A stretch of DNA of 42,178 nt from NCBI GenBank assembly GCA_947495975.1, contig CANMBE010000019.1, forward strand, positions 1-42,178, read 5' to 3'. Source of the DNA: Ignavibacteria bacterium. GTDB lineage: Bacteria; Bacteroidota; Ignavibacteria; Kapaibacteriales; Kapaibacteriaceae. Positions 1-42,178 of the stretch are shown here, piece by piece (the stretch's first letter is position 1; each line of letters begins with the position of its first letter). Below the pieces are notes generated by a model. That model saw nothing but the letters and a program-made list of their open reading frames with translations, searched no databases and was not told where the DNA came from. The position numbers and the translations under genes are program-made.

Positions 1-207
1 ATAACGGTCACCATACCACCGAATTGTCATTGTAGTGTTACGTGTGTAAGACACGTATGCAGAGGGACTCGTTACGTAAACGTATCCCCAGCCATATGTA
101 CACTGCGCTATAGCTTGCGATGCACCGAACGCCATAAATGCAAATGCAATAAGCATGAATGCTTTGACCCTAGTGGTCATTAACCGAATCAGTAAAGGTT
201 GGTTCAT
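1..207 (-). CDS. Secreted protein, N-terminal part only (gene runs off the window)
   Basis: Sixty-nine codons are visible and the frame stays open to the window edge. The product begins with a Sec-type signal peptide: a basic start, a hydrophobic stretch rich in Phe/Met/Ala, and a probable cleavage site after ASQAIA before Gln. The mature start (TSPSAYVSYTRNTTMTIRW) vaguely resembles the repeated Ig-like modules of FCB surface proteins, but too little is present to name a family. The ATG at 207 is preceded by GGGGCCGAGAAA, a weak ribosome-binding context. The gene is read away from the ASST locus to its right. Function is unknown; T9SS cargo would be a guess because the C-terminus is outside the window. 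Confidence 0.6.
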   Translation of the reverse strand, partial: MNQPLLIRLMTTRVKAFMLIAFAFMAFGASQAIAQCTYGWGYVYVTSPSAYVSYTRNTTMTIRWYGDRY

Positions 208-415
208 TTTCTCGGCCCCTAAATTCTGTGAGAAACAATCAATTTTTGTTTGAATATCATTTGATGATGCACGAGATCAAGATGTAAAAAATCAATCTGT
301 GCAAGTTAAAACGAAGACACTTATCCACATCGTAACATTGCCAATTTACCTATTCTAAGGTTAAAATATAGATTTAGGCTATGACAAGCAGATATTTTTC
401 TTCCTTAGACATTCC

Positions 416-3400
416 TCAGTTTTTAACGAGGGAAACGACGCTCCTACGCTGTCCTTCGAAGAAAAGCTCTAAATAATAGACTCCAGAGCCGATTGTTGGG
501 AGAGCTACACAAGGAGCAGATAAGACCTGCTGATCAATATTCAGCACCAAGCTACCCTGAATTGTGTAAAGCCTAGCTTTATATGGGAGTTGGGGAGACA
601 ATGCGGTGTTAATAACGAGATTGTTGCCTACGAAATAGGCGGTGATGACTCCCTTTTCTCCAGAATCTTTGTCCTGCACCCCAGTTGTCACGAGAGTAGT
701 GAATCGGGAAGGAGAACCAAACTCGTTTGGTTTGCCATTTGTTTTACCAACGGCCCGCCAAAAATAGTCTGTGCCACCTAAAAGCCCAGAATACGCGCAG
801 GTGCCGCTATTTGACAGAAATTGAAAGTCTGGTGCCTCAAAAGATACACTTCTAGAAACCTGTGTGCTATACGAATCAAAAGCAGGAGACGTTGTATAGC
901 TAAAGACACCAGCAAGCGGAACATTTGTAGATCCAGAAATTGGCACAAGAGGAGTAAGCCCTTGCGATGGTCTAGAAGTGGTAGTAAATGAGGCCGTATC
1001 GCTCCATCTGCCGCTGGCCGTATTGTTGTACGCTATTACACGCCACCCATAGGTAGTACCTGGCTTAAGCGTGGGTGCGGTGCAGCTTGTCTCCGTAATT
1101 CTAAAAATCTCTAAATCTGGGGCTTTGAATGACTGTTTCGATGTAAGCTGAAGGTCATAAAAACTCGCTAGTGGAACACTTGTCCAAGTAAACCGAACGT
1201 TCATGGTATCCACATTCCCAGTTCGGTTTGGGTTTATCGTGCTCGATGCAGGCAATACAGTTGTAGAATTTGTAGTAAACGGTGATGGAGCTTGATCTGG
1301 TCCCGGCCCATATTGGCCAACAGCGTGGCATGTCCAAAACGATCTCGTAGCGATTGGCAATGATGCGATGGTAAGAGGTGGGCGGTTAGAAGAATCCTTA
1401 GCGATAACGCTACTATCAACCAATCGTTTAACCGTTACCACGTATCGAATAGCCCCCTGCACCTGATCCCAAATAAAGAGGGGTCTATCGGTTGCAACGT
1501 CTACGGCGTCAAACGGAGGTGTAACAAGTCTTGGGGCCGGTGGGCTCGTTACAAAAAAAGCTTGTGTGCTCGGGCGTCCAACAATCGTGTCGCTCAAGGC
1601 GCGCACGTACCATGTAAACTTTGACACAGGAAAGAGCTTCGTTCCGGGTGAGAAAGAATTTGTAGTGAGGACTGTATCAATCGCAACAATTGGCGACCCA
1701 AATCCAGTAATGAGAACACGGTATTGTTGAGCACCAGTTACAGCAGACCAGCGAAAAACATGCGAAGGCTGAACAGCTATTGTGTCTTTTGCAACAACTG
1801 TTGGACTGATAATGGTAACAATCCCCAAACGTGTTGTGAATTGGAAAACGTCTGACCACGGACCGTAGCCTGTTGGAAGCTTGCCACGAACTCTCCAATA
1901 CAACTTTGTGAAATCCGCAACATTCGAAAGTGTTGTATCTAAACGCCTCGTTGAAAAGCGGGCGTAGTTAGTTGCAAACGTTTGAACCTTGGACAGCTCA
2001 ACTTGATATTCACCATTTGAAACAGCATCTGTCCACTCAAGCTTTGGTGCTGCAATTACTTCGGTAGCATAGTTTTCTGGAGTAATGAGACGTGGAGCAA
2101 AGCATTTCGCATAGCCAATCATGAATTCGCCATACATCAACTTGTTTACTGTCAAACGTTTTGTTGCAGCAGAATAGGTAGCTACTACCGGGCTAAAATC
2201 TTCTTTGCCTTCTTTAGCACGATGATAGAGCTTGATCTGGTCAGGAAACACAACACCTGGAACAGCTCCGATCTCAAACGTCATGGTTCCAGCTATGAGT
2301 GCTGAATCCTTTGCGCGGAAAACCCAGCGAGTAGGAAGAACACCGCAAGAGACATCGTTAGTGAAGCTAATATCGTGCGGAGGGTATGAGTGGCGCTCGG
2401 CTACTGCCGAGGTGGTATCATCAACACGTGTTAACGAGATAGAAAGATGAGTGTTGCTGTCCGAACGCGTAAATGAAACGTTCCCGAAAGTAGTAATGCG
2501 CCTGTAAGCGCCCGTCATGAACATCGCTTGCTTCAAAACTCTATATGGTGTGAATCCATTAACAGCGGGGTTCTCCAGCTTGACCTGAACAACTCCATCT
2601 CTGCTTACTTCATGTGCAATCACACTGCTCGTGGCGGAGCCATACCCTATGAGAATACTTCCATTTTCAAGTTCCTGGGCACTGCCCATTGTATTGCTGT
2701 AAATGTCCGGTGTTGGCCTAAACTCGAACACCCTCTTTACAGTTTTTGCATTCTCATTTACTTCATATTCTACCGCTCGGGAACGTTGCGGTTCTGGTTT
2801 AAGATTTCCATTATCAAACATCAGGATTGTACCAGCGCTCGTTCTCGTTACAGTATGCTGATGTGAAAAACCCACAAAACCATCGAGAGTGTCATTGAGC
2901 CACGAAAATTGGTTGTTCTTTGATTTTGTGCCACCAAGACGCCACATTACTGCGCCTGACTGCCTGTTGATCTTGATTACTTCATCGAGATGTCGACAAG
3001 AAATAAGAAGATTACCGTCATCATCTTTTACTATTGAATTGATATGGATATAGTCAACATATGCAACATCAAGTTGCACGTCTTCAGTTGCGTCTGTTAC
3101 AGGAATGTGATCTAGTGATTTCCATTCAAATAATGTAACTCCGCTAAAGGTTCTCTCTTGAACAATGTTCTCGAGAACGGTTGCATCTGTCTTTCCACCG
3201 GTAACAATTCCCGACAAATCCATTTTGCGTTCTTTAGCACCGAGAATGAGATACGAGGTATCAGTAATAATACGACACTCATGAAAATCAGTTATACCAG
3301 TTCCGGAGTAACGCAGAGTATCAATAATTTTGCGCTCAATATCACGCCGAATGTAAACTGGTATTTGAGCCAGGACGGTAAAATGTGAAAACCATTTAAA

Positions 3401-3652
3401 GTTATACGGCATCACATTAGCGTGTTGTCCAGTATAGGTCCTGAACATGTTCTTACCAGCGTGATCAAGCACAGAAAAAGAGTCAACCGCGTTGGGAGCT
3501 ATGAAGAAATATCCAGGTGCTGGGTCTTTGAAAACAGGGAGAGCCAGATCTTTAAATCCGGTTTGACCATATACTGGAAAAGACACACAAACAATGGTCA
3601 ACCATGCAATGACCACTGAGGACAAAAATGTCGATATTAGAGACGAACGCAT
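416..3652 (-). CDS. Arylsulfotransferase (ASST)-like surface protein with Ig/FN3-like repeats and T9SS sorting domain (paralogue 1)
   Basis: About 1078 residues. Domains in order: signal peptide (cleavage near VYGQ), an ASST-type beta-propeller over roughly residues 30-500, three to four Ig/FN3-like modules (W-x-V-R and TYGWRV strands), and a C-terminal T9SS sorting domain of about 75 residues ending GSGVYYLELFF...VSLVKN. Visible propeller motifs include TDFHEC, YIHIN, CRHLDE, MWRLGG and FSHQH. These His-bearing turns are where ASST proteins place their active-site and substrate-binding histidines, but I cannot assign the sulfated His. Known ASSTs transfer sulfate between phenols; activity here is inferred only. 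The start is taken at the internal Met (3652), because it fits the signal peptide and overlaps the divergent gene least; a Met at 3673 is the alternative. By eye roughly two thirds of the propeller is identical to the gene at 5299-8538. Confidence 0.85.
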   Translation of the reverse strand: MRSSLISTFLSSVVIAWLTIVCVSFPVYGQTGFKDLALPVFKDPAPGYFFIAPNAVDSFSVLDHAGKNMFRTYTGQHANVMPYNFKWFSHFTVLAQIPVYIRRDIERKIIDTLRYSGTGITDFHECRIITDTSYLILGAKERKMDLSGIVTGGKTDATVLENIVQERTFSGVTLFEWKSLDHIPVTDATEDVQLDVAYVDYIHINSIVKDDDGNLLISCRHLDEVIKINRQSGAVMWRLGGTKSKNNQFSWLNDTLDGFVGFSHQHTVTRTSAGTILMFDNGNLKPEPQRSRAVEYEVNENAKTVKRVFEFRPTPDIYSNTMGSAQELENGSILIGYGSATSSVIAHEVSRDGVVQVKLENPAVNGFTPYRVLKQAMFMTGAYRRITTFGNVSFTRSDSNTHLSISLTRVDDTTSAVAERHSYPPHDISFTNDVSCGVLPTRWVFRAKDSALIAGTMTFEIGAVPGVVFPDQIKLYHRAKEGKEDFSPVVATYSAATKRLTVNKLMYGEFMIGYAKCFAPRLITPENYATEVIAAPKLEWTDAVSNGEYQVELSKVQTFATNYARFSTRRLDTTLSNVADFTKLYWRVRGKLPTGYGPWSDVFQFTTRLGIVTIISPTVVAKDTIAVQPSHVFRWSAVTGAQQYRVLITGFGSPIVAIDTVLTTNSFSPGTKLFPVSKFTWYVRALSDTIVGRPSTQAFFVTSPPAPRLVTPPFDAVDVATDRPLFIWDQVQGAIRYVVTVKRLVDSSVIAKDSSNRPPLTIASLPIATRSFWTCHAVGQYGPGPDQAPSPFTTNSTTVLPASSTINPNRTGNVDTMNVRFTWTSVPLASFYDLQLTSKQSFKAPDLEIFRITETSCTAPTLKPGTTYGWRVIAYNNTASGRWSDTASFTTTSRPSQGLTPLVPISGSTNVPLAGVFSYTTSPAFDSYSTQVSRSVSFEAPDFQFLSNSGTCAYSGLLGGTDYFWRAVGKTNGKPNEFGSPSRFTTLVTTGVQDKDSGEKGVITAYFVGNNLVINTALSPQLPYKARLYTIQGSLVLNIDQQVLSAPCVALPTIGSGVYYLELFFEGQRRSVVSLVKN

Positions 3653-5282
3653 GAGATATTTCAAACTCAACATTATAGTACTTTGCTGCTATTGGATAGG
3701 GCTCGTCTCTCCACCAACCCTGACAGGGGGCTTTTTGTTACAGCCCACTGAAGAGTATCCATTTACACGGGTTGGAGTAAACACATTTTTTGGCATGAAC
3801 GTAATCTACGCAAGCCAAAATTCACTTTTGCTAGCCACTAATCAGGATCTCTTCCGGTCATCTGACAATGGCGAAACGTGGGCGACAATTGCTGAGCCCC
3901 TTATCTACAGAAATATTACGGCGATTCTTCCACACGGAGACACCGTTTATGCTGGAACGTCGCACGGGGCAATTCACCGCACAACAGATCATGGTTTAAC
4001 GTGGAAGCAGCACTCGCAACCAGTAAACAGTGGGCCAATAACCTCCATCTTCAACACAAATGGGCAAATTGTTGCGTCGTCAGACGAGCTCATTGCATCT
4101 GCCCCACACAATGGACCCTATGCGGCGAGTCTTTTAGACAGTACGCTCATCCTTCAGCACACATCCGGTGCCCAAGCTCATATCCAGTGCACAGCTTTTG
4201 TTGGAGCAACAGCAGTAGAGATACATGGCTCAACAATATTCATTGCGGTAAAACGGGCTGGCATATTGACGTTAGAGATAGAGAATCCCACCATTTCGCA
4301 CGTAAAGATGGACTACTTAGAGGGAGCGTTTATCACCACGCTGGTGCTTCAGGATGGATATCTCTATGCCGGTTTGAAGCTTGGCCAAGGCGGAGTTCAT
4401 AGAAAGCCATTGGCCGGAACTAGTTGGGAGCCAGTCATCAATGATCGGATTGCTGGAATTGTAGAAGTAACGGCCCTCGTTGCAAACGAACGAGGGGTTT
4501 ATGTTGCCAGCCGCGAGCACGGTGTATCCTTCATTGGCCGATCAACTCAGCTCATGCGGTCTATCAGTGATGGACTTCATCACGCCATCATCCAAACTAT
4601 TAGCGAAGTAGATTCAATGTTGATTGTTGGATGCCGGCTGCGCGGAGTTCTACGTCTTACCAAACAAGGAAGAGACTTAGCAATACTAAGTGACGATATC
4701 CCGCAAAGTCCCGAATACATGGTAGGTACAGTTGGACGCACCATAGTTGTGGGATTCGCTGATGGGAAGATAATCCAGAGTAACAACAATGGTAAGACAT
4801 GGGATTCGCTTCCTAGTCCATTTGCCAGGGCCACGTTAAATACCATTGTTGGGCATGGGAACGTGCTCTATGCTACTACTACTTCTGGAGTGTGGCACAG
4901 TTCTGATCTGGGAGGTACATGGAAATCTCTACATGTCAACCTGGAGCGAGAAAACATACAGAAGGTTGTTGTGCATGACAGCGTCACCATTATCATGACC
5001 ACGGCTAAAACATTTTTACTGCGGCCAAACGGCGAGCTAGAAAACTTTGATCCAAAGATTCCAGAAGAAGAACACCCACCTAAAATTATAGACGCTGTGG
5101 TGTATGGCCATAAGATATATGGCACAGGATACCCTGGCTTCTATGTCAGTGACGACTTTGGACGCACCTGGAAGTCACACACAATCTCTAAGACAATGAT
5201 TTTACGAACTCTTGCAATCACAAAGGGATTTATCTACGTTGCAACGGACATGGGAAAGATTCTCTCCTGCCCCCTACCGTAG
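3651..5282 (+). CDS. Secreted Asp-box (BNR) beta-propeller protein, sortilin/Ycf48-like
   Basis: About 543 residues beginning with a hydrophobic signal peptide (MRYFKLNIIVLCCYW...). Five clear Asp-box turns of the S-x-D-x-G-x-T-W type are visible: SSDNGETW, TTDHGLTW, SNNNGKTW, SSDLGGTW and SDDFGRTW. This indicates a multi-bladed beta-propeller such as those of sortilin-like or Ycf48-like proteins. There is no T9SS C-terminal domain: the protein stops at KILSCPLP right after a propeller strand. It lies between two ASST paralogues on the opposite strand. Its ATG overlaps the neighbour's start codon (CATG) and its stop is 16 bp from the convergent neighbour's stop. An in-frame Met at 3594 would add 19 residues before the signal peptide and is less likely. 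Substrate or partner is unknown; the position suggests a link to the ASST proteins. Confidence 0.8.
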   Translation: MRYFKLNIIVLCCYWIGLVSPPTLTGGFLLQPTEEYPFTRVGVNTFFGMNVIYASQNSLLLATNQDLFRSSDNGETWATIAEPLIYRNITAILPHGDTVYAGTSHGAIHRTTDHGLTWKQHSQPVNSGPITSIFNTNGQIVASSDELIASAPHNGPYAASLLDSTLILQHTSGAQAHIQCTAFVGATAVEIHGSTIFIAVKRAGILTLEIENPTISHVKMDYLEGAFITTLVLQDGYLYAGLKLGQGGVHRKPLAGTSWEPVINDRIAGIVEVTALVANERGVYVASREHGVSFIGRSTQLMRSISDGLHHAIIQTISEVDSMLIVGCRLRGVLRLTKQGRDLAILSDDIPQSPEYMVGTVGRTIVVGFADGKIIQSNNNGKTWDSLPSPFARATLNTIVGHGNVLYATTTSGVWHSSDLGGTWKSLHVNLERENIQKVVVHDSVTIIMTTAKTFLLRPNGELENFDPKIPEEEHPPKIIDAVVYGHKIYGTGYPGFYVSDDFGRTWKSHTISKTMILRTLAITKGFIYVATDMGKILSCPLP

Positions 5283-5298
5283 TTCACCAAGAATTACA

Positions 5299-8200
5299 TT
5301 AATATTTAACGAGAGGGACGATTGTGTGGGCACAATCAGAAAATTGTAGGATCAGATAGTAGGCACCGGAGGCCAGTGATTGAATTCCGATAGATCTAGA
5401 AACAACATCTCCATTCGTAGCTGAATAGACTAAGGTTCCCTGAAGAGAATAAAGGTCAACACGCGCTAGCTTCTGCTCTGGGTTTGGAATTCTGATGAAG
5501 AGATTATCTCCAACAACGTTGGCAGTGATAGCATCACTTGGCGTATGTTCTTCATCTACCTCGGTAACCGCCTTTACAGTAGTAAAGCTTGCTATTGCCC
5601 CGTATTCATCAGGATTACTCCGACTCTTGCCGATGGCTCGCCAAAAGTATTCAGTTTCCAGACGCAGTCCAGCATACAAGCAATTCCCACTCCCCGAGAA
5701 AAATTGAAAATCTGGAGCGTCAAAAGAAGCATCACGAGACACTTGAACAGCATATGAAGAATAGCTCTCAGAGGTGCTGTACCGAAAGACGCCAGAGAGC
5801 GGCACATCAATTGAACCAGCAGCCGGTGAACGTGGTGTTAAACCTTGTGAAGGGCTAGAGTTCGTCGTAAATGATGCCGTGTCTGACCAAGTACCGGTGG
5901 CAGTATTGTTGTATCCAAAAACACGCCACGCATACGTCACTCCAGGTTTTAACGAAGGAATGACTACCGAATTCTCTGAGACTCCAAACGCCTCATAATC
6001 AGGGTTCCTGAACGATTGCTTCGAAGTAATCTGTATGTCATAAGAACGAGCAAGTGGTGCTAGCGTCCAAGAAAACATGACGTTTAATGTGTCGATATCT
6101 GAAGCACGCTTTGGCCCAACTGTCCTCGCTGCAGCAAGCGTCGTAACAGCGCTCGTAGTGAATACACTTGCTATTGCATCTGGCCCACGACCATACACCC
6201 CAATTGCATAACAGGTCCAAGAAGCTCTAATGGCAGTTGGAAGTGACTCGATTGTGAATGACGGCATCGCTGCCGTGTCCAATGACACAGTTGATCCATC
6301 GGCCAATGACTTTATTGTTAAAACATACTTGATTGCCCCTGGTACCACGTTCCAATCAAAGACTGGATAGTCCGTGGGTACATTCTCTGCATCAAACAGT
6401 GGAGAAACGAGTAATGGTGCAAGAGGGCTGGTAACAAAAAAGGCACTGGCACTCATACGCCCCTTCACAGTGTCATAGAGAGCCCTAACCTGCCACGTAT
6501 ATTTTGTATTTGGAGCAAGCAATGCGCCCGGCTTGAAAGAAGAGGGAACCACGATAGTATCAAGTACTGGCAGCAATGATCCATTCGCCGTAATAATCAC
6601 GCGGTATTGCGCAGCTCCAAACACTGGAGACCAACTGAATGATTGATTTGGCAGAACAGCAATGGTGTCAACAGTAGCAGCAGGCGCTGCTATGAAAGGG
6701 ATGCCGATCTGCGTTGTGAATTGAGAAACCTCAGACCATAGACCAAAGTTGGCCGTTTCTTTGCACCTGACGCGCCAGTACAGTGTTGAGAATGCTGGCA
6801 CAGACGTAAGTGTTGTATCTAGCCGACGCGTGAGGAATCGTGCATAGGTGTTGTCAAAGGCAGGCGAGGTAGAAAGCTCAACCTGATACTCGCCGGTCGT
6901 CAGAGCCTCAGACCATGCGAGCATGGGAGATGAGGTAATCTCGGTAGCAAAATTTGGAGGCGACAGAAGGGTTGGTGAAAAACACTCATCGTAGCCAATT
7001 AAAAACTCGCCAGCCATTAACCTGCCTACCACGATCCGTTTCTTCGTGGCGTTGTAAGAAGTTTCAACGAGTGTAAAATCACCCCACCCCTCTCTAGGCC
7101 TGTGGTATAGCTTAATCTGATCTGGAAAATCTACGCCTGGCACATCACCAACATCAAATGCCATAGTTCCCGCCACCAGCATCGTGTCCCGAATTCCGAT
7201 GACCCATCGAGTGTCAAGAACTCCACATGCCCTTTCATCTATAAAGCTTACATGATGTGGTGCATACGAATGGCGTTCAGCAGTGGCCGTGGTAGTATCA
7301 TCTATGCGTTTCAAAACAATTGAAAAGTGCGTTGAACTGTCTCCGCGAGCAAAAGACACTGAACCTAGGGATGTAAGTTGTTTATACGCACCGGTCATAA
7401 ACATTGCTTGTTTCAGAACCCTATACGAGCTGACGTTCGCTTCTCCATCGGTACTAATCTGCACATGCAGTTTCCCGTCGCGGCTTACTTCTTGAGCTAA
7501 CAGGTTGAGGGAATTAGTTCCGTATCCGATAAGCAGATTTCCATTTTCAAGCTCTTGTACGCTACCCATCGCAGACGAGTGAACCGTTTGAGCCGGAACG
7601 TACTGAAATACTCGGCTAACCGTAAGGGCAACTTCATCTATAGCGTATTCTACAGCCCGCGATGCACGAGGAGCGGGCTTGAGGTTGCCATTGTCAAACA
7701 AAAGAAGCGTACCCGCAGCCGATCTACTCACACTGTGCTGATGTGAGAATCCAAAGAAGCCATTCGTAGTGTCATTCACGAACCGAAACTGATTACCCTT
7801 TGACTTTGAGCCTCCGAGTCTCCACATCACAGACCCATCCAGACGATTGATCTTGATTATCTCATCAAGATGCCTGCAGGAAACAAGAATGTTGCCGTCA
7901 GTGTCCTTGTAAACTGCATTAATGTGGATGTAATCGATATTCTGAACATCCAGTGCAACGTCTTCTGTTGCATCTGTTACAGGGATGTGGTCAAGTGACC
8001 GCCATTCAAACAATGTGTTTCCGCTAAAGGTTCTTTCTTGAATCACGTAGGTTATAACATTCGCATCTGGTTTTCCACCAGAAACTACCTGCGACATATC
8101 TACCGTAGTGTTCGCTGAGCCTAAAATTAAGTATGACGTGTCTGAGATAATCCGACATTCGTGAAAATCTGTCTCGTAGCCTTCAGATGCACGCAATGTA

Positions 8201-8538
8201 TCGATGACCTTAAGGTTTACATCACAGCGAATGAATCCAGGTATCTTAGCAACTGCATTGAAGTATGTTATCCACTTATGTTCATAGGGTTGCACGTTCG
8301 TATGCTGCCCAATTTTTACTCTTTGGACATTCTTGCCTGAATGATCAATAACAGAAAACGAATCTGCAACGTTGGGCCCCAAAAAAAAGTAGCCAGGTGC
8401 TGGGGTGCCAAGAACCGCAACCCTTAGGTCTTTAAAAGCCGTTTGACAGAATGCTGGGAGACCACACGAAAGAAAAGAGGCTGCAAAAAAAAAACTAACA
8501 CCGACGCTCGATAATAAACGCATTAGACTTGTAACCAT
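5299..8538 (-). CDS. Arylsulfotransferase (ASST)-like surface protein with Ig/FN3-like repeats and T9SS sorting domain (paralogue 2)
   Basis: About 1079 residues with the same architecture as the gene at 416-3652: signal peptide ending near PAFCQ, ASST propeller to about residue 500, several Ig/FN3-like modules (LYWRVR, YTWQVR, YAWRVF strands), and a T9SS sorting domain from about residue 1000 ending SGAYYLIL...IVPLVKY. Signature turns TDFHEC, YIHIN, CRHLDE, MWRLGG and FSHQH are all conserved with paralogue 1. The start may instead be the Met at 8523. The pair is most simply a tandem duplication now separated by the opposite-strand Asp-box gene. Predicted location is the cell surface or secreted; enzymatic activity is untested. 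Confidence 0.85.
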   Translation of the reverse strand: MVTSLMRLLSSVGVSFFFAASFLSCGLPAFCQTAFKDLRVAVLGTPAPGYFFLGPNVADSFSVIDHSGKNVQRVKIGQHTNVQPYEHKWITYFNAVAKIPGFIRCDVNLKVIDTLRASEGYETDFHECRIISDTSYLILGSANTTVDMSQVVSGGKPDANVITYVIQERTFSGNTLFEWRSLDHIPVTDATEDVALDVQNIDYIHINAVYKDTDGNILVSCRHLDEIIKINRLDGSVMWRLGGSKSKGNQFRFVNDTTNGFFGFSHQHSVSRSAAGTLLLFDNGNLKPAPRASRAVEYAIDEVALTVSRVFQYVPAQTVHSSAMGSVQELENGNLLIGYGTNSLNLLAQEVSRDGKLHVQISTDGEANVSSYRVLKQAMFMTGAYKQLTSLGSVSFARGDSSTHFSIVLKRIDDTTTATAERHSYAPHHVSFIDERACGVLDTRWVIGIRDTMLVAGTMAFDVGDVPGVDFPDQIKLYHRPREGWGDFTLVETSYNATKKRIVVGRLMAGEFLIGYDECFSPTLLSPPNFATEITSSPMLAWSEALTTGEYQVELSTSPAFDNTYARFLTRRLDTTLTSVPAFSTLYWRVRCKETANFGLWSEVSQFTTQIGIPFIAAPAATVDTIAVLPNQSFSWSPVFGAAQYRVIITANGSLLPVLDTIVVPSSFKPGALLAPNTKYTWQVRALYDTVKGRMSASAFFVTSPLAPLLVSPLFDAENVPTDYPVFDWNVVPGAIKYVLTIKSLADGSTVSLDTAAMPSFTIESLPTAIRASWTCYAIGVYGRGPDAIASVFTTSAVTTLAAARTVGPKRASDIDTLNVMFSWTLAPLARSYDIQITSKQSFRNPDYEAFGVSENSVVIPSLKPGVTYAWRVFGYNNTATGTWSDTASFTTNSSPSQGLTPRSPAAGSIDVPLSGVFRYSTSESYSSYAVQVSRDASFDAPDFQFFSGSGNCLYAGLRLETEYFWRAIGKSRSNPDEYGAIASFTTVKAVTEVDEEHTPSDAITANVVGDNLFIRIPNPEQKLARVDLYSLQGTLVYSATNGDVVSRSIGIQSLASGAYYLILQFSDCAHTIVPLVKY

Positions 8539-8661
8539 ACGTAGAAGAACACAAAACAGTGTTATACGTTACAAAGCTATTTTCACCAGACGAAATATGA
8601 GGCCTACATGAAGGTGATCATTTCACAACACGTACAAAAGCAATTCATTTTACTATTGAAA

Positions 8662-10851
8662 ATGTACTCCTTAAAATCATTGTGTCTCGTTGGCATAACC
8701 CTGATACTAGCAGGTATAACAGTACGTTCCCAGTCTGTAACGAATGCCACAAACAAGGAACGTGTTGATACAGCAACATATACCATGCCACATATTATTG
8801 TAACTGCCGTTCGTGCTGAAGAAAACATACTTGAGATACCTTTGGCTATTACCATTGTACCATCAATGGTACTTCAGACACAACGCGGATTTGGTATTGA
8901 TGGTCTTTTATCCCTCGTCCCGGGTGTAATAGGTCAGTCGCGGTCAGGGGGCATTGACTCTCGTGTTCAAATTCGAGGCTTTGGTGCACGCGGCGCTGGA
9001 CAGCGATCAAACGCGGGCACTTCTCGGGGAATCCGATTCTATACCGATGGTATACCGGAAACGGAGCCTGATGGCCGCACGTCCTTTGACCTCATCAATA
9101 CGGTTCACGCATCACGTGTAGAGGTCATTCGCTCCAATGCCTCAACGCTATGGGGCAATGCATCTGGAGGTATTGTCTCCGTCTCCACCGTCCCTGCTTC
9201 GCGTGAGGCCTTCGCTGATGCAGGCGTATCCCTTGGGAGTTTTGGCTTTCTCCGTCAGTCGCTACTCGCCAACACACCAATGGGAGACGGTCAAGCGTAC
9301 GTATCGGTCACAAACACTGCATTAGATGGTTGGCGTCAGCACTCTCGTGGGTTTCAGACACTTGGCACAATTGGCATGATCACAAAACCTGCTGATCAGA
9401 CGTCAGTGAATGTATTTGTAACAGGCGCTACAAACCAATACGAAATCCCAGGTCCGCTTACGATCGATCAGTGGCGCACTGATCCACAACAGGCACAGAA
9501 TGACTCAACAATCTACTACCCGTCCTTTGTTCAACGAGATGAACACCGAAACAATAGCCTTGTTCGCATAGGAACCACCGTTGATCATTCATTCAGTATC
9601 GAAAGTGGTTTGTCTGCAACAGCATTTGTGCAGAGCAAAAAACTCGAACGCTCCGAAAGAAATACATGGCGAGATTTTAACCGCTTTCATATTGGCGGAA
9701 ACGCGATATATCGTAACACGCAGATTCTTGACACGGAAATGCAAAACCGTGTTTTGGTAGGGGGCGATGTCCAATTTCAAGATGGTGCGGTTCTATTCTA
9801 CAATCTCAACCCTACTACCAGGGCAAGAGGAACCACGCTGCGGCAAAACAAGCGCGAAGCTGCACTCAACCTGGGCGCCTTTGTTCAAGATGAATTTATG
9901 TTGGGGCTATTAAGTGTAACTGCCGGACTTCGCTATGACGCTATCACATACAACAATCAAGACTTCATCAATCCGCTCGCTGATACATCCGTTTCGTATT
10001 CCCGACTTATCCCAAAGCTAGGATTTACATATCGCCTGGCGCCCCTTGCCAACTTCTATGCTAGTCTCGGCGGAGGAATAGAAGTGCCGGCAGCAAATGA
10101 AACTGATCCACCTGCCGTGATAGGTATTACAACACCGAGCAAATCAATGAACCCTCTGTTGAAGCCAATTGTGAGTACAACGTATGAGGTAGGTTTGAAG
10201 GGCATTACGAATATGGACCATAGCTTTCTAAAATCACTTCAATATGATGCAGCAGCATTCTACATCGCCATTGAAAATGACATTGCGCCGTACAACAGCG
10301 GTGCCTTCTTCACTACAATTGGAAAGAGTAGGCGTTTGGGTTTTGAGTTTGGTGGTGTTGCTATAAGTGAGATAGGGCTAACGCTTGCTGCAAGCATAAC
10401 GATACTGTCAACTGAATACATTGACTACGTCATCGACTCTAGCTACATCGATACGAATCTAGCCGGGCGCACATCAAACTATTCTGGTAATGAACAATCT
10501 GGTATACCACCATTTAATGCCACCGTTCGTATGCGCTATGATATGCCAATATTTTCTGGGCTCTACGCCGAGATTGAATCGCGAACTACTGGCGCGTATT
10601 ACGCAGATGATGCAAACACTATAACTGTTGATGGCTGGACAACGATATCGGCAACAGCTGGTGTGCGAGTTCCGTTGATAGATCAATCACTGGCACTTGA
10701 CGTATTGGCTCGGGTAGACAATCTTATGGATGTTTCCTACATGGGATCTGCGTGGATCAATCCAGATATCACACAAGGTGGAACACCATACATTGAATCA
10801 GGACTGCCACGCAATGTGATGCTCACAGTTGGATTGCATTACACACCGTAG
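8662..10851 (+). CDS. TonB-dependent outer-membrane receptor
   Basis: About 729 residues. After a signal peptide ending near TVRSQS comes the N-terminal plug (roughly residues 35-175) with IIVTAVRAEENILE, SRVQIRGFGARG, YTDGIPE and RVEVIRSNASTLWGN...GGIVSV. These are classical TonB-receptor plug motifs. The rest is an alternating-strand 22-stranded-type barrel with a LGAFVQDE strand and a terminal strand MLTVGLHYTP. It imports a large ligand (siderophore, cobalamin or other chelate) powered by TonB. No neighbouring transporter or regulator shows which ligand; the motif content resembles FecA/PupB-like siderophore receptors. An upstream in-frame Met at 8608 would add 18 residues; the Met at 8662 gives the better signal peptide. 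It is divergent from the ASST gene, with about 120 bp between start codons and no riboswitch-like structure that I could recognise. Confidence 0.9.
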   Translation: MYSLKSLCLVGITLILAGITVRSQSVTNATNKERVDTATYTMPHIIVTAVRAEENILEIPLAITIVPSMVLQTQRGFGIDGLLSLVPGVIGQSRSGGIDSRVQIRGFGARGAGQRSNAGTSRGIRFYTDGIPETEPDGRTSFDLINTVHASRVEVIRSNASTLWGNASGGIVSVSTVPASREAFADAGVSLGSFGFLRQSLLANTPMGDGQAYVSVTNTALDGWRQHSRGFQTLGTIGMITKPADQTSVNVFVTGATNQYEIPGPLTIDQWRTDPQQAQNDSTIYYPSFVQRDEHRNNSLVRIGTTVDHSFSIESGLSATAFVQSKKLERSERNTWRDFNRFHIGGNAIYRNTQILDTEMQNRVLVGGDVQFQDGAVLFYNLNPTTRARGTTLRQNKREAALNLGAFVQDEFMLGLLSVTAGLRYDAITYNNQDFINPLADTSVSYSRLIPKLGFTYRLAPLANFYASLGGGIEVPAANETDPPAVIGITTPSKSMNPLLKPIVSTTYEVGLKGITNMDHSFLKSLQYDAAAFYIAIENDIAPYNSGAFFTTIGKSRRLGFEFGGVAISEIGLTLAASITILSTEYIDYVIDSSYIDTNLAGRTSNYSGNEQSGIPPFNATVRMRYDMPIFSGLYAEIESRTTGAYYADDANTITVDGWTTISATAGVRVPLIDQSLALDVLARVDNLMDVSYMGSAWINPDITQGGTPYIESGLPRNVMLTVGLHYTP

Positions 10852-10854
10852 TGT

Positions 10855-12177
10855 CTATCTCTGCAGTGGACTATCAGATCGAGTAAATGACCCACTGCGG
10901 ATGACATCAAGGATATGATAATAACCAAGTTTACGAGCTCGGAGAAAACCTAGCCATGCCATATCTGCAAAGCGACCGGTTTTCAATAACTCAAAAAGCC
11001 ATTCACTTGCATAGTCGGGTTTTTCTTGACGCATACCAGCGCCGATTTCCAACAACCACTTGCGATTGAACTTCTCTTGTGATCCAATTGTTGGAGTCAT
11101 GATAATCGGAAGACCAAGGCCTGCGTAGAACGATAGCTCGCTTGGCTTCGTCCACAGAATGTCTGTTGTGCGTATAGCAGCATTAAATGCTTGGAAATAG
11201 CCTTCAAGATCTGGAGCATAGATTACCGATACAGAAGCATCGGCTCCAACAGTCTTTGCCTTTGCCGCCTCAAACAAATCGCGCACTTCCGGTCGGTTGC
11301 CAGCAACCAGGTTTAGGTGCATTGTACCTGCCCTTAATCTCTCCTTGAATGTTTCCAGGAGAGACGTACCAGTTTCAGTCAAGGCACCTGCTCCACCAAC
11401 TGCATACGTTATGGTTAACACTCTCTCATGCTTTAATGGATGTGCATCATTGGGTCCAAGAAAGTGTTCAACGCTTTTGCCATGGAGCGTATGAAACCTG
11501 CCAGTTGGATCAAGCACCTTAAGACGAATCGAAAGATCATGCTTGAGAGTTGCAAGATCTCGTCCACCAAGCAACGCATCATCTAATGGGAAACCAGTTA
11601 AATATATTCGCTCATCAGAAACACCGTATGAACGAAGGCGTTGTGCGGCCTTACCACACGGAGCGAAATAGTTAATGCTTGATTCCCACGGATCTTTGGC
11701 AACCCAAACGCGATTGAGATCGGCATCACAGATCACGCAGTAGATGGGTTGATGTGCGGCCTTATCTGCAACAAGAGCCGGAACATAGAATGAGGTGAGA
11801 AGGGGCTGAGGTTTTGCGGCAATGATCCTAGCGATACCAGCTCCAAGCCCCTGCTTCAATTGCGATTCAAGGGCATCTACCTGAAACGTAGAATGAGACA
11901 GGTTGCGGATTGGATAAAGCGAAGGAATGTGCAATAGCGAGTCGAGCATGCTAAACAGTTGCTTCCCAACAAAAGGCAGACCTTTGGCGCGCGAGAAGAT
12001 CTCGTATAAGCGCAGGTATCGTTTCCACAGTTTGCGCTCGGAGTCTGAGGCAAGGTCATTATCTCCTGCAGCTAACAGTCCACCATCGGCTTCATGCCGA
12101 AAAGGAGATACTGCCCGCATGTGGCCATAGCCCATGTCAGCAGAGACAACCCAAAACTTTTTGTCAAGCTCATCCAT
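10855..12177 (-). CDS. GT-B glycosyltransferase, MGDG synthase/MurG superfamily-like
   Basis: About 440 residues, soluble, no signal peptide. The N-terminal VVSADMGYGHMRAV matches the glycine-rich acceptor loop of monogalactosyldiacylglycerol-synthase-type (GT28) enzymes. The C-terminal half carries ITYAVGGAGALTETG, LNLVAGNRPE, and a donor-site region TDILWTKPSELSFYAGLGLPIIM, as in the nucleotide-sugar binding domain of GT28. It follows mraY by 9 bp in the same operon, where MurG is found in many dcw clusters. It is longer than MurG (about 360) and lacks the MurG GGTGGH loop. A processive glycolipid synthase or an unassigned envelope glycosyltransferase is more likely. The acceptor is unknown. 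Confidence 0.65.
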   Translation of the reverse strand: MDELDKKFWVVSADMGYGHMRAVSPFRHEADGGLLAAGDNDLASDSERKLWKRYLRLYEIFSRAKGLPFVGKQLFSMLDSLLHIPSLYPIRNLSHSTFQVDALESQLKQGLGAGIARIIAAKPQPLLTSFYVPALVADKAAHQPIYCVICDADLNRVWVAKDPWESSINYFAPCGKAAQRLRSYGVSDERIYLTGFPLDDALLGGRDLATLKHDLSIRLKVLDPTGRFHTLHGKSVEHFLGPNDAHPLKHERVLTITYAVGGAGALTETGTSLLETFKERLRAGTMHLNLVAGNRPEVRDLFEAAKAKTVGADASVSVIYAPDLEGYFQAFNAAIRTTDILWTKPSELSFYAGLGLPIIMTPTIGSQEKFNRKWLLEIGAGMRQEKPDYASEWLFELLKTGRFADMAWLGFLRARKLGYYHILDVIRSGSFTRSDSPLQR

Positions 12178-12186
12178 TTTGCAAAA

Positions 12187-13317
12187 CTACCGCACCTTAA
12201 ATGAAGCCATCGTGAAAATGGCAAGCATTATGGCAACAATATAGAATCGCGTTACAATTTTTGATTCGTGCCAGCCGCTCTTTTCAAAATGGTGATGGAA
12301 GGGGGCCATTCTAAAGATGCGCCTGCCCTCACCATATCGCCGTTTGGTATACTTAAACCAGAGCACCTGAAGAATCACCGAGAGTGTCTCTGCAAAAAAG
12401 ACGCCCCCTACTATTGGCAACAGAAATTCTTTTTTAATGAGAACACACAACACGCCGATGGCTCCACCCAGAGCAAGAGAACCAGTATCGCCCATAAAGA
12501 CTTGTGCCGGATACGCATTGTACCAAAGGAAGCCCATGGCGGCGCCAACAATGGCAGCGCAAAAAATTGCCAACTCATCCGTGCCCCGTAGGTGCATGAT
12601 GCTGAGATAGTCAGCAAAGAATGCATTGCCACTGAAGTATGCAATAACGGCAAGCGTTAGAGCGCTCACTCCAACCGTGCCTATGCAGAGACCGTCTAAT
12701 CCATCGGTTAGGTTGACGGCGTTTGATGTGCCCGTGATGATGAAAATTACGAGAGGGATGTAGAGAATGCCGAAATCAAAATTCGTCATCTTCTCAAACG
12801 GAACAGTTGTAAGTGTTCGCCATGGTATTAGCTCTTGTGAATACCATTCTGGAAAGAAGTAGATAGAACAACCAACAACAAGACCAACCACTACCTGGCC
12901 AACAATCTTGTAACGTCCAATAAGCCCCTTGGGATATTTCTTAACAACTTTCAAATAGTCATCAAGAAAGCCAACGCCTCCCAGGGCGGCCGTTGTGAAG
13001 ATGGCCATGATCACATACATATTGAGGATGTTAGCCCAAAGAAGTGTTGGCAGAAGTATTGCGGCCAAAACAATGAGCCCACCCATTGTTGGTGTACCGG
13101 CCTTGAGAGAATGGGTGCCTACCTGCTGAAGTTCTGACTTTGATTGCTCTCCAATTTGCAGACGCTTGAGAGCGGCAATGATGCTAGGACCAAGGAGGAT
13201 CGCAATGAGCAAGGCCGTTATTGCAGCCGCTGCAGCGCGGAACGTAACGTACCCAAAGAGATTGATCCCAGGTACGTCTGTGAAAGATCGAATCCAAAGG
13301 GTTAGCTGATAGAGCAT
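12187..13317 (-). CDS. mraY: Phospho-N-acetylmuramoyl-pentapeptide-transferase
   Basis: This enzyme transfers phospho-MurNAc-pentapeptide from UDP to undecaprenyl phosphate, forming lipid I at the inner face of the membrane. The 376-residue protein has about ten membrane segments and the family's diagnostic motifs: KAGTPTMGG (residues about 72-80), the Asp pair in FLDDYLKV (119-120), NAVNLTDGLDGL (about 199-210, with catalytic Asp 205), and HHHFEKSGW near the C-terminus. Length is normal. It is 24 bp downstream of murF and 9 bp upstream of the glycosyltransferase, so it is probably co-transcribed from rsmH. Confidence 0.97.
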   Translation of the reverse strand: MLYQLTLWIRSFTDVPGINLFGYVTFRAAAAAITALLIAILLGPSIIAALKRLQIGEQSKSELQQVGTHSLKAGTPTMGGLIVLAAILLPTLLWANILNMYVIMAIFTTAALGGVGFLDDYLKVVKKYPKGLIGRYKIVGQVVVGLVVGCSIYFFPEWYSQELIPWRTLTTVPFEKMTNFDFGILYIPLVIFIITGTSNAVNLTDGLDGLCIGTVGVSALTLAVIAYFSGNAFFADYLSIMHLRGTDELAIFCAAIVGAAMGFLWYNAYPAQVFMGDTGSLALGGAIGVLCVLIKKEFLLPIVGGVFFAETLSVILQVLWFKYTKRRYGEGRRIFRMAPFHHHFEKSGWHESKIVTRFYIVAIMLAIFTMASFKVR

Positions 13318-13341
13318 GGGTGCAGATATTTGTTAACAATA

Positions 13342-14721
13342 CTACGCAAGAGCTTCAATCACACGTTCCATCTCCATTCCTCGAGAGCCTTTTACGAGGA
13401 CAACAATTCCATCACCGGCAAGTTCGCGTAAATCAACGGCACATCCACTGTGTGTTTCATGAAGAACTACATGTGGGCTGTTGACTATCTCAGACGCTTT
13501 GCGAAATTCATCGCCCATTAAGATCACAACATCTGCATTGTATTCTGCTTCGGCAATCATATGCACGTGTTCTTCTTCAGCCGCTGTTCCAAGTTCTCGC
13601 ATATCTCCAAGCACAGCAACACGCCGGCTTGCGGGAAAACGCTTGAGTGTTCGAAGTGCCATTCTCATTGACTCGGGGTTGGCATTGTACGAGTCATTCA
13701 GTATGGTGAGACCTGGCACACGCTCTACCTTCATCCGGGCGTAACCATGACCAGAAGGAGGTTCATACGACACGAGCGCAGACTGCACATCGGCAGGATG
13801 AATCTGCATGGCCCATGCCACAGCAAGCGCACATGTAGCGTTATATGCTGCAGCCAGTCCATGTGTACGCATTGGTGCGCGTAGTGTGAATGTGCCATGA
13901 ACAATGTGAATTGTTGGACGCACGTCAGCATCAAATGAAACATCAGGGTGAATCTCGGCTCCAGTCTCAACGCCAAAGGTGATGCATCGCGTAAACGTGT
14001 TTGCGTACGGTTCAAGTCGCTCATCATCCATGTTTACTAGTGCCAGTCCATTGTGGTCGCGTAGCCAATCAAAGAGTGCTGTCTCCTCTCGTTCAACACC
14101 ATCGAGATCGATGAGTTTTTCGAGATGCTCCTTTCCGATGTTCGTAATCAGACCAATTGTTGGCTGCACCATTGCACACAACAATTCAATCTCACCAGGT
14201 TCATTCGTTCCAATCTCTATCACCGCAGCTTGATGTTCCACCGTGAGCTGCAAGAGTGTAAGGGGCGTACCAATCTGATTGTTGTAGTTGGCCTGTGTCT
14301 TTAGCACCTGCATAGATGAAGACAACACGTGAGCAACAAGATCCTTGGTAGATGTCTTGCCGGCAGCGCCAGCGATTGCAACTACTGGAATTGCAAACCT
14401 ACGTCTGTGATACCAACCAAACGATCCCAAACACGTTAGCGTTGAGGGTACAACAAGAATCTTTGAGGGATCAATCGAAAATGGGAAGCCTGTGACTGAG
14501 CGTTCAATAACAATAAGTGACGCGCCTTTTTCGATGGCAGTTGAAATATGATGATGTCCGTCAAATTGCTCACCGCTTAGTGCAATAAACGCGTTGCCTG
14601 GAACGAGAGAGCGCGTATCCGTGCTAATACCAACGATGTGTAATGACTTTTGAAGATGAGAGGCAGCACCTCCCGCAATCACCTGTAGGTCTTCATAGTC
14701 AAAAGCAGCCTGGTTTGTCAT
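13342..14721 (-). CDS. murF: UDP-N-acetylmuramoyl-tripeptide--D-alanyl-D-alanine ligase
   Basis: This Mur ligase adds D-Ala-D-Ala to UDP-MurNAc-tripeptide in the cytoplasm, making the substrate of the next gene, mraY. The 459-residue protein shows the family layout: an N-terminal UDP-binding domain with STDTRSLVPGNAFIAL, an ATP P-loop AGAAGKTSTK (about residues 117-126), the central motif IEIGTNEPGEIE, and the C-terminal DSYNANPESM followed by VAVLGDMRELG, both characteristic of MurF. The start overlaps the rsmH stop by 4 bp (ATGA), indicating translational coupling. Confidence 0.96.
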   Translation of the reverse strand: MTNQAAFDYEDLQVIAGGAASHLQKSLHIVGISTDTRSLVPGNAFIALSGEQFDGHHHISTAIEKGASLIVIERSVTGFPFSIDPSKILVVPSTLTCLGSFGWYHRRRFAIPVVAIAGAAGKTSTKDLVAHVLSSSMQVLKTQANYNNQIGTPLTLLQLTVEHQAAVIEIGTNEPGEIELLCAMVQPTIGLITNIGKEHLEKLIDLDGVEREETALFDWLRDHNGLALVNMDDERLEPYANTFTRCITFGVETGAEIHPDVSFDADVRPTIHIVHGTFTLRAPMRTHGLAAAYNATCALAVAWAMQIHPADVQSALVSYEPPSGHGYARMKVERVPGLTILNDSYNANPESMRMALRTLKRFPASRRVAVLGDMRELGTAAEEEHVHMIAEAEYNADVVILMGDEFRKASEIVNSPHVVLHETHSGCAVDLRELAGDGIVVLVKGSRGMEMERVIEALA

Positions 14722-15620
14722 GCTCGCCTCTCAGCAACTCGCAACCGCGCACTGCGCGCGCGTGGATTATCGCGCACTTCATGAGGAGAAGCCTCAACAG
14801 CTTTCTTTGTAATGGTAGTAAGGGTTGGACCGTTACTTCTAAAGATATTCTTCACAATACGGTCTTCTCCACTGTGATAACTCATCACAACAATGCGTCC
14901 GCCCGGCGCTAAGAGAGGAATGATGGATGTGAGTGTATCCTCCAAACGTTGCAGTTCCCGGTTTACAGCAATCCGCAGTGCCTGAAAAAGCCGCGCCATC
15001 GTCTTTGGTTGATGTTGCGGTGGAATCTGTTGTATGACGATATCTCGCAGATCGGCCGTTGTTGCAAATGGAGCAAGGTGGCGGCGCTGAACTATCGCCT
15101 TTGCAAGGCGCCAGGCTTGTGTCTCATCTGCATAGTCTCGAAAGATTTGCGCTAACTCTTGATCGGTACGTATGTTCAGAATATCAGCTGCTGTTTCGCC
15201 CTCAGGCATAAAACGCATATCAAGGGGCGCCATGTGTCTGAAGCTAAAACCTCGATGGTGATGATCAAACTGAAAGGAAGACACGCCAAGGTCTAGAAGC
15301 ACGCCGTTCAGGTGCAGCCCTCGTTCCGAAATATGTGATGCCATAGTGTCAAAATTGTCGTGTACAAGAATGAGCCGCGAGGCATCGCCGCGCAAAAGTT
15401 CGTCTTCGAATCGAATCTGACAATGTTCTATGGCCTTTTCATCAGCGTCAAAGGCAAAAATACGAGCGTCGCCTGAAATCTGCTCTAACATCGCCGAAGT
15501 ATGTCCACCACCACCCAAGGTGCCGTCTACAAAGACCCTTCCCTGCGTCACAGCAAGGTGTTCGATGCACTCTCGAAGCATCACAGGTGTATGATAGGTT
15601 TCTACGTTGAGGCGTGCCAT
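14718..15620 (-). CDS. rsmH: 16S rRNA (cytosine-1402-N4)-methyltransferase
   Basis: RsmH (MraW) methylates N4 of C1402 in the 16S rRNA P site using SAM and is normally the first or second gene of the dcw cluster. The 300-residue protein starts with the expected YHTPVML and has the SAM-binding loop GTLGGGGHTSAML (about residues 34-46), VLLDLGVSSFQFD, the family motif PLDMRF, and a C-terminal RARSARLRVAER. Length matches the family. It is the first gene of the minus-strand operon rsmH-murF-mraY-glycosyltransferase. mraZ, ftsL, ftsI and murE, which usually surround or follow it, are absent: the next upstream gene is a divergent cytochrome c. Confidence 0.97.
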   Translation of the reverse strand: MARLNVETYHTPVMLRECIEHLAVTQGRVFVDGTLGGGGHTSAMLEQISGDARIFAFDADEKAIEHCQIRFEDELLRGDASRLILVHDNFDTMASHISERGLHLNGVLLDLGVSSFQFDHHHRGFSFRHMAPLDMRFMPEGETAADILNIRTDQELAQIFRDYADETQAWRLAKAIVQRRHLAPFATTADLRDIVIQQIPPQHQPKTMARLFQALRIAVNRELQRLEDTLTSIIPLLAPGGRIVVMSYHSGEDRIVKNIFRSNGPTLTTITKKAVEASPHEVRDNPRARSARLRVAERRA

Positions 15621-15664
15621 ATCCGGAATTTGCTCATTTTAGACGTGAAGAACTGGAGTAGATC

Positions 15665-16096
15665 ATGAAATGGAACACTGCACTGTTCCCCATTCTTGTT
15701 GCCATATTCGTTTTGGTCACTGGGCTTTCGATTGAGAAAAGCCCACAGAATGATCGCGGAGAAGAGGTGTACCGCCAATACTGTCAGCGCTGTCATGGTT
15801 CTGACGGAGCTGGTGGCAAGGGGCTGTTCAACATCAGCGAGCGCAAGATTTGGCAACAGTCTCCTCGTGAAATTATCCGTGTTGTGGCCTTTGGCGCCAG
15901 TGGAAGAAACGTATACGGCAAGACGGGATTGAGAGTGGGCATGCCACCGGCCCCCTACACAGATATCGATATTGCCGCTGTCTCAGTCTATGCGATGAAG
16001 GTACTTGGAAAGCGTGATGTGAAAATATCGGCTGATGACGTTTCCGAGGTAAAGCGGAAGCACGTCACGGAACTTCGCAAACGACTCGAGAAATAA
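15665..16096 (+). CDS. Small class I c-type cytochrome
   Basis: A 143-residue single-haem cytochrome. Residues 5-22 form an N-terminal hydrophobic signal or anchor. The haem site is C40-Q-R-C43-H44 followed by GSDGAGG, and the distal axial ligand is probably Met93 in GMPPAPY. It would carry electrons in the periplasm, soluble or membrane-anchored. The basic C-terminal tail (KRKHVTELRKRLEK) is unusual and may form a helix. A good Shine-Dalgarno sequence, GGAG, lies 6 bases before the ATG. It is divergent from rsmH (44 bp between starts) and convergent with bshB1. No redox partner is adjacent. Confidence 0.88.
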   Translation: MKWNTALFPILVAIFVLVTGLSIEKSPQNDRGEEVYRQYCQRCHGSDGAGGKGLFNISERKIWQQSPREIIRVVAFGASGRNVYGKTGLRVGMPPAPYTDIDIAAVSVYAMKVLGKRDVKISADDVSEVKRKHVTELRKRLEK

Positions 16097-16102
16097 ATCG
16101 GT

Positions 16103-16834
16103 TCAAAGAAACACGCTCAGTGATGATACGCCAAGGGGCTCAACAGACATAAATGCCTCTGCATAGCGCACGCCGATGCGACTGCCTTGATACAGTGCAC
16201 GAGCTTCGATTTCTTGCAGAAACTCAGGTCGCGAAATGAAGGTTGCGGGCTCGTCGCTTACGTAACTCTCAGGCATATGAAACTGAGAAGAGAACGCACG
16301 AACCGATGCCATTTTTGCATCGAATGAATTTGTGATGTCAACGTACAGGTCTGGACTGCGTGGAAAATCATACTGCTGTTGAAAGCATAACATTCGGTCT
16401 GGACGATGGGGCTGTTGAGCCGCGCCGTTACGATGAGATTCAAATTTTGTGAGTCCAGCCAAAAATGCTGCAGCACGTGCTAAACGATTGACAGCTTCAT
16501 GATCAGGATGTCGCTCTACGGGTGGTGGAATCAACAGCAGTTTTGGTTTCCACGCACGCAACGCAACAACAACTGCAAGGATGTTTTCGTTGGTGTGCAT
16601 GATGTTCCCATCTGGTAGATGAAGACACACGCGGTGTTCAACACCCAAGATTTTTGCTGCGGCTATTGCTTCTTTTTCTCGCAGTTCAGGAGTACCACGA
16701 GAGCCAAGTTCGCCAGCCGTGCAGTCTACAAAAACAACCGTGCGACCTTCGTTGGTAAGATTCTTAACGGTACCTGCACAAGATAGTTCTGCATCGTCTG
16801 GGTGTGCAGAAAGCACCATGGCATCTACACTCAT
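16103..16834 (-). CDS. bshB1: Bacillithiol biosynthesis deacetylase BshB1 (PIG-L/LmbE family)
   Basis: A 243-residue zinc deacetylase. The metal-binding motif AHPDDAE (residues 10-16) is followed by GELGSRGTPELRE, PDGNI and HPDHEAVNRL, the set typical of BshB1, which deacetylates GlcNAc-malate to GlcN-malate in bacillithiol synthesis. It is the last gene of the operon rnhA-dut-rpiB-bshB1, and its start overlaps the rpiB stop by 4 bp. Presence of bshB1 implies bacillithiol as the low-molecular-weight thiol; bshA and bshC are not in the window. A related GlcNAc deacetylase with another substrate cannot be excluded from sequence alone. Confidence 0.9.
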   Translation of the reverse strand: MSVDAMVLSAHPDDAELSCAGTVKNLTNEGRTVVFVDCTAGELGSRGTPELREKEAIAAAKILGVEHRVCLHLPDGNIMHTNENILAVVVALRAWKPKLLLIPPPVERHPDHEAVNRLARAAAFLAGLTKFESHRNGAAQQPHRPDRMLCFQQQYDFPRSPDLYVDITNSFDAKMASVRAFSSQFHMPESYVSDEPATFISRPEFLQEIEARALYQGSRIGVRYAEAFMSVEPLGVSSLSVFL

Positions 16835-17277
16835 TCCACATCTCCAAGAGTATCAATCTTAGCAATGCGTGCCGCGTGCCTGCCACCTTCAAAGTCAGTT
16901 GCTAAAAACATGCGAATAATATCCAGTGCAAGTTCTGGCGAGACGATGCGTTGTCCAACGGCAACCATGTTTGCATCGTTGTGCATACGAGCAAGTTGCG
17001 CCATTTCAACCGTAGTGCAGTTTGCAGCACGAATGCCTCTCACCTTGTTGGCAGCAATGGAGATACCAATACCGGAGCCGCAGATCAATACACCATAGTC
17101 TGCGCGTCCGTCGCGAACGAGGTGGGCTGCAGCTACGCCGTAGTCTGGGTAGTCTGCAGAGTCTACAGAGTATGTTCCAACATCAAGAACAACTGCACCG
17201 CTATCAACGAGCATTTGCTTGATGGCTTCTTTATACATGAAGCCTGCATGATCAGATCCAATTGAGATGGTCATCAA
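16831..17277 (-). CDS. rpiB: Ribose 5-phosphate isomerase B
   Basis: RpiB interconverts ribose 5-phosphate and ribulose 5-phosphate in the pentose phosphate pathway. The 148-residue protein carries GSDHAG (residues 7-12), YPDYG, the catalytic Cys66 in the CGSGIGISIAANK loop, and HNDANMVAVGQR. These are the diagnostic RpiB motifs, and the length is right. It overlaps both neighbours by 4 bp (dut stop and bshB1 start), which supports the Met chosen and tight co-translation. Confidence 0.96.
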   Translation of the reverse strand: MMTISIGSDHAGFMYKEAIKQMLVDSGAVVLDVGTYSVDSADYPDYGVAAAHLVRDGRADYGVLICGSGIGISIAANKVRGIRAANCTTVEMAQLARMHNDANMVAVGQRIVSPELALDIIRMFLATDFEGGRHAARIAKIDTLGDVE

Positions 17278-17717
17278 CGAACTCCTGTGCTACCAAAACC
17301 ACCCTCGCCCCGAACCGTTTCAGTGAGTTGTTCAACGAGATTCCATTCTACATGTTCATGGCGTGCTACAACGATTTGCGCAATGCGTGTTCCTCGTTCA
17401 ATCACAACATCCACTTTGGAAAAGTTGGCAAGTATCACCTGAATCTCACCGCGATAGTCGCTATCGATAGTACCAGGTGAGTTCAAGGCAAATACACCCT
17501 GTTTTGCAGCGAGGCCACTGCGAGACCGAACCTGCATTTCGAATCCGCGTGGTATTGCAACACTTAGTCCGGTAGGAACCATTGCAACCTGCCCGGAACC
17601 AAGTGTTATTGGCAAATCAACAGCGGCATAGACATCCATGCCGGCGGCTCCATCTGTTGCGAATGAGGGAAGGGGCAAATCAGTTGCGTGAGGATGACGG
17701 ATGATAGGGATGATCAT
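17274..17717 (-). CDS. dut: Deoxyuridine 5'-triphosphate nucleotidohydrolase
   Basis: Trimeric dUTPase converts dUTP to dUMP and pyrophosphate, which limits uracil in DNA. The 147-residue protein has all five family motifs: DGAAGMDVYA (motif 1), RSRSGLAAK (2), GTIDSDYRGEI (3), GTRIAQIVV (4), and the C-terminal GEGGFGSTG arm (5). It lies 23 bp downstream of rnhA and overlaps rpiB by 4 bp, and is probably co-transcribed with both. Confidence 0.97.
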   Translation of the reverse strand: MIIPIIRHPHATDLPLPSFATDGAAGMDVYAAVDLPITLGSGQVAMVPTGLSVAIPRGFEMQVRSRSGLAAKQGVFALNSPGTIDSDYRGEIQVILANFSKVDVVIERGTRIAQIVVARHEHVEWNLVEQLTETVRGEGGFGSTGVR

Positions 17718-17740
17718 AGGTTCAAATTAGTATTCGTTAT

Positions 17741-18391
17741 TCACTTACGGCCAAAGTCGGCGGGGTTTTCGCCCCACAGCTTGGTTTCCCACTTTAGAAT
17801 GTTGTTGGGATAGACATTGTTCGTAAGCCAGGTTTCAGCGCGGGCAATCAGCGCAAAGACATCGGTGTTGCCATACGTTTTTGTGACTGTTGTTTTGGCA
17901 AGCTTGTTTCGAACCCAGGAGATTGCTGTTCGAGAGTCGGAATAGATTGGAAGTGTAATACCATTCTGCTTGCAATAGGCAAGAGCATGGACAACAGCAA
18001 GAAATTCTCCAAGGTTGTTTGAAGAATCAAGATAGGGACCCATGCGGAAGAGTTCGCTTTGAGTTGCTGTATCAACTCCGCGATACTCCATCACGCCCGA
18101 CGTCATATCACATGCTGCATCAACAGATATGCTTGGCATGATGGGACCACCGTTTGTCATGGTTCTATTCTTTGCCAACTTCTGAGCACCAGCGCGTGCG
18201 GCTATGCCCTGAGTAATGTTGATTGGACCCTGCGTAAAGGCAGCCTGTGCTTCCGCGGAGCTCTCAAAAGATTTGTACTGGGCGCCCGGGAAACCGTGGA
18301 TCTGGGCCTTGGCTTTATCCCACGTGGTGTACACGCCGGGAGCGTGTCCCACCCAAATCACATACCATTTTGGTTTTTTCACTGATGCCAT
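17741..18391 (-). CDS. rnhA: Ribonuclease H with N-terminal viroplasmin (caulimovirus VI-type) domain
   Basis: A 216-residue protein. Residues 5-50 (KKPKWYVIWVGHAPGVYTTW...YKSF) form the hybrid-binding viroplasmin domain found in eukaryotic RNase H1 and some bacteria. Residues about 87-216 are the catalytic RNase HI domain with Asp91 (SVDAACD), Glu129 (NLGEF) and Asp152 (YSDSRTA) as the acidic metal ligands. It should cleave RNA in RNA-DNA hybrids. The start is set at the Met before ASVKK (18391), because the viroplasmin domain begins there; the longer frame to 18484 adds a stretch with no domain. It heads the operon with dut-rpiB-bshB1 and is divergent from the comM gene. Confidence 0.93.
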   Translation of the reverse strand: MASVKKPKWYVIWVGHAPGVYTTWDKAKAQIHGFPGAQYKSFESSAEAQAAFTQGPINITQGIAARAGAQKLAKNRTMTNGGPIMPSISVDAACDMTSGVMEYRGVDTATQSELFRMGPYLDSSNNLGEFLAVVHALAYCKQNGITLPIYSDSRTAISWVRNKLAKTTVTKTYGNTDVFALIARAETWLTNNVYPNNILKWETKLWGENPADFGRK

Positions 18392-18466
18392 AGTGTGCAA
18401 AGGTAGCGTGTCACGTTTTGACAGTTGTAAAACACTCTCTATCAAGCACGCACAAGGAGTCAAATT

Positions 18467-20011
18467 ATGTACGCTAAGACGCACTCGGCATCGGTTCTTG
18501 GAATTGGGGCATTTCCCATAGAGATAGAAGTTACCGTGGAGACGGGCTTACCCGCATTTCAAATTGTGGGACTTCCGGACAACTCCGTACGTGAATCTCG
18601 CGAGCGTGTTGTTGCGGCACTACATCACTCAGGCTATGACTGGGAGCCCCGACGTATAACTGTTAACCTCGCGCCTGCTGATGTACGAAAGGAGGGAAGT
18701 GCCTTTGACCTTCCGATAGCAGTTGGAATACTGCAGGCCATGATGTTGATCCACGCGCAGGATCTGGAAGACACAGCCTTCATGGGAGAGCTTGCATTTG
18801 ACGGTGTTGTGCGTACAGCACATGGCATACTTCCTGTTGCCATGATGCTCAAGAAGCGCGGCGTTCGCAGACTTATTGTGCCACAGAAAAATGTTGATGA
18901 AGGGGCTATAGTGGCAGGTGTTGATGTGTTTGGGGTCTCTTCGCTTGAGGACGCACTTCAACTTGTCTCGGGAACCTCGCAGAGGAAACCTCACACGCTC
19001 GATATCGAAGCTGTGTTTGCCGCCGCCTCTGCAAAACATCTCATTGACCTTCATGATGTAAAAGGTCAGCTAGGAGTTAAACGCGCACTAGAAGTAGCCG
19101 CCGCCGGCGGACACAACGTGATAATGGTAGGACCACCCGGCGCGGGCAAAACCATGCTTGCAAAGCGCCTAGCAACCATCCTTCCACCACTGAGTCTCCC
19201 CGAGGCACTCGAGACCACAACCATACACTCGGTGGCTGGCTTGCTCCCCCCTGGCCAGCCGTTGGTGACTCAACGCCCCTTTCGCGCACCTCATCACACA
19301 ATCAGTGATGCAGCGCTAGTGGGAGGGGGCGTTGGAGTGGTCCGCGCCGGCGAGATAACACTCGCTCATCACGGTGTGCTGTTCTTGGACGAAGTGCCTG
19401 AATTCCAACGCAACGTGTTAGAGGTGCTTCGCCAGCCCCTTGAGGAACATCGAATCAGAATTTCGCGAACGCGCATGACGGTGGAGTATCCTGCAAATTT
19501 CATGTTGGTGAGCTCTATGAATCCATGCCCATGCGGATACTTTGGAAGCAATCGGCGCGAGTGCAGATGTTCGCCGCTAGACGTGCAGAAGTATATGGCC
19601 AAGATCTCGGGACCGATGCTTGACAGAATAGACATTCATGTTGACGTCCCTGCCGTAGATGTGAGCGATCTTGTTCAGGTTGAATCTGGAGAGACTTCGG
19701 AAACCATCCGTTCTCGGGTTATTGCTGCTCGACAAATACAGAACCTTCGGTTTGCTGAACACCCACATCTCTACAAGAACGCAGACATGTCTACGAAGGA
19801 CCTTGCGATGTTTAGCGTTCCAACGGCACCAGCTCTCAAGGTGCTTTCAACGGCAATGACGCGGCTACATTTATCAGCAAGAGCGTATGACCGAATCATC
19901 AAGGTATCAAGAACAATTGCCGACCTAGCGGCCTCTGATGAGATTACTGAGGTTCATATTCACGAGGCAATTCAATACAGAAATTTAGACCGACCTTATT
20001 GGAACGCGTGA
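18467..20011 (+). CDS. comM: YifB/ComM-family Mg-chelatase-like AAA+ ATPase
   Basis: A 514-residue protein in the family that includes the branch-migration helicase ComM, which aids natural transformation. The N-terminal domain (residues 1-170) has the family's LPAFQIVGLPDNSVRESRERV and RRITVNLAPADVRKEG. Then come the Walker A GPPGAGKTMLAKRL (about 222-235), the Walker B region VLFLDEVPEF, and the Cys-rich insert NPCPCGYFGS...CRCS. The C-terminus has the expected SARAYDRIIKVSRTIADL. Length is normal. It ends in a 16-bp convergent overlap with rfbD. Confidence 0.95.
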   Translation: MYAKTHSASVLGIGAFPIEIEVTVETGLPAFQIVGLPDNSVRESRERVVAALHHSGYDWEPRRITVNLAPADVRKEGSAFDLPIAVGILQAMMLIHAQDLEDTAFMGELAFDGVVRTAHGILPVAMMLKKRGVRRLIVPQKNVDEGAIVAGVDVFGVSSLEDALQLVSGTSQRKPHTLDIEAVFAAASAKHLIDLHDVKGQLGVKRALEVAAAGGHNVIMVGPPGAGKTMLAKRLATILPPLSLPEALETTTIHSVAGLLPPGQPLVTQRPFRAPHHTISDAALVGGGVGVVRAGEITLAHHGVLFLDEVPEFQRNVLEVLRQPLEEHRIRISRTRMTVEYPANFMLVSSMNPCPCGYFGSNRRECRCSPLDVQKYMAKISGPMLDRIDIHVDVPAVDVSDLVQVESGETSETIRSRVIAARQIQNLRFAEHPHLYKNADMSTKDLAMFSVPTAPALKVLSTAMTRLHLSARAYDRIIKVSRTIADLAASDEITEVHIHEAIQYRNLDRPYWNA

Positions 20012-20880
20012 CGTATGGACGATAGCCCACTTTCTATTCCACGCATTTTCATCATGAGATCCGTCTCGGCTTTCAAAGAGATAAGCCCACCCTTTAGGGG
20101 TCTGCGTGCAGTTTGAGCAAGCTCTTGTGTTGTTACGGGGCGAATCAGTGACACATCGCCTTTGAAGAACTCTGCAATCTTTACTGCAAAATCAAATCGA
20201 TTCATATAGTCTGCGCCTCCAACATGATATAGTCCATTGCGCTTGCGTTGAACAATGCACGATATTGCGTCGGCCAAATCTTCGACATATGTTGGGTTGG
20301 AATATTGATCATTCACAACTCGAATTGGCGTGCCGGCCTCAAGTGCATCCAGTACCCATCGCACAAAGTCAGGTCGCTCCTGCGATGGACCATAGAGTAC
20401 ATTCGTTCGTACAATTGTTACCGAATTGCTTCCACTGAGACACACATTTTCGCCAGCAAGTTTTGACTTGCCATAATAGCTGATTGGGTTTGCAATGGCA
20501 CCCTCAGCATAGGGCCCCTTCACTCCATCAAAAACATAATCCGTTGAAACGTGCACAATGCGTGCATCAACGATACGAGCCATGCGAGTAAGATTTTCAA
20601 CAAGCGTTACGTTCAGTGCCCAAGCCGTTTGCCTATCCGTTTCACATTTGTCTACACTCGTCATTGCCGCGCAATTGATAATGGTTTGTGGCATTGCCTC
20701 CATGATGGAGGTCTTCAGCGCATTCCTATCGGTTATGTCTATGACTGATGCACGAATACGATCATTCTTAAATGGCAACATTCGAGACGATACAAGATGT
20801 AACGTCTCATCCGTTTCTTCTAGAAGCAACGGAACAAGTGTACGAGCTAGTGTGCTGCCTGCACCAACGATTGTTATCAT
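19996..20880 (-). CDS. rfbD: dTDP-4-dehydrorhamnose reductase (RfbD-like SDR)
   Basis: A 294-residue extended SDR enzyme. The start at 20880 (MITIVGAGSTLART) gives the canonical N-terminal nucleotide-binding loop and makes a 4-bp ATGA overlap with the upstream dps gene. Motifs: NCAAMTSVDKCE, HVSTDYVFDG, and the catalytic SYYGKSKLAGE (Tyr and Lys of YxxxK), followed by RTNVLYG. RfbD reduces dTDP-4-dehydrorhamnose to dTDP-L-rhamnose for surface glycans. rfbA, rfbB and rfbC are not adjacent, so a different sugar substrate within the RfbD family remains possible. Confidence 0.85.
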   Translation of the reverse strand: MITIVGAGSTLARTLVPLLLEETDETLHLVSSRMLPFKNDRIRASVIDITDRNALKTSIMEAMPQTIINCAAMTSVDKCETDRQTAWALNVTLVENLTRMARIVDARIVHVSTDYVFDGVKGPYAEGAIANPISYYGKSKLAGENVCLSGSNSVTIVRTNVLYGPSQERPDFVRWVLDALEAGTPIRVVNDQYSNPTYVEDLADAISCIVQRKRNGLYHVGGADYMNRFDFAVKIAEFFKGDVSLIRPVTTQELAQTARRPLKGGLISLKAETDLMMKMRGIESGLSSIRHAFQ

Positions 20881-21353
20881 CCCAGCGAAGCGGAATACAT
20901 CCAAACAAGCTTTTCCTGCTGGCGTATATAGTCGCTCATAAGTGCGTTGGTACCCTCGTCATTGGCCTCGGCAGAGAAAGCCAATATCTCGCGCTGAATA
21001 ACAAGTGTATCTGAGAACGAGGCAAGGATGCTACGAACGGCGAGTTTTCCGTCCTTTACATTCTCCATCGGCTTTACTCGTGAGATGCGTGTATACGCTG
21101 CAAACGTATGGTCTGGAATACCGCCCAACGTTAAGATGCGTTCTGCAATTTCATCGATCTTAAGAAACAAGTCATTGTAAAGTTCTTCGAACTTCACGTG
21201 TAGTTCAAAAAACCGCTCGCCTCTGATATTCCAATGAAACCCACGTACATTCTGATAGAACACAGAATAATTCGCCAAAAGCTCATTGAGCTCATTTACC
21301 AAGTCTTCTGCTTGCTTGGTGTCTAGTCCGATTGGGTTGAGTTTTTTTGCCAC
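20877..21353 (-). CDS. dps: Dps-family ferritin-like DNA-protection protein
   Basis: A 158-residue four-helix protein. The intersubunit ferroxidase site is visible as NVRGFHWNIRGERFFELH (His40 and His52) and KIDEIAERI (Asp67 and Glu71), all conserved for Dps. The protein would form a dodecamer that oxidises iron with peroxide and stores it, protecting DNA. The N-terminal tail is short (KKLNPIGL), so DNA binding is not certain. It is the first gene of a two-gene operon with rfbD (4-bp overlap) and is divergent from an ASST-like gene. No OxyR/PerR-type site was identified. Confidence 0.93.
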   Translation of the reverse strand: MAKKLNPIGLDTKQAEDLVNELNELLANYSVFYQNVRGFHWNIRGERFFELHVKFEELYNDLFLKIDEIAERILTLGGIPDHTFAAYTRISRVKPMENVKDGKLAVRSILASFSDTLVIQREILAFSAEANDEGTNALMSDYIRQQEKLVWMYSASLG

Positions 21354-21412
21354 GGTTATCAGTTGGTTAGTGAGATAGGAGGACAGCGGACCAAATAGTG
21401 TTGACAGGACGA

Positions 21413-23881
21413 ATGATGAGAAAGCTACGTGTAGTAGGGAAAACCCTATTTTCGTTCATGTATAGACTCATACTACCCCTTCTCTTCCTGATGTTTTCGC
21501 TTGGCCTCGTGGCACAGCCTGCAGATCTTGCTCCACTAAAGGTTACTACGAATGTATCACCAGAACCTGGGTATCTGTATCTAGCACCTAACTGCCGCAT
21601 AAGTCCGCGGCCATATCAGTCGTATCTGGGTGTCTACAACGTTAACGGCGGCGTCCTCAAAGTAGGGCGCACAACCAACTACCCATTTGAGTTTAAGGTC
21701 TTTCCCGATGGCAGGATGGGCTTTTCAGAGCTTGTTGTGTTTGCAGGCGCGTCAGTACCGGCGGGCGTGTATATCGTTGACACCACCTTAGCCCAACAGG
21801 AATTTATTTCTCAACAACGGGGCTATCTCACTACGCAACACGATTTTCACATGCTGCCAAACGGCCATCGCATTCTATTAGGTTCCGAAGATGTAACGGT
21901 GGACATGAGCAAGGTAGTGCCTGGTGGCCATCCAGCGGCGAACGTGGTTGGCGCTGTGATCCAAGAGGTGGACTGTGATGGAAACGTGGCTGTGCAGTGG
22001 CGGTCTCTCGATCACTTGCCAATCACAGATTCATACGAGAATCTTCTTGCGCCTGCAATTCGGTACTGTCACAACAATGCTCTGTGGATTGACACGGATG
22101 GCAACTGGTTGGTCTCTATGCGTCACTCCTCGCAGATCATAAAGGTTGAGAGAAAAACCGGCAACGTAATGTGGACATTGGGTGGCAAGCGTAATGAGTT
22201 CACATTCATCGGTGAGCATCAAGAGCAGGCGCCAACATACTTCAGTTATCAACACGATATACGTCGGCTACCCAACGGACACATCACGATGTTCGATAAT
22301 GGTACACAGCATTCGCCGCAATATTCGCGCGGTGTTGAATATGAAATCGACGAGGCAAACAAAACGTGCCGGCTTGTTTGGGAATATCGGCACGTGCCCG
22401 ACTACTACGTGAGTATTCAAGGGGGCCTACAAACGCTTGATAATGGTCACCGCTTGTTGGGATGGGGAAGTGCAGCAAATGAAGGCTCTGCTGCCGTTAC
22501 AGAAGTTGATTCTACGGGCTTCATTGTCTTTGAAGCCTCGTATCCAAAACAGATGTATGTGTACCGTGCAACAAAATATCCTATCTGGCCAACGGGCAGA
22601 GCAAGTGCTGCAGTGCAGATCAAGGACGTATTGTTGGACGAGATGTATTCGTACCAACGTGGAAATCAGAACGTTGGTCTGCGAGTGGCGTTTACGTTGT
22701 TGGATTCTTATTTCTATAACTCCACAACTGCTCGTCGCTTTCAATGGTCGCCAAAGAATCCTCTGTGGAAACAAGAAGCCCCATTACTTCATCAGGCTAG
22801 AATAGAATTGTTGGTTGAAGGTGTAAAGCATCACGAACTTACCGCGCGGTTTCATGTTGACACCTTGGGGATTATATGGGATCCACAGGCGGTAACTGTC
22901 TACCACAGACCAAACATTGATAGTGGACGTTTTACAGCACTGAGTACACGCTTTGATGTTGCAACGCGCGAGCTGGTTATTAACCGTGCAACTGCTGGTG
23001 AATATGCATTTGGTATTGCTTCGGCACCACCTGAGGCGCCGTCCGCTCCGCAACTGCAGTGGCCAATAGGTGCTGAGCGCATTCTAGAGCTGCACACACA
23101 TATGCTTCGTGTAGCACTGTATGGACGCATTGATTCATTGCGTGTGCAGGTATCGCGCAATGCATCTTTCTCTACGATTGTTCTTGATGCTGCAACACAA
23201 AGCGACAGACTTCCATATACAGCAGGTAATTCAGAAGAGAAATTCTTTTGGCGTGCGCAGGTTTTAGCGGGCGCACGTGCGAGCGCCTGGTCAGCAGTTG
23301 ACAGTTTTGTTGTTGCTTCGGCGTACCTCACAATCCTGCGTCCAGAATCAGACGTGCGATGGACACATGACAGCAGTTATGCCGTGTCGTGGAAGACAAA
23401 CATCAGCGGAAGTGTGAGACTCGAGCTTGTGAAAAACGATCAGGTAGTGGCTGTTATTCGCGATTCAGTTCTAGCATCTGCGCAAGGTTTTCTCTGGCTC
23501 GTTCCAGTTACCGTTCCTATGGGCACTGAGTACCACATACGCATCACATCTCGGCAGCAAGAGTTTTCACAGATCGTGCAAACTGGTGTACAGAACATTG
23601 AGGTCACAGGCTTCACATCAGTGGCTGAACGTCACGAGAGCACCTCGCTCCTTCGTGTATATCCACAGCCGGCAACGAGCATCATCTCGTTTGAGAATAG
23701 TGGATCGGGATGCTCATCGGTGTTTGTGTACGCAGCAACAGGCGAGCAAGTTGCACACGCTGAAAACAATGGTGTAAGGATAAGCCTTGCAACAAATGAT
23801 TTGCCTGCCGGACTCTACGCCGCACATGTGACCGACATGTTTGGACGGCTATTCCGCACGTCCTTCATTGTTCAACGTTGA
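21413..23881 (+). CDS. Arylsulfotransferase (ASST)-like surface protein with T9SS sorting domain (paralogue 3)
   Basis: About 822 residues. Signal peptide (LPLLFLMFSLGLVAQ), then an ASST propeller with clearer canonical motifs than the two left-hand paralogues: HDFHMLPNGHRILLG, YCHNNALWIDTDGNWLVS, MRHSSQIIKV, MWTLGGK, SYQHDIRRLPNGHITMFDNG, and LDNGHRLLGWG. An Ig/FN3-like region follows (about residues 545-740), then a T9SS sorting domain starting at LLRVYPQPA and ending LPAGLYAAHV...TSFIVQR. The start is one of two adjacent ATGs (21413/21416) preceded by AGGA; a GTG at 21398 is less likely. It stops exactly against the convergent cytochrome gene. Surface location and sulfotransferase chemistry are inferred from the family. 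Confidence 0.86.
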   Translation: MMRKLRVVGKTLFSFMYRLILPLLFLMFSLGLVAQPADLAPLKVTTNVSPEPGYLYLAPNCRISPRPYQSYLGVYNVNGGVLKVGRTTNYPFEFKVFPDGRMGFSELVVFAGASVPAGVYIVDTTLAQQEFISQQRGYLTTQHDFHMLPNGHRILLGSEDVTVDMSKVVPGGHPAANVVGAVIQEVDCDGNVAVQWRSLDHLPITDSYENLLAPAIRYCHNNALWIDTDGNWLVSMRHSSQIIKVERKTGNVMWTLGGKRNEFTFIGEHQEQAPTYFSYQHDIRRLPNGHITMFDNGTQHSPQYSRGVEYEIDEANKTCRLVWEYRHVPDYYVSIQGGLQTLDNGHRLLGWGSAANEGSAAVTEVDSTGFIVFEASYPKQMYVYRATKYPIWPTGRASAAVQIKDVLLDEMYSYQRGNQNVGLRVAFTLLDSYFYNSTTARRFQWSPKNPLWKQEAPLLHQARIELLVEGVKHHELTARFHVDTLGIIWDPQAVTVYHRPNIDSGRFTALSTRFDVATRELVINRATAGEYAFGIASAPPEAPSAPQLQWPIGAERILELHTHMLRVALYGRIDSLRVQVSRNASFSTIVLDAATQSDRLPYTAGNSEEKFFWRAQVLAGARASAWSAVDSFVVASAYLTILRPESDVRWTHDSSYAVSWKTNISGSVRLELVKNDQVVAVIRDSVLASAQGFLWLVPVTVPMGTEYHIRITSRQQEFSQIVQTGVQNIEVTGFTSVAERHESTSLLRVYPQPATSIISFENSGSGCSSVFVYAATGEQVAHAENNGVRISLATNDLPAGLYAAHVTDMFGRLFRTSFIVQR

Positions 23882-24931
23882 TCAATACCCAGTTGGGTGA
23901 CCGTTCTTCTTGCGCCATTCAAAGATTGGTTTGAATGGACCATATTTGTGCTGCTCTGCAGAAAATGGATCTGCATACGGTGCATGATAATAGTCAAGGG
24001 GCTTCTCCTTTTGAAAAGGATACTCCATTGACAGATCTGCAGTTGGACGCGTATGCATTTTGTCGTCATTGACATACGCAGCAACATCCATTGCTTCTTC
24101 ATCTGTAAGAAGGGGCGTATCCCAACGCACAAGATCAAACGGCATGTTGTATTTGATGAACTGTGCAGACTTGATAAGCCTGTGCATTGAAGAACCAGGC
24201 TGATAGGAGAGTGGGCCCCATAATGGTGGATAGGTGTATGCAATTCCATCGGGCTTCAGTACACCCTGACCATCATCTCCATGGCAACGAACACAATGTT
24301 GCTGATAGACCACCATCCCTTTGTTTGGATCTGCTGGCCGATCAAGCAGCTGGATCTCCTTGAGCTTGTCACCTGGCACATGCCCACCAACTGGGACATC
24401 TTTGCCTAGCCATTTCATATACAATACAATAGCAGTCATCTCTTTGCTGTCAACGGGCATCGCCGTGCCATTAAGCGGACGTTCCACACAATTGTTGACT
24501 CGATCAGCAAGTGTTAACACACGACCTTCGCGAGCGCGGTATTGTGGATATCGCGCATGAGCCGAGAAATAGCTTAGGCCATACGGTCTAGCACCTGCAT
24601 CCAAGTGGCAGTTCTGACATCCAAGCCCATTGCCACCAAACTTCCCAACCGTACCCTTTGGGCCAAGGTAGTATGGAAAGTTCACAAGGAGCTCTCTTCC
24701 ATATCGAATCATGTCGCCCGTTGCATCATGCGGAATAGTTGAGGTGTCAGGGGGCGTAAACAACGTATCAACCCGCCGCACAACCGGCCCCTCCTTCTCA
24801 AGCGGTGAACAGCCAATAAAGAGCAGCACGGAGAAAAAAACAATAGTGCTTGCGCGATAGCACGCTATCGCGCGCGCCGGCACCTCGGTATCTCGGTATC
24901 TCTGTATCTCCGTACCTGATGTCATCATCAT
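23882..24931 (-). CDS. tsdA: TsdA-like dihaem c-type cytochrome lipoprotein (putative thiosulfate dehydrogenase)
   Basis: About 349 residues. A lipobox LFIG-C41 predicts lipid attachment. Two c-type haem sites are present: C105-Q-N-C108-H109 and C213-V-R-C216-H217. Between them NNCVERPLNGTAM places Cys148 where thiosulfate dehydrogenases (TsdA) have the unusual axial Cys ligand of haem 1. FIKYNMP supplies Lys260/Met263 for haem 2, again TsdA-like. TsdA couples two thiosulfates to tetrathionate, or runs in reverse. The start at 24931 overlaps the rhodanese stop by 4 bp. However, the first 25 codons are encoded by an 8-bp tandem repeat and a palindrome, and an in-frame GTG at 24883 could be the real start. 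Physiological direction and exact substrate are uncertain. Confidence 0.82.
   Translation of the reverse strand: MMMTSGTEIQRYRDTEVPARAIACYRASTIVFFSVLLFIGCSPLEKEGPVVRRVDTLFTPPDTSTIPHDATGDMIRYGRELLVNFPYYLGPKGTVGKFGGNGLGCQNCHLDAGARPYGLSYFSAHARYPQYRAREGRVLTLADRVNNCVERPLNGTAMPVDSKEMTAIVLYMKWLGKDVPVGGHVPGDKLKEIQLLDRPADPNKGMVVYQQHCVRCHGDDGQGVLKPDGIAYTYPPLWGPLSYQPGSSMHRLIKSAQFIKYNMPFDLVRWDTPLLTDEEAMDVAAYVNDDKMHTRPTADLSMEYPFQKEKPLDYYHAPYADPFSAEQHKYGPFKPIFEWRKKNGHPTGY
24852..24873. repeat. Perfect 10-bp inverted repeat inside the cytochrome 5' end
   Basis: GCGCGATAGC, a 2-base spacer, then GCTATCGCGC. It lies inside the coding region for the signal-peptide n-region of the TsdA-like gene and directly adjoins the 8-bp tandem repeat. 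Such a GC-rich perfect palindrome is typical of intergenic repeat elements rather than of coding sequence. Confidence 0.8.
24878..24917. repeat. Five-unit 8-bp tandem repeat (CGGTATCT-like) in the 5' coding region
   Basis: On the plus strand the units are CGGCACCT, CGGTATCT, CGGTATCT, CTGTATCT and CCGTACCT. They are read on the minus strand as the first codons of the TsdA-like cytochrome (EIQRYRDTEVP). The unit length is not a multiple of three, so gain or loss of one unit would shift the frame between the ATG at 24931 and the lipoprotein signal. Confidence 0.8.
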
Positions 24932-25308
24932 CGCGCCGAGGGCCTATTCTCTTTTGACCAGGCATCGAACCCGCCAAGCATATTGTAAACGTTATGGAAG
25001 CCAAGCTTCTTCATCATCGCAAGCGTTTCAGCACTGCGCCGTCCAGATTTACAGTAGATAATTACCGTCTTGGACTTGGGAAGGGTCTTCAGTTGAGCAG
25101 AAAACGTGTTGTCGTAATAGTTCATCAGCTGGGCGTTAACAAGGTGCCCCTTTACATACTCCTCTGGCGTGCGAACATCAAGGATGAGAATGTTCTTGCC
25201 CTTTGCCATCTTCTGCGCCGAAGATGTGGAGATGTTTCCAGACGTGCCGGAAAGAGCGCAGATGGCTGATGCGCTTACGAGAATTAGTGCTAGAAGAAGT
25301 GTTCTCAT
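24928..25308 (-). CDS. Periplasmic rhodanese-domain protein
   Basis: About 126 residues: a signal peptide (MRTLLLALILVSASAICA; the Cys suggests possible lipidation) and one rhodanese domain. LILDVRTPEEYVKGHL is the CH2A-type motif, the active-site loop is IYCKSGRRS with catalytic Cys86, and NMLGGFDAW is the usual C-terminal signature. It would carry a persulfide sulfur in the periplasm. It is the first gene of an operon with the TsdA-like dihaem cytochrome (ATGA overlap), which suggests sulfane-sulfur or thiosulfate handling. The start at 25308 is preferred to the Met at 25323 because it begins the signal peptide. Confidence 0.9.
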   Translation of the reverse strand: MRTLLLALILVSASAICALSGTSGNISTSSAQKMAKGKNILILDVRTPEEYVKGHLVNAQLMNYYDNTFSAQLKTLPKSKTVIIYCKSGRRSAETLAMMKKLGFHNVYNMLGGFDAWSKENRPSAR

Positions 25309-25364
25309 TCCGGAAAATAACATCTGGCTGCTTTCATTTGGGTATGGCTCCCTAACTTAAGCGT

Positions 25365-26735
25365 ATGCGAAGAACTAAAATTGCATTTCTTGGTTTCATT
25401 GCCATGTGGGCCCTCATGATGTTTGCTGCAGTTGTTGCTGACGCGCAGGACATGAATTGGGGTACCCAACCCGACACGAACAAGGTGCTAAAGATTCAAC
25501 TCTTTGGACAGCTATGGGCACGATATAATCAGAGCAATCCGGGCACAATGGCTTTTGGGGAATCGGCAGAATCAACGTTTGACATTGGTATTCGCAGGGC
25601 ACGTATACAGGCATTTGCGCAGATCACGGATCGTGCCTCACTATTTCTGCACTTCGGGTTCAATAACTACAACTCTACATTTGCCACCGGAAGTAATCGG
25701 CGTATCCAGGCGTTTTTTCATGATGTGTTTGCCGAGTATCGGCTAACACAAGGCAATGAGCTTAAGGTTGGCGCGGGTCTAGCATTCGTTAATGGGCTCA
25801 GCAGGTTTTCGCAACCCGCAGTAATTGCCATGCCCACAATGGACATACCAATCTTTGCTCAGGCTACAGTAGAGCAAATTGATGTGTTTGGTAGAAAGCT
25901 GAGCTTAACGGCTAGGGGGCAAATTGGCCCCATCGATTATCGATTTGCTCTTTCAGACCCCTTCCCTGTAACAACCAACGGTCAGACCCTGCCGCCCATT
26001 GGAACCTCCGCAAACTTTGCCCAGGTTGGTCACTCGCTGCAAAAGCAGGCATTCATTATTTATCAGTTCCGAGACCATGAGCCGCACCAGATTTCTAATA
26101 TGGCAGGCACCTATTACGGAACTCGCAACGTCTTCAACATCGCTGCCGGAGTAATGCATCAGCCCCGCGCAATGTGGCGAACATTGGGAGCAGATACCGT
26201 GTATGAGGACTTGCTGCTTATGGCCGTTGAGACAATGTACGACGCTCCCATAGACAGACTCGGCACCTCTGTTAGTGCGTATGTGGGGTTCTTCCACAAC
26301 AACTACGGAAGAAACTACTTGCGGTACAATGCAGCGATGAACCCCGGTACGTCCTTGGAGGCCAACTCCGATAGCACGAAGCTTAAGCCCCTTACCCAAT
26401 ACGGACCAGCATTTGGAAACACCTATCCTATGTTCGGCACCGGTAACGTTGTGTACTCGCACGTTGGGGTCTATTTCCCAAAGGTGATGGGTAATGTTGG
26501 TGTTATGCCGTACATGAGCACAACGCAAGCATGGTATGAGCGGCTAGATAATCAGGTTACAGATATTTACGCGCTTGGATGTTCGCTTTTGATGGATGGA
26601 ATTCGAAGTAGGGTTACGCTAGAGATTCAGAACAGGCCAACGTTTGGTATGAGCGTAGCGGAGACGCCATTTGGCGAACTCGTTAAAGGAGAAAGACGGA
26701 ACCAGATAGCGTTGCAATATCAAGTGGTGTGGTGA
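25365..26735 (+). CDS. Porin-like outer-membrane beta-barrel protein
   Basis: About 456 residues. Signal peptide with cleavage after VVADAQ; then KIQLFGQLWARYNQ, a run typical of phosphate-selective porin O/P-like or generic porin barrels, RRARIQAFAQITDRASLFLHFG, and many alternating amphipathic strands ending NQIALQYQVVW with a C-terminal aromatic residue. It probably forms a diffusion channel. It is divergent from the rhodanese-cytochrome operon (56 bp between starts), so co-regulation is possible but unproven. No specific substrate can be deduced. Confidence 0.75.
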   Translation: MRRTKIAFLGFIAMWALMMFAAVVADAQDMNWGTQPDTNKVLKIQLFGQLWARYNQSNPGTMAFGESAESTFDIGIRRARIQAFAQITDRASLFLHFGFNNYNSTFATGSNRRIQAFFHDVFAEYRLTQGNELKVGAGLAFVNGLSRFSQPAVIAMPTMDIPIFAQATVEQIDVFGRKLSLTARGQIGPIDYRFALSDPFPVTTNGQTLPPIGTSANFAQVGHSLQKQAFIIYQFRDHEPHQISNMAGTYYGTRNVFNIAAGVMHQPRAMWRTLGADTVYEDLLLMAVETMYDAPIDRLGTSVSAYVGFFHNNYGRNYLRYNAAMNPGTSLEANSDSTKLKPLTQYGPAFGNTYPMFGTGNVVYSHVGVYFPKVMGNVGVMPYMSTTQAWYERLDNQVTDIYALGCSLLMDGIRSRVTLEIQNRPTFGMSVAETPFGELVKGERRNQIALQYQVVW

Positions 26736-26852
26736 GGAATGAAGAAGAACAAGCTTTGCCTAATGTGCACGCGTTTACGGTGTTGTTAGTAAGCTCACCA
26801 CAATGGTGAACCCTGCGTAAAACACAGAGTTGTAGTTCTGTACATTTGCGTG

Positions 26853-28004
26853 ATGAAAAAGGAAACGGTCGAACGCTTCAGAAGCGGTAAAAAAGAATTC
26901 TTCCTAGGCCTAGCTCTCATGTTCATCGGCAGCATCGTGGTTGTTGCTAATGAAAAGCCCCCTGACACTCTACAAACGGGCTTTGATTGGGAGATCATAC
27001 CGATAGTTGCATATCTGCCAGAAACCGGATTCATGGGAGTGCTTACAGCATTCTTGACATATCGCACGGAATCAGAGGCAACGTTCAGAGCGTCATCCAT
27101 GGCCGTAGCTCTGCAGGCCACGCAGAATGCCCAATTCTTGGTTGGCGTGTATCCTGAGATCTATCTTGATAGCAATAGAATACGACTAGAAGGCTTTTTA
27201 GAGACATACCTCTATCCATACAAGTTCTTTGGAATTGGGAATAACAACCCATCATCGAACGCCGAGCTCTACACTCCATTTGGGACTCGGTTTACATTGC
27301 GCGCACTTTATGCAGTAAGCGGAGCAAGGGTGCAACAGGGTTTAAGCGTTGGGGCACGCCTAGATATCCGACACGATAACATGAGAAGCATAGAAGCTAG
27401 AGAAGATGGATCGATTGGTCTACTCGGTGCTGGTTTTGTTGCGGGTCACAACGGCGGTTGGTTCAACGGTGTAGGACCAATCTTATCATATGATACACGA
27501 GACAACAACTTTGATGCTCGTAAGGGGCTCTTTTGTGAAGCTACACTTATCTCCTATGGCAAGGTGCTCGGAAGTACATATTCTGCAACTCTCACTGCGG
27601 CTGACTTGCGCGGCTATGTTGAGATAACAGAGGACTTCTCATTTGCTGGACGCCTCATGGTGCAGAACATGGCTGGCACACCAACGTTTATTCTGTGGCC
27701 ATCCATTGGTGGCAACAACAATCTGCGCGGTGTGATTGACGCCCAACAGCGCGATCGCATTTCACTTCTTACAAGCGCAGAATTCCGCTTCCCAATCTAT
27801 TGGCGCTTCCGCGGAGCAGCATTTGTTGATGCGGGCGAGGTAGCCCCAAACCCTGCTTCCTTTACGATTCCTGGCGTGTGGGTAGGTTGGGGCGGCGGAC
27901 TTCGCTTCCTCTTTGATCAAGAGGAACGCATATCACTTCGCCTTGATGTTGGAGTGGCAAGGGGCGATATGCAATTCTATCTGAGCTTCAACGAGGCCTT
28001 CTGA
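26853..28004 (+). CDS. Omp85/BamA-type surface-antigen barrel without POTRA domains
   Basis: About 383 residues: an N-terminal hydrophobic segment (FFLGLALMFIGSIVVVAN) acts as a signal peptide, and the remainder is a 16-strand-type barrel of the bacterial surface antigen family. Supporting motifs are LSYDTRDNNFDARKGLF (the last-third strand pair), GGNNNLRGVID (equivalent to the L6 VRGF loop) and FRGAAFVDAGEV. There are no POTRA repeats, so it is not BamA itself; patatin-less or short Omp85 members of this size exist. The ATG at 26853 is preceded by TACATTTG, a possible Bacteroidota-type -7 element only a few bases away. Role unknown. Confidence 0.75.
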   Translation: MKKETVERFRSGKKEFFLGLALMFIGSIVVVANEKPPDTLQTGFDWEIIPIVAYLPETGFMGVLTAFLTYRTESEATFRASSMAVALQATQNAQFLVGVYPEIYLDSNRIRLEGFLETYLYPYKFFGIGNNNPSSNAELYTPFGTRFTLRALYAVSGARVQQGLSVGARLDIRHDNMRSIEAREDGSIGLLGAGFVAGHNGGWFNGVGPILSYDTRDNNFDARKGLFCEATLISYGKVLGSTYSATLTAADLRGYVEITEDFSFAGRLMVQNMAGTPTFILWPSIGGNNNLRGVIDAQQRDRISLLTSAEFRFPIYWRFRGAAFVDAGEVAPNPASFTIPGVWVGWGGGLRFLFDQEERISLRLDVGVARGDMQFYLSFNEAF

Positions 28005-28101
28005 AAACGAGGACGTGTTCTTTACCATTAATAAGGCGGGTGGATCACTTGCCACTAACTTCCTCATAGTCCTAAATGCTCCAAAGAATGCCCAGAACAT
28101 A

Positions 28102-28123
28102 TAGTTTTGTGTTCTAACACAAA
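28102..28123 (+). promoter_or_regulatory. Possible -7 element TAGTTTTG overlapping an 8-bp inverted repeat
   Basis: TAGTTTTG (28102-28109) matches the Bacteroidota -7 consensus TAnnTTTG about 47 bases before the DUF2911 start. It overlaps a perfect inverted repeat TTTGTGTT-CT-AACACAAA (28106-28123). No matching -33 element is visible, so the promoter call is weak; the palindrome could be an operator. The same TAGTTTTG octamer occurs at 34294 upstream of another outer-membrane gene. Confidence 0.3.
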
Positions 28124-28155
28124 CAAGAACATCATCATTATTTAGGATTCAGATT

Positions 28156-28992
28156 ATGAAGGCTGTTCTGTCATTCGTTCTCGCCGCGCTTATGAGCTTA
28201 ACTATCACGGCACAAGAACTCAAACTACCGGCGCTTAGCCCAACGAGCACAATTACGCAAGAGTTCTCAACAACCAAGATGGAGATTGTTTACAGTCGTC
28301 CATCGGCTCGTGGACGCTTGGTCTTTGGTGATCTCGTTCCTTTTGGTCAAGTATGGCGCACAGGAGCGAATGCAGCAACAAAGGTCACGTTCGGAGAAGA
28401 AGTCGAGATCGGTGGAACAACTGTCAAAGCCGGAACCTATTCATTCTATTCCGTGCCAGGAGCTAATGAGTGGGAAATCATTCTCAACAAGAATACTGGC
28501 AGCTGGGGAGCAATGGGCTTTGACACAAAAGACGACGTGGTAAGATTCAACGTAAAACCGTCGGTACTTCCGAATGCGATTGAAACATTTACAATCTCAG
28601 TCAGCAACATCAAGTTCTCATCCTGCACAATCGATCTTTCATGGGAACGCACGCACGTGAGTGTGCCTGTGATTGCAAACAATCAAGAGCGAATCAAGAC
28701 AAGCATCGATAAAGCAATCAATACACCAAGCATACCATATCAACAAGCAGCAACATATTACTTTGAGACAAATCAAAATCTAGAACTTGCTCTGGACTAT
28801 GCAACGAAGGCGGCAGAAAAGAATCCAAAAGCATATTGGCTTTACATGTTAAAAGCGCGCATTGCAAAAAACCTTGGCAAGAATGACATGGCACGCGAAG
28901 CTGCAAATAAGACAATTGAAGTTGCCAAGGGCACTCCAAATGAAGCAGAATACGCGAAGTACGCTCAGGATCTCATCAAAACATTGAACTAA
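28156..28992 (+). CDS. DUF2911-domain secreted protein
   Basis: About 278 residues. Signal peptide ending TITAQ, then the DUF2911 core (roughly residues 25-175) with KMEIVYSRPSARGRLVFGD, VPFGQVWRTGANAAT and the KAGTYSFYSVPG strand. Residues 180-278 form helical repeat-like sequence (YYFETNQNLELALDYATKA, AREAANKTIEVAKG) resembling TPRs, a common C-terminal extension in this family. The biochemical role of DUF2911 is not known. It is coupled to the following PIG-L gene by a 1-base stop/start overlap (TAATG). Confidence 0.9.
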   Translation: MKAVLSFVLAALMSLTITAQELKLPALSPTSTITQEFSTTKMEIVYSRPSARGRLVFGDLVPFGQVWRTGANAATKVTFGEEVEIGGTTVKAGTYSFYSVPGANEWEIILNKNTGSWGAMGFDTKDDVVRFNVKPSVLPNAIETFTISVSNIKFSSCTIDLSWERTHVSVPVIANNQERIKTSIDKAINTPSIPYQQAATYYFETNQNLELALDYATKAAEKNPKAYWLYMLKARIAKNLGKNDMAREAANKTIEVAKGTPNEAEYAKYAQDLIKTLN

Positions 28993-31430
28993 TGCGTAGT
29001 CTGATTCTTGCGATCTCGATCTGCATTATTGCAATCGTTTCCGTCACTGCTCAACCAATTCGGCCGCAGCCTTCGGCTCGTATCTTTGGCGAGCTAAAGC
29101 GTCTGGGGTCACTCACTCGTGTGCTCTATGTTGCAGCACATCCTGATGACGAGAACACACGATTGCTTTCGTGGCTTGCAACCGGACAACACATCCGTAC
29201 CGCATATTTGTCCGTCACACGAGGTGATGGTGGACAAAACATAATCGGTAGTGAGCAAGGGGCTTCACTTGGACTGATCCGTACGTACGAGTTAATGGCT
29301 GCAAGAAAACTTGATGGCGCAGAACAGTTCTTTGCACGTGCTGTGGACTTTGGATTTTCTAAGAATCCTCAAGAGACATTTACGCAATGGGACTCAATAA
29401 TTCTCATCGCGGATGTAGTACGCACTATCCGTCAGTTTCGTCCCGATGTTGTGATCTGCCGTTTTCCTAAAGACAGTATGGCAGGACACGGTCAACACTC
29501 AGCATCTGCCATTGTTGCCGAACACGCAATTGCATACTGCAACGGTACACTTGCAATTTCTTCTGCTGATGAAGCACGATTGACAGATCTCCTACAGGGA
29601 ACAACACCCTGGAAGCCTACCCGACTGCTCTTCAACGCATTTCGATTTGGAAATCGCAGTACCGTGCGAGAAGGCATGTTTAAGCTAGAGGTTGGCCAAT
29701 ATGATCCGTTGATCGGCATGGGATATGGTGAGCTCGCTGGCATTAGCCGAAGCATTCACCGGAGTCAAGGAGCAGGCACTCCAAGTACTCCCGGAGTGCA
29801 ACCCGAGTTCTTTGCAACGTTGTGGGGCACAGAACCCAAAACGAGTCTCTTTGATGGAATTGACACAACATGGACAAGAGTTGGCCGTGCTGATATCGGT
29901 ACAGCGGTATCAGTTGCTACAGATTCATTTGACATGCTTCACCCCGAACGGTCTATCAACGCATTGCTCCGCATTCGCTCCATGATCAGATCTGTTGACG
30001 ACGTATTCTGGCGCCAACAAAAGACACAAGAGATTGAATCAATCCTTACGTCATGTTTGGGGCTTAGTGCTGAGGTAACAACGCCTACCGCCATCGCCGT
30101 GGCTGGAGACTCACTGCGTACCACACTGCGTATGACAGCGCGCGCGGGCCGCACACTGAATCTCATCAGCGCGCGTTGGCCCGATGGTGCGGAGCGTGGC
30201 AGCATTGTACTTGCCCAAGATTCACTTGTTACGATTGACGTGCCCACACGTATCCCGAATAACATCCCAATAACGCAACCCTATTGGCTTGCGGCCGATG
30301 CAACGGGGACGATGTTTACGTTTGCGAATGATACGCCTCTTGACAAGAGAATTCTGCCAACGCAGGCACCTGTATACAACGTAGATGTGCTCATTGGAGT
30401 TAGTAGCGACACTCTTGCACTGCGTCTGCCCGTGAGTTTTAAGAAGCTCGATCCGCTCAGAGGTGATGTGATTGAGGGGCTGCGCATTGTGCCTCCTGTG
30501 AGTGTTGAGCCTACGCGACTCGTAGAGACAAATAATGGAAGCACACAGATCAGAATTCGTGCATACAAGCACATCACGAACGCTACTCTTGGTAGCCTAA
30601 GAGATATTTCGATTAGCGCAAATACAGATACGCTGATCTCCGTACCGATTTCGATGAAGGACGGAAGCCAATTGAAGATTGGATTACATGTCAACGGTGT
30701 TGTGTATGATCGTCAAGTAAAGAATATCACGTATGATCATCTGCCTACTGTGCAGTACACCGTGCCTTCGCAGTTACATGTTGTGGATAGCAAGAGCGTG
30801 CGAATCACTGCTAAACGTATTGCATACATCGCGGGTGCAGGAGAATATGCGCCTGAGTTTCTTCGTGGTTTTGGAGTGACTGTTGATGAGATTGATGACG
30901 CTACGATTCTCCGTACAGATGAGTTGCTAACATATGACGCCGTGTTAGTTGGCATACGTGCAATCAACACGCGCAAGTCCATGCTGTACCTCATGCCCGC
31001 GCTACTCTCCTATGTTGAACGTGGTGGAACGCTTGTTATGCAATACAATACATTGCAGGACATGTCTACAAAACAACTTGGACCGTACCCCTTGCCTCTT
31101 AGCAGCAAGCGAGTAACAGAAGAAGATGCTGTGGTAACAATTCTCAAACCCGATCATCCCTTGTTAACAACGCCAAACAAGATAACCGCCAAAGATTTTG
31201 AGGGATGGATACAAGAGCGTGGACTTTACTTCCCTGACGCGGCGGACATGCGTTATGAAGCATTGCTTTCTATGCATGATGCAAATGAGGCGCCGCTCAC
31301 TGGCGCATTGTTGTATGCACGGTATGGTAAGGGGCACTACATCTCATGTTCGCTGTCATTATTCCGCGAGTTACCTGCAGGCGTTCCCGGTGCAATGCGT
31401 TTGTTTGCAAACCTTGTATCGATGAAGTAG
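28992..31430 (+). CDS. Large secreted PIG-L (LmbE-like) deacetylase with C-terminal amidotransferase-like domain
   Basis: About 812 residues. Signal peptide (MRSLILAISICIIAIVSVTAQ); PIG-L domain from about residue 40 to 310 with the zinc motif AAHPDDEN (49-56), RGDGGQN, and HGQHSASA for the third ligand. A middle beta-rich region follows, then a C-terminal Rossmann-like region (RIAYIAGAGEYAPEFLRGFG, YDAVLVGIRAIN, GGTLVMQYNT) similar to the ThuA/glutamine-amidotransferase-like domain seen in large FCB PIG-L proteins. It probably deacetylates an N-acetylglucosamine-containing substrate in the periplasm or outside the cell. It is translationally coupled to DUF2911. Confidence 0.88.
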   Translation: MRSLILAISICIIAIVSVTAQPIRPQPSARIFGELKRLGSLTRVLYVAAHPDDENTRLLSWLATGQHIRTAYLSVTRGDGGQNIIGSEQGASLGLIRTYELMAARKLDGAEQFFARAVDFGFSKNPQETFTQWDSIILIADVVRTIRQFRPDVVICRFPKDSMAGHGQHSASAIVAEHAIAYCNGTLAISSADEARLTDLLQGTTPWKPTRLLFNAFRFGNRSTVREGMFKLEVGQYDPLIGMGYGELAGISRSIHRSQGAGTPSTPGVQPEFFATLWGTEPKTSLFDGIDTTWTRVGRADIGTAVSVATDSFDMLHPERSINALLRIRSMIRSVDDVFWRQQKTQEIESILTSCLGLSAEVTTPTAIAVAGDSLRTTLRMTARAGRTLNLISARWPDGAERGSIVLAQDSLVTIDVPTRIPNNIPITQPYWLAADATGTMFTFANDTPLDKRILPTQAPVYNVDVLIGVSSDTLALRLPVSFKKLDPLRGDVIEGLRIVPPVSVEPTRLVETNNGSTQIRIRAYKHITNATLGSLRDISISANTDTLISVPISMKDGSQLKIGLHVNGVVYDRQVKNITYDHLPTVQYTVPSQLHVVDSKSVRITAKRIAYIAGAGEYAPEFLRGFGVTVDEIDDATILRTDELLTYDAVLVGIRAINTRKSMLYLMPALLSYVERGGTLVMQYNTLQDMSTKQLGPYPLPLSSKRVTEEDAVVTILKPDHPLLTTPNKITAKDFEGWIQERGLYFPDAADMRYEALLSMHDANEAPLTGALLYARYGKGHYISCSLSLFRELPAGVPGAMRLFANLVSMK

Positions 31431-31431
31431 C

Positions 31432-31542
31432 ATGACCGAGCCGCGCAATCGAATACGATGGTGGCGTTGGTACGTAGGTGTGCTCTTATTTCTCGTGGTT
31501 CAGATACTCCTGTTTGCTTGGTTCACAAAGGTGTGGCGATGA
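31432..31542 (+). CDS. 36-residue single-pass membrane protein
   Basis: A short gene starting 1 base after the PIG-L stop. It encodes a basic, Trp-rich N-terminus (EPRNRIRWWRW), one hydrophobic helix (YVGVLLFLVVQILLFAWF) and a TKVWR tail. It overlaps the start of the symporter remnant by 4 bases (ATGA), the arrangement expected of a small subunit made together with a sodium:solute symporter. Since the symporter is now broken, this gene is probably an orphan. No family was recognised with certainty. Confidence 0.6.
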   Translation: MTEPRNRIRWWRWYVGVLLFLVVQILLFAWFTKVWR

Positions 31543-31827
31543 GCATCGTAGACTGGGTTGTATTTGGGATAACGCTTGCAAGTATCATTGGATATGGCAT
31601 GTGGCGAGGTGGCGGTCAGCATGAAGCGCGCCCAAGGCACCGCAGTTTTTGTTGCCGCCATCATTGCAGAGATCGTTGTTATCACGTGTTATGCAACAGA
31701 CGTTGTAAGTTTCTTATGGCTCAATGTTATTGGCGCTGCCGTTGTGGTGGGTGTGGCGTGGGTGTGGCGGTTCGGACGTGGCAACTCATCACGTCCTCGC
31801 GAAAACGATCATATCCAGACCAGCTAA
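31539..31827 (+). pseudogene. Sodium:solute symporter with large internal deletion
   Basis: The first ~26 codons (MSIVDWVVFGITLASIIGYG then MWRGGG) are the typical N-terminal helix of sodium:solute symporters. After about 31620 the homology continues in another frame with the typical C-terminus (KRAQGTAVFVAAIIAEIVV, then SFLWLNVIGAAVVVGVAWVW). A normal family member is about 500-600 residues, so some 1.3 kb of the middle is missing and the join is out of frame. The remnant tail overlaps the 3' end of the convergent DinB gene by 39 bp. The product would be non-functional. Confidence 0.8.
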
Positions 31828-32265
31828 ACGTCCCTCATACACAGATCGCAGAGCTGACATTATCTGACCTCGATGATACGTGGAGTGATTAACAACATGC
31901 GTCACTACGTCCTGGGCCAAATGCGTGAATGGGTCGCCCTTTGTTGTTGTATATGTGAATGTGCCAGTCAATGCCTCTGGATTCTCAGCAAAATGTTGCA
32001 CCCATTCATTTGACGTCGTAACAAGCATTCCTAGCAATTCCTGCAGTGTCTTGTTCTCCGTACTACCCATGAAGTTGGATGGTCTTTGCCCCCTCAAACG
32101 CTCCAACCAAATGCTTTCCGCGCCAACAATATGACGCAATGCATTATGAATCGATCCAAAAGGGGCGAGGGGCAGAGTACTGATTGCATCCGTTGGCACA
32201 GACTGTATGTTGTCTATCAACCGCTCATTGGCCCAAAGATTATATTGGAGATATCGCTGAAGCAT
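31789..32265 (-). CDS. DinB-family metal-binding protein
   Basis: A 158-residue four-helix protein of the DinB/YfiT superfamily. It starts LQRYLQYNLWANERLID, as family members do. The metal triad is His45 (NALRHIVGAE), His127 and His131 (HVVNHSTYHRGQ). Many members act as thiol-dependent transferases, some with bacillithiol or mycothiol, which would agree with the bshB1 gene in this window, but the substrate is unknown. It is a single gene on the minus strand, convergent with the symporter remnant. Confidence 0.9.
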   Translation of the reverse strand: MLQRYLQYNLWANERLIDNIQSVPTDAISTLPLAPFGSIHNALRHIVGAESIWLERLRGQRPSNFMGSTENKTLQELLGMLVTTSNEWVQHFAENPEALTGTFTYTTTKGDPFTHLAQDVVTHVVNHSTYHRGQIMSALRSVYEGRLAGLDMIVFART

Positions 32266-32347
32266 CTGTTCTCCGTACTACAAATCGAAACTGGTTCTGT
32301 GACTCGGTGTGGAAATTACGCGGCAAAGTGACTGCTGATATCTCTGC

Positions 32348-32482
32348 ATGCAGCCACTGGATCAGCAGAGCCGAGCATTTCTTGTGGAGATCAACGGCGA
32401 ACAAACCATTGCCGATGCCATTTTGGACCGCATCATTCACGACGCACATCGCCTTGAACTACGTGGTCAGTTTGGCGTATAA
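32348..32482 (+). pseudogene. istB: C-terminal remnant of an IS21-family IstB helper ATPase
   Basis: The frame encodes TIADAILDRIIHDAHRLEL followed by RG, a near-perfect match to the C-terminal signature of IstB proteins (ADAILDR, H-x-AHR, L-x-G-E-S). The usual GESMRK ending is replaced by GQFGV and a stop. Upstream, only about 20 residues of plausible continuation remain before an in-frame TGA at 32336. The P-loop and the rest of the gene, and istA, are absent. The recognisable part is about 32384-32470. Confidence 0.7.
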
Positions 32483-32490
32483 TCTCCAGA

Positions 32491-33048
32491 TCACTTCACA
32501 AACTCAACGAAATCAACCTCGAGGGAGAACGGTCCCTCTTTCTTCTCATTTGTGATGATGCCGAGTCTAACGATGCCTTTGAGTTGCGTAGGATCGAGCT
32601 TGCCGCCGGTAGGCTCACCTATCTGATACTCGCTGAAGTCTTTGAAGTAGATCGTGGTCTCTGTCCACGTGTTCGCCTTTGCGTTTCCGAACTCGCCCTT
32701 GAAGTTTGGCTGCGTCCAGTTGCGACTGTTTTCGAGCGTGAATGCAAACTGTTGGTTGGCGGCCTTGAAACGGATTCGCACACCTTTGTAGTCCGACAAG
32801 TCGAACCGACCGAATTTGGTCTTCACCGACGCGAACCCACCGTAGTTCTCCAGTGAGAGCGTACCTGAGAGCACCATCGATGTATCCGTGTACGCAAGAT
32901 TCGACGCCGTGATACCACCCATCACGTTATCCGATATCATGATCCAATCCTGAGTCCCGCCCGCGGCACGTCCGAAGTTGATCGTGGATTCGATATTCAA
33001 CGCATTGATCGAGGCTATTGCCATCAGGAGAACAATTGTAGTTTTCAT
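32491..33048 (-). CDS. CIA30-domain secreted protein
   Basis: About 185 residues: signal peptide MKTTIVLLMAIASINA followed by a single CIA30 (complex I intermediate-associated protein 30) jelly-roll domain. Visible motifs: DNVMGGIT (the family's DxVMGG), FSGTLSLENYGGFASV-like strand at about residues 60-75, GVRIRFKA, and WTETTIYFKDF. The domain resembles carbohydrate-binding folds; in bacteria it is widespread and of unknown role. The start at 33048 begins the signal peptide; a Met three codons earlier is also possible. Base composition here looks a little more GC-rich than in the genes to the left. Confidence 0.88.
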   Translation of the reverse strand: MKTTIVLLMAIASINALNIESTINFGRAAGGTQDWIMISDNVMGGITASNLAYTDTSMVLSGTLSLENYGGFASVKTKFGRFDLSDYKGVRIRFKAANQQFAFTLENSRNWTQPNFKGEFGNAKANTWTETTIYFKDFSEYQIGEPTGGKLDPTQLKGIVRLGIITNEKKEGPFSLEVDFVEFVK

Positions 33049-33089
33049 TTCGTGCAACGCTGGTATTGGCGAAGGATGTGTAGTAACCG

Positions 33090-34160
33090 TTACGGGAAGA
33101 TCACCAAGTAGATGAACGCCACGAGGTTGGTGAGGAGCACCGTGCCATAGACCACATTGCTGCGTCCGCTCACAAGAGAGAGCATCACGGTGAACACGGA
33201 TAGCGTCAACAGGATCAGGGGCACAACGTCCAATCCGAGAGATATCTTGATGTCATACATGTAGCACACTATAGACACAGCCGGTATCGTTAAACCGATC
33301 GTTGACAGTGCAGAACCGAGAGCAAGGTTGAGACTCGTTTGGAGCTTGTTGTTCGTGGCAGCCACGATTGCTGCTATGCCTTCCGGCAAGAGGATGATGG
33401 CGGCAATGATGATACCTACGAGTGCCTTTGGCAAATCGTATCCAACAACAACTGACTCGATGATTGGTGAGATAGACTTGGCAAGCATCACCACGATTGC
33501 AAGACTGATAATTAGGAATACCACACTTGTCATCAGGGCGCGCTTGGTAATAAGGTGACCGTGTGCGTGTTCGCCATCAGCTGCGGCAGTGAGGAAGTAC
33601 TCGCGATGACGCACAGTCTGCGCAAGGATATAGGAACCATACACAACGAGACACGCAAAGGCCGCAAACATCAACTGTTGTGTGGAGTAATACGGTCCCT
33701 CAACGCTCGATGTAAACGATGGTAACACCAGCGTGAAGACAAGAATCGAGACAAGTGAGACAAGTCCGATGATTACTGACTGCACAGAGAACTGTTGCTC
33801 TCTGTACTTGAGGCCACCGATAAACAGACACAATCCAACGATACCATTGAGAATCAGCATCGTTGCAGCATACACCGTGTCTCGTGCCAACGCAGCAGTT
33901 TTCTCGCCCCCTGATATCATCAGCGATACGATCACCGATACCTCGATAATGGTAACGGCCAATGCAAGGATGATCGTACCATATGGCTCGCCAACCTTGT
34001 GAGCGATGATCTCTGAGTGGTGCACAGCAGCAAGAACAGAGAGAATCAACAAAACGCCGGCGATTGCTTGGAAGAGACCGCTGTCGTGAATGTATCCTGA
34101 TACATAGAGCATGCATGCCAAAAGCGGCACGGATACGGTCCAATTTTTAAGAAGCTTCAT
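33090..34160 (-). CDS. chaA: ChaA-type cation/proton antiporter (CaCA family)
   Basis: About 356 residues with roughly eleven membrane helices. The first alpha-repeat has the ChaA signature HHSEIIAHKVGEPYGTIILA followed by LAVTIIEVSVI. The second repeat has LPEGIAAIVAATNNKLQTSL followed by NLALGSALSTIGLTIP. A His/acid-rich cytoplasmic loop (ADGEHAHGH) separates the halves. The family exchanges Ca2+ (or Na+/K+) for protons across the inner membrane. It is a single gene on the minus strand with a 293-bp upstream region shared with the divergent barrel gene. Confidence 0.92.
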   Translation of the reverse strand: MKLLKNWTVSVPLLACMLYVSGYIHDSGLFQAIAGVLLILSVLAAVHHSEIIAHKVGEPYGTIILALAVTIIEVSVIVSLMISGGEKTAALARDTVYAATMLILNGIVGLCLFIGGLKYREQQFSVQSVIIGLVSLVSILVFTLVLPSFTSSVEGPYYSTQQLMFAAFACLVVYGSYILAQTVRHREYFLTAAADGEHAHGHLITKRALMTSVVFLIISLAIVVMLAKSISPIIESVVVGYDLPKALVGIIIAAIILLPEGIAAIVAATNNKLQTSLNLALGSALSTIGLTIPAVSIVCYMYDIKISLGLDVVPLILLTLSVFTVMLSLVSGRSNVVYGTVLLTNLVAFIYLVIFP

Positions 34161-34453
34161 TGAGGTGTAAGAAAGTGTAGGTAGGCACCCCCCTCACTCA
34201 ACCAGGAACCCTGAAGTGCTGAGGGAATGTCGTTGACGTACAAGACTGGAATTATCATTATGAAACACGTCACATGATCCGCAATATGAGACATAGTTTT
34301 GTTTTTTAACGTATACACTAACGTGCGGTAGACGCATCAAAAGGGGATGACTCGTTGTTTGCTGTGCTACCATGACACAAGGTTATGGGGCAGCACAGGT
34401 GAAGCTCATTGATCTAACTATTGTCACTTTTTTTCTTTTTTTGGAGTTCGGAC
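34161..34453. other. Divergent intergenic region, no gene seen
   Basis: This 293-bp spacer separates the starts of the antiporter (left, minus) and the outer-membrane barrel gene (right, plus). It holds TAGTTTTG at 34294-34301 (possible -7 element for the right-hand gene, no -33 partner seen), a T-rich run before 34441, and a good Shine-Dalgarno GGAG at 34443-34446. I see no RNA gene or convincing riboswitch fold. Confidence 0.4.
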
Positions 34454-35149
34454 ATGTCAAAACTTTTCATCATGGTTCTCGTACTATCATTGGGCGGCGT
34501 AAGTGCCTATGCGCAATCGGCCTTCAAGGGGTTCTATGCTACTGCTGGTGTCGGAATGGAAACCTTTATGCCATCGGCTGACGATGTGACGCTCATAGTT
34601 AAAAACGGCCCGTTTGCAGGAACATATAATCGTACCACTACGTATCCACGGACGTTCGACTTCACAGGCATACTGACAGTAGGCTCTATGTCCGCCATCA
34701 CAGATAAGTTTCTACTCGGTATAGGGGTTGAGTTTGAGCCGATCGTTTCGGGTACAGATACGGTAAAGACAGTTGGTTCGGCAGGAAACGTAACGACATC
34801 AACGTACACGCAAAAGTTTCACTTCAACTTCTTCCTTTCTCCTGCATACGCACTTGAGGAGAACAAGCTGGTGTATGGCAAAATCGGCTACTCGCAGAGC
34901 CACAGCGATGTTGATTTCGATTCAGAACAATCTCCCGTGCACATCGCAGAGGGCCTGGTTATTGGCGCTGGGTACAGGCAGATTGTAACGGGCGGTTTGT
35001 TCTTCTTTGGTGAGGCAAACTACTACCACTACCTACCAACTGACTATACTGTGAGTAGTGTCAACAGCGATGGTGTGGTCTTCGTATCAGATTCGAAGAT
35101 TAGCTCAGGGGGCTTCAGCGCATATGTTGGCCTTGGTTATACGTTCTAA
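34454..35149 (+). CDS. Small outer-membrane beta-barrel protein
   Basis: About 231 residues. Signal peptide MSKLFIMVLVLSLGGVSAYAQ, then an 8-stranded-type barrel with regular aromatic/glycine alternation (GFYATAGVGMETF, FNFFLSPAYALEENKLVYGK, GLVIGAGYRQIV, FFFGEANYYHY) and a terminal strand FSAYVGLGYTF ending in the Phe needed for BAM recognition. It belongs to the broad OmpW/OmpA-barrel-like group; function is unknown. The start at 34454 is supported by GGAG 7 bases upstream. A strong intrinsic terminator follows at 35186. Confidence 0.8.
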   Translation: MSKLFIMVLVLSLGGVSAYAQSAFKGFYATAGVGMETFMPSADDVTLIVKNGPFAGTYNRTTTYPRTFDFTGILTVGSMSAITDKFLLGIGVEFEPIVSGTDTVKTVGSAGNVTTSTYTQKFHFNFFLSPAYALEENKLVYGKIGYSQSHSDVDFDSEQSPVHIAEGLVIGAGYRQIVTGGLFFFGEANYYHYLPTDYTVSSVNSDGVVFVSDSKISSGGFSAYVGLGYTF

Positions 35150-35185
35150 CGTAGAACTTTCAACAGGCACAGATCACGTGTAACA

Positions 35186-35215
35186 AGAGCCGCTGGAAAC
35201 AGCGGCTCTCGTTGT
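35186..35215 (+). terminator. Intrinsic terminator after the outer-membrane barrel gene
   Basis: A perfect 10-bp stem AGAGCCGCTG / CAGCGGCTCT closed by a GAAA tetraloop (35186-35209), followed by a moderately T-rich tail (CGTTGTTTA). It lies 37 bp after the barrel gene stop and should end its transcript. Confidence 0.8.
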
Positions 35216-35218
35216 TTA

Positions 35219-35323
35219 AACGCAAACGTCCCACTTCACTGGGTGAAATGGGACGTTGAAGGATACCCAGCCGGATCTTATATCGTCAGTTTGCGCGGAA
35301 TTTCCACCCTGCATCCCTGTTGA
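35219..35323 (+). pseudogene. Fragment of a T9SS C-terminal sorting domain
   Basis: One frame reads NVPLHWVKWDVEGYPAGSYI then VSLRG before diverging and stopping at 35323. The W-D-V-x-G-x-P-A-G-S-Y-I-V pattern is the penultimate strand pair of T9SS sorting domains. No secreted-protein gene precedes it: the barrel gene and its terminator do. It is therefore probably the tail of a lost cargo gene. Part of it (35225-35257) also forms a 15-bp hairpin with one mismatch and a 3-base loop. Confidence 0.5.
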
Positions 35324-35436
35324 GATCTAAACATTACCCAACCTCTCGTTGACGGGATTCGGGTTTTAGGATATTTCATTACGAAGTGATTCACTGGGGT
35401 TCACTTTTGACCTGTCCCAGTTTGTTGGCTCCGAGA

Positions 35437-38079
35437 TTATTCGTTGACAACAACGTTCTTCGTGATCGTCGTGTTTGCAATGGAGAGACGAACGAGATAC
35501 AGGCCCGATGTTGCATCACGAAGTTCAATTGTCCTTTGTGATATGTTAACATCTCGTTCCTCATATACTGGCTCGCCGAGGACATTGAAGACGACGATGT
35601 CATAGAGCACGCCCTCAGGCACTTGAACTGTGAACAATCCGGTGTTTGGGTTCGGGAACACATACACATCATCATCAATGTTCTGTGATTCTACTCCAAC
35701 CGTTGAAGAGTAGAGGTCTGCACTCCATAGACCACGTCCAAATGTTGCGGCCCACAACTTGTTGTTGAAGTACGAGATTTCCAGTTCGGTAACAACAACA
35801 ACTGGGAGCCCATCCTGATACGGCACCCAGTCCGACATTGTACCGTCTCTGTAGAACACTCCTACATCGGTTCCAATGTAGAGGCCCTCGTTGCTTCCCT
35901 TTTGATACACGATGCAATTCGCTGGAACATTTGGCAATGTTCCGGAGTAGTTAGCCCACGTGGTGCCACCATCGGGAGACATGAACACTTTCTTACCTGC
36001 CGCGTAACCCGAAAACGTCACGAACATTCGCTGCGGATTTGTAGGGTCTACTGCGAGGTACGAAACCACACCATTCACTTCAGGGTCCCACTCCGATACA
36101 TACGACCACGTCTCTCCACCATCTGTAGTGCGAGCAATCGTGTCGTGCGTGGCCACGTAGATTGTATTCGGGTTTGAGGGAGCAACTGCAATGTAGCGGA
36201 GCAAATCGCTCGATACCACGGGAGATATTGCAGACCATGAGTCACCCTGATCTGTCGTTTTGTAGACTTTGTTGTAACCAGCAAACAGGACCTTCGGATT
36301 CGTTGGGTGAATCACAAACGGGGTAACCCATTCTCCCGCTGGCGATGTGCCCTCTTTCTGTCCACCTGGAATGTTTACTGAAATCACGAATTCCGAGTCA
36401 TTGGCCTTATCGGTTCGAAAGATCGTACCGTTTTGAGCGGAGGAGTATAGAATGCTGTTATTCGAGTAATCGATAAGGCACTCCATCCCATCGCCGCCAG
36501 TTCGTTCACTCCATACATTGTTCTCGAGCTCCTTGGTGGCATTATCTTGAAGGCCACAAACAACATTTGCCGCAACTGTTTGCGCAACTCCAATCCGATA
36601 AATCTGGCTTATCTCAAGTCCATTAGTGATATCGGTCCAGCTGGCACCAGCATCAGTCGTCTTGTGGATTCCACCGTCATTACACGCGAACAACGTTCCG
36701 CGCTGCAGTGGATGGAATGCGAGCCAGTGACAGTCAGCATGAACAACGGGTATCGTGTCAGGATGGCCGACTCCAGCGGCCGAAAGCGCATCAGCGCTAT
36801 CTGCCCAAACGCTCGTGAGTCTCCAATCAGATCCACCGTTCTGTGAACTCCAGACATTAACGCCACCGATCCAGATATCTTTCTCGTTGTCAGGATTAAT
36901 GACGTATGCGAGGTCGTAGTTCCCTTGACCATCAGCTCCGGATGCGTCCCCTTTGATGTTCAGCATGTTGTTGGATTCTGTACCAACGAGATATTGTGTG
37001 AATGAAGCACCGCTGTTCTTCGACGTCCACAAGCCAGCCAAGCCGGATGATGAATTGACGCAAATCGCATCGACGAGATCTGGCGAAGCAGCGGAAACGG
37101 CTAAATCAACTCGGATGATACCAGGCAGTGTTACAACGGACGACCACGTTTCACCAGAGTCAGTTGAACGATAGATTTCCGAGGCACCGTATGATGAGGC
37201 ATACATAATTGATGCGTCCCCTGGCTTGCACTCAAGGTCCATGAAGTACCCTGCTTGAACATTCGTCCACGTCTCTCCGCCATCTGACGTACGCCATATT
37301 CCGTCGGTCGCTGCTGCAAGTATGATCTTGGAGTTTGTTGGGCTCATCAACAGACGTCGCATCAACTTAGCCGATGTTACATTCCAGCTTAACCCTGTTG
37401 TATTCCAGGTTGTCCCACCGTTTGTTGACTTCAGAACACCGATGCTCTTGGTGTCTCCATCAGATCTAGCTATCATACCTTTCAAGCTGCCCATATCCCC
37501 ATCGCCTGTCGCGATATACATGATGTCGGCATTTGTTGGATCAATAGCTATGTCACTCACTCCTAAGACTGGCAAAGAATCGGTGCGAGTACTCCACGTC
37601 GTGCCTCCGTCGGTCGTCTTCCACAATCCACCTGCAGGCGCGCCAATCCAAAACGTGTTTGCTTCGGTTGGGTGAAAAGCCAAGCAGTTGATTCGTCCAA
37701 GTCCCTGCCCATTTCCAGCACTCGTCGAAGGCCCCTTGCTTGTCCAGTTTGCCGATGACATGATCGTCTCAGCTCGCTTGCTAGCTGGAGCTCTATTCGT
37801 CGAACGATATTCGATGTACGCATCCCATGTCGCAGAAGAACGCGGGAACTGTCCGTTCGGTAAGATCCGTGATTCCCAGTACCATTCCCATCGCTTAAAC
37901 TGCTTATAGCCTTGCCCCTTTACTATGCTCTTCCCATTCCAGTAGTCATTGAATGCCCCCCGGATCTCTTGAAAGGTTGGATTCTCCGATTGAATCTTCG
38001 CCATCCAAGGTTGAGCGATCAACTCTTGGGTGGTGACCAGCATTATCAGCAAGACAATGTATTGTATCAGTGTTCTCAT
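35437..38079 (-). CDS. Asp-box (sortilin/BNR-type) propeller protein with T9SS sorting domain
   Basis: About 880 residues. Signal peptide ending QELIAQ; a short N-terminal region; then about ten Asp-box turns (KTTDGGTTW, KSTNGGTTW, RTSDGGETW, RSTDSGETW, KTTDAGASW, KTTDQGDSW, RTTDGGETW, SPDGGTTW and degenerate ones) that build one or two beta-propellers; then a T9SS sorting domain from YVFPNPNTGLFTVQVP to NVVVNE. Proteins of this type are abundant secreted FCB proteins, annotated variously as glycosyl hydrolase-like or sortilin-like. No catalytic residues could be assigned. An AGGGGAAG ribosome-binding site precedes the ATG. It lies 26 bp downstream of a lipoprotein gene and is probably co-transcribed with it. 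Confidence 0.88.
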   Translation of the reverse strand: MRTLIQYIVLLIMLVTTQELIAQPWMAKIQSENPTFQEIRGAFNDYWNGKSIVKGQGYKQFKRWEWYWESRILPNGQFPRSSATWDAYIEYRSTNRAPASKRAETIMSSANWTSKGPSTSAGNGQGLGRINCLAFHPTEANTFWIGAPAGGLWKTTDGGTTWSTRTDSLPVLGVSDIAIDPTNADIMYIATGDGDMGSLKGMIARSDGDTKSIGVLKSTNGGTTWNTTGLSWNVTSAKLMRRLLMSPTNSKIILAAATDGIWRTSDGGETWTNVQAGYFMDLECKPGDASIMYASSYGASEIYRSTDSGETWSSVVTLPGIIRVDLAVSAASPDLVDAICVNSSSGLAGLWTSKNSGASFTQYLVGTESNNMLNIKGDASGADGQGNYDLAYVINPDNEKDIWIGGVNVWSSQNGGSDWRLTSVWADSADALSAAGVGHPDTIPVVHADCHWLAFHPLQRGTLFACNDGGIHKTTDAGASWTDITNGLEISQIYRIGVAQTVAANVVCGLQDNATKELENNVWSERTGGDGMECLIDYSNNSILYSSAQNGTIFRTDKANDSEFVISVNIPGGQKEGTSPAGEWVTPFVIHPTNPKVLFAGYNKVYKTTDQGDSWSAISPVVSSDLLRYIAVAPSNPNTIYVATHDTIARTTDGGETWSYVSEWDPEVNGVVSYLAVDPTNPQRMFVTFSGYAAGKKVFMSPDGGTTWANYSGTLPNVPANCIVYQKGSNEGLYIGTDVGVFYRDGTMSDWVPYQDGLPVVVVTELEISYFNNKLWAATFGRGLWSADLYSSTVGVESQNIDDDVYVFPNPNTGLFTVQVPEGVLYDIVVFNVLGEPVYEERDVNISQRTIELRDATSGLYLVRLSIANTTITKNVVVNE

Positions 38080-38105
38080 GTTCTTCCCCTATTAGAAGTA
38101 TGAAG

Positions 38106-38720
38106 TCAAGGCCTGTTGTGGGCTTTTTGTGATTTGACCTCGTTGATTATCAAGTAGTGCCTTCTGCCATCGACGGTAAACGATATCAAGGCTTCACCAG
38201 AATACGTGATTGGTGATCTTGAGTCACGAGCTTGCGAAGCGTTCATCGCTAGCACCGACACTCGCAAGACAATGGAATCGCCGTTTGATATTGTGACCGG
38301 TTGGTTGGAAACTCTCGCCGTTTCTTTTGAAACGGCCACAACATAGGCAAGATTGTCAATCCAGGCACTATCGAATTTGATTTCCTGTTGCGTTGTGATC
38401 CGCACTCTGAATGAATAGTCAATCCCTCGTCCCCCACTTGCGATTCCCGAAACCCAAGGTTGGGATGTCGCACTCAAAAGCACACAGAACTTGTTGTTCT
38501 TGTCTACTGCACTATCTGATTTCTGAACGGCTGACATTCGCTTGCTTAGAGTCTCCGAAACCGTATCGATCGGCACAGTATCTGATAATGCAGGCTGTGA
38601 ATCATCCGAAGTGGCCACGCTATCCGCTAACACCGTGGTAGAAGCGCGCCCCCCCGCATCGCGTTGACACGCAATCGTTACGGTAGCACACGCACCGAGG
38701 ATCAACAGAGTGGTTTTCAT
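38106..38720 (-). CDS. Putative lipoprotein of unknown function
   Basis: About 204 residues. The N-terminus MKTTLLILGACATVTIAC is a lipoprotein signal with Cys18 as the lipidation site. A Ser/Asp/Thr-rich linker (about residues 25-65) follows, then a beta-rich C-terminal domain (YSFRVRITTQQEIKFDSAWI, ISFTVDGRRHYLIIN). No family recognised. It is the first gene of a two-gene operon with the Asp-box T9SS cargo, so it may assist or anchor that protein, which is only inference. Confidence 0.7.
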   Translation of the reverse strand: MKTTLLILGACATVTIACQRDAGGRASTTVLADSVATSDDSQPALSDTVPIDTVSETLSKRMSAVQKSDSAVDKNNKFCVLLSATSQPWVSGIASGGRGIDYSFRVRITTQQEIKFDSAWIDNLAYVVAVSKETARVSNQPVTISNGDSIVLRVSVLAMNASQARDSRSPITYSGEALISFTVDGRRHYLIINEVKSQKAHNRP

Positions 38721-38767
38721 ACGGCAAACTACCCCAAGTTCGAGATTTCAGCAATCTAAAACTTGGG

Positions 38768-38868
38768 ACTGACCTGCTCTTCCGCGTGATGTTTCCGTCC
38801 CATACCGAGCTCCTTTCGACTACCAAACTATTATTTCTGTTGGTAGTATTTTTGGGGAGCAGGTCAGT
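38768..38868 (-). mobile_element. 101-bp miniature element derived from the left end of an IS3-family insertion sequence
   Basis: Perfect 12-bp terminal inverted repeats ACTGACCTGCTC (38768-38779) and GAGCAGGTCAGT (38857-38868) enclose the element. Read on the minus strand, the outer end TGACCTGCTCCCC resembles IS3-family termini. It is followed by AAAGGAG and an ATG (38803) encoding MGRKHHAEEQ, which matches the start of IS3-type OrfA transposases (GRKRHTPEQ-like), then a stop at 38756. No flanking target duplication is evident. The transposase is absent. Confidence 0.6.
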
Positions 38869-38896
38869 TTTTCTTCTTTTATTACCTGGAGTAGTG

Positions 38897-39562
38897 ATGA
38901 TCAGTATTCTGACCCGTATGACGTTCGCAACGATCTTCATGCTATTCTTGTCGCTAGCCGAGCAGGTTCAAGCACAGAGTCAAAATGATCCATGCAATTG
39001 TGTGAACCCACAATTCATGTTTAACCTCGACATCTGTATCGACAACACACAATACACAGTTGCCACCTATGGCTGTAAAACTGTACCGCCGATCGGACAA
39101 CTTCTTGCACAGATTTGTCTGGGGTCTGATCAGCAGAACCAATACACGACTATCACCAAGCTGTGCTTTGTAGGTAACAAGCCCGCAACAATCAATGCTA
39201 AGTCCGTGTTTGATGCTCTGCTCTGCCGAATGGACCCCTGTAAGTTTCCGGGAAACTTTGGAGCTCAAGTTGGACCTAATCCGGGCGACATCTATTGTTG
39301 GACAGTTGTGACTCCCAACTGTGTCCGTGTCGTCAATTCCACTGGGTGTATCGAGCGCTGCGGCGATGGATGCTGTGTGCTGGCATCACGATGGAAGCGA
39401 CAAGCAGATGGTTCGTGTACTCTCGATGTAAAGTCCGCAATTCAAGGAGGAGGCCCAGCAAACTGGTACTGTGGTAAGCCAAGTACGAATTGCGAACAGA
39501 TACAGTCATGCCAGCCGATCGATTGCTCAAGCCGCGAAACATGTTGCGAGGTGCAACCATGA
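38897..39562 (+). CDS. Cysteine-rich secreted protein of unknown function
   Basis: About 221 residues from the ATG at 38897 (GGAG six bases upstream); a Met at 38918 is an alternative start. The signal peptide (MTFATIFMLFLSLAEQVQAQ) is followed by a mature region of roughly 200 residues with 21 cysteines, including CNC, CGDGCC and TCC groups, consistent with a disulfide-rich fold. No known family was recognised. Its stop overlaps the next start by 4 bp (ATGA), so it is made together with the large T9SS cargo downstream. The longer open frame upstream runs through the IS-derived element and is not likely to be translated. Confidence 0.75.
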   Translation: MISILTRMTFATIFMLFLSLAEQVQAQSQNDPCNCVNPQFMFNLDICIDNTQYTVATYGCKTVPPIGQLLAQICLGSDQQNQYTTITKLCFVGNKPATINAKSVFDALLCRMDPCKFPGNFGAQVGPNPGDIYCWTVVTPNCVRVVNSTGCIERCGDGCCVLASRWKRQADGSCTLDVKSAIQGGGPANWYCGKPSTNCEQIQSCQPIDCSSRETCCEVQP

Positions 39563-42051
39563 CACGACTAATATTTCTGGCTGCCCTGCCAGTGATTGCG
39601 CTCCGCTCGCTGGCGTGTATCGTGTGTGTCGTTGGTGCGGCGGCGAACTTGCCTGGGCAGACCCACGTGGAACTCCTGCTGCGGTCGAAGGATATTATTA
39701 CAACTCAGACCCCAGCCGTCGTGCAACAGCCCAAGAGTGGTACCATATTCGTTGGAATCGCAGGTAGAGGAATTTATCGAATCGATACTGCCACATGGAC
39801 ATTGCGTAAGATTCCGGAAGTACAGGGAACAGCTGCGTATCAGAGCCATTATGTCTCTGCTGGGAGCAGTTTCGCACTTATTGCACAGCAAGGATTTTCT
39901 GGAAGTAGGTCTTGGAGAATCGATTCAAACGATAGGTTTACGCTTATTGAAAGTCCGATCGGAAGCTCTACTGCGTTCGACAGCACAATAGACTGCGACA
40001 GGATCATCCTCTCGTCCGACCGTGACGATCGTGTGATATGCTACAGCTATGACTGCGGCGCGAACTTCACGTGTGATACGACTATCGCACGGATACGACA
40101 ACCCACAGCGGGTGCGTCTGTAGTTGAAGACCGCAATCGCAACCTCTTTATGATCTGTCCCGGAAAGGAACGTCGCAAGTTTGATTTGCGTCTGCGCAGC
40201 GATCAGTTCAGTAGCGAACCCGTTCTTGCACGGGTCGGCACCGACTCTGTGTTGGCGGTTCTCAGCGGAAATGGAAAACCAGACACCGTATGTTTTGCTT
40301 CACTGCACGACGGCATCTGGGTCCGAAAGTCAACTCTTGTTTCAATTGATGGTGTCGACACTGCTATCCCCGTGAAGTCTGTGTTTATTCGTGACAACTA
40401 TGAGGGAGATGTGTTGCTGTTCCGTGATGATCCTTCAAACGGTTCAACGTCATATGCCAGATACGATAGCGGTCGATGGCGCAGCATAGGAACAATTCCT
40501 ATCAGATACATTAGAGGTTCAATCACCGAGCCGTTTGGGAGCCGAGGATCGCGTCGTGCAAGGCTGCAATACAGCAGTGCTCAGAAGAGATTCTTTGTTG
40601 TGCGCTTCAACCCGTACTCGCCATTTGGTTGGGACATTCCAGATAGTTCGAACATGCTGCGAGCTTCACCTCAGGTCGATGCTTTCTCAAGTCGCTGGCT
40701 TGCCTACTATCAGGGTGATAACGTGATATTGTTTTCAGACACCCACGAACACATGACGCTTAATGCGATGGCAGCTAACGATGATGAGCATAAGACCTTG
40801 CCTGTGCTTCTGGGATTCACAGATAGTACGGGAAACCCATTGTACCTTGATCTGGGCGATGACCTCATCGCCCCCGATGCGCGCATGGTTGGACGCGTTC
40901 GATCGGTACGGCTGCGAGATGCTCCACAGAGAAGTGTCACCTACCCATCCTTTCTTGCGCCGCTTGATTACACAGTCAATGGTATGCGTATGCCATTTGT
41001 CGGAGAACATGAAGTCCTGTTTCCTGGCTCCATCGTGCAGAAACTTGATCGCAACGGGCGAATGACTGCGGTCATCCATGACAGTCCATCGACTGCTGTT
41101 GCGAGAATTTCCGACTCATCGATCGTAGTCGCCGGAGCCAACAACGTTGTTGTGTATCGCAGCAATGGCAGTCGTGACTCGATGAATGTACTCGCCTTGC
41201 TGGACACTGCCGGTGCGTTGAAGCGGGGCTTTGTAAGTTGGATTCAGCCACTCCCTTCTGGACGCATTTTGTGTTTCGTGTCTGGTCTGCGGCTTCGTGA
41301 CGCCGACGATCAAACACATACCGTACTCTCGCCCGGAGGCGTGCTGTACAGTGATGATTCAGCAAGAACGTGGAAGCGTGCGGCATATCCGGCAGAGCAA
41401 CAGTATATGCTTGGAGTCGTTCGACGTTCCACCGGTGAATTGTTCTTGTCAGCAACATCCGTTGTCCGCGATACCACGGGAATGGATTCGAATACGCCTG
41501 AGTCACTCACGCATGAGATGGACGATCACGTTGTTCTGCGATCGACGGACGACGGAGCTACGTGGCAGACAGTTCACACTTCTAACACATCCGCTTCTTT
41601 CCGCTTTGTTGGGTTTAGTGGCCTTCAAACAAGCGAAGGTGCGATGCTGCTGGTATCGCCAGACGGTGCCGTTGAGAGTCGCGACGACGGCGCAACATGG
41701 AAGCCACATGACATCAAAGCAGATCTATCTGGAACTAGGATCACGTCCTTCTTTACGCACGGCACTTCCCCGGAACATCCAGTCTATTACTGCACGAATA
41801 ACGGCCTCTATCGATCAACTCGTTCGACATCGGTTTCCTCGTCGAACGCGCGAACGTCGCCTATGAGTGCGTGCTCATGGGATTGTCATCAAACGCAGTG
41901 GACTGCCATGAATGCAAGGATACTGCGCATGACTGATGCTGTAGGCAAGACGTATCAGACCTCCTATGCGCCAACGACGGGTGTGTACGTGGTAGAACTG
42001 CAAACCGACACTGGGATTGTACGACAGACGATTGTTGTCGCGGAGGAATAG
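39559..42051 (+). CDS. Large T9SS cargo protein with Asp-box propeller
   Basis: About 830 residues from the ATG at 39559. The hydrophobic start (LIFLAALPVIALRSLACIVC) is a signal peptide. The body is beta-rich with Asp-box turns concentrated near the C-terminal third (YSDDSARTW, STDDGATW, SRDDGATW) and earlier degenerate blades (GTIFVGIAGRGIYRID). The C-terminus ARILRMTDAVGKTYQT followed by TTGVYVVEL...VVAEE is a T9SS sorting domain. Unlike the other cargos it lacks a clear proline-rich linker before the sorting domain. It is coupled to the Cys-rich gene by ATGA overlap; function unknown. Confidence 0.82.
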   Translation: MTRLIFLAALPVIALRSLACIVCVVGAAANLPGQTHVELLLRSKDIITTQTPAVVQQPKSGTIFVGIAGRGIYRIDTATWTLRKIPEVQGTAAYQSHYVSAGSSFALIAQQGFSGSRSWRIDSNDRFTLIESPIGSSTAFDSTIDCDRIILSSDRDDRVICYSYDCGANFTCDTTIARIRQPTAGASVVEDRNRNLFMICPGKERRKFDLRLRSDQFSSEPVLARVGTDSVLAVLSGNGKPDTVCFASLHDGIWVRKSTLVSIDGVDTAIPVKSVFIRDNYEGDVLLFRDDPSNGSTSYARYDSGRWRSIGTIPIRYIRGSITEPFGSRGSRRARLQYSSAQKRFFVVRFNPYSPFGWDIPDSSNMLRASPQVDAFSSRWLAYYQGDNVILFSDTHEHMTLNAMAANDDEHKTLPVLLGFTDSTGNPLYLDLGDDLIAPDARMVGRVRSVRLRDAPQRSVTYPSFLAPLDYTVNGMRMPFVGEHEVLFPGSIVQKLDRNGRMTAVIHDSPSTAVARISDSSIVVAGANNVVVYRSNGSRDSMNVLALLDTAGALKRGFVSWIQPLPSGRILCFVSGLRLRDADDQTHTVLSPGGVLYSDDSARTWKRAAYPAEQQYMLGVVRRSTGELFLSATSVVRDTTGMDSNTPESLTHEMDDHVVLRSTDDGATWQTVHTSNTSASFRFVGFSGLQTSEGAMLLVSPDGAVESRDDGATWKPHDIKADLSGTRITSFFTHGTSPEHPVYYCTNNGLYRSTRSTSVSSSNARTSPMSACSWDCHQTQWTAMNARILRMTDAVGKTYQTSYAPTTGVYVVELQTDTGIVRQTIVVAEE

Positions 42052-42061
42052 TTCAACGAAG

Positions 42062-42078
42062 GACAGGCGCTGCCTGTC
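42062..42078 (+). terminator. Possible weak terminator hairpin
   Basis: A perfect 7-bp stem GACAGGC / GCCTGTC with a 3-base loop, 10 bp after the T9SS cargo stop. It is followed by TATCTT rather than a clean T-run, so termination is uncertain. The response-regulator start lies 12 bases beyond it. Confidence 0.35.
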
Positions 42079-42090
42079 TATCTTCGTGGC

Positions 42091-42178
42091 ATGACATCAC
42101 TCGTTTCGGAAACGAAGATCTTCATCGTAGATGATGACCGAGAAACCCGTTCACTGATGAACACAAAGACAACAGAGA
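42091..42178 (+). CDS. Response regulator receiver domain, N-terminal part only
   Basis: Twenty-nine codons to the window edge. After a short leader (MTSLVSET) comes KIFIVDDDRETRSLM, the first strand and acidic Asp pair of a CheY-type receiver domain. The phosphorylation Asp and any output domain are outside the window. Confidence 0.7.
   Translation, partial: MTSLVSETKIFIVDDDRETRSLMNTKTTE

Follow-up and report, generated by a model that had tools for sequence, protein, structure and literature searches.

Paired genes for long arylsulfotransferase-domain proteins beside a divergent Asp-box propeller gene in an uncultured Kapaibacteriaceae bacterium

We analyzed positions 1–42,178 of contig CANMBE010000019.1 (assembly GCA_947495975.1, from an uncultured Kapaibacteriaceae bacterium); this whole stretch of 42,178 nucleotides is referred to below as the window. 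It contains two long genes for proteins with an arylsulfotransferase (ASST) domain, designated ASST-A and ASST-B, together with the following neighbors.

1–204, minus strand: beginning of an Ig-repeat protein (residues 2–69 at C19:1–204, residues 25–894 at C9:101307–103922)
416–3673, minus strand: ASST-A, a multidomain arylsulfotransferase-domain protein of exported type (PF05935, E = 2.1e-30; PF14269, 4.7e-26; 55% identity to the copy at 5299)
3594–5282, plus strand: Asp-box propeller protein with no recognised sorting tail (Sortilin-Vps10/BNR matches; AF2 pLDDT 85.1)
3650–3653, no strand: CATG palindrome that can supply a start codon to both divergent genes (overlapping likely starts)
5299–8538, minus strand: ASST-B, the second copy (PF05935, 8.1e-28; PF14269, 1.6e-25; AF2 mean pLDDT 89.9)
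8608–10851, plus strand: TonB-dependent receptor beside ASST-B (PF00593, 1.9e-39; PF07715, 4.9e-13)
21398–23881, plus strand: ASST-C, an 827-aa ASST paralogue with a different tail (PF05935, 3e-31; synteny; own tree branch)

The reading frames of the pair are open throughout and encode 1085 aa (ASST-A, for which the start codon is most probably at 3652, MRSSLIST...) and 1079 aa (ASST-B). A profile search that an earlier note on this DNA had proposed placed both proteins far above the cut-offs of PF05935 (106.4 and 97.9 bits, with 109.2 for ASST-C, versus 24.2) and PF14269 (92.3 and 90.5 bits versus 27), and detected FN3/Ig-like domains downstream of the ASST domain in each, in agreement with the description in that note of two long ASST-domain proteins with Ig/FN3-like stalks. 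Their similarity along the whole length was also borne out, as residues 8–1078 align at 55% identity (E = 0). In the AF2 model of ASST-B, the ASST domain (approximately residues 33–390) is followed by beta-sandwich/FN3-like domains and a C-terminal beta domain (approximately residues 1000–1079).

The gene that had been counted as a third copy at 21413–23881 (here 21398–23881) shares only its ASST part with the pair: the alignment is restricted to residues 22–524 (34% identity) and the tail is different, so ASST-C is a paralogous ASST rather than a whole-length copy. Orthologues of ASST-C occupy the same place in four other genomes (G014, G016, G017 and G018), and the source genome carries five ASST genes instead of the three previously supposed. 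The tree places the G004 copies as sisters (100/96) and the G001 copies nearly so (94/93), with the copies of the source's genus intermixed. A single recent duplication is too simple for this pattern, which indicates that duplication or gene conversion recurred.

The propeller gene had been described as enclosed by the pair; it is an Asp-box gene on the opposite strand between the two, but it is more than enclosed, since its likely start (3651, MRYFKLN...) overlaps that of ASST-A at 3650–3653. The AF2 model of its product shows beta strands throughout. We rejected an identification from the fold, because Foldseek and VIA returned generic propellers, many of them tied (GH74, WD40 proteins, the BT4663 sensor and virginiamycin B lyase), from which no function follows. 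In a phage library search, the propeller matched one unknown family and the ASST had no match, and a sigma-70 scan of positions 3200–4100 gave two sites versus 1.9 expected. The propeller of three relatives looks lipoprotein-like by eye, with an LSGC or LTGC box.

A strong propeller match was found in 15 of 23 genomes of the family; in all 15, which represent five genera, the gene lies head-to-head with an ASST gene, and in eight of them a single CATG is able to start both. Elsewhere in the neighborhood, a homologue of the TonB receptor adjoins an ASST gene at five loci (L038, L040, L042, L049 and L050), and the Ig-repeat protein comes after ASST-A in relatives, its remainder in the source lying at the right-hand end of contig C9. 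The linkage of propeller and ASST might be mere synteny in slowly rearranging genomes, the two being functionally unlinked, and we regard this as the most serious of the alternatives, if a rather unlikely one: the mur genes, a glycosyltransferase and the TonB receptor are syntenic across the genus too, and G002 has ASSTs and no propeller match, so that the propeller is not indispensable. However, the gene on the other side of the propeller varies among the 15 genomes while the head-to-head arrangement persists, the seven family genomes lacking these ASSTs gave no strong propeller match (best 3.1e-11, in G003), and G012 has a second propeller (C111:6743–8347) just past an oppositely oriented ASST.

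With respect to export, Sec signal peptides of the pair were recognized by eye only (MRSSLISTFLSSVVIAWLTIVCVSFPVYGQ). The sorting domain that had been assigned to both proteins did not reach the TIGR04183 cut-off of 23 in either (12.3 for ASST-A and 20.2 for ASST-B); ASST-C reaches it (23.1), and the PF18962 scores were 19.5 for ASST-B and 24.5 for ASST-C versus a cut-off of 27. The T9SS component searched for, SprA (TIGR04189), is encoded on contig C2 at 917.2 bits including neighbors in frame, over its cut-off. The proposal of surface export through T9SS is plausible but, for the pair itself, weak. It is improbable, in our estimation, that the proteins are active ASSTs confined to the periplasm or the outer membrane as the E. 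coli enzyme is: the low sorting-domain scores would fit such a location, as would L055, the orthologue from G014, whose tail had no TIGR04183 match up to E = 0.01, but the 5299 tail comes close to the cut-off, the AF2 model has a separate C-terminal beta domain, SprA is present, and, among 72 tails examined from named relatives, 43 match TIGR04183 (T9SS type A).

In many of those relatives, which come from Ignavibacteria, KSB1 and other Bacteroidota, a type A sorting domain comes after the ASST domain, as proposed for the pair; some are also long (L069, 1167 aa; L071, 1152 aa), whereas most are shorter. Of 395 genomes sampled from the phylum, 58 contained ASST domains of comparable kind. The suggestion of a distinct group survives in part: such domains and T9SS tails also occur elsewhere, but clear cases of a long ASST, paired or single, head-to-head with this propeller were found in the source family only. 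Outside the family, where flanks of up to 6 kb were fetched and searched, relatives of the propeller were found at L079 (E = 1.3e-43; 2.1 kb before its ASST and on the same strand), L069 (E = 1.4e-7; divergent, 0.4 kb from the ASST) and L107 (E = 1.2e-5). Among the publications listed, a T9SS-borne ASST was not named in titles or abstract openings, most subscription journals being outside the coverage.

We compared the ASST fold with solved structures, using the predicted structure of the 5299 copy alone. Its domain superposes on Cpz4, a PAPS-independent enzyme of caprazamycin biosynthesis (9kf6; VIA Z = 43.0, 2.0 Å, 333 residues aligned, 29% identity), and on EcAST, the AssT of E. coli CFT073 in cluster I (3elq; Z = 32.5, 2.9 Å, 331 residues aligned; other structures 3ets, 3ett and 4p04–4p07), and the best non-ASST chain reached Z = 22.1. 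A profile built from eight ASST domains finds Cpz4 (9kf4, E = 2.6e-47) and EcAST (3elq, E = 2.6e-15). The residues named for EcAST in the review PMC13426309 are His252, His356, Asn358, Arg374, Thr501 and the sulfated His436. In the profile alignment, H205, N207, R222 and H268 of the pair correspond to His356, Asn358, Arg374 and His436, and in 4p04, an H436N mutant according to its title, the N falls at the column of the QH histidine of the pair. The alignment to EcAST did not extend to residue 252, and H126 aligns with a histidine of Cpz4, which has the same His/Asn/Arg set.

Counted over 77 rows of broad relatives, the residue was kept in 77 for H205 and H268, 76 for N207, 75 for R222 and 73 for H126; among 41 family ORFs (the ASST ORFs of the window and of loci L035–L054, with the copy on contig C6 left out), H205, H268, N207 and R222 were each present in 41 and H126 in 40, the one exception being truncated by a contig end. 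The C6 copy of the source genome has a histidine at the Arg374 column. Both checks named in the earlier note as able to refute its reading, similarity to ASST profiles and an ASST-like predicted structure, came out in its favor, the predicted domain superposing on the structures of two ASSTs and retaining the sulfuryl-binding residues. Of the two possibilities raised there, sulfotransferase or adhesin group, it is the former that profiles, fold and residues favor. That the proteins are non-catalytic adhesins or matrix proteins, the ASST propeller serving only as a binding module, would suit their long FN3 stalks, copy-number expansion, lineage-specific duplication, variable C-terminal domain (32% identity between ASST-A and ASST-B) and Ig-repeat neighbor, all reminiscent of surface-protein evolution, but we consider it improbable given the conservation of the four sulfuryl-binding residues and of the ASST part as a whole, which is the best conserved region in six of eight comparisons with the 5299 copy (tied in one, second in one). 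Judged by sequence, ASST-A and ASST-B are probably active sulfotransferases.

The pair nevertheless differs from both characterized enzymes. The alignment to EcAST begins at EcAST residue 104 and pair residue 33, so the pre-propeller part of EcAST has no counterpart in the pair, which has instead a multidomain C-terminal extension. The EcAST Thr501 column holds Met in the pair and Thr in only two of the 77 rows, and Cpz4 also lacks Thr there. The cysteines of ASST-B up to residue 390 are at positions 25, 31, 105, 128 and 221, with none between R222 and H268, the stretch in which we take the disulfide needed for EcAST activity to lie. Cpz4 is a 472-residue chain of an antibiotic pathway, in contrast to the pair with its apparent signal peptides, FN3-like stalks and C-terminal domain, and a preference of Cpz4 for sugar hydroxyls is given in PMC13426309.

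Four gene families bearing on the sulfate donor were searched for in the source genome, which is rated 100% complete. It had no match for APS kinase (controls positive in 11 of 14 genomes), for the PAPS-sulfotransferase families PF13469 and PF00685 (2 of 14 each) or for sulfatase PF00884 (10 of 14), and, of the 16 genomes in the family that have long ASSTs, 14 gave no APS kinase match and two have the enzyme. We accordingly rejected an endogenous route to aryl-sulfate donors as well as sulfate scavenging via sulfatases, and an external origin is expected for any sulfate donor. We know of no aryl-sulfate source for this organism. AdpST, as described in PMC12135136, is PAPS-dependent and was set aside as a comparison.

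We consider it fairly probable that the pair are PAPS-independent ASST-superfamily sulfotransferases, exported and presumably located at the cell surface, that are structurally nearest to Cpz4, with a co-expressed propeller. An environmental aryl sulfate would enter the six-bladed ASST propeller and give up its sulfuryl group to His268 (EcAST His436), with His126, His205, Asn207 and Arg222 holding that group; a hydroxyl of a sugar or phenol, either at the cell surface or in the medium, would then receive it. The enzyme may be kept away from the envelope by its FN3-like stalk and C-terminal domain, and the head-to-head propeller, presumably co-expressed with it, may bind either the enzyme or its acceptor. 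A bolder version, which we hold to be unlikely, is a dedicated extracellular sulfate-exchange module, in which bacteria unable to make PAPS would sulfate their own surface glycans, or surrounding glycans and phenols, from environmental aryl sulfates by means of Cpz4-like enzymes that bear stalks and have been duplicated repeatedly, together with a partner propeller whose gene shares a start codon with the enzyme gene for joint expression.

According to PMC13426309, what most ASSTs do naturally and which acceptors they use is unknown. The source organism, in which five ASSTs and no APS kinase were found, offers a clean system, as its ASSTs should depend on donors produced by others for any sulfation. 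If the proposed reading is true, uncultured Bacteroidota would exchange sulfate groups at the cell surface with what surrounds them, and this family would be a source of Cpz4-like enzymes that lack the EcAST disulfide and may be capable of sulfating sugars.

The genome that holds the window (24 contigs, 2.18 Mb, completeness rating 100%) belongs to Kapaibacteriaceae of the phylum Bacteroidota, and the nearest named relatives found by search were 'Candidatus Kapaibacterium' and MAGs labelled Ignavibacteria or Bacteroidetes. We found that it encodes five arylsulfate sulfotransferases (ASSTs), rather than the three counted in the earlier note, as two more lie on contigs C9 and C6.

ASST genes, the linked propeller and related features
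416-3673, minus strand: ASST-A, 1085 aa; ASST domain, then FN3/Ig-like domains
3594-5282, plus strand: Asp-box propeller, between ASST-A and ASST-B on the other strand
5299-8538, minus strand: ASST-B, 1079 aa; ASST domain, then FN3/Ig-like domains
21398-23881, plus strand: ASST-C
C9 of the same genome: ASST, 838 aa
G000:C6:46450-47448: fifth, short ASST (locus L015), 519 aa; adjoins an alpha/beta-hydrolase-like ORF (by eye)
Left end of the window (start) and C9:101307-103922 (remainder; right end of C9, length 103,936): split Ig-repeat protein
L079:1229-3328 and L069:2789-5575: relatives of the propeller, close to ASST genes of uncultured Ignavibacteria outside the family

As had been proposed, the two long proteins flanking the propeller are alike end to end, with 55% identity in an alignment spanning residues 8-1078; by region, the identity was 61% (residues 33-390), 52-60% (six stalk regions compared) and 32% (last 80 residues). 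The supposed third copy at 21413-23881 is indeed an ASST paralogue (ASST-C), but its likeness is not whole-length, since only residues 22-524 align (34%). Because the Ig-repeat protein is divided between the left end of the window (contig C19, 1-42178) and the right end of C9, the two contigs are probably contiguous; the C9 ASST would then sit approximately 12 kb left of the window, and four of the five ASSTs are probably in a single region.

A tree was built from 47 ASST domains. In it, the short type (ASST-C and the C9 copy) formed a separate branch, and orthologues of ASST-C occupy the same genomic place in G014, G016, G017 and G018. Among the long type, the two G004 copies were sisters (100/96), the G001 copies paired more weakly (94/93), and the window pair grouped with one G014 copy (93/93), with the branching order within this group unresolved. 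By these groupings, duplication or conversion of the long type occurred repeatedly. An ASST domain of this type was detected at 1e-10 in 58 of 395 sampled genomes of the phylum.

We then compared these proteins with characterised ASSTs. A PDB sequence search with a profile of eight ASST domains retrieved Cpz4 (9kf4, E 2.6e-47) and E. coli AssT (EcAST; 3elq, E 2.6e-15), and in the same profile alignment EcAST His356, Asn358, Arg374 and His436 each aligned with a conserved residue of the same kind in the window-type ASSTs; 4p04 (H436N according to its title) has N at the column of the window catalytic His. Among 77 aligned sequences (the three window proteins and 74 of 79 named-relative loci), H205 and H268 were each retained in 77, N207 in 76, R222 in 75 and H126 in 73. 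For the ASST ORFs of the window and of loci L035-L054, a set that excludes the C9 and C6 copies, H205, N207, R222 and H268 were present in 41/41 and H126 in 40/41, the exception being an ORF truncated at a contig end. All five residues are present in the C9 copy; in the C6 copy, the Arg374 column is occupied by His (alignment A1). The AlphaFold2 model of ASST-B (mean pLDDT 89.9; most ten-residue blocks in 40-350 at 93-98) was superposed by VIA-align on Cpz4 with Z 43.0 (2.0 Å, 333 residues) and on EcAST with Z 32.5, the next chain being a Bacteroides protein of unknown function (Z 22.1). Thus, the histidine positions correspond to those of characterised ASSTs in the profile alignment, and the predicted domain superposes on solved ASST structures. 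In contrast to EcAST, the window ASSTs have Met at the Thr501 column and no Cys between R222 and H268. Together with the Z scores, these differences place the proteins in the ASST superfamily near Cpz4 and outside the EcAST class, on the basis of alignment and superposition.

We searched the 23 family genomes for the propeller with a profile built from ten propeller sequences (A4). It matched strongly, at E 1e-30 or better, in 15 genomes, namely all 11 of the window's genus and G001, G004, G021 and G022, and in all 15 the propeller is head-to-head with an ASST gene. A second ASST lies at its other end in 11 of them (G000, G001, G004, G011, G012, G015, G016, G018, G019, G020 and G022; in G019 in opposite orientation), and none borders it there in G013, G014, G017 and G021. 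Long ASSTs occur in 16 of the 23 genomes, among which G002 is the only one with no match to the A4 profile. Profile searches revealed neither long ASSTs nor propellers at comparable scores in G003 and G005-G010; in G003, the propeller profile gave two short matches, the best at 3.1e-11. A second propeller copy in G012 (G012:C111:6743-8347) adjoins an oppositely oriented ASST. Outside the family, the flanks examined (at most 6 kb) contained related ORFs in L079 (1.3e-43; ASST and propeller on one strand), L069 (1.4e-7; divergent) and L107 (1.2e-5), and the association may therefore be older than the family. The predicted fold is that of a generic propeller, and identities to nine relatives (57, 50, 35, 34, 34, 24, 24, 32 and 27%) indicate that the protein evolves fast.

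The starts of the propeller and ASST-A appear to overlap. CATG at 3650-3653 can provide the propeller start on the plus strand (MRYFKLN) and the ASST-A start on the minus strand (MRSSLIST). Such a common CATG, with a signal-like N-terminus for both proteins by eye, was observed in 8 of the 15 pairs (G000, G001, G013, G014, G015, G016, G017 and G018). In G011, G012, G020 and G021, an in-frame CATG was flagged by the script, but there was no natural start for both proteins by eye, and the scripted scan of the 15 pairs detected no in-frame CATG in G004, G019 and G022. In the window, the overlap would be avoided only if a rarer start codon were used (TTG at 3625, for example), and the ASST signal peptide would then lose its basic residue. 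Provided that the overlap is real, the promoter of each gene should be at least partly inside the coding part of the other. An AT-rich ATATTTG, lying within the ASST signal-peptide codons and a few bases ahead of the propeller start, is found in 10 of 11 genus members and may be a candidate promoter element; the window copy differs, as positions 3630-3640 read GTCGATATTAG and the equivalent place in ten genus relatives reads GATATTTG or CATATTTG.

With regard to export, the genome encodes the T9SS translocon component SprA. The pair had been described as carrying sorting domains; however, the tails of ASST-B (20.2) and ASST-A (12.3) score below the 23-bit cut-off, so the pair is not classed as T9SS cargo; the ASST-C tail reaches 23.1. 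Among 72 tails of named relatives, 43 matched TIGR04183 (E up to 0.01). T9SS export is likely for many of these relatives and no more than suggested for the pair. Profile search detected no sorting tail in the propeller, and an apparent lipoprotein box (LTGC, LSGC) is visible by eye in the propeller relatives of G015, G016 and G018. The window contains two further Sortilin/Asp-box propeller ORFs, one at 35437-38079 (minus strand) with a clear T9SS tail (PF18962, 39.2 bits) and one at 39490-42051 (plus strand) with a match below the cut-off.

The ASST domain, the ASST mechanism and T9SS tails are already known. In the literature searched, we found no report of stalked ASSTs arranged in tandem beside a head-to-head propeller gene, in bacteria mostly without APS kinase. 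The pair is real and conserved, and it is probably enzymatic and probably exported.

Finally, we considered the supply of sulfate. Profile searches of the genome gave no match to APS kinase (PF01583), PF13469, PF00685 or sulfatase (PF00884), and control searches were positive in 11, 2, 2 and 10 of 14 genomes, respectively. APS kinase was found in two of the 23 family genomes (G011 and G013), and there was no match in 14 of the 16 with long ASSTs. Therefore, unless PAPS is made another way, sulfate donors should come from outside. According to passages of PMC13426309, for most ASSTs neither the physiological role nor the natural acceptor is known, and Cpz4 prefers sugar hydroxyls; on this basis, the favoured acceptors of these enzymes would be hydroxyls of sugars in surface or neighbouring glycans, with phenols second.
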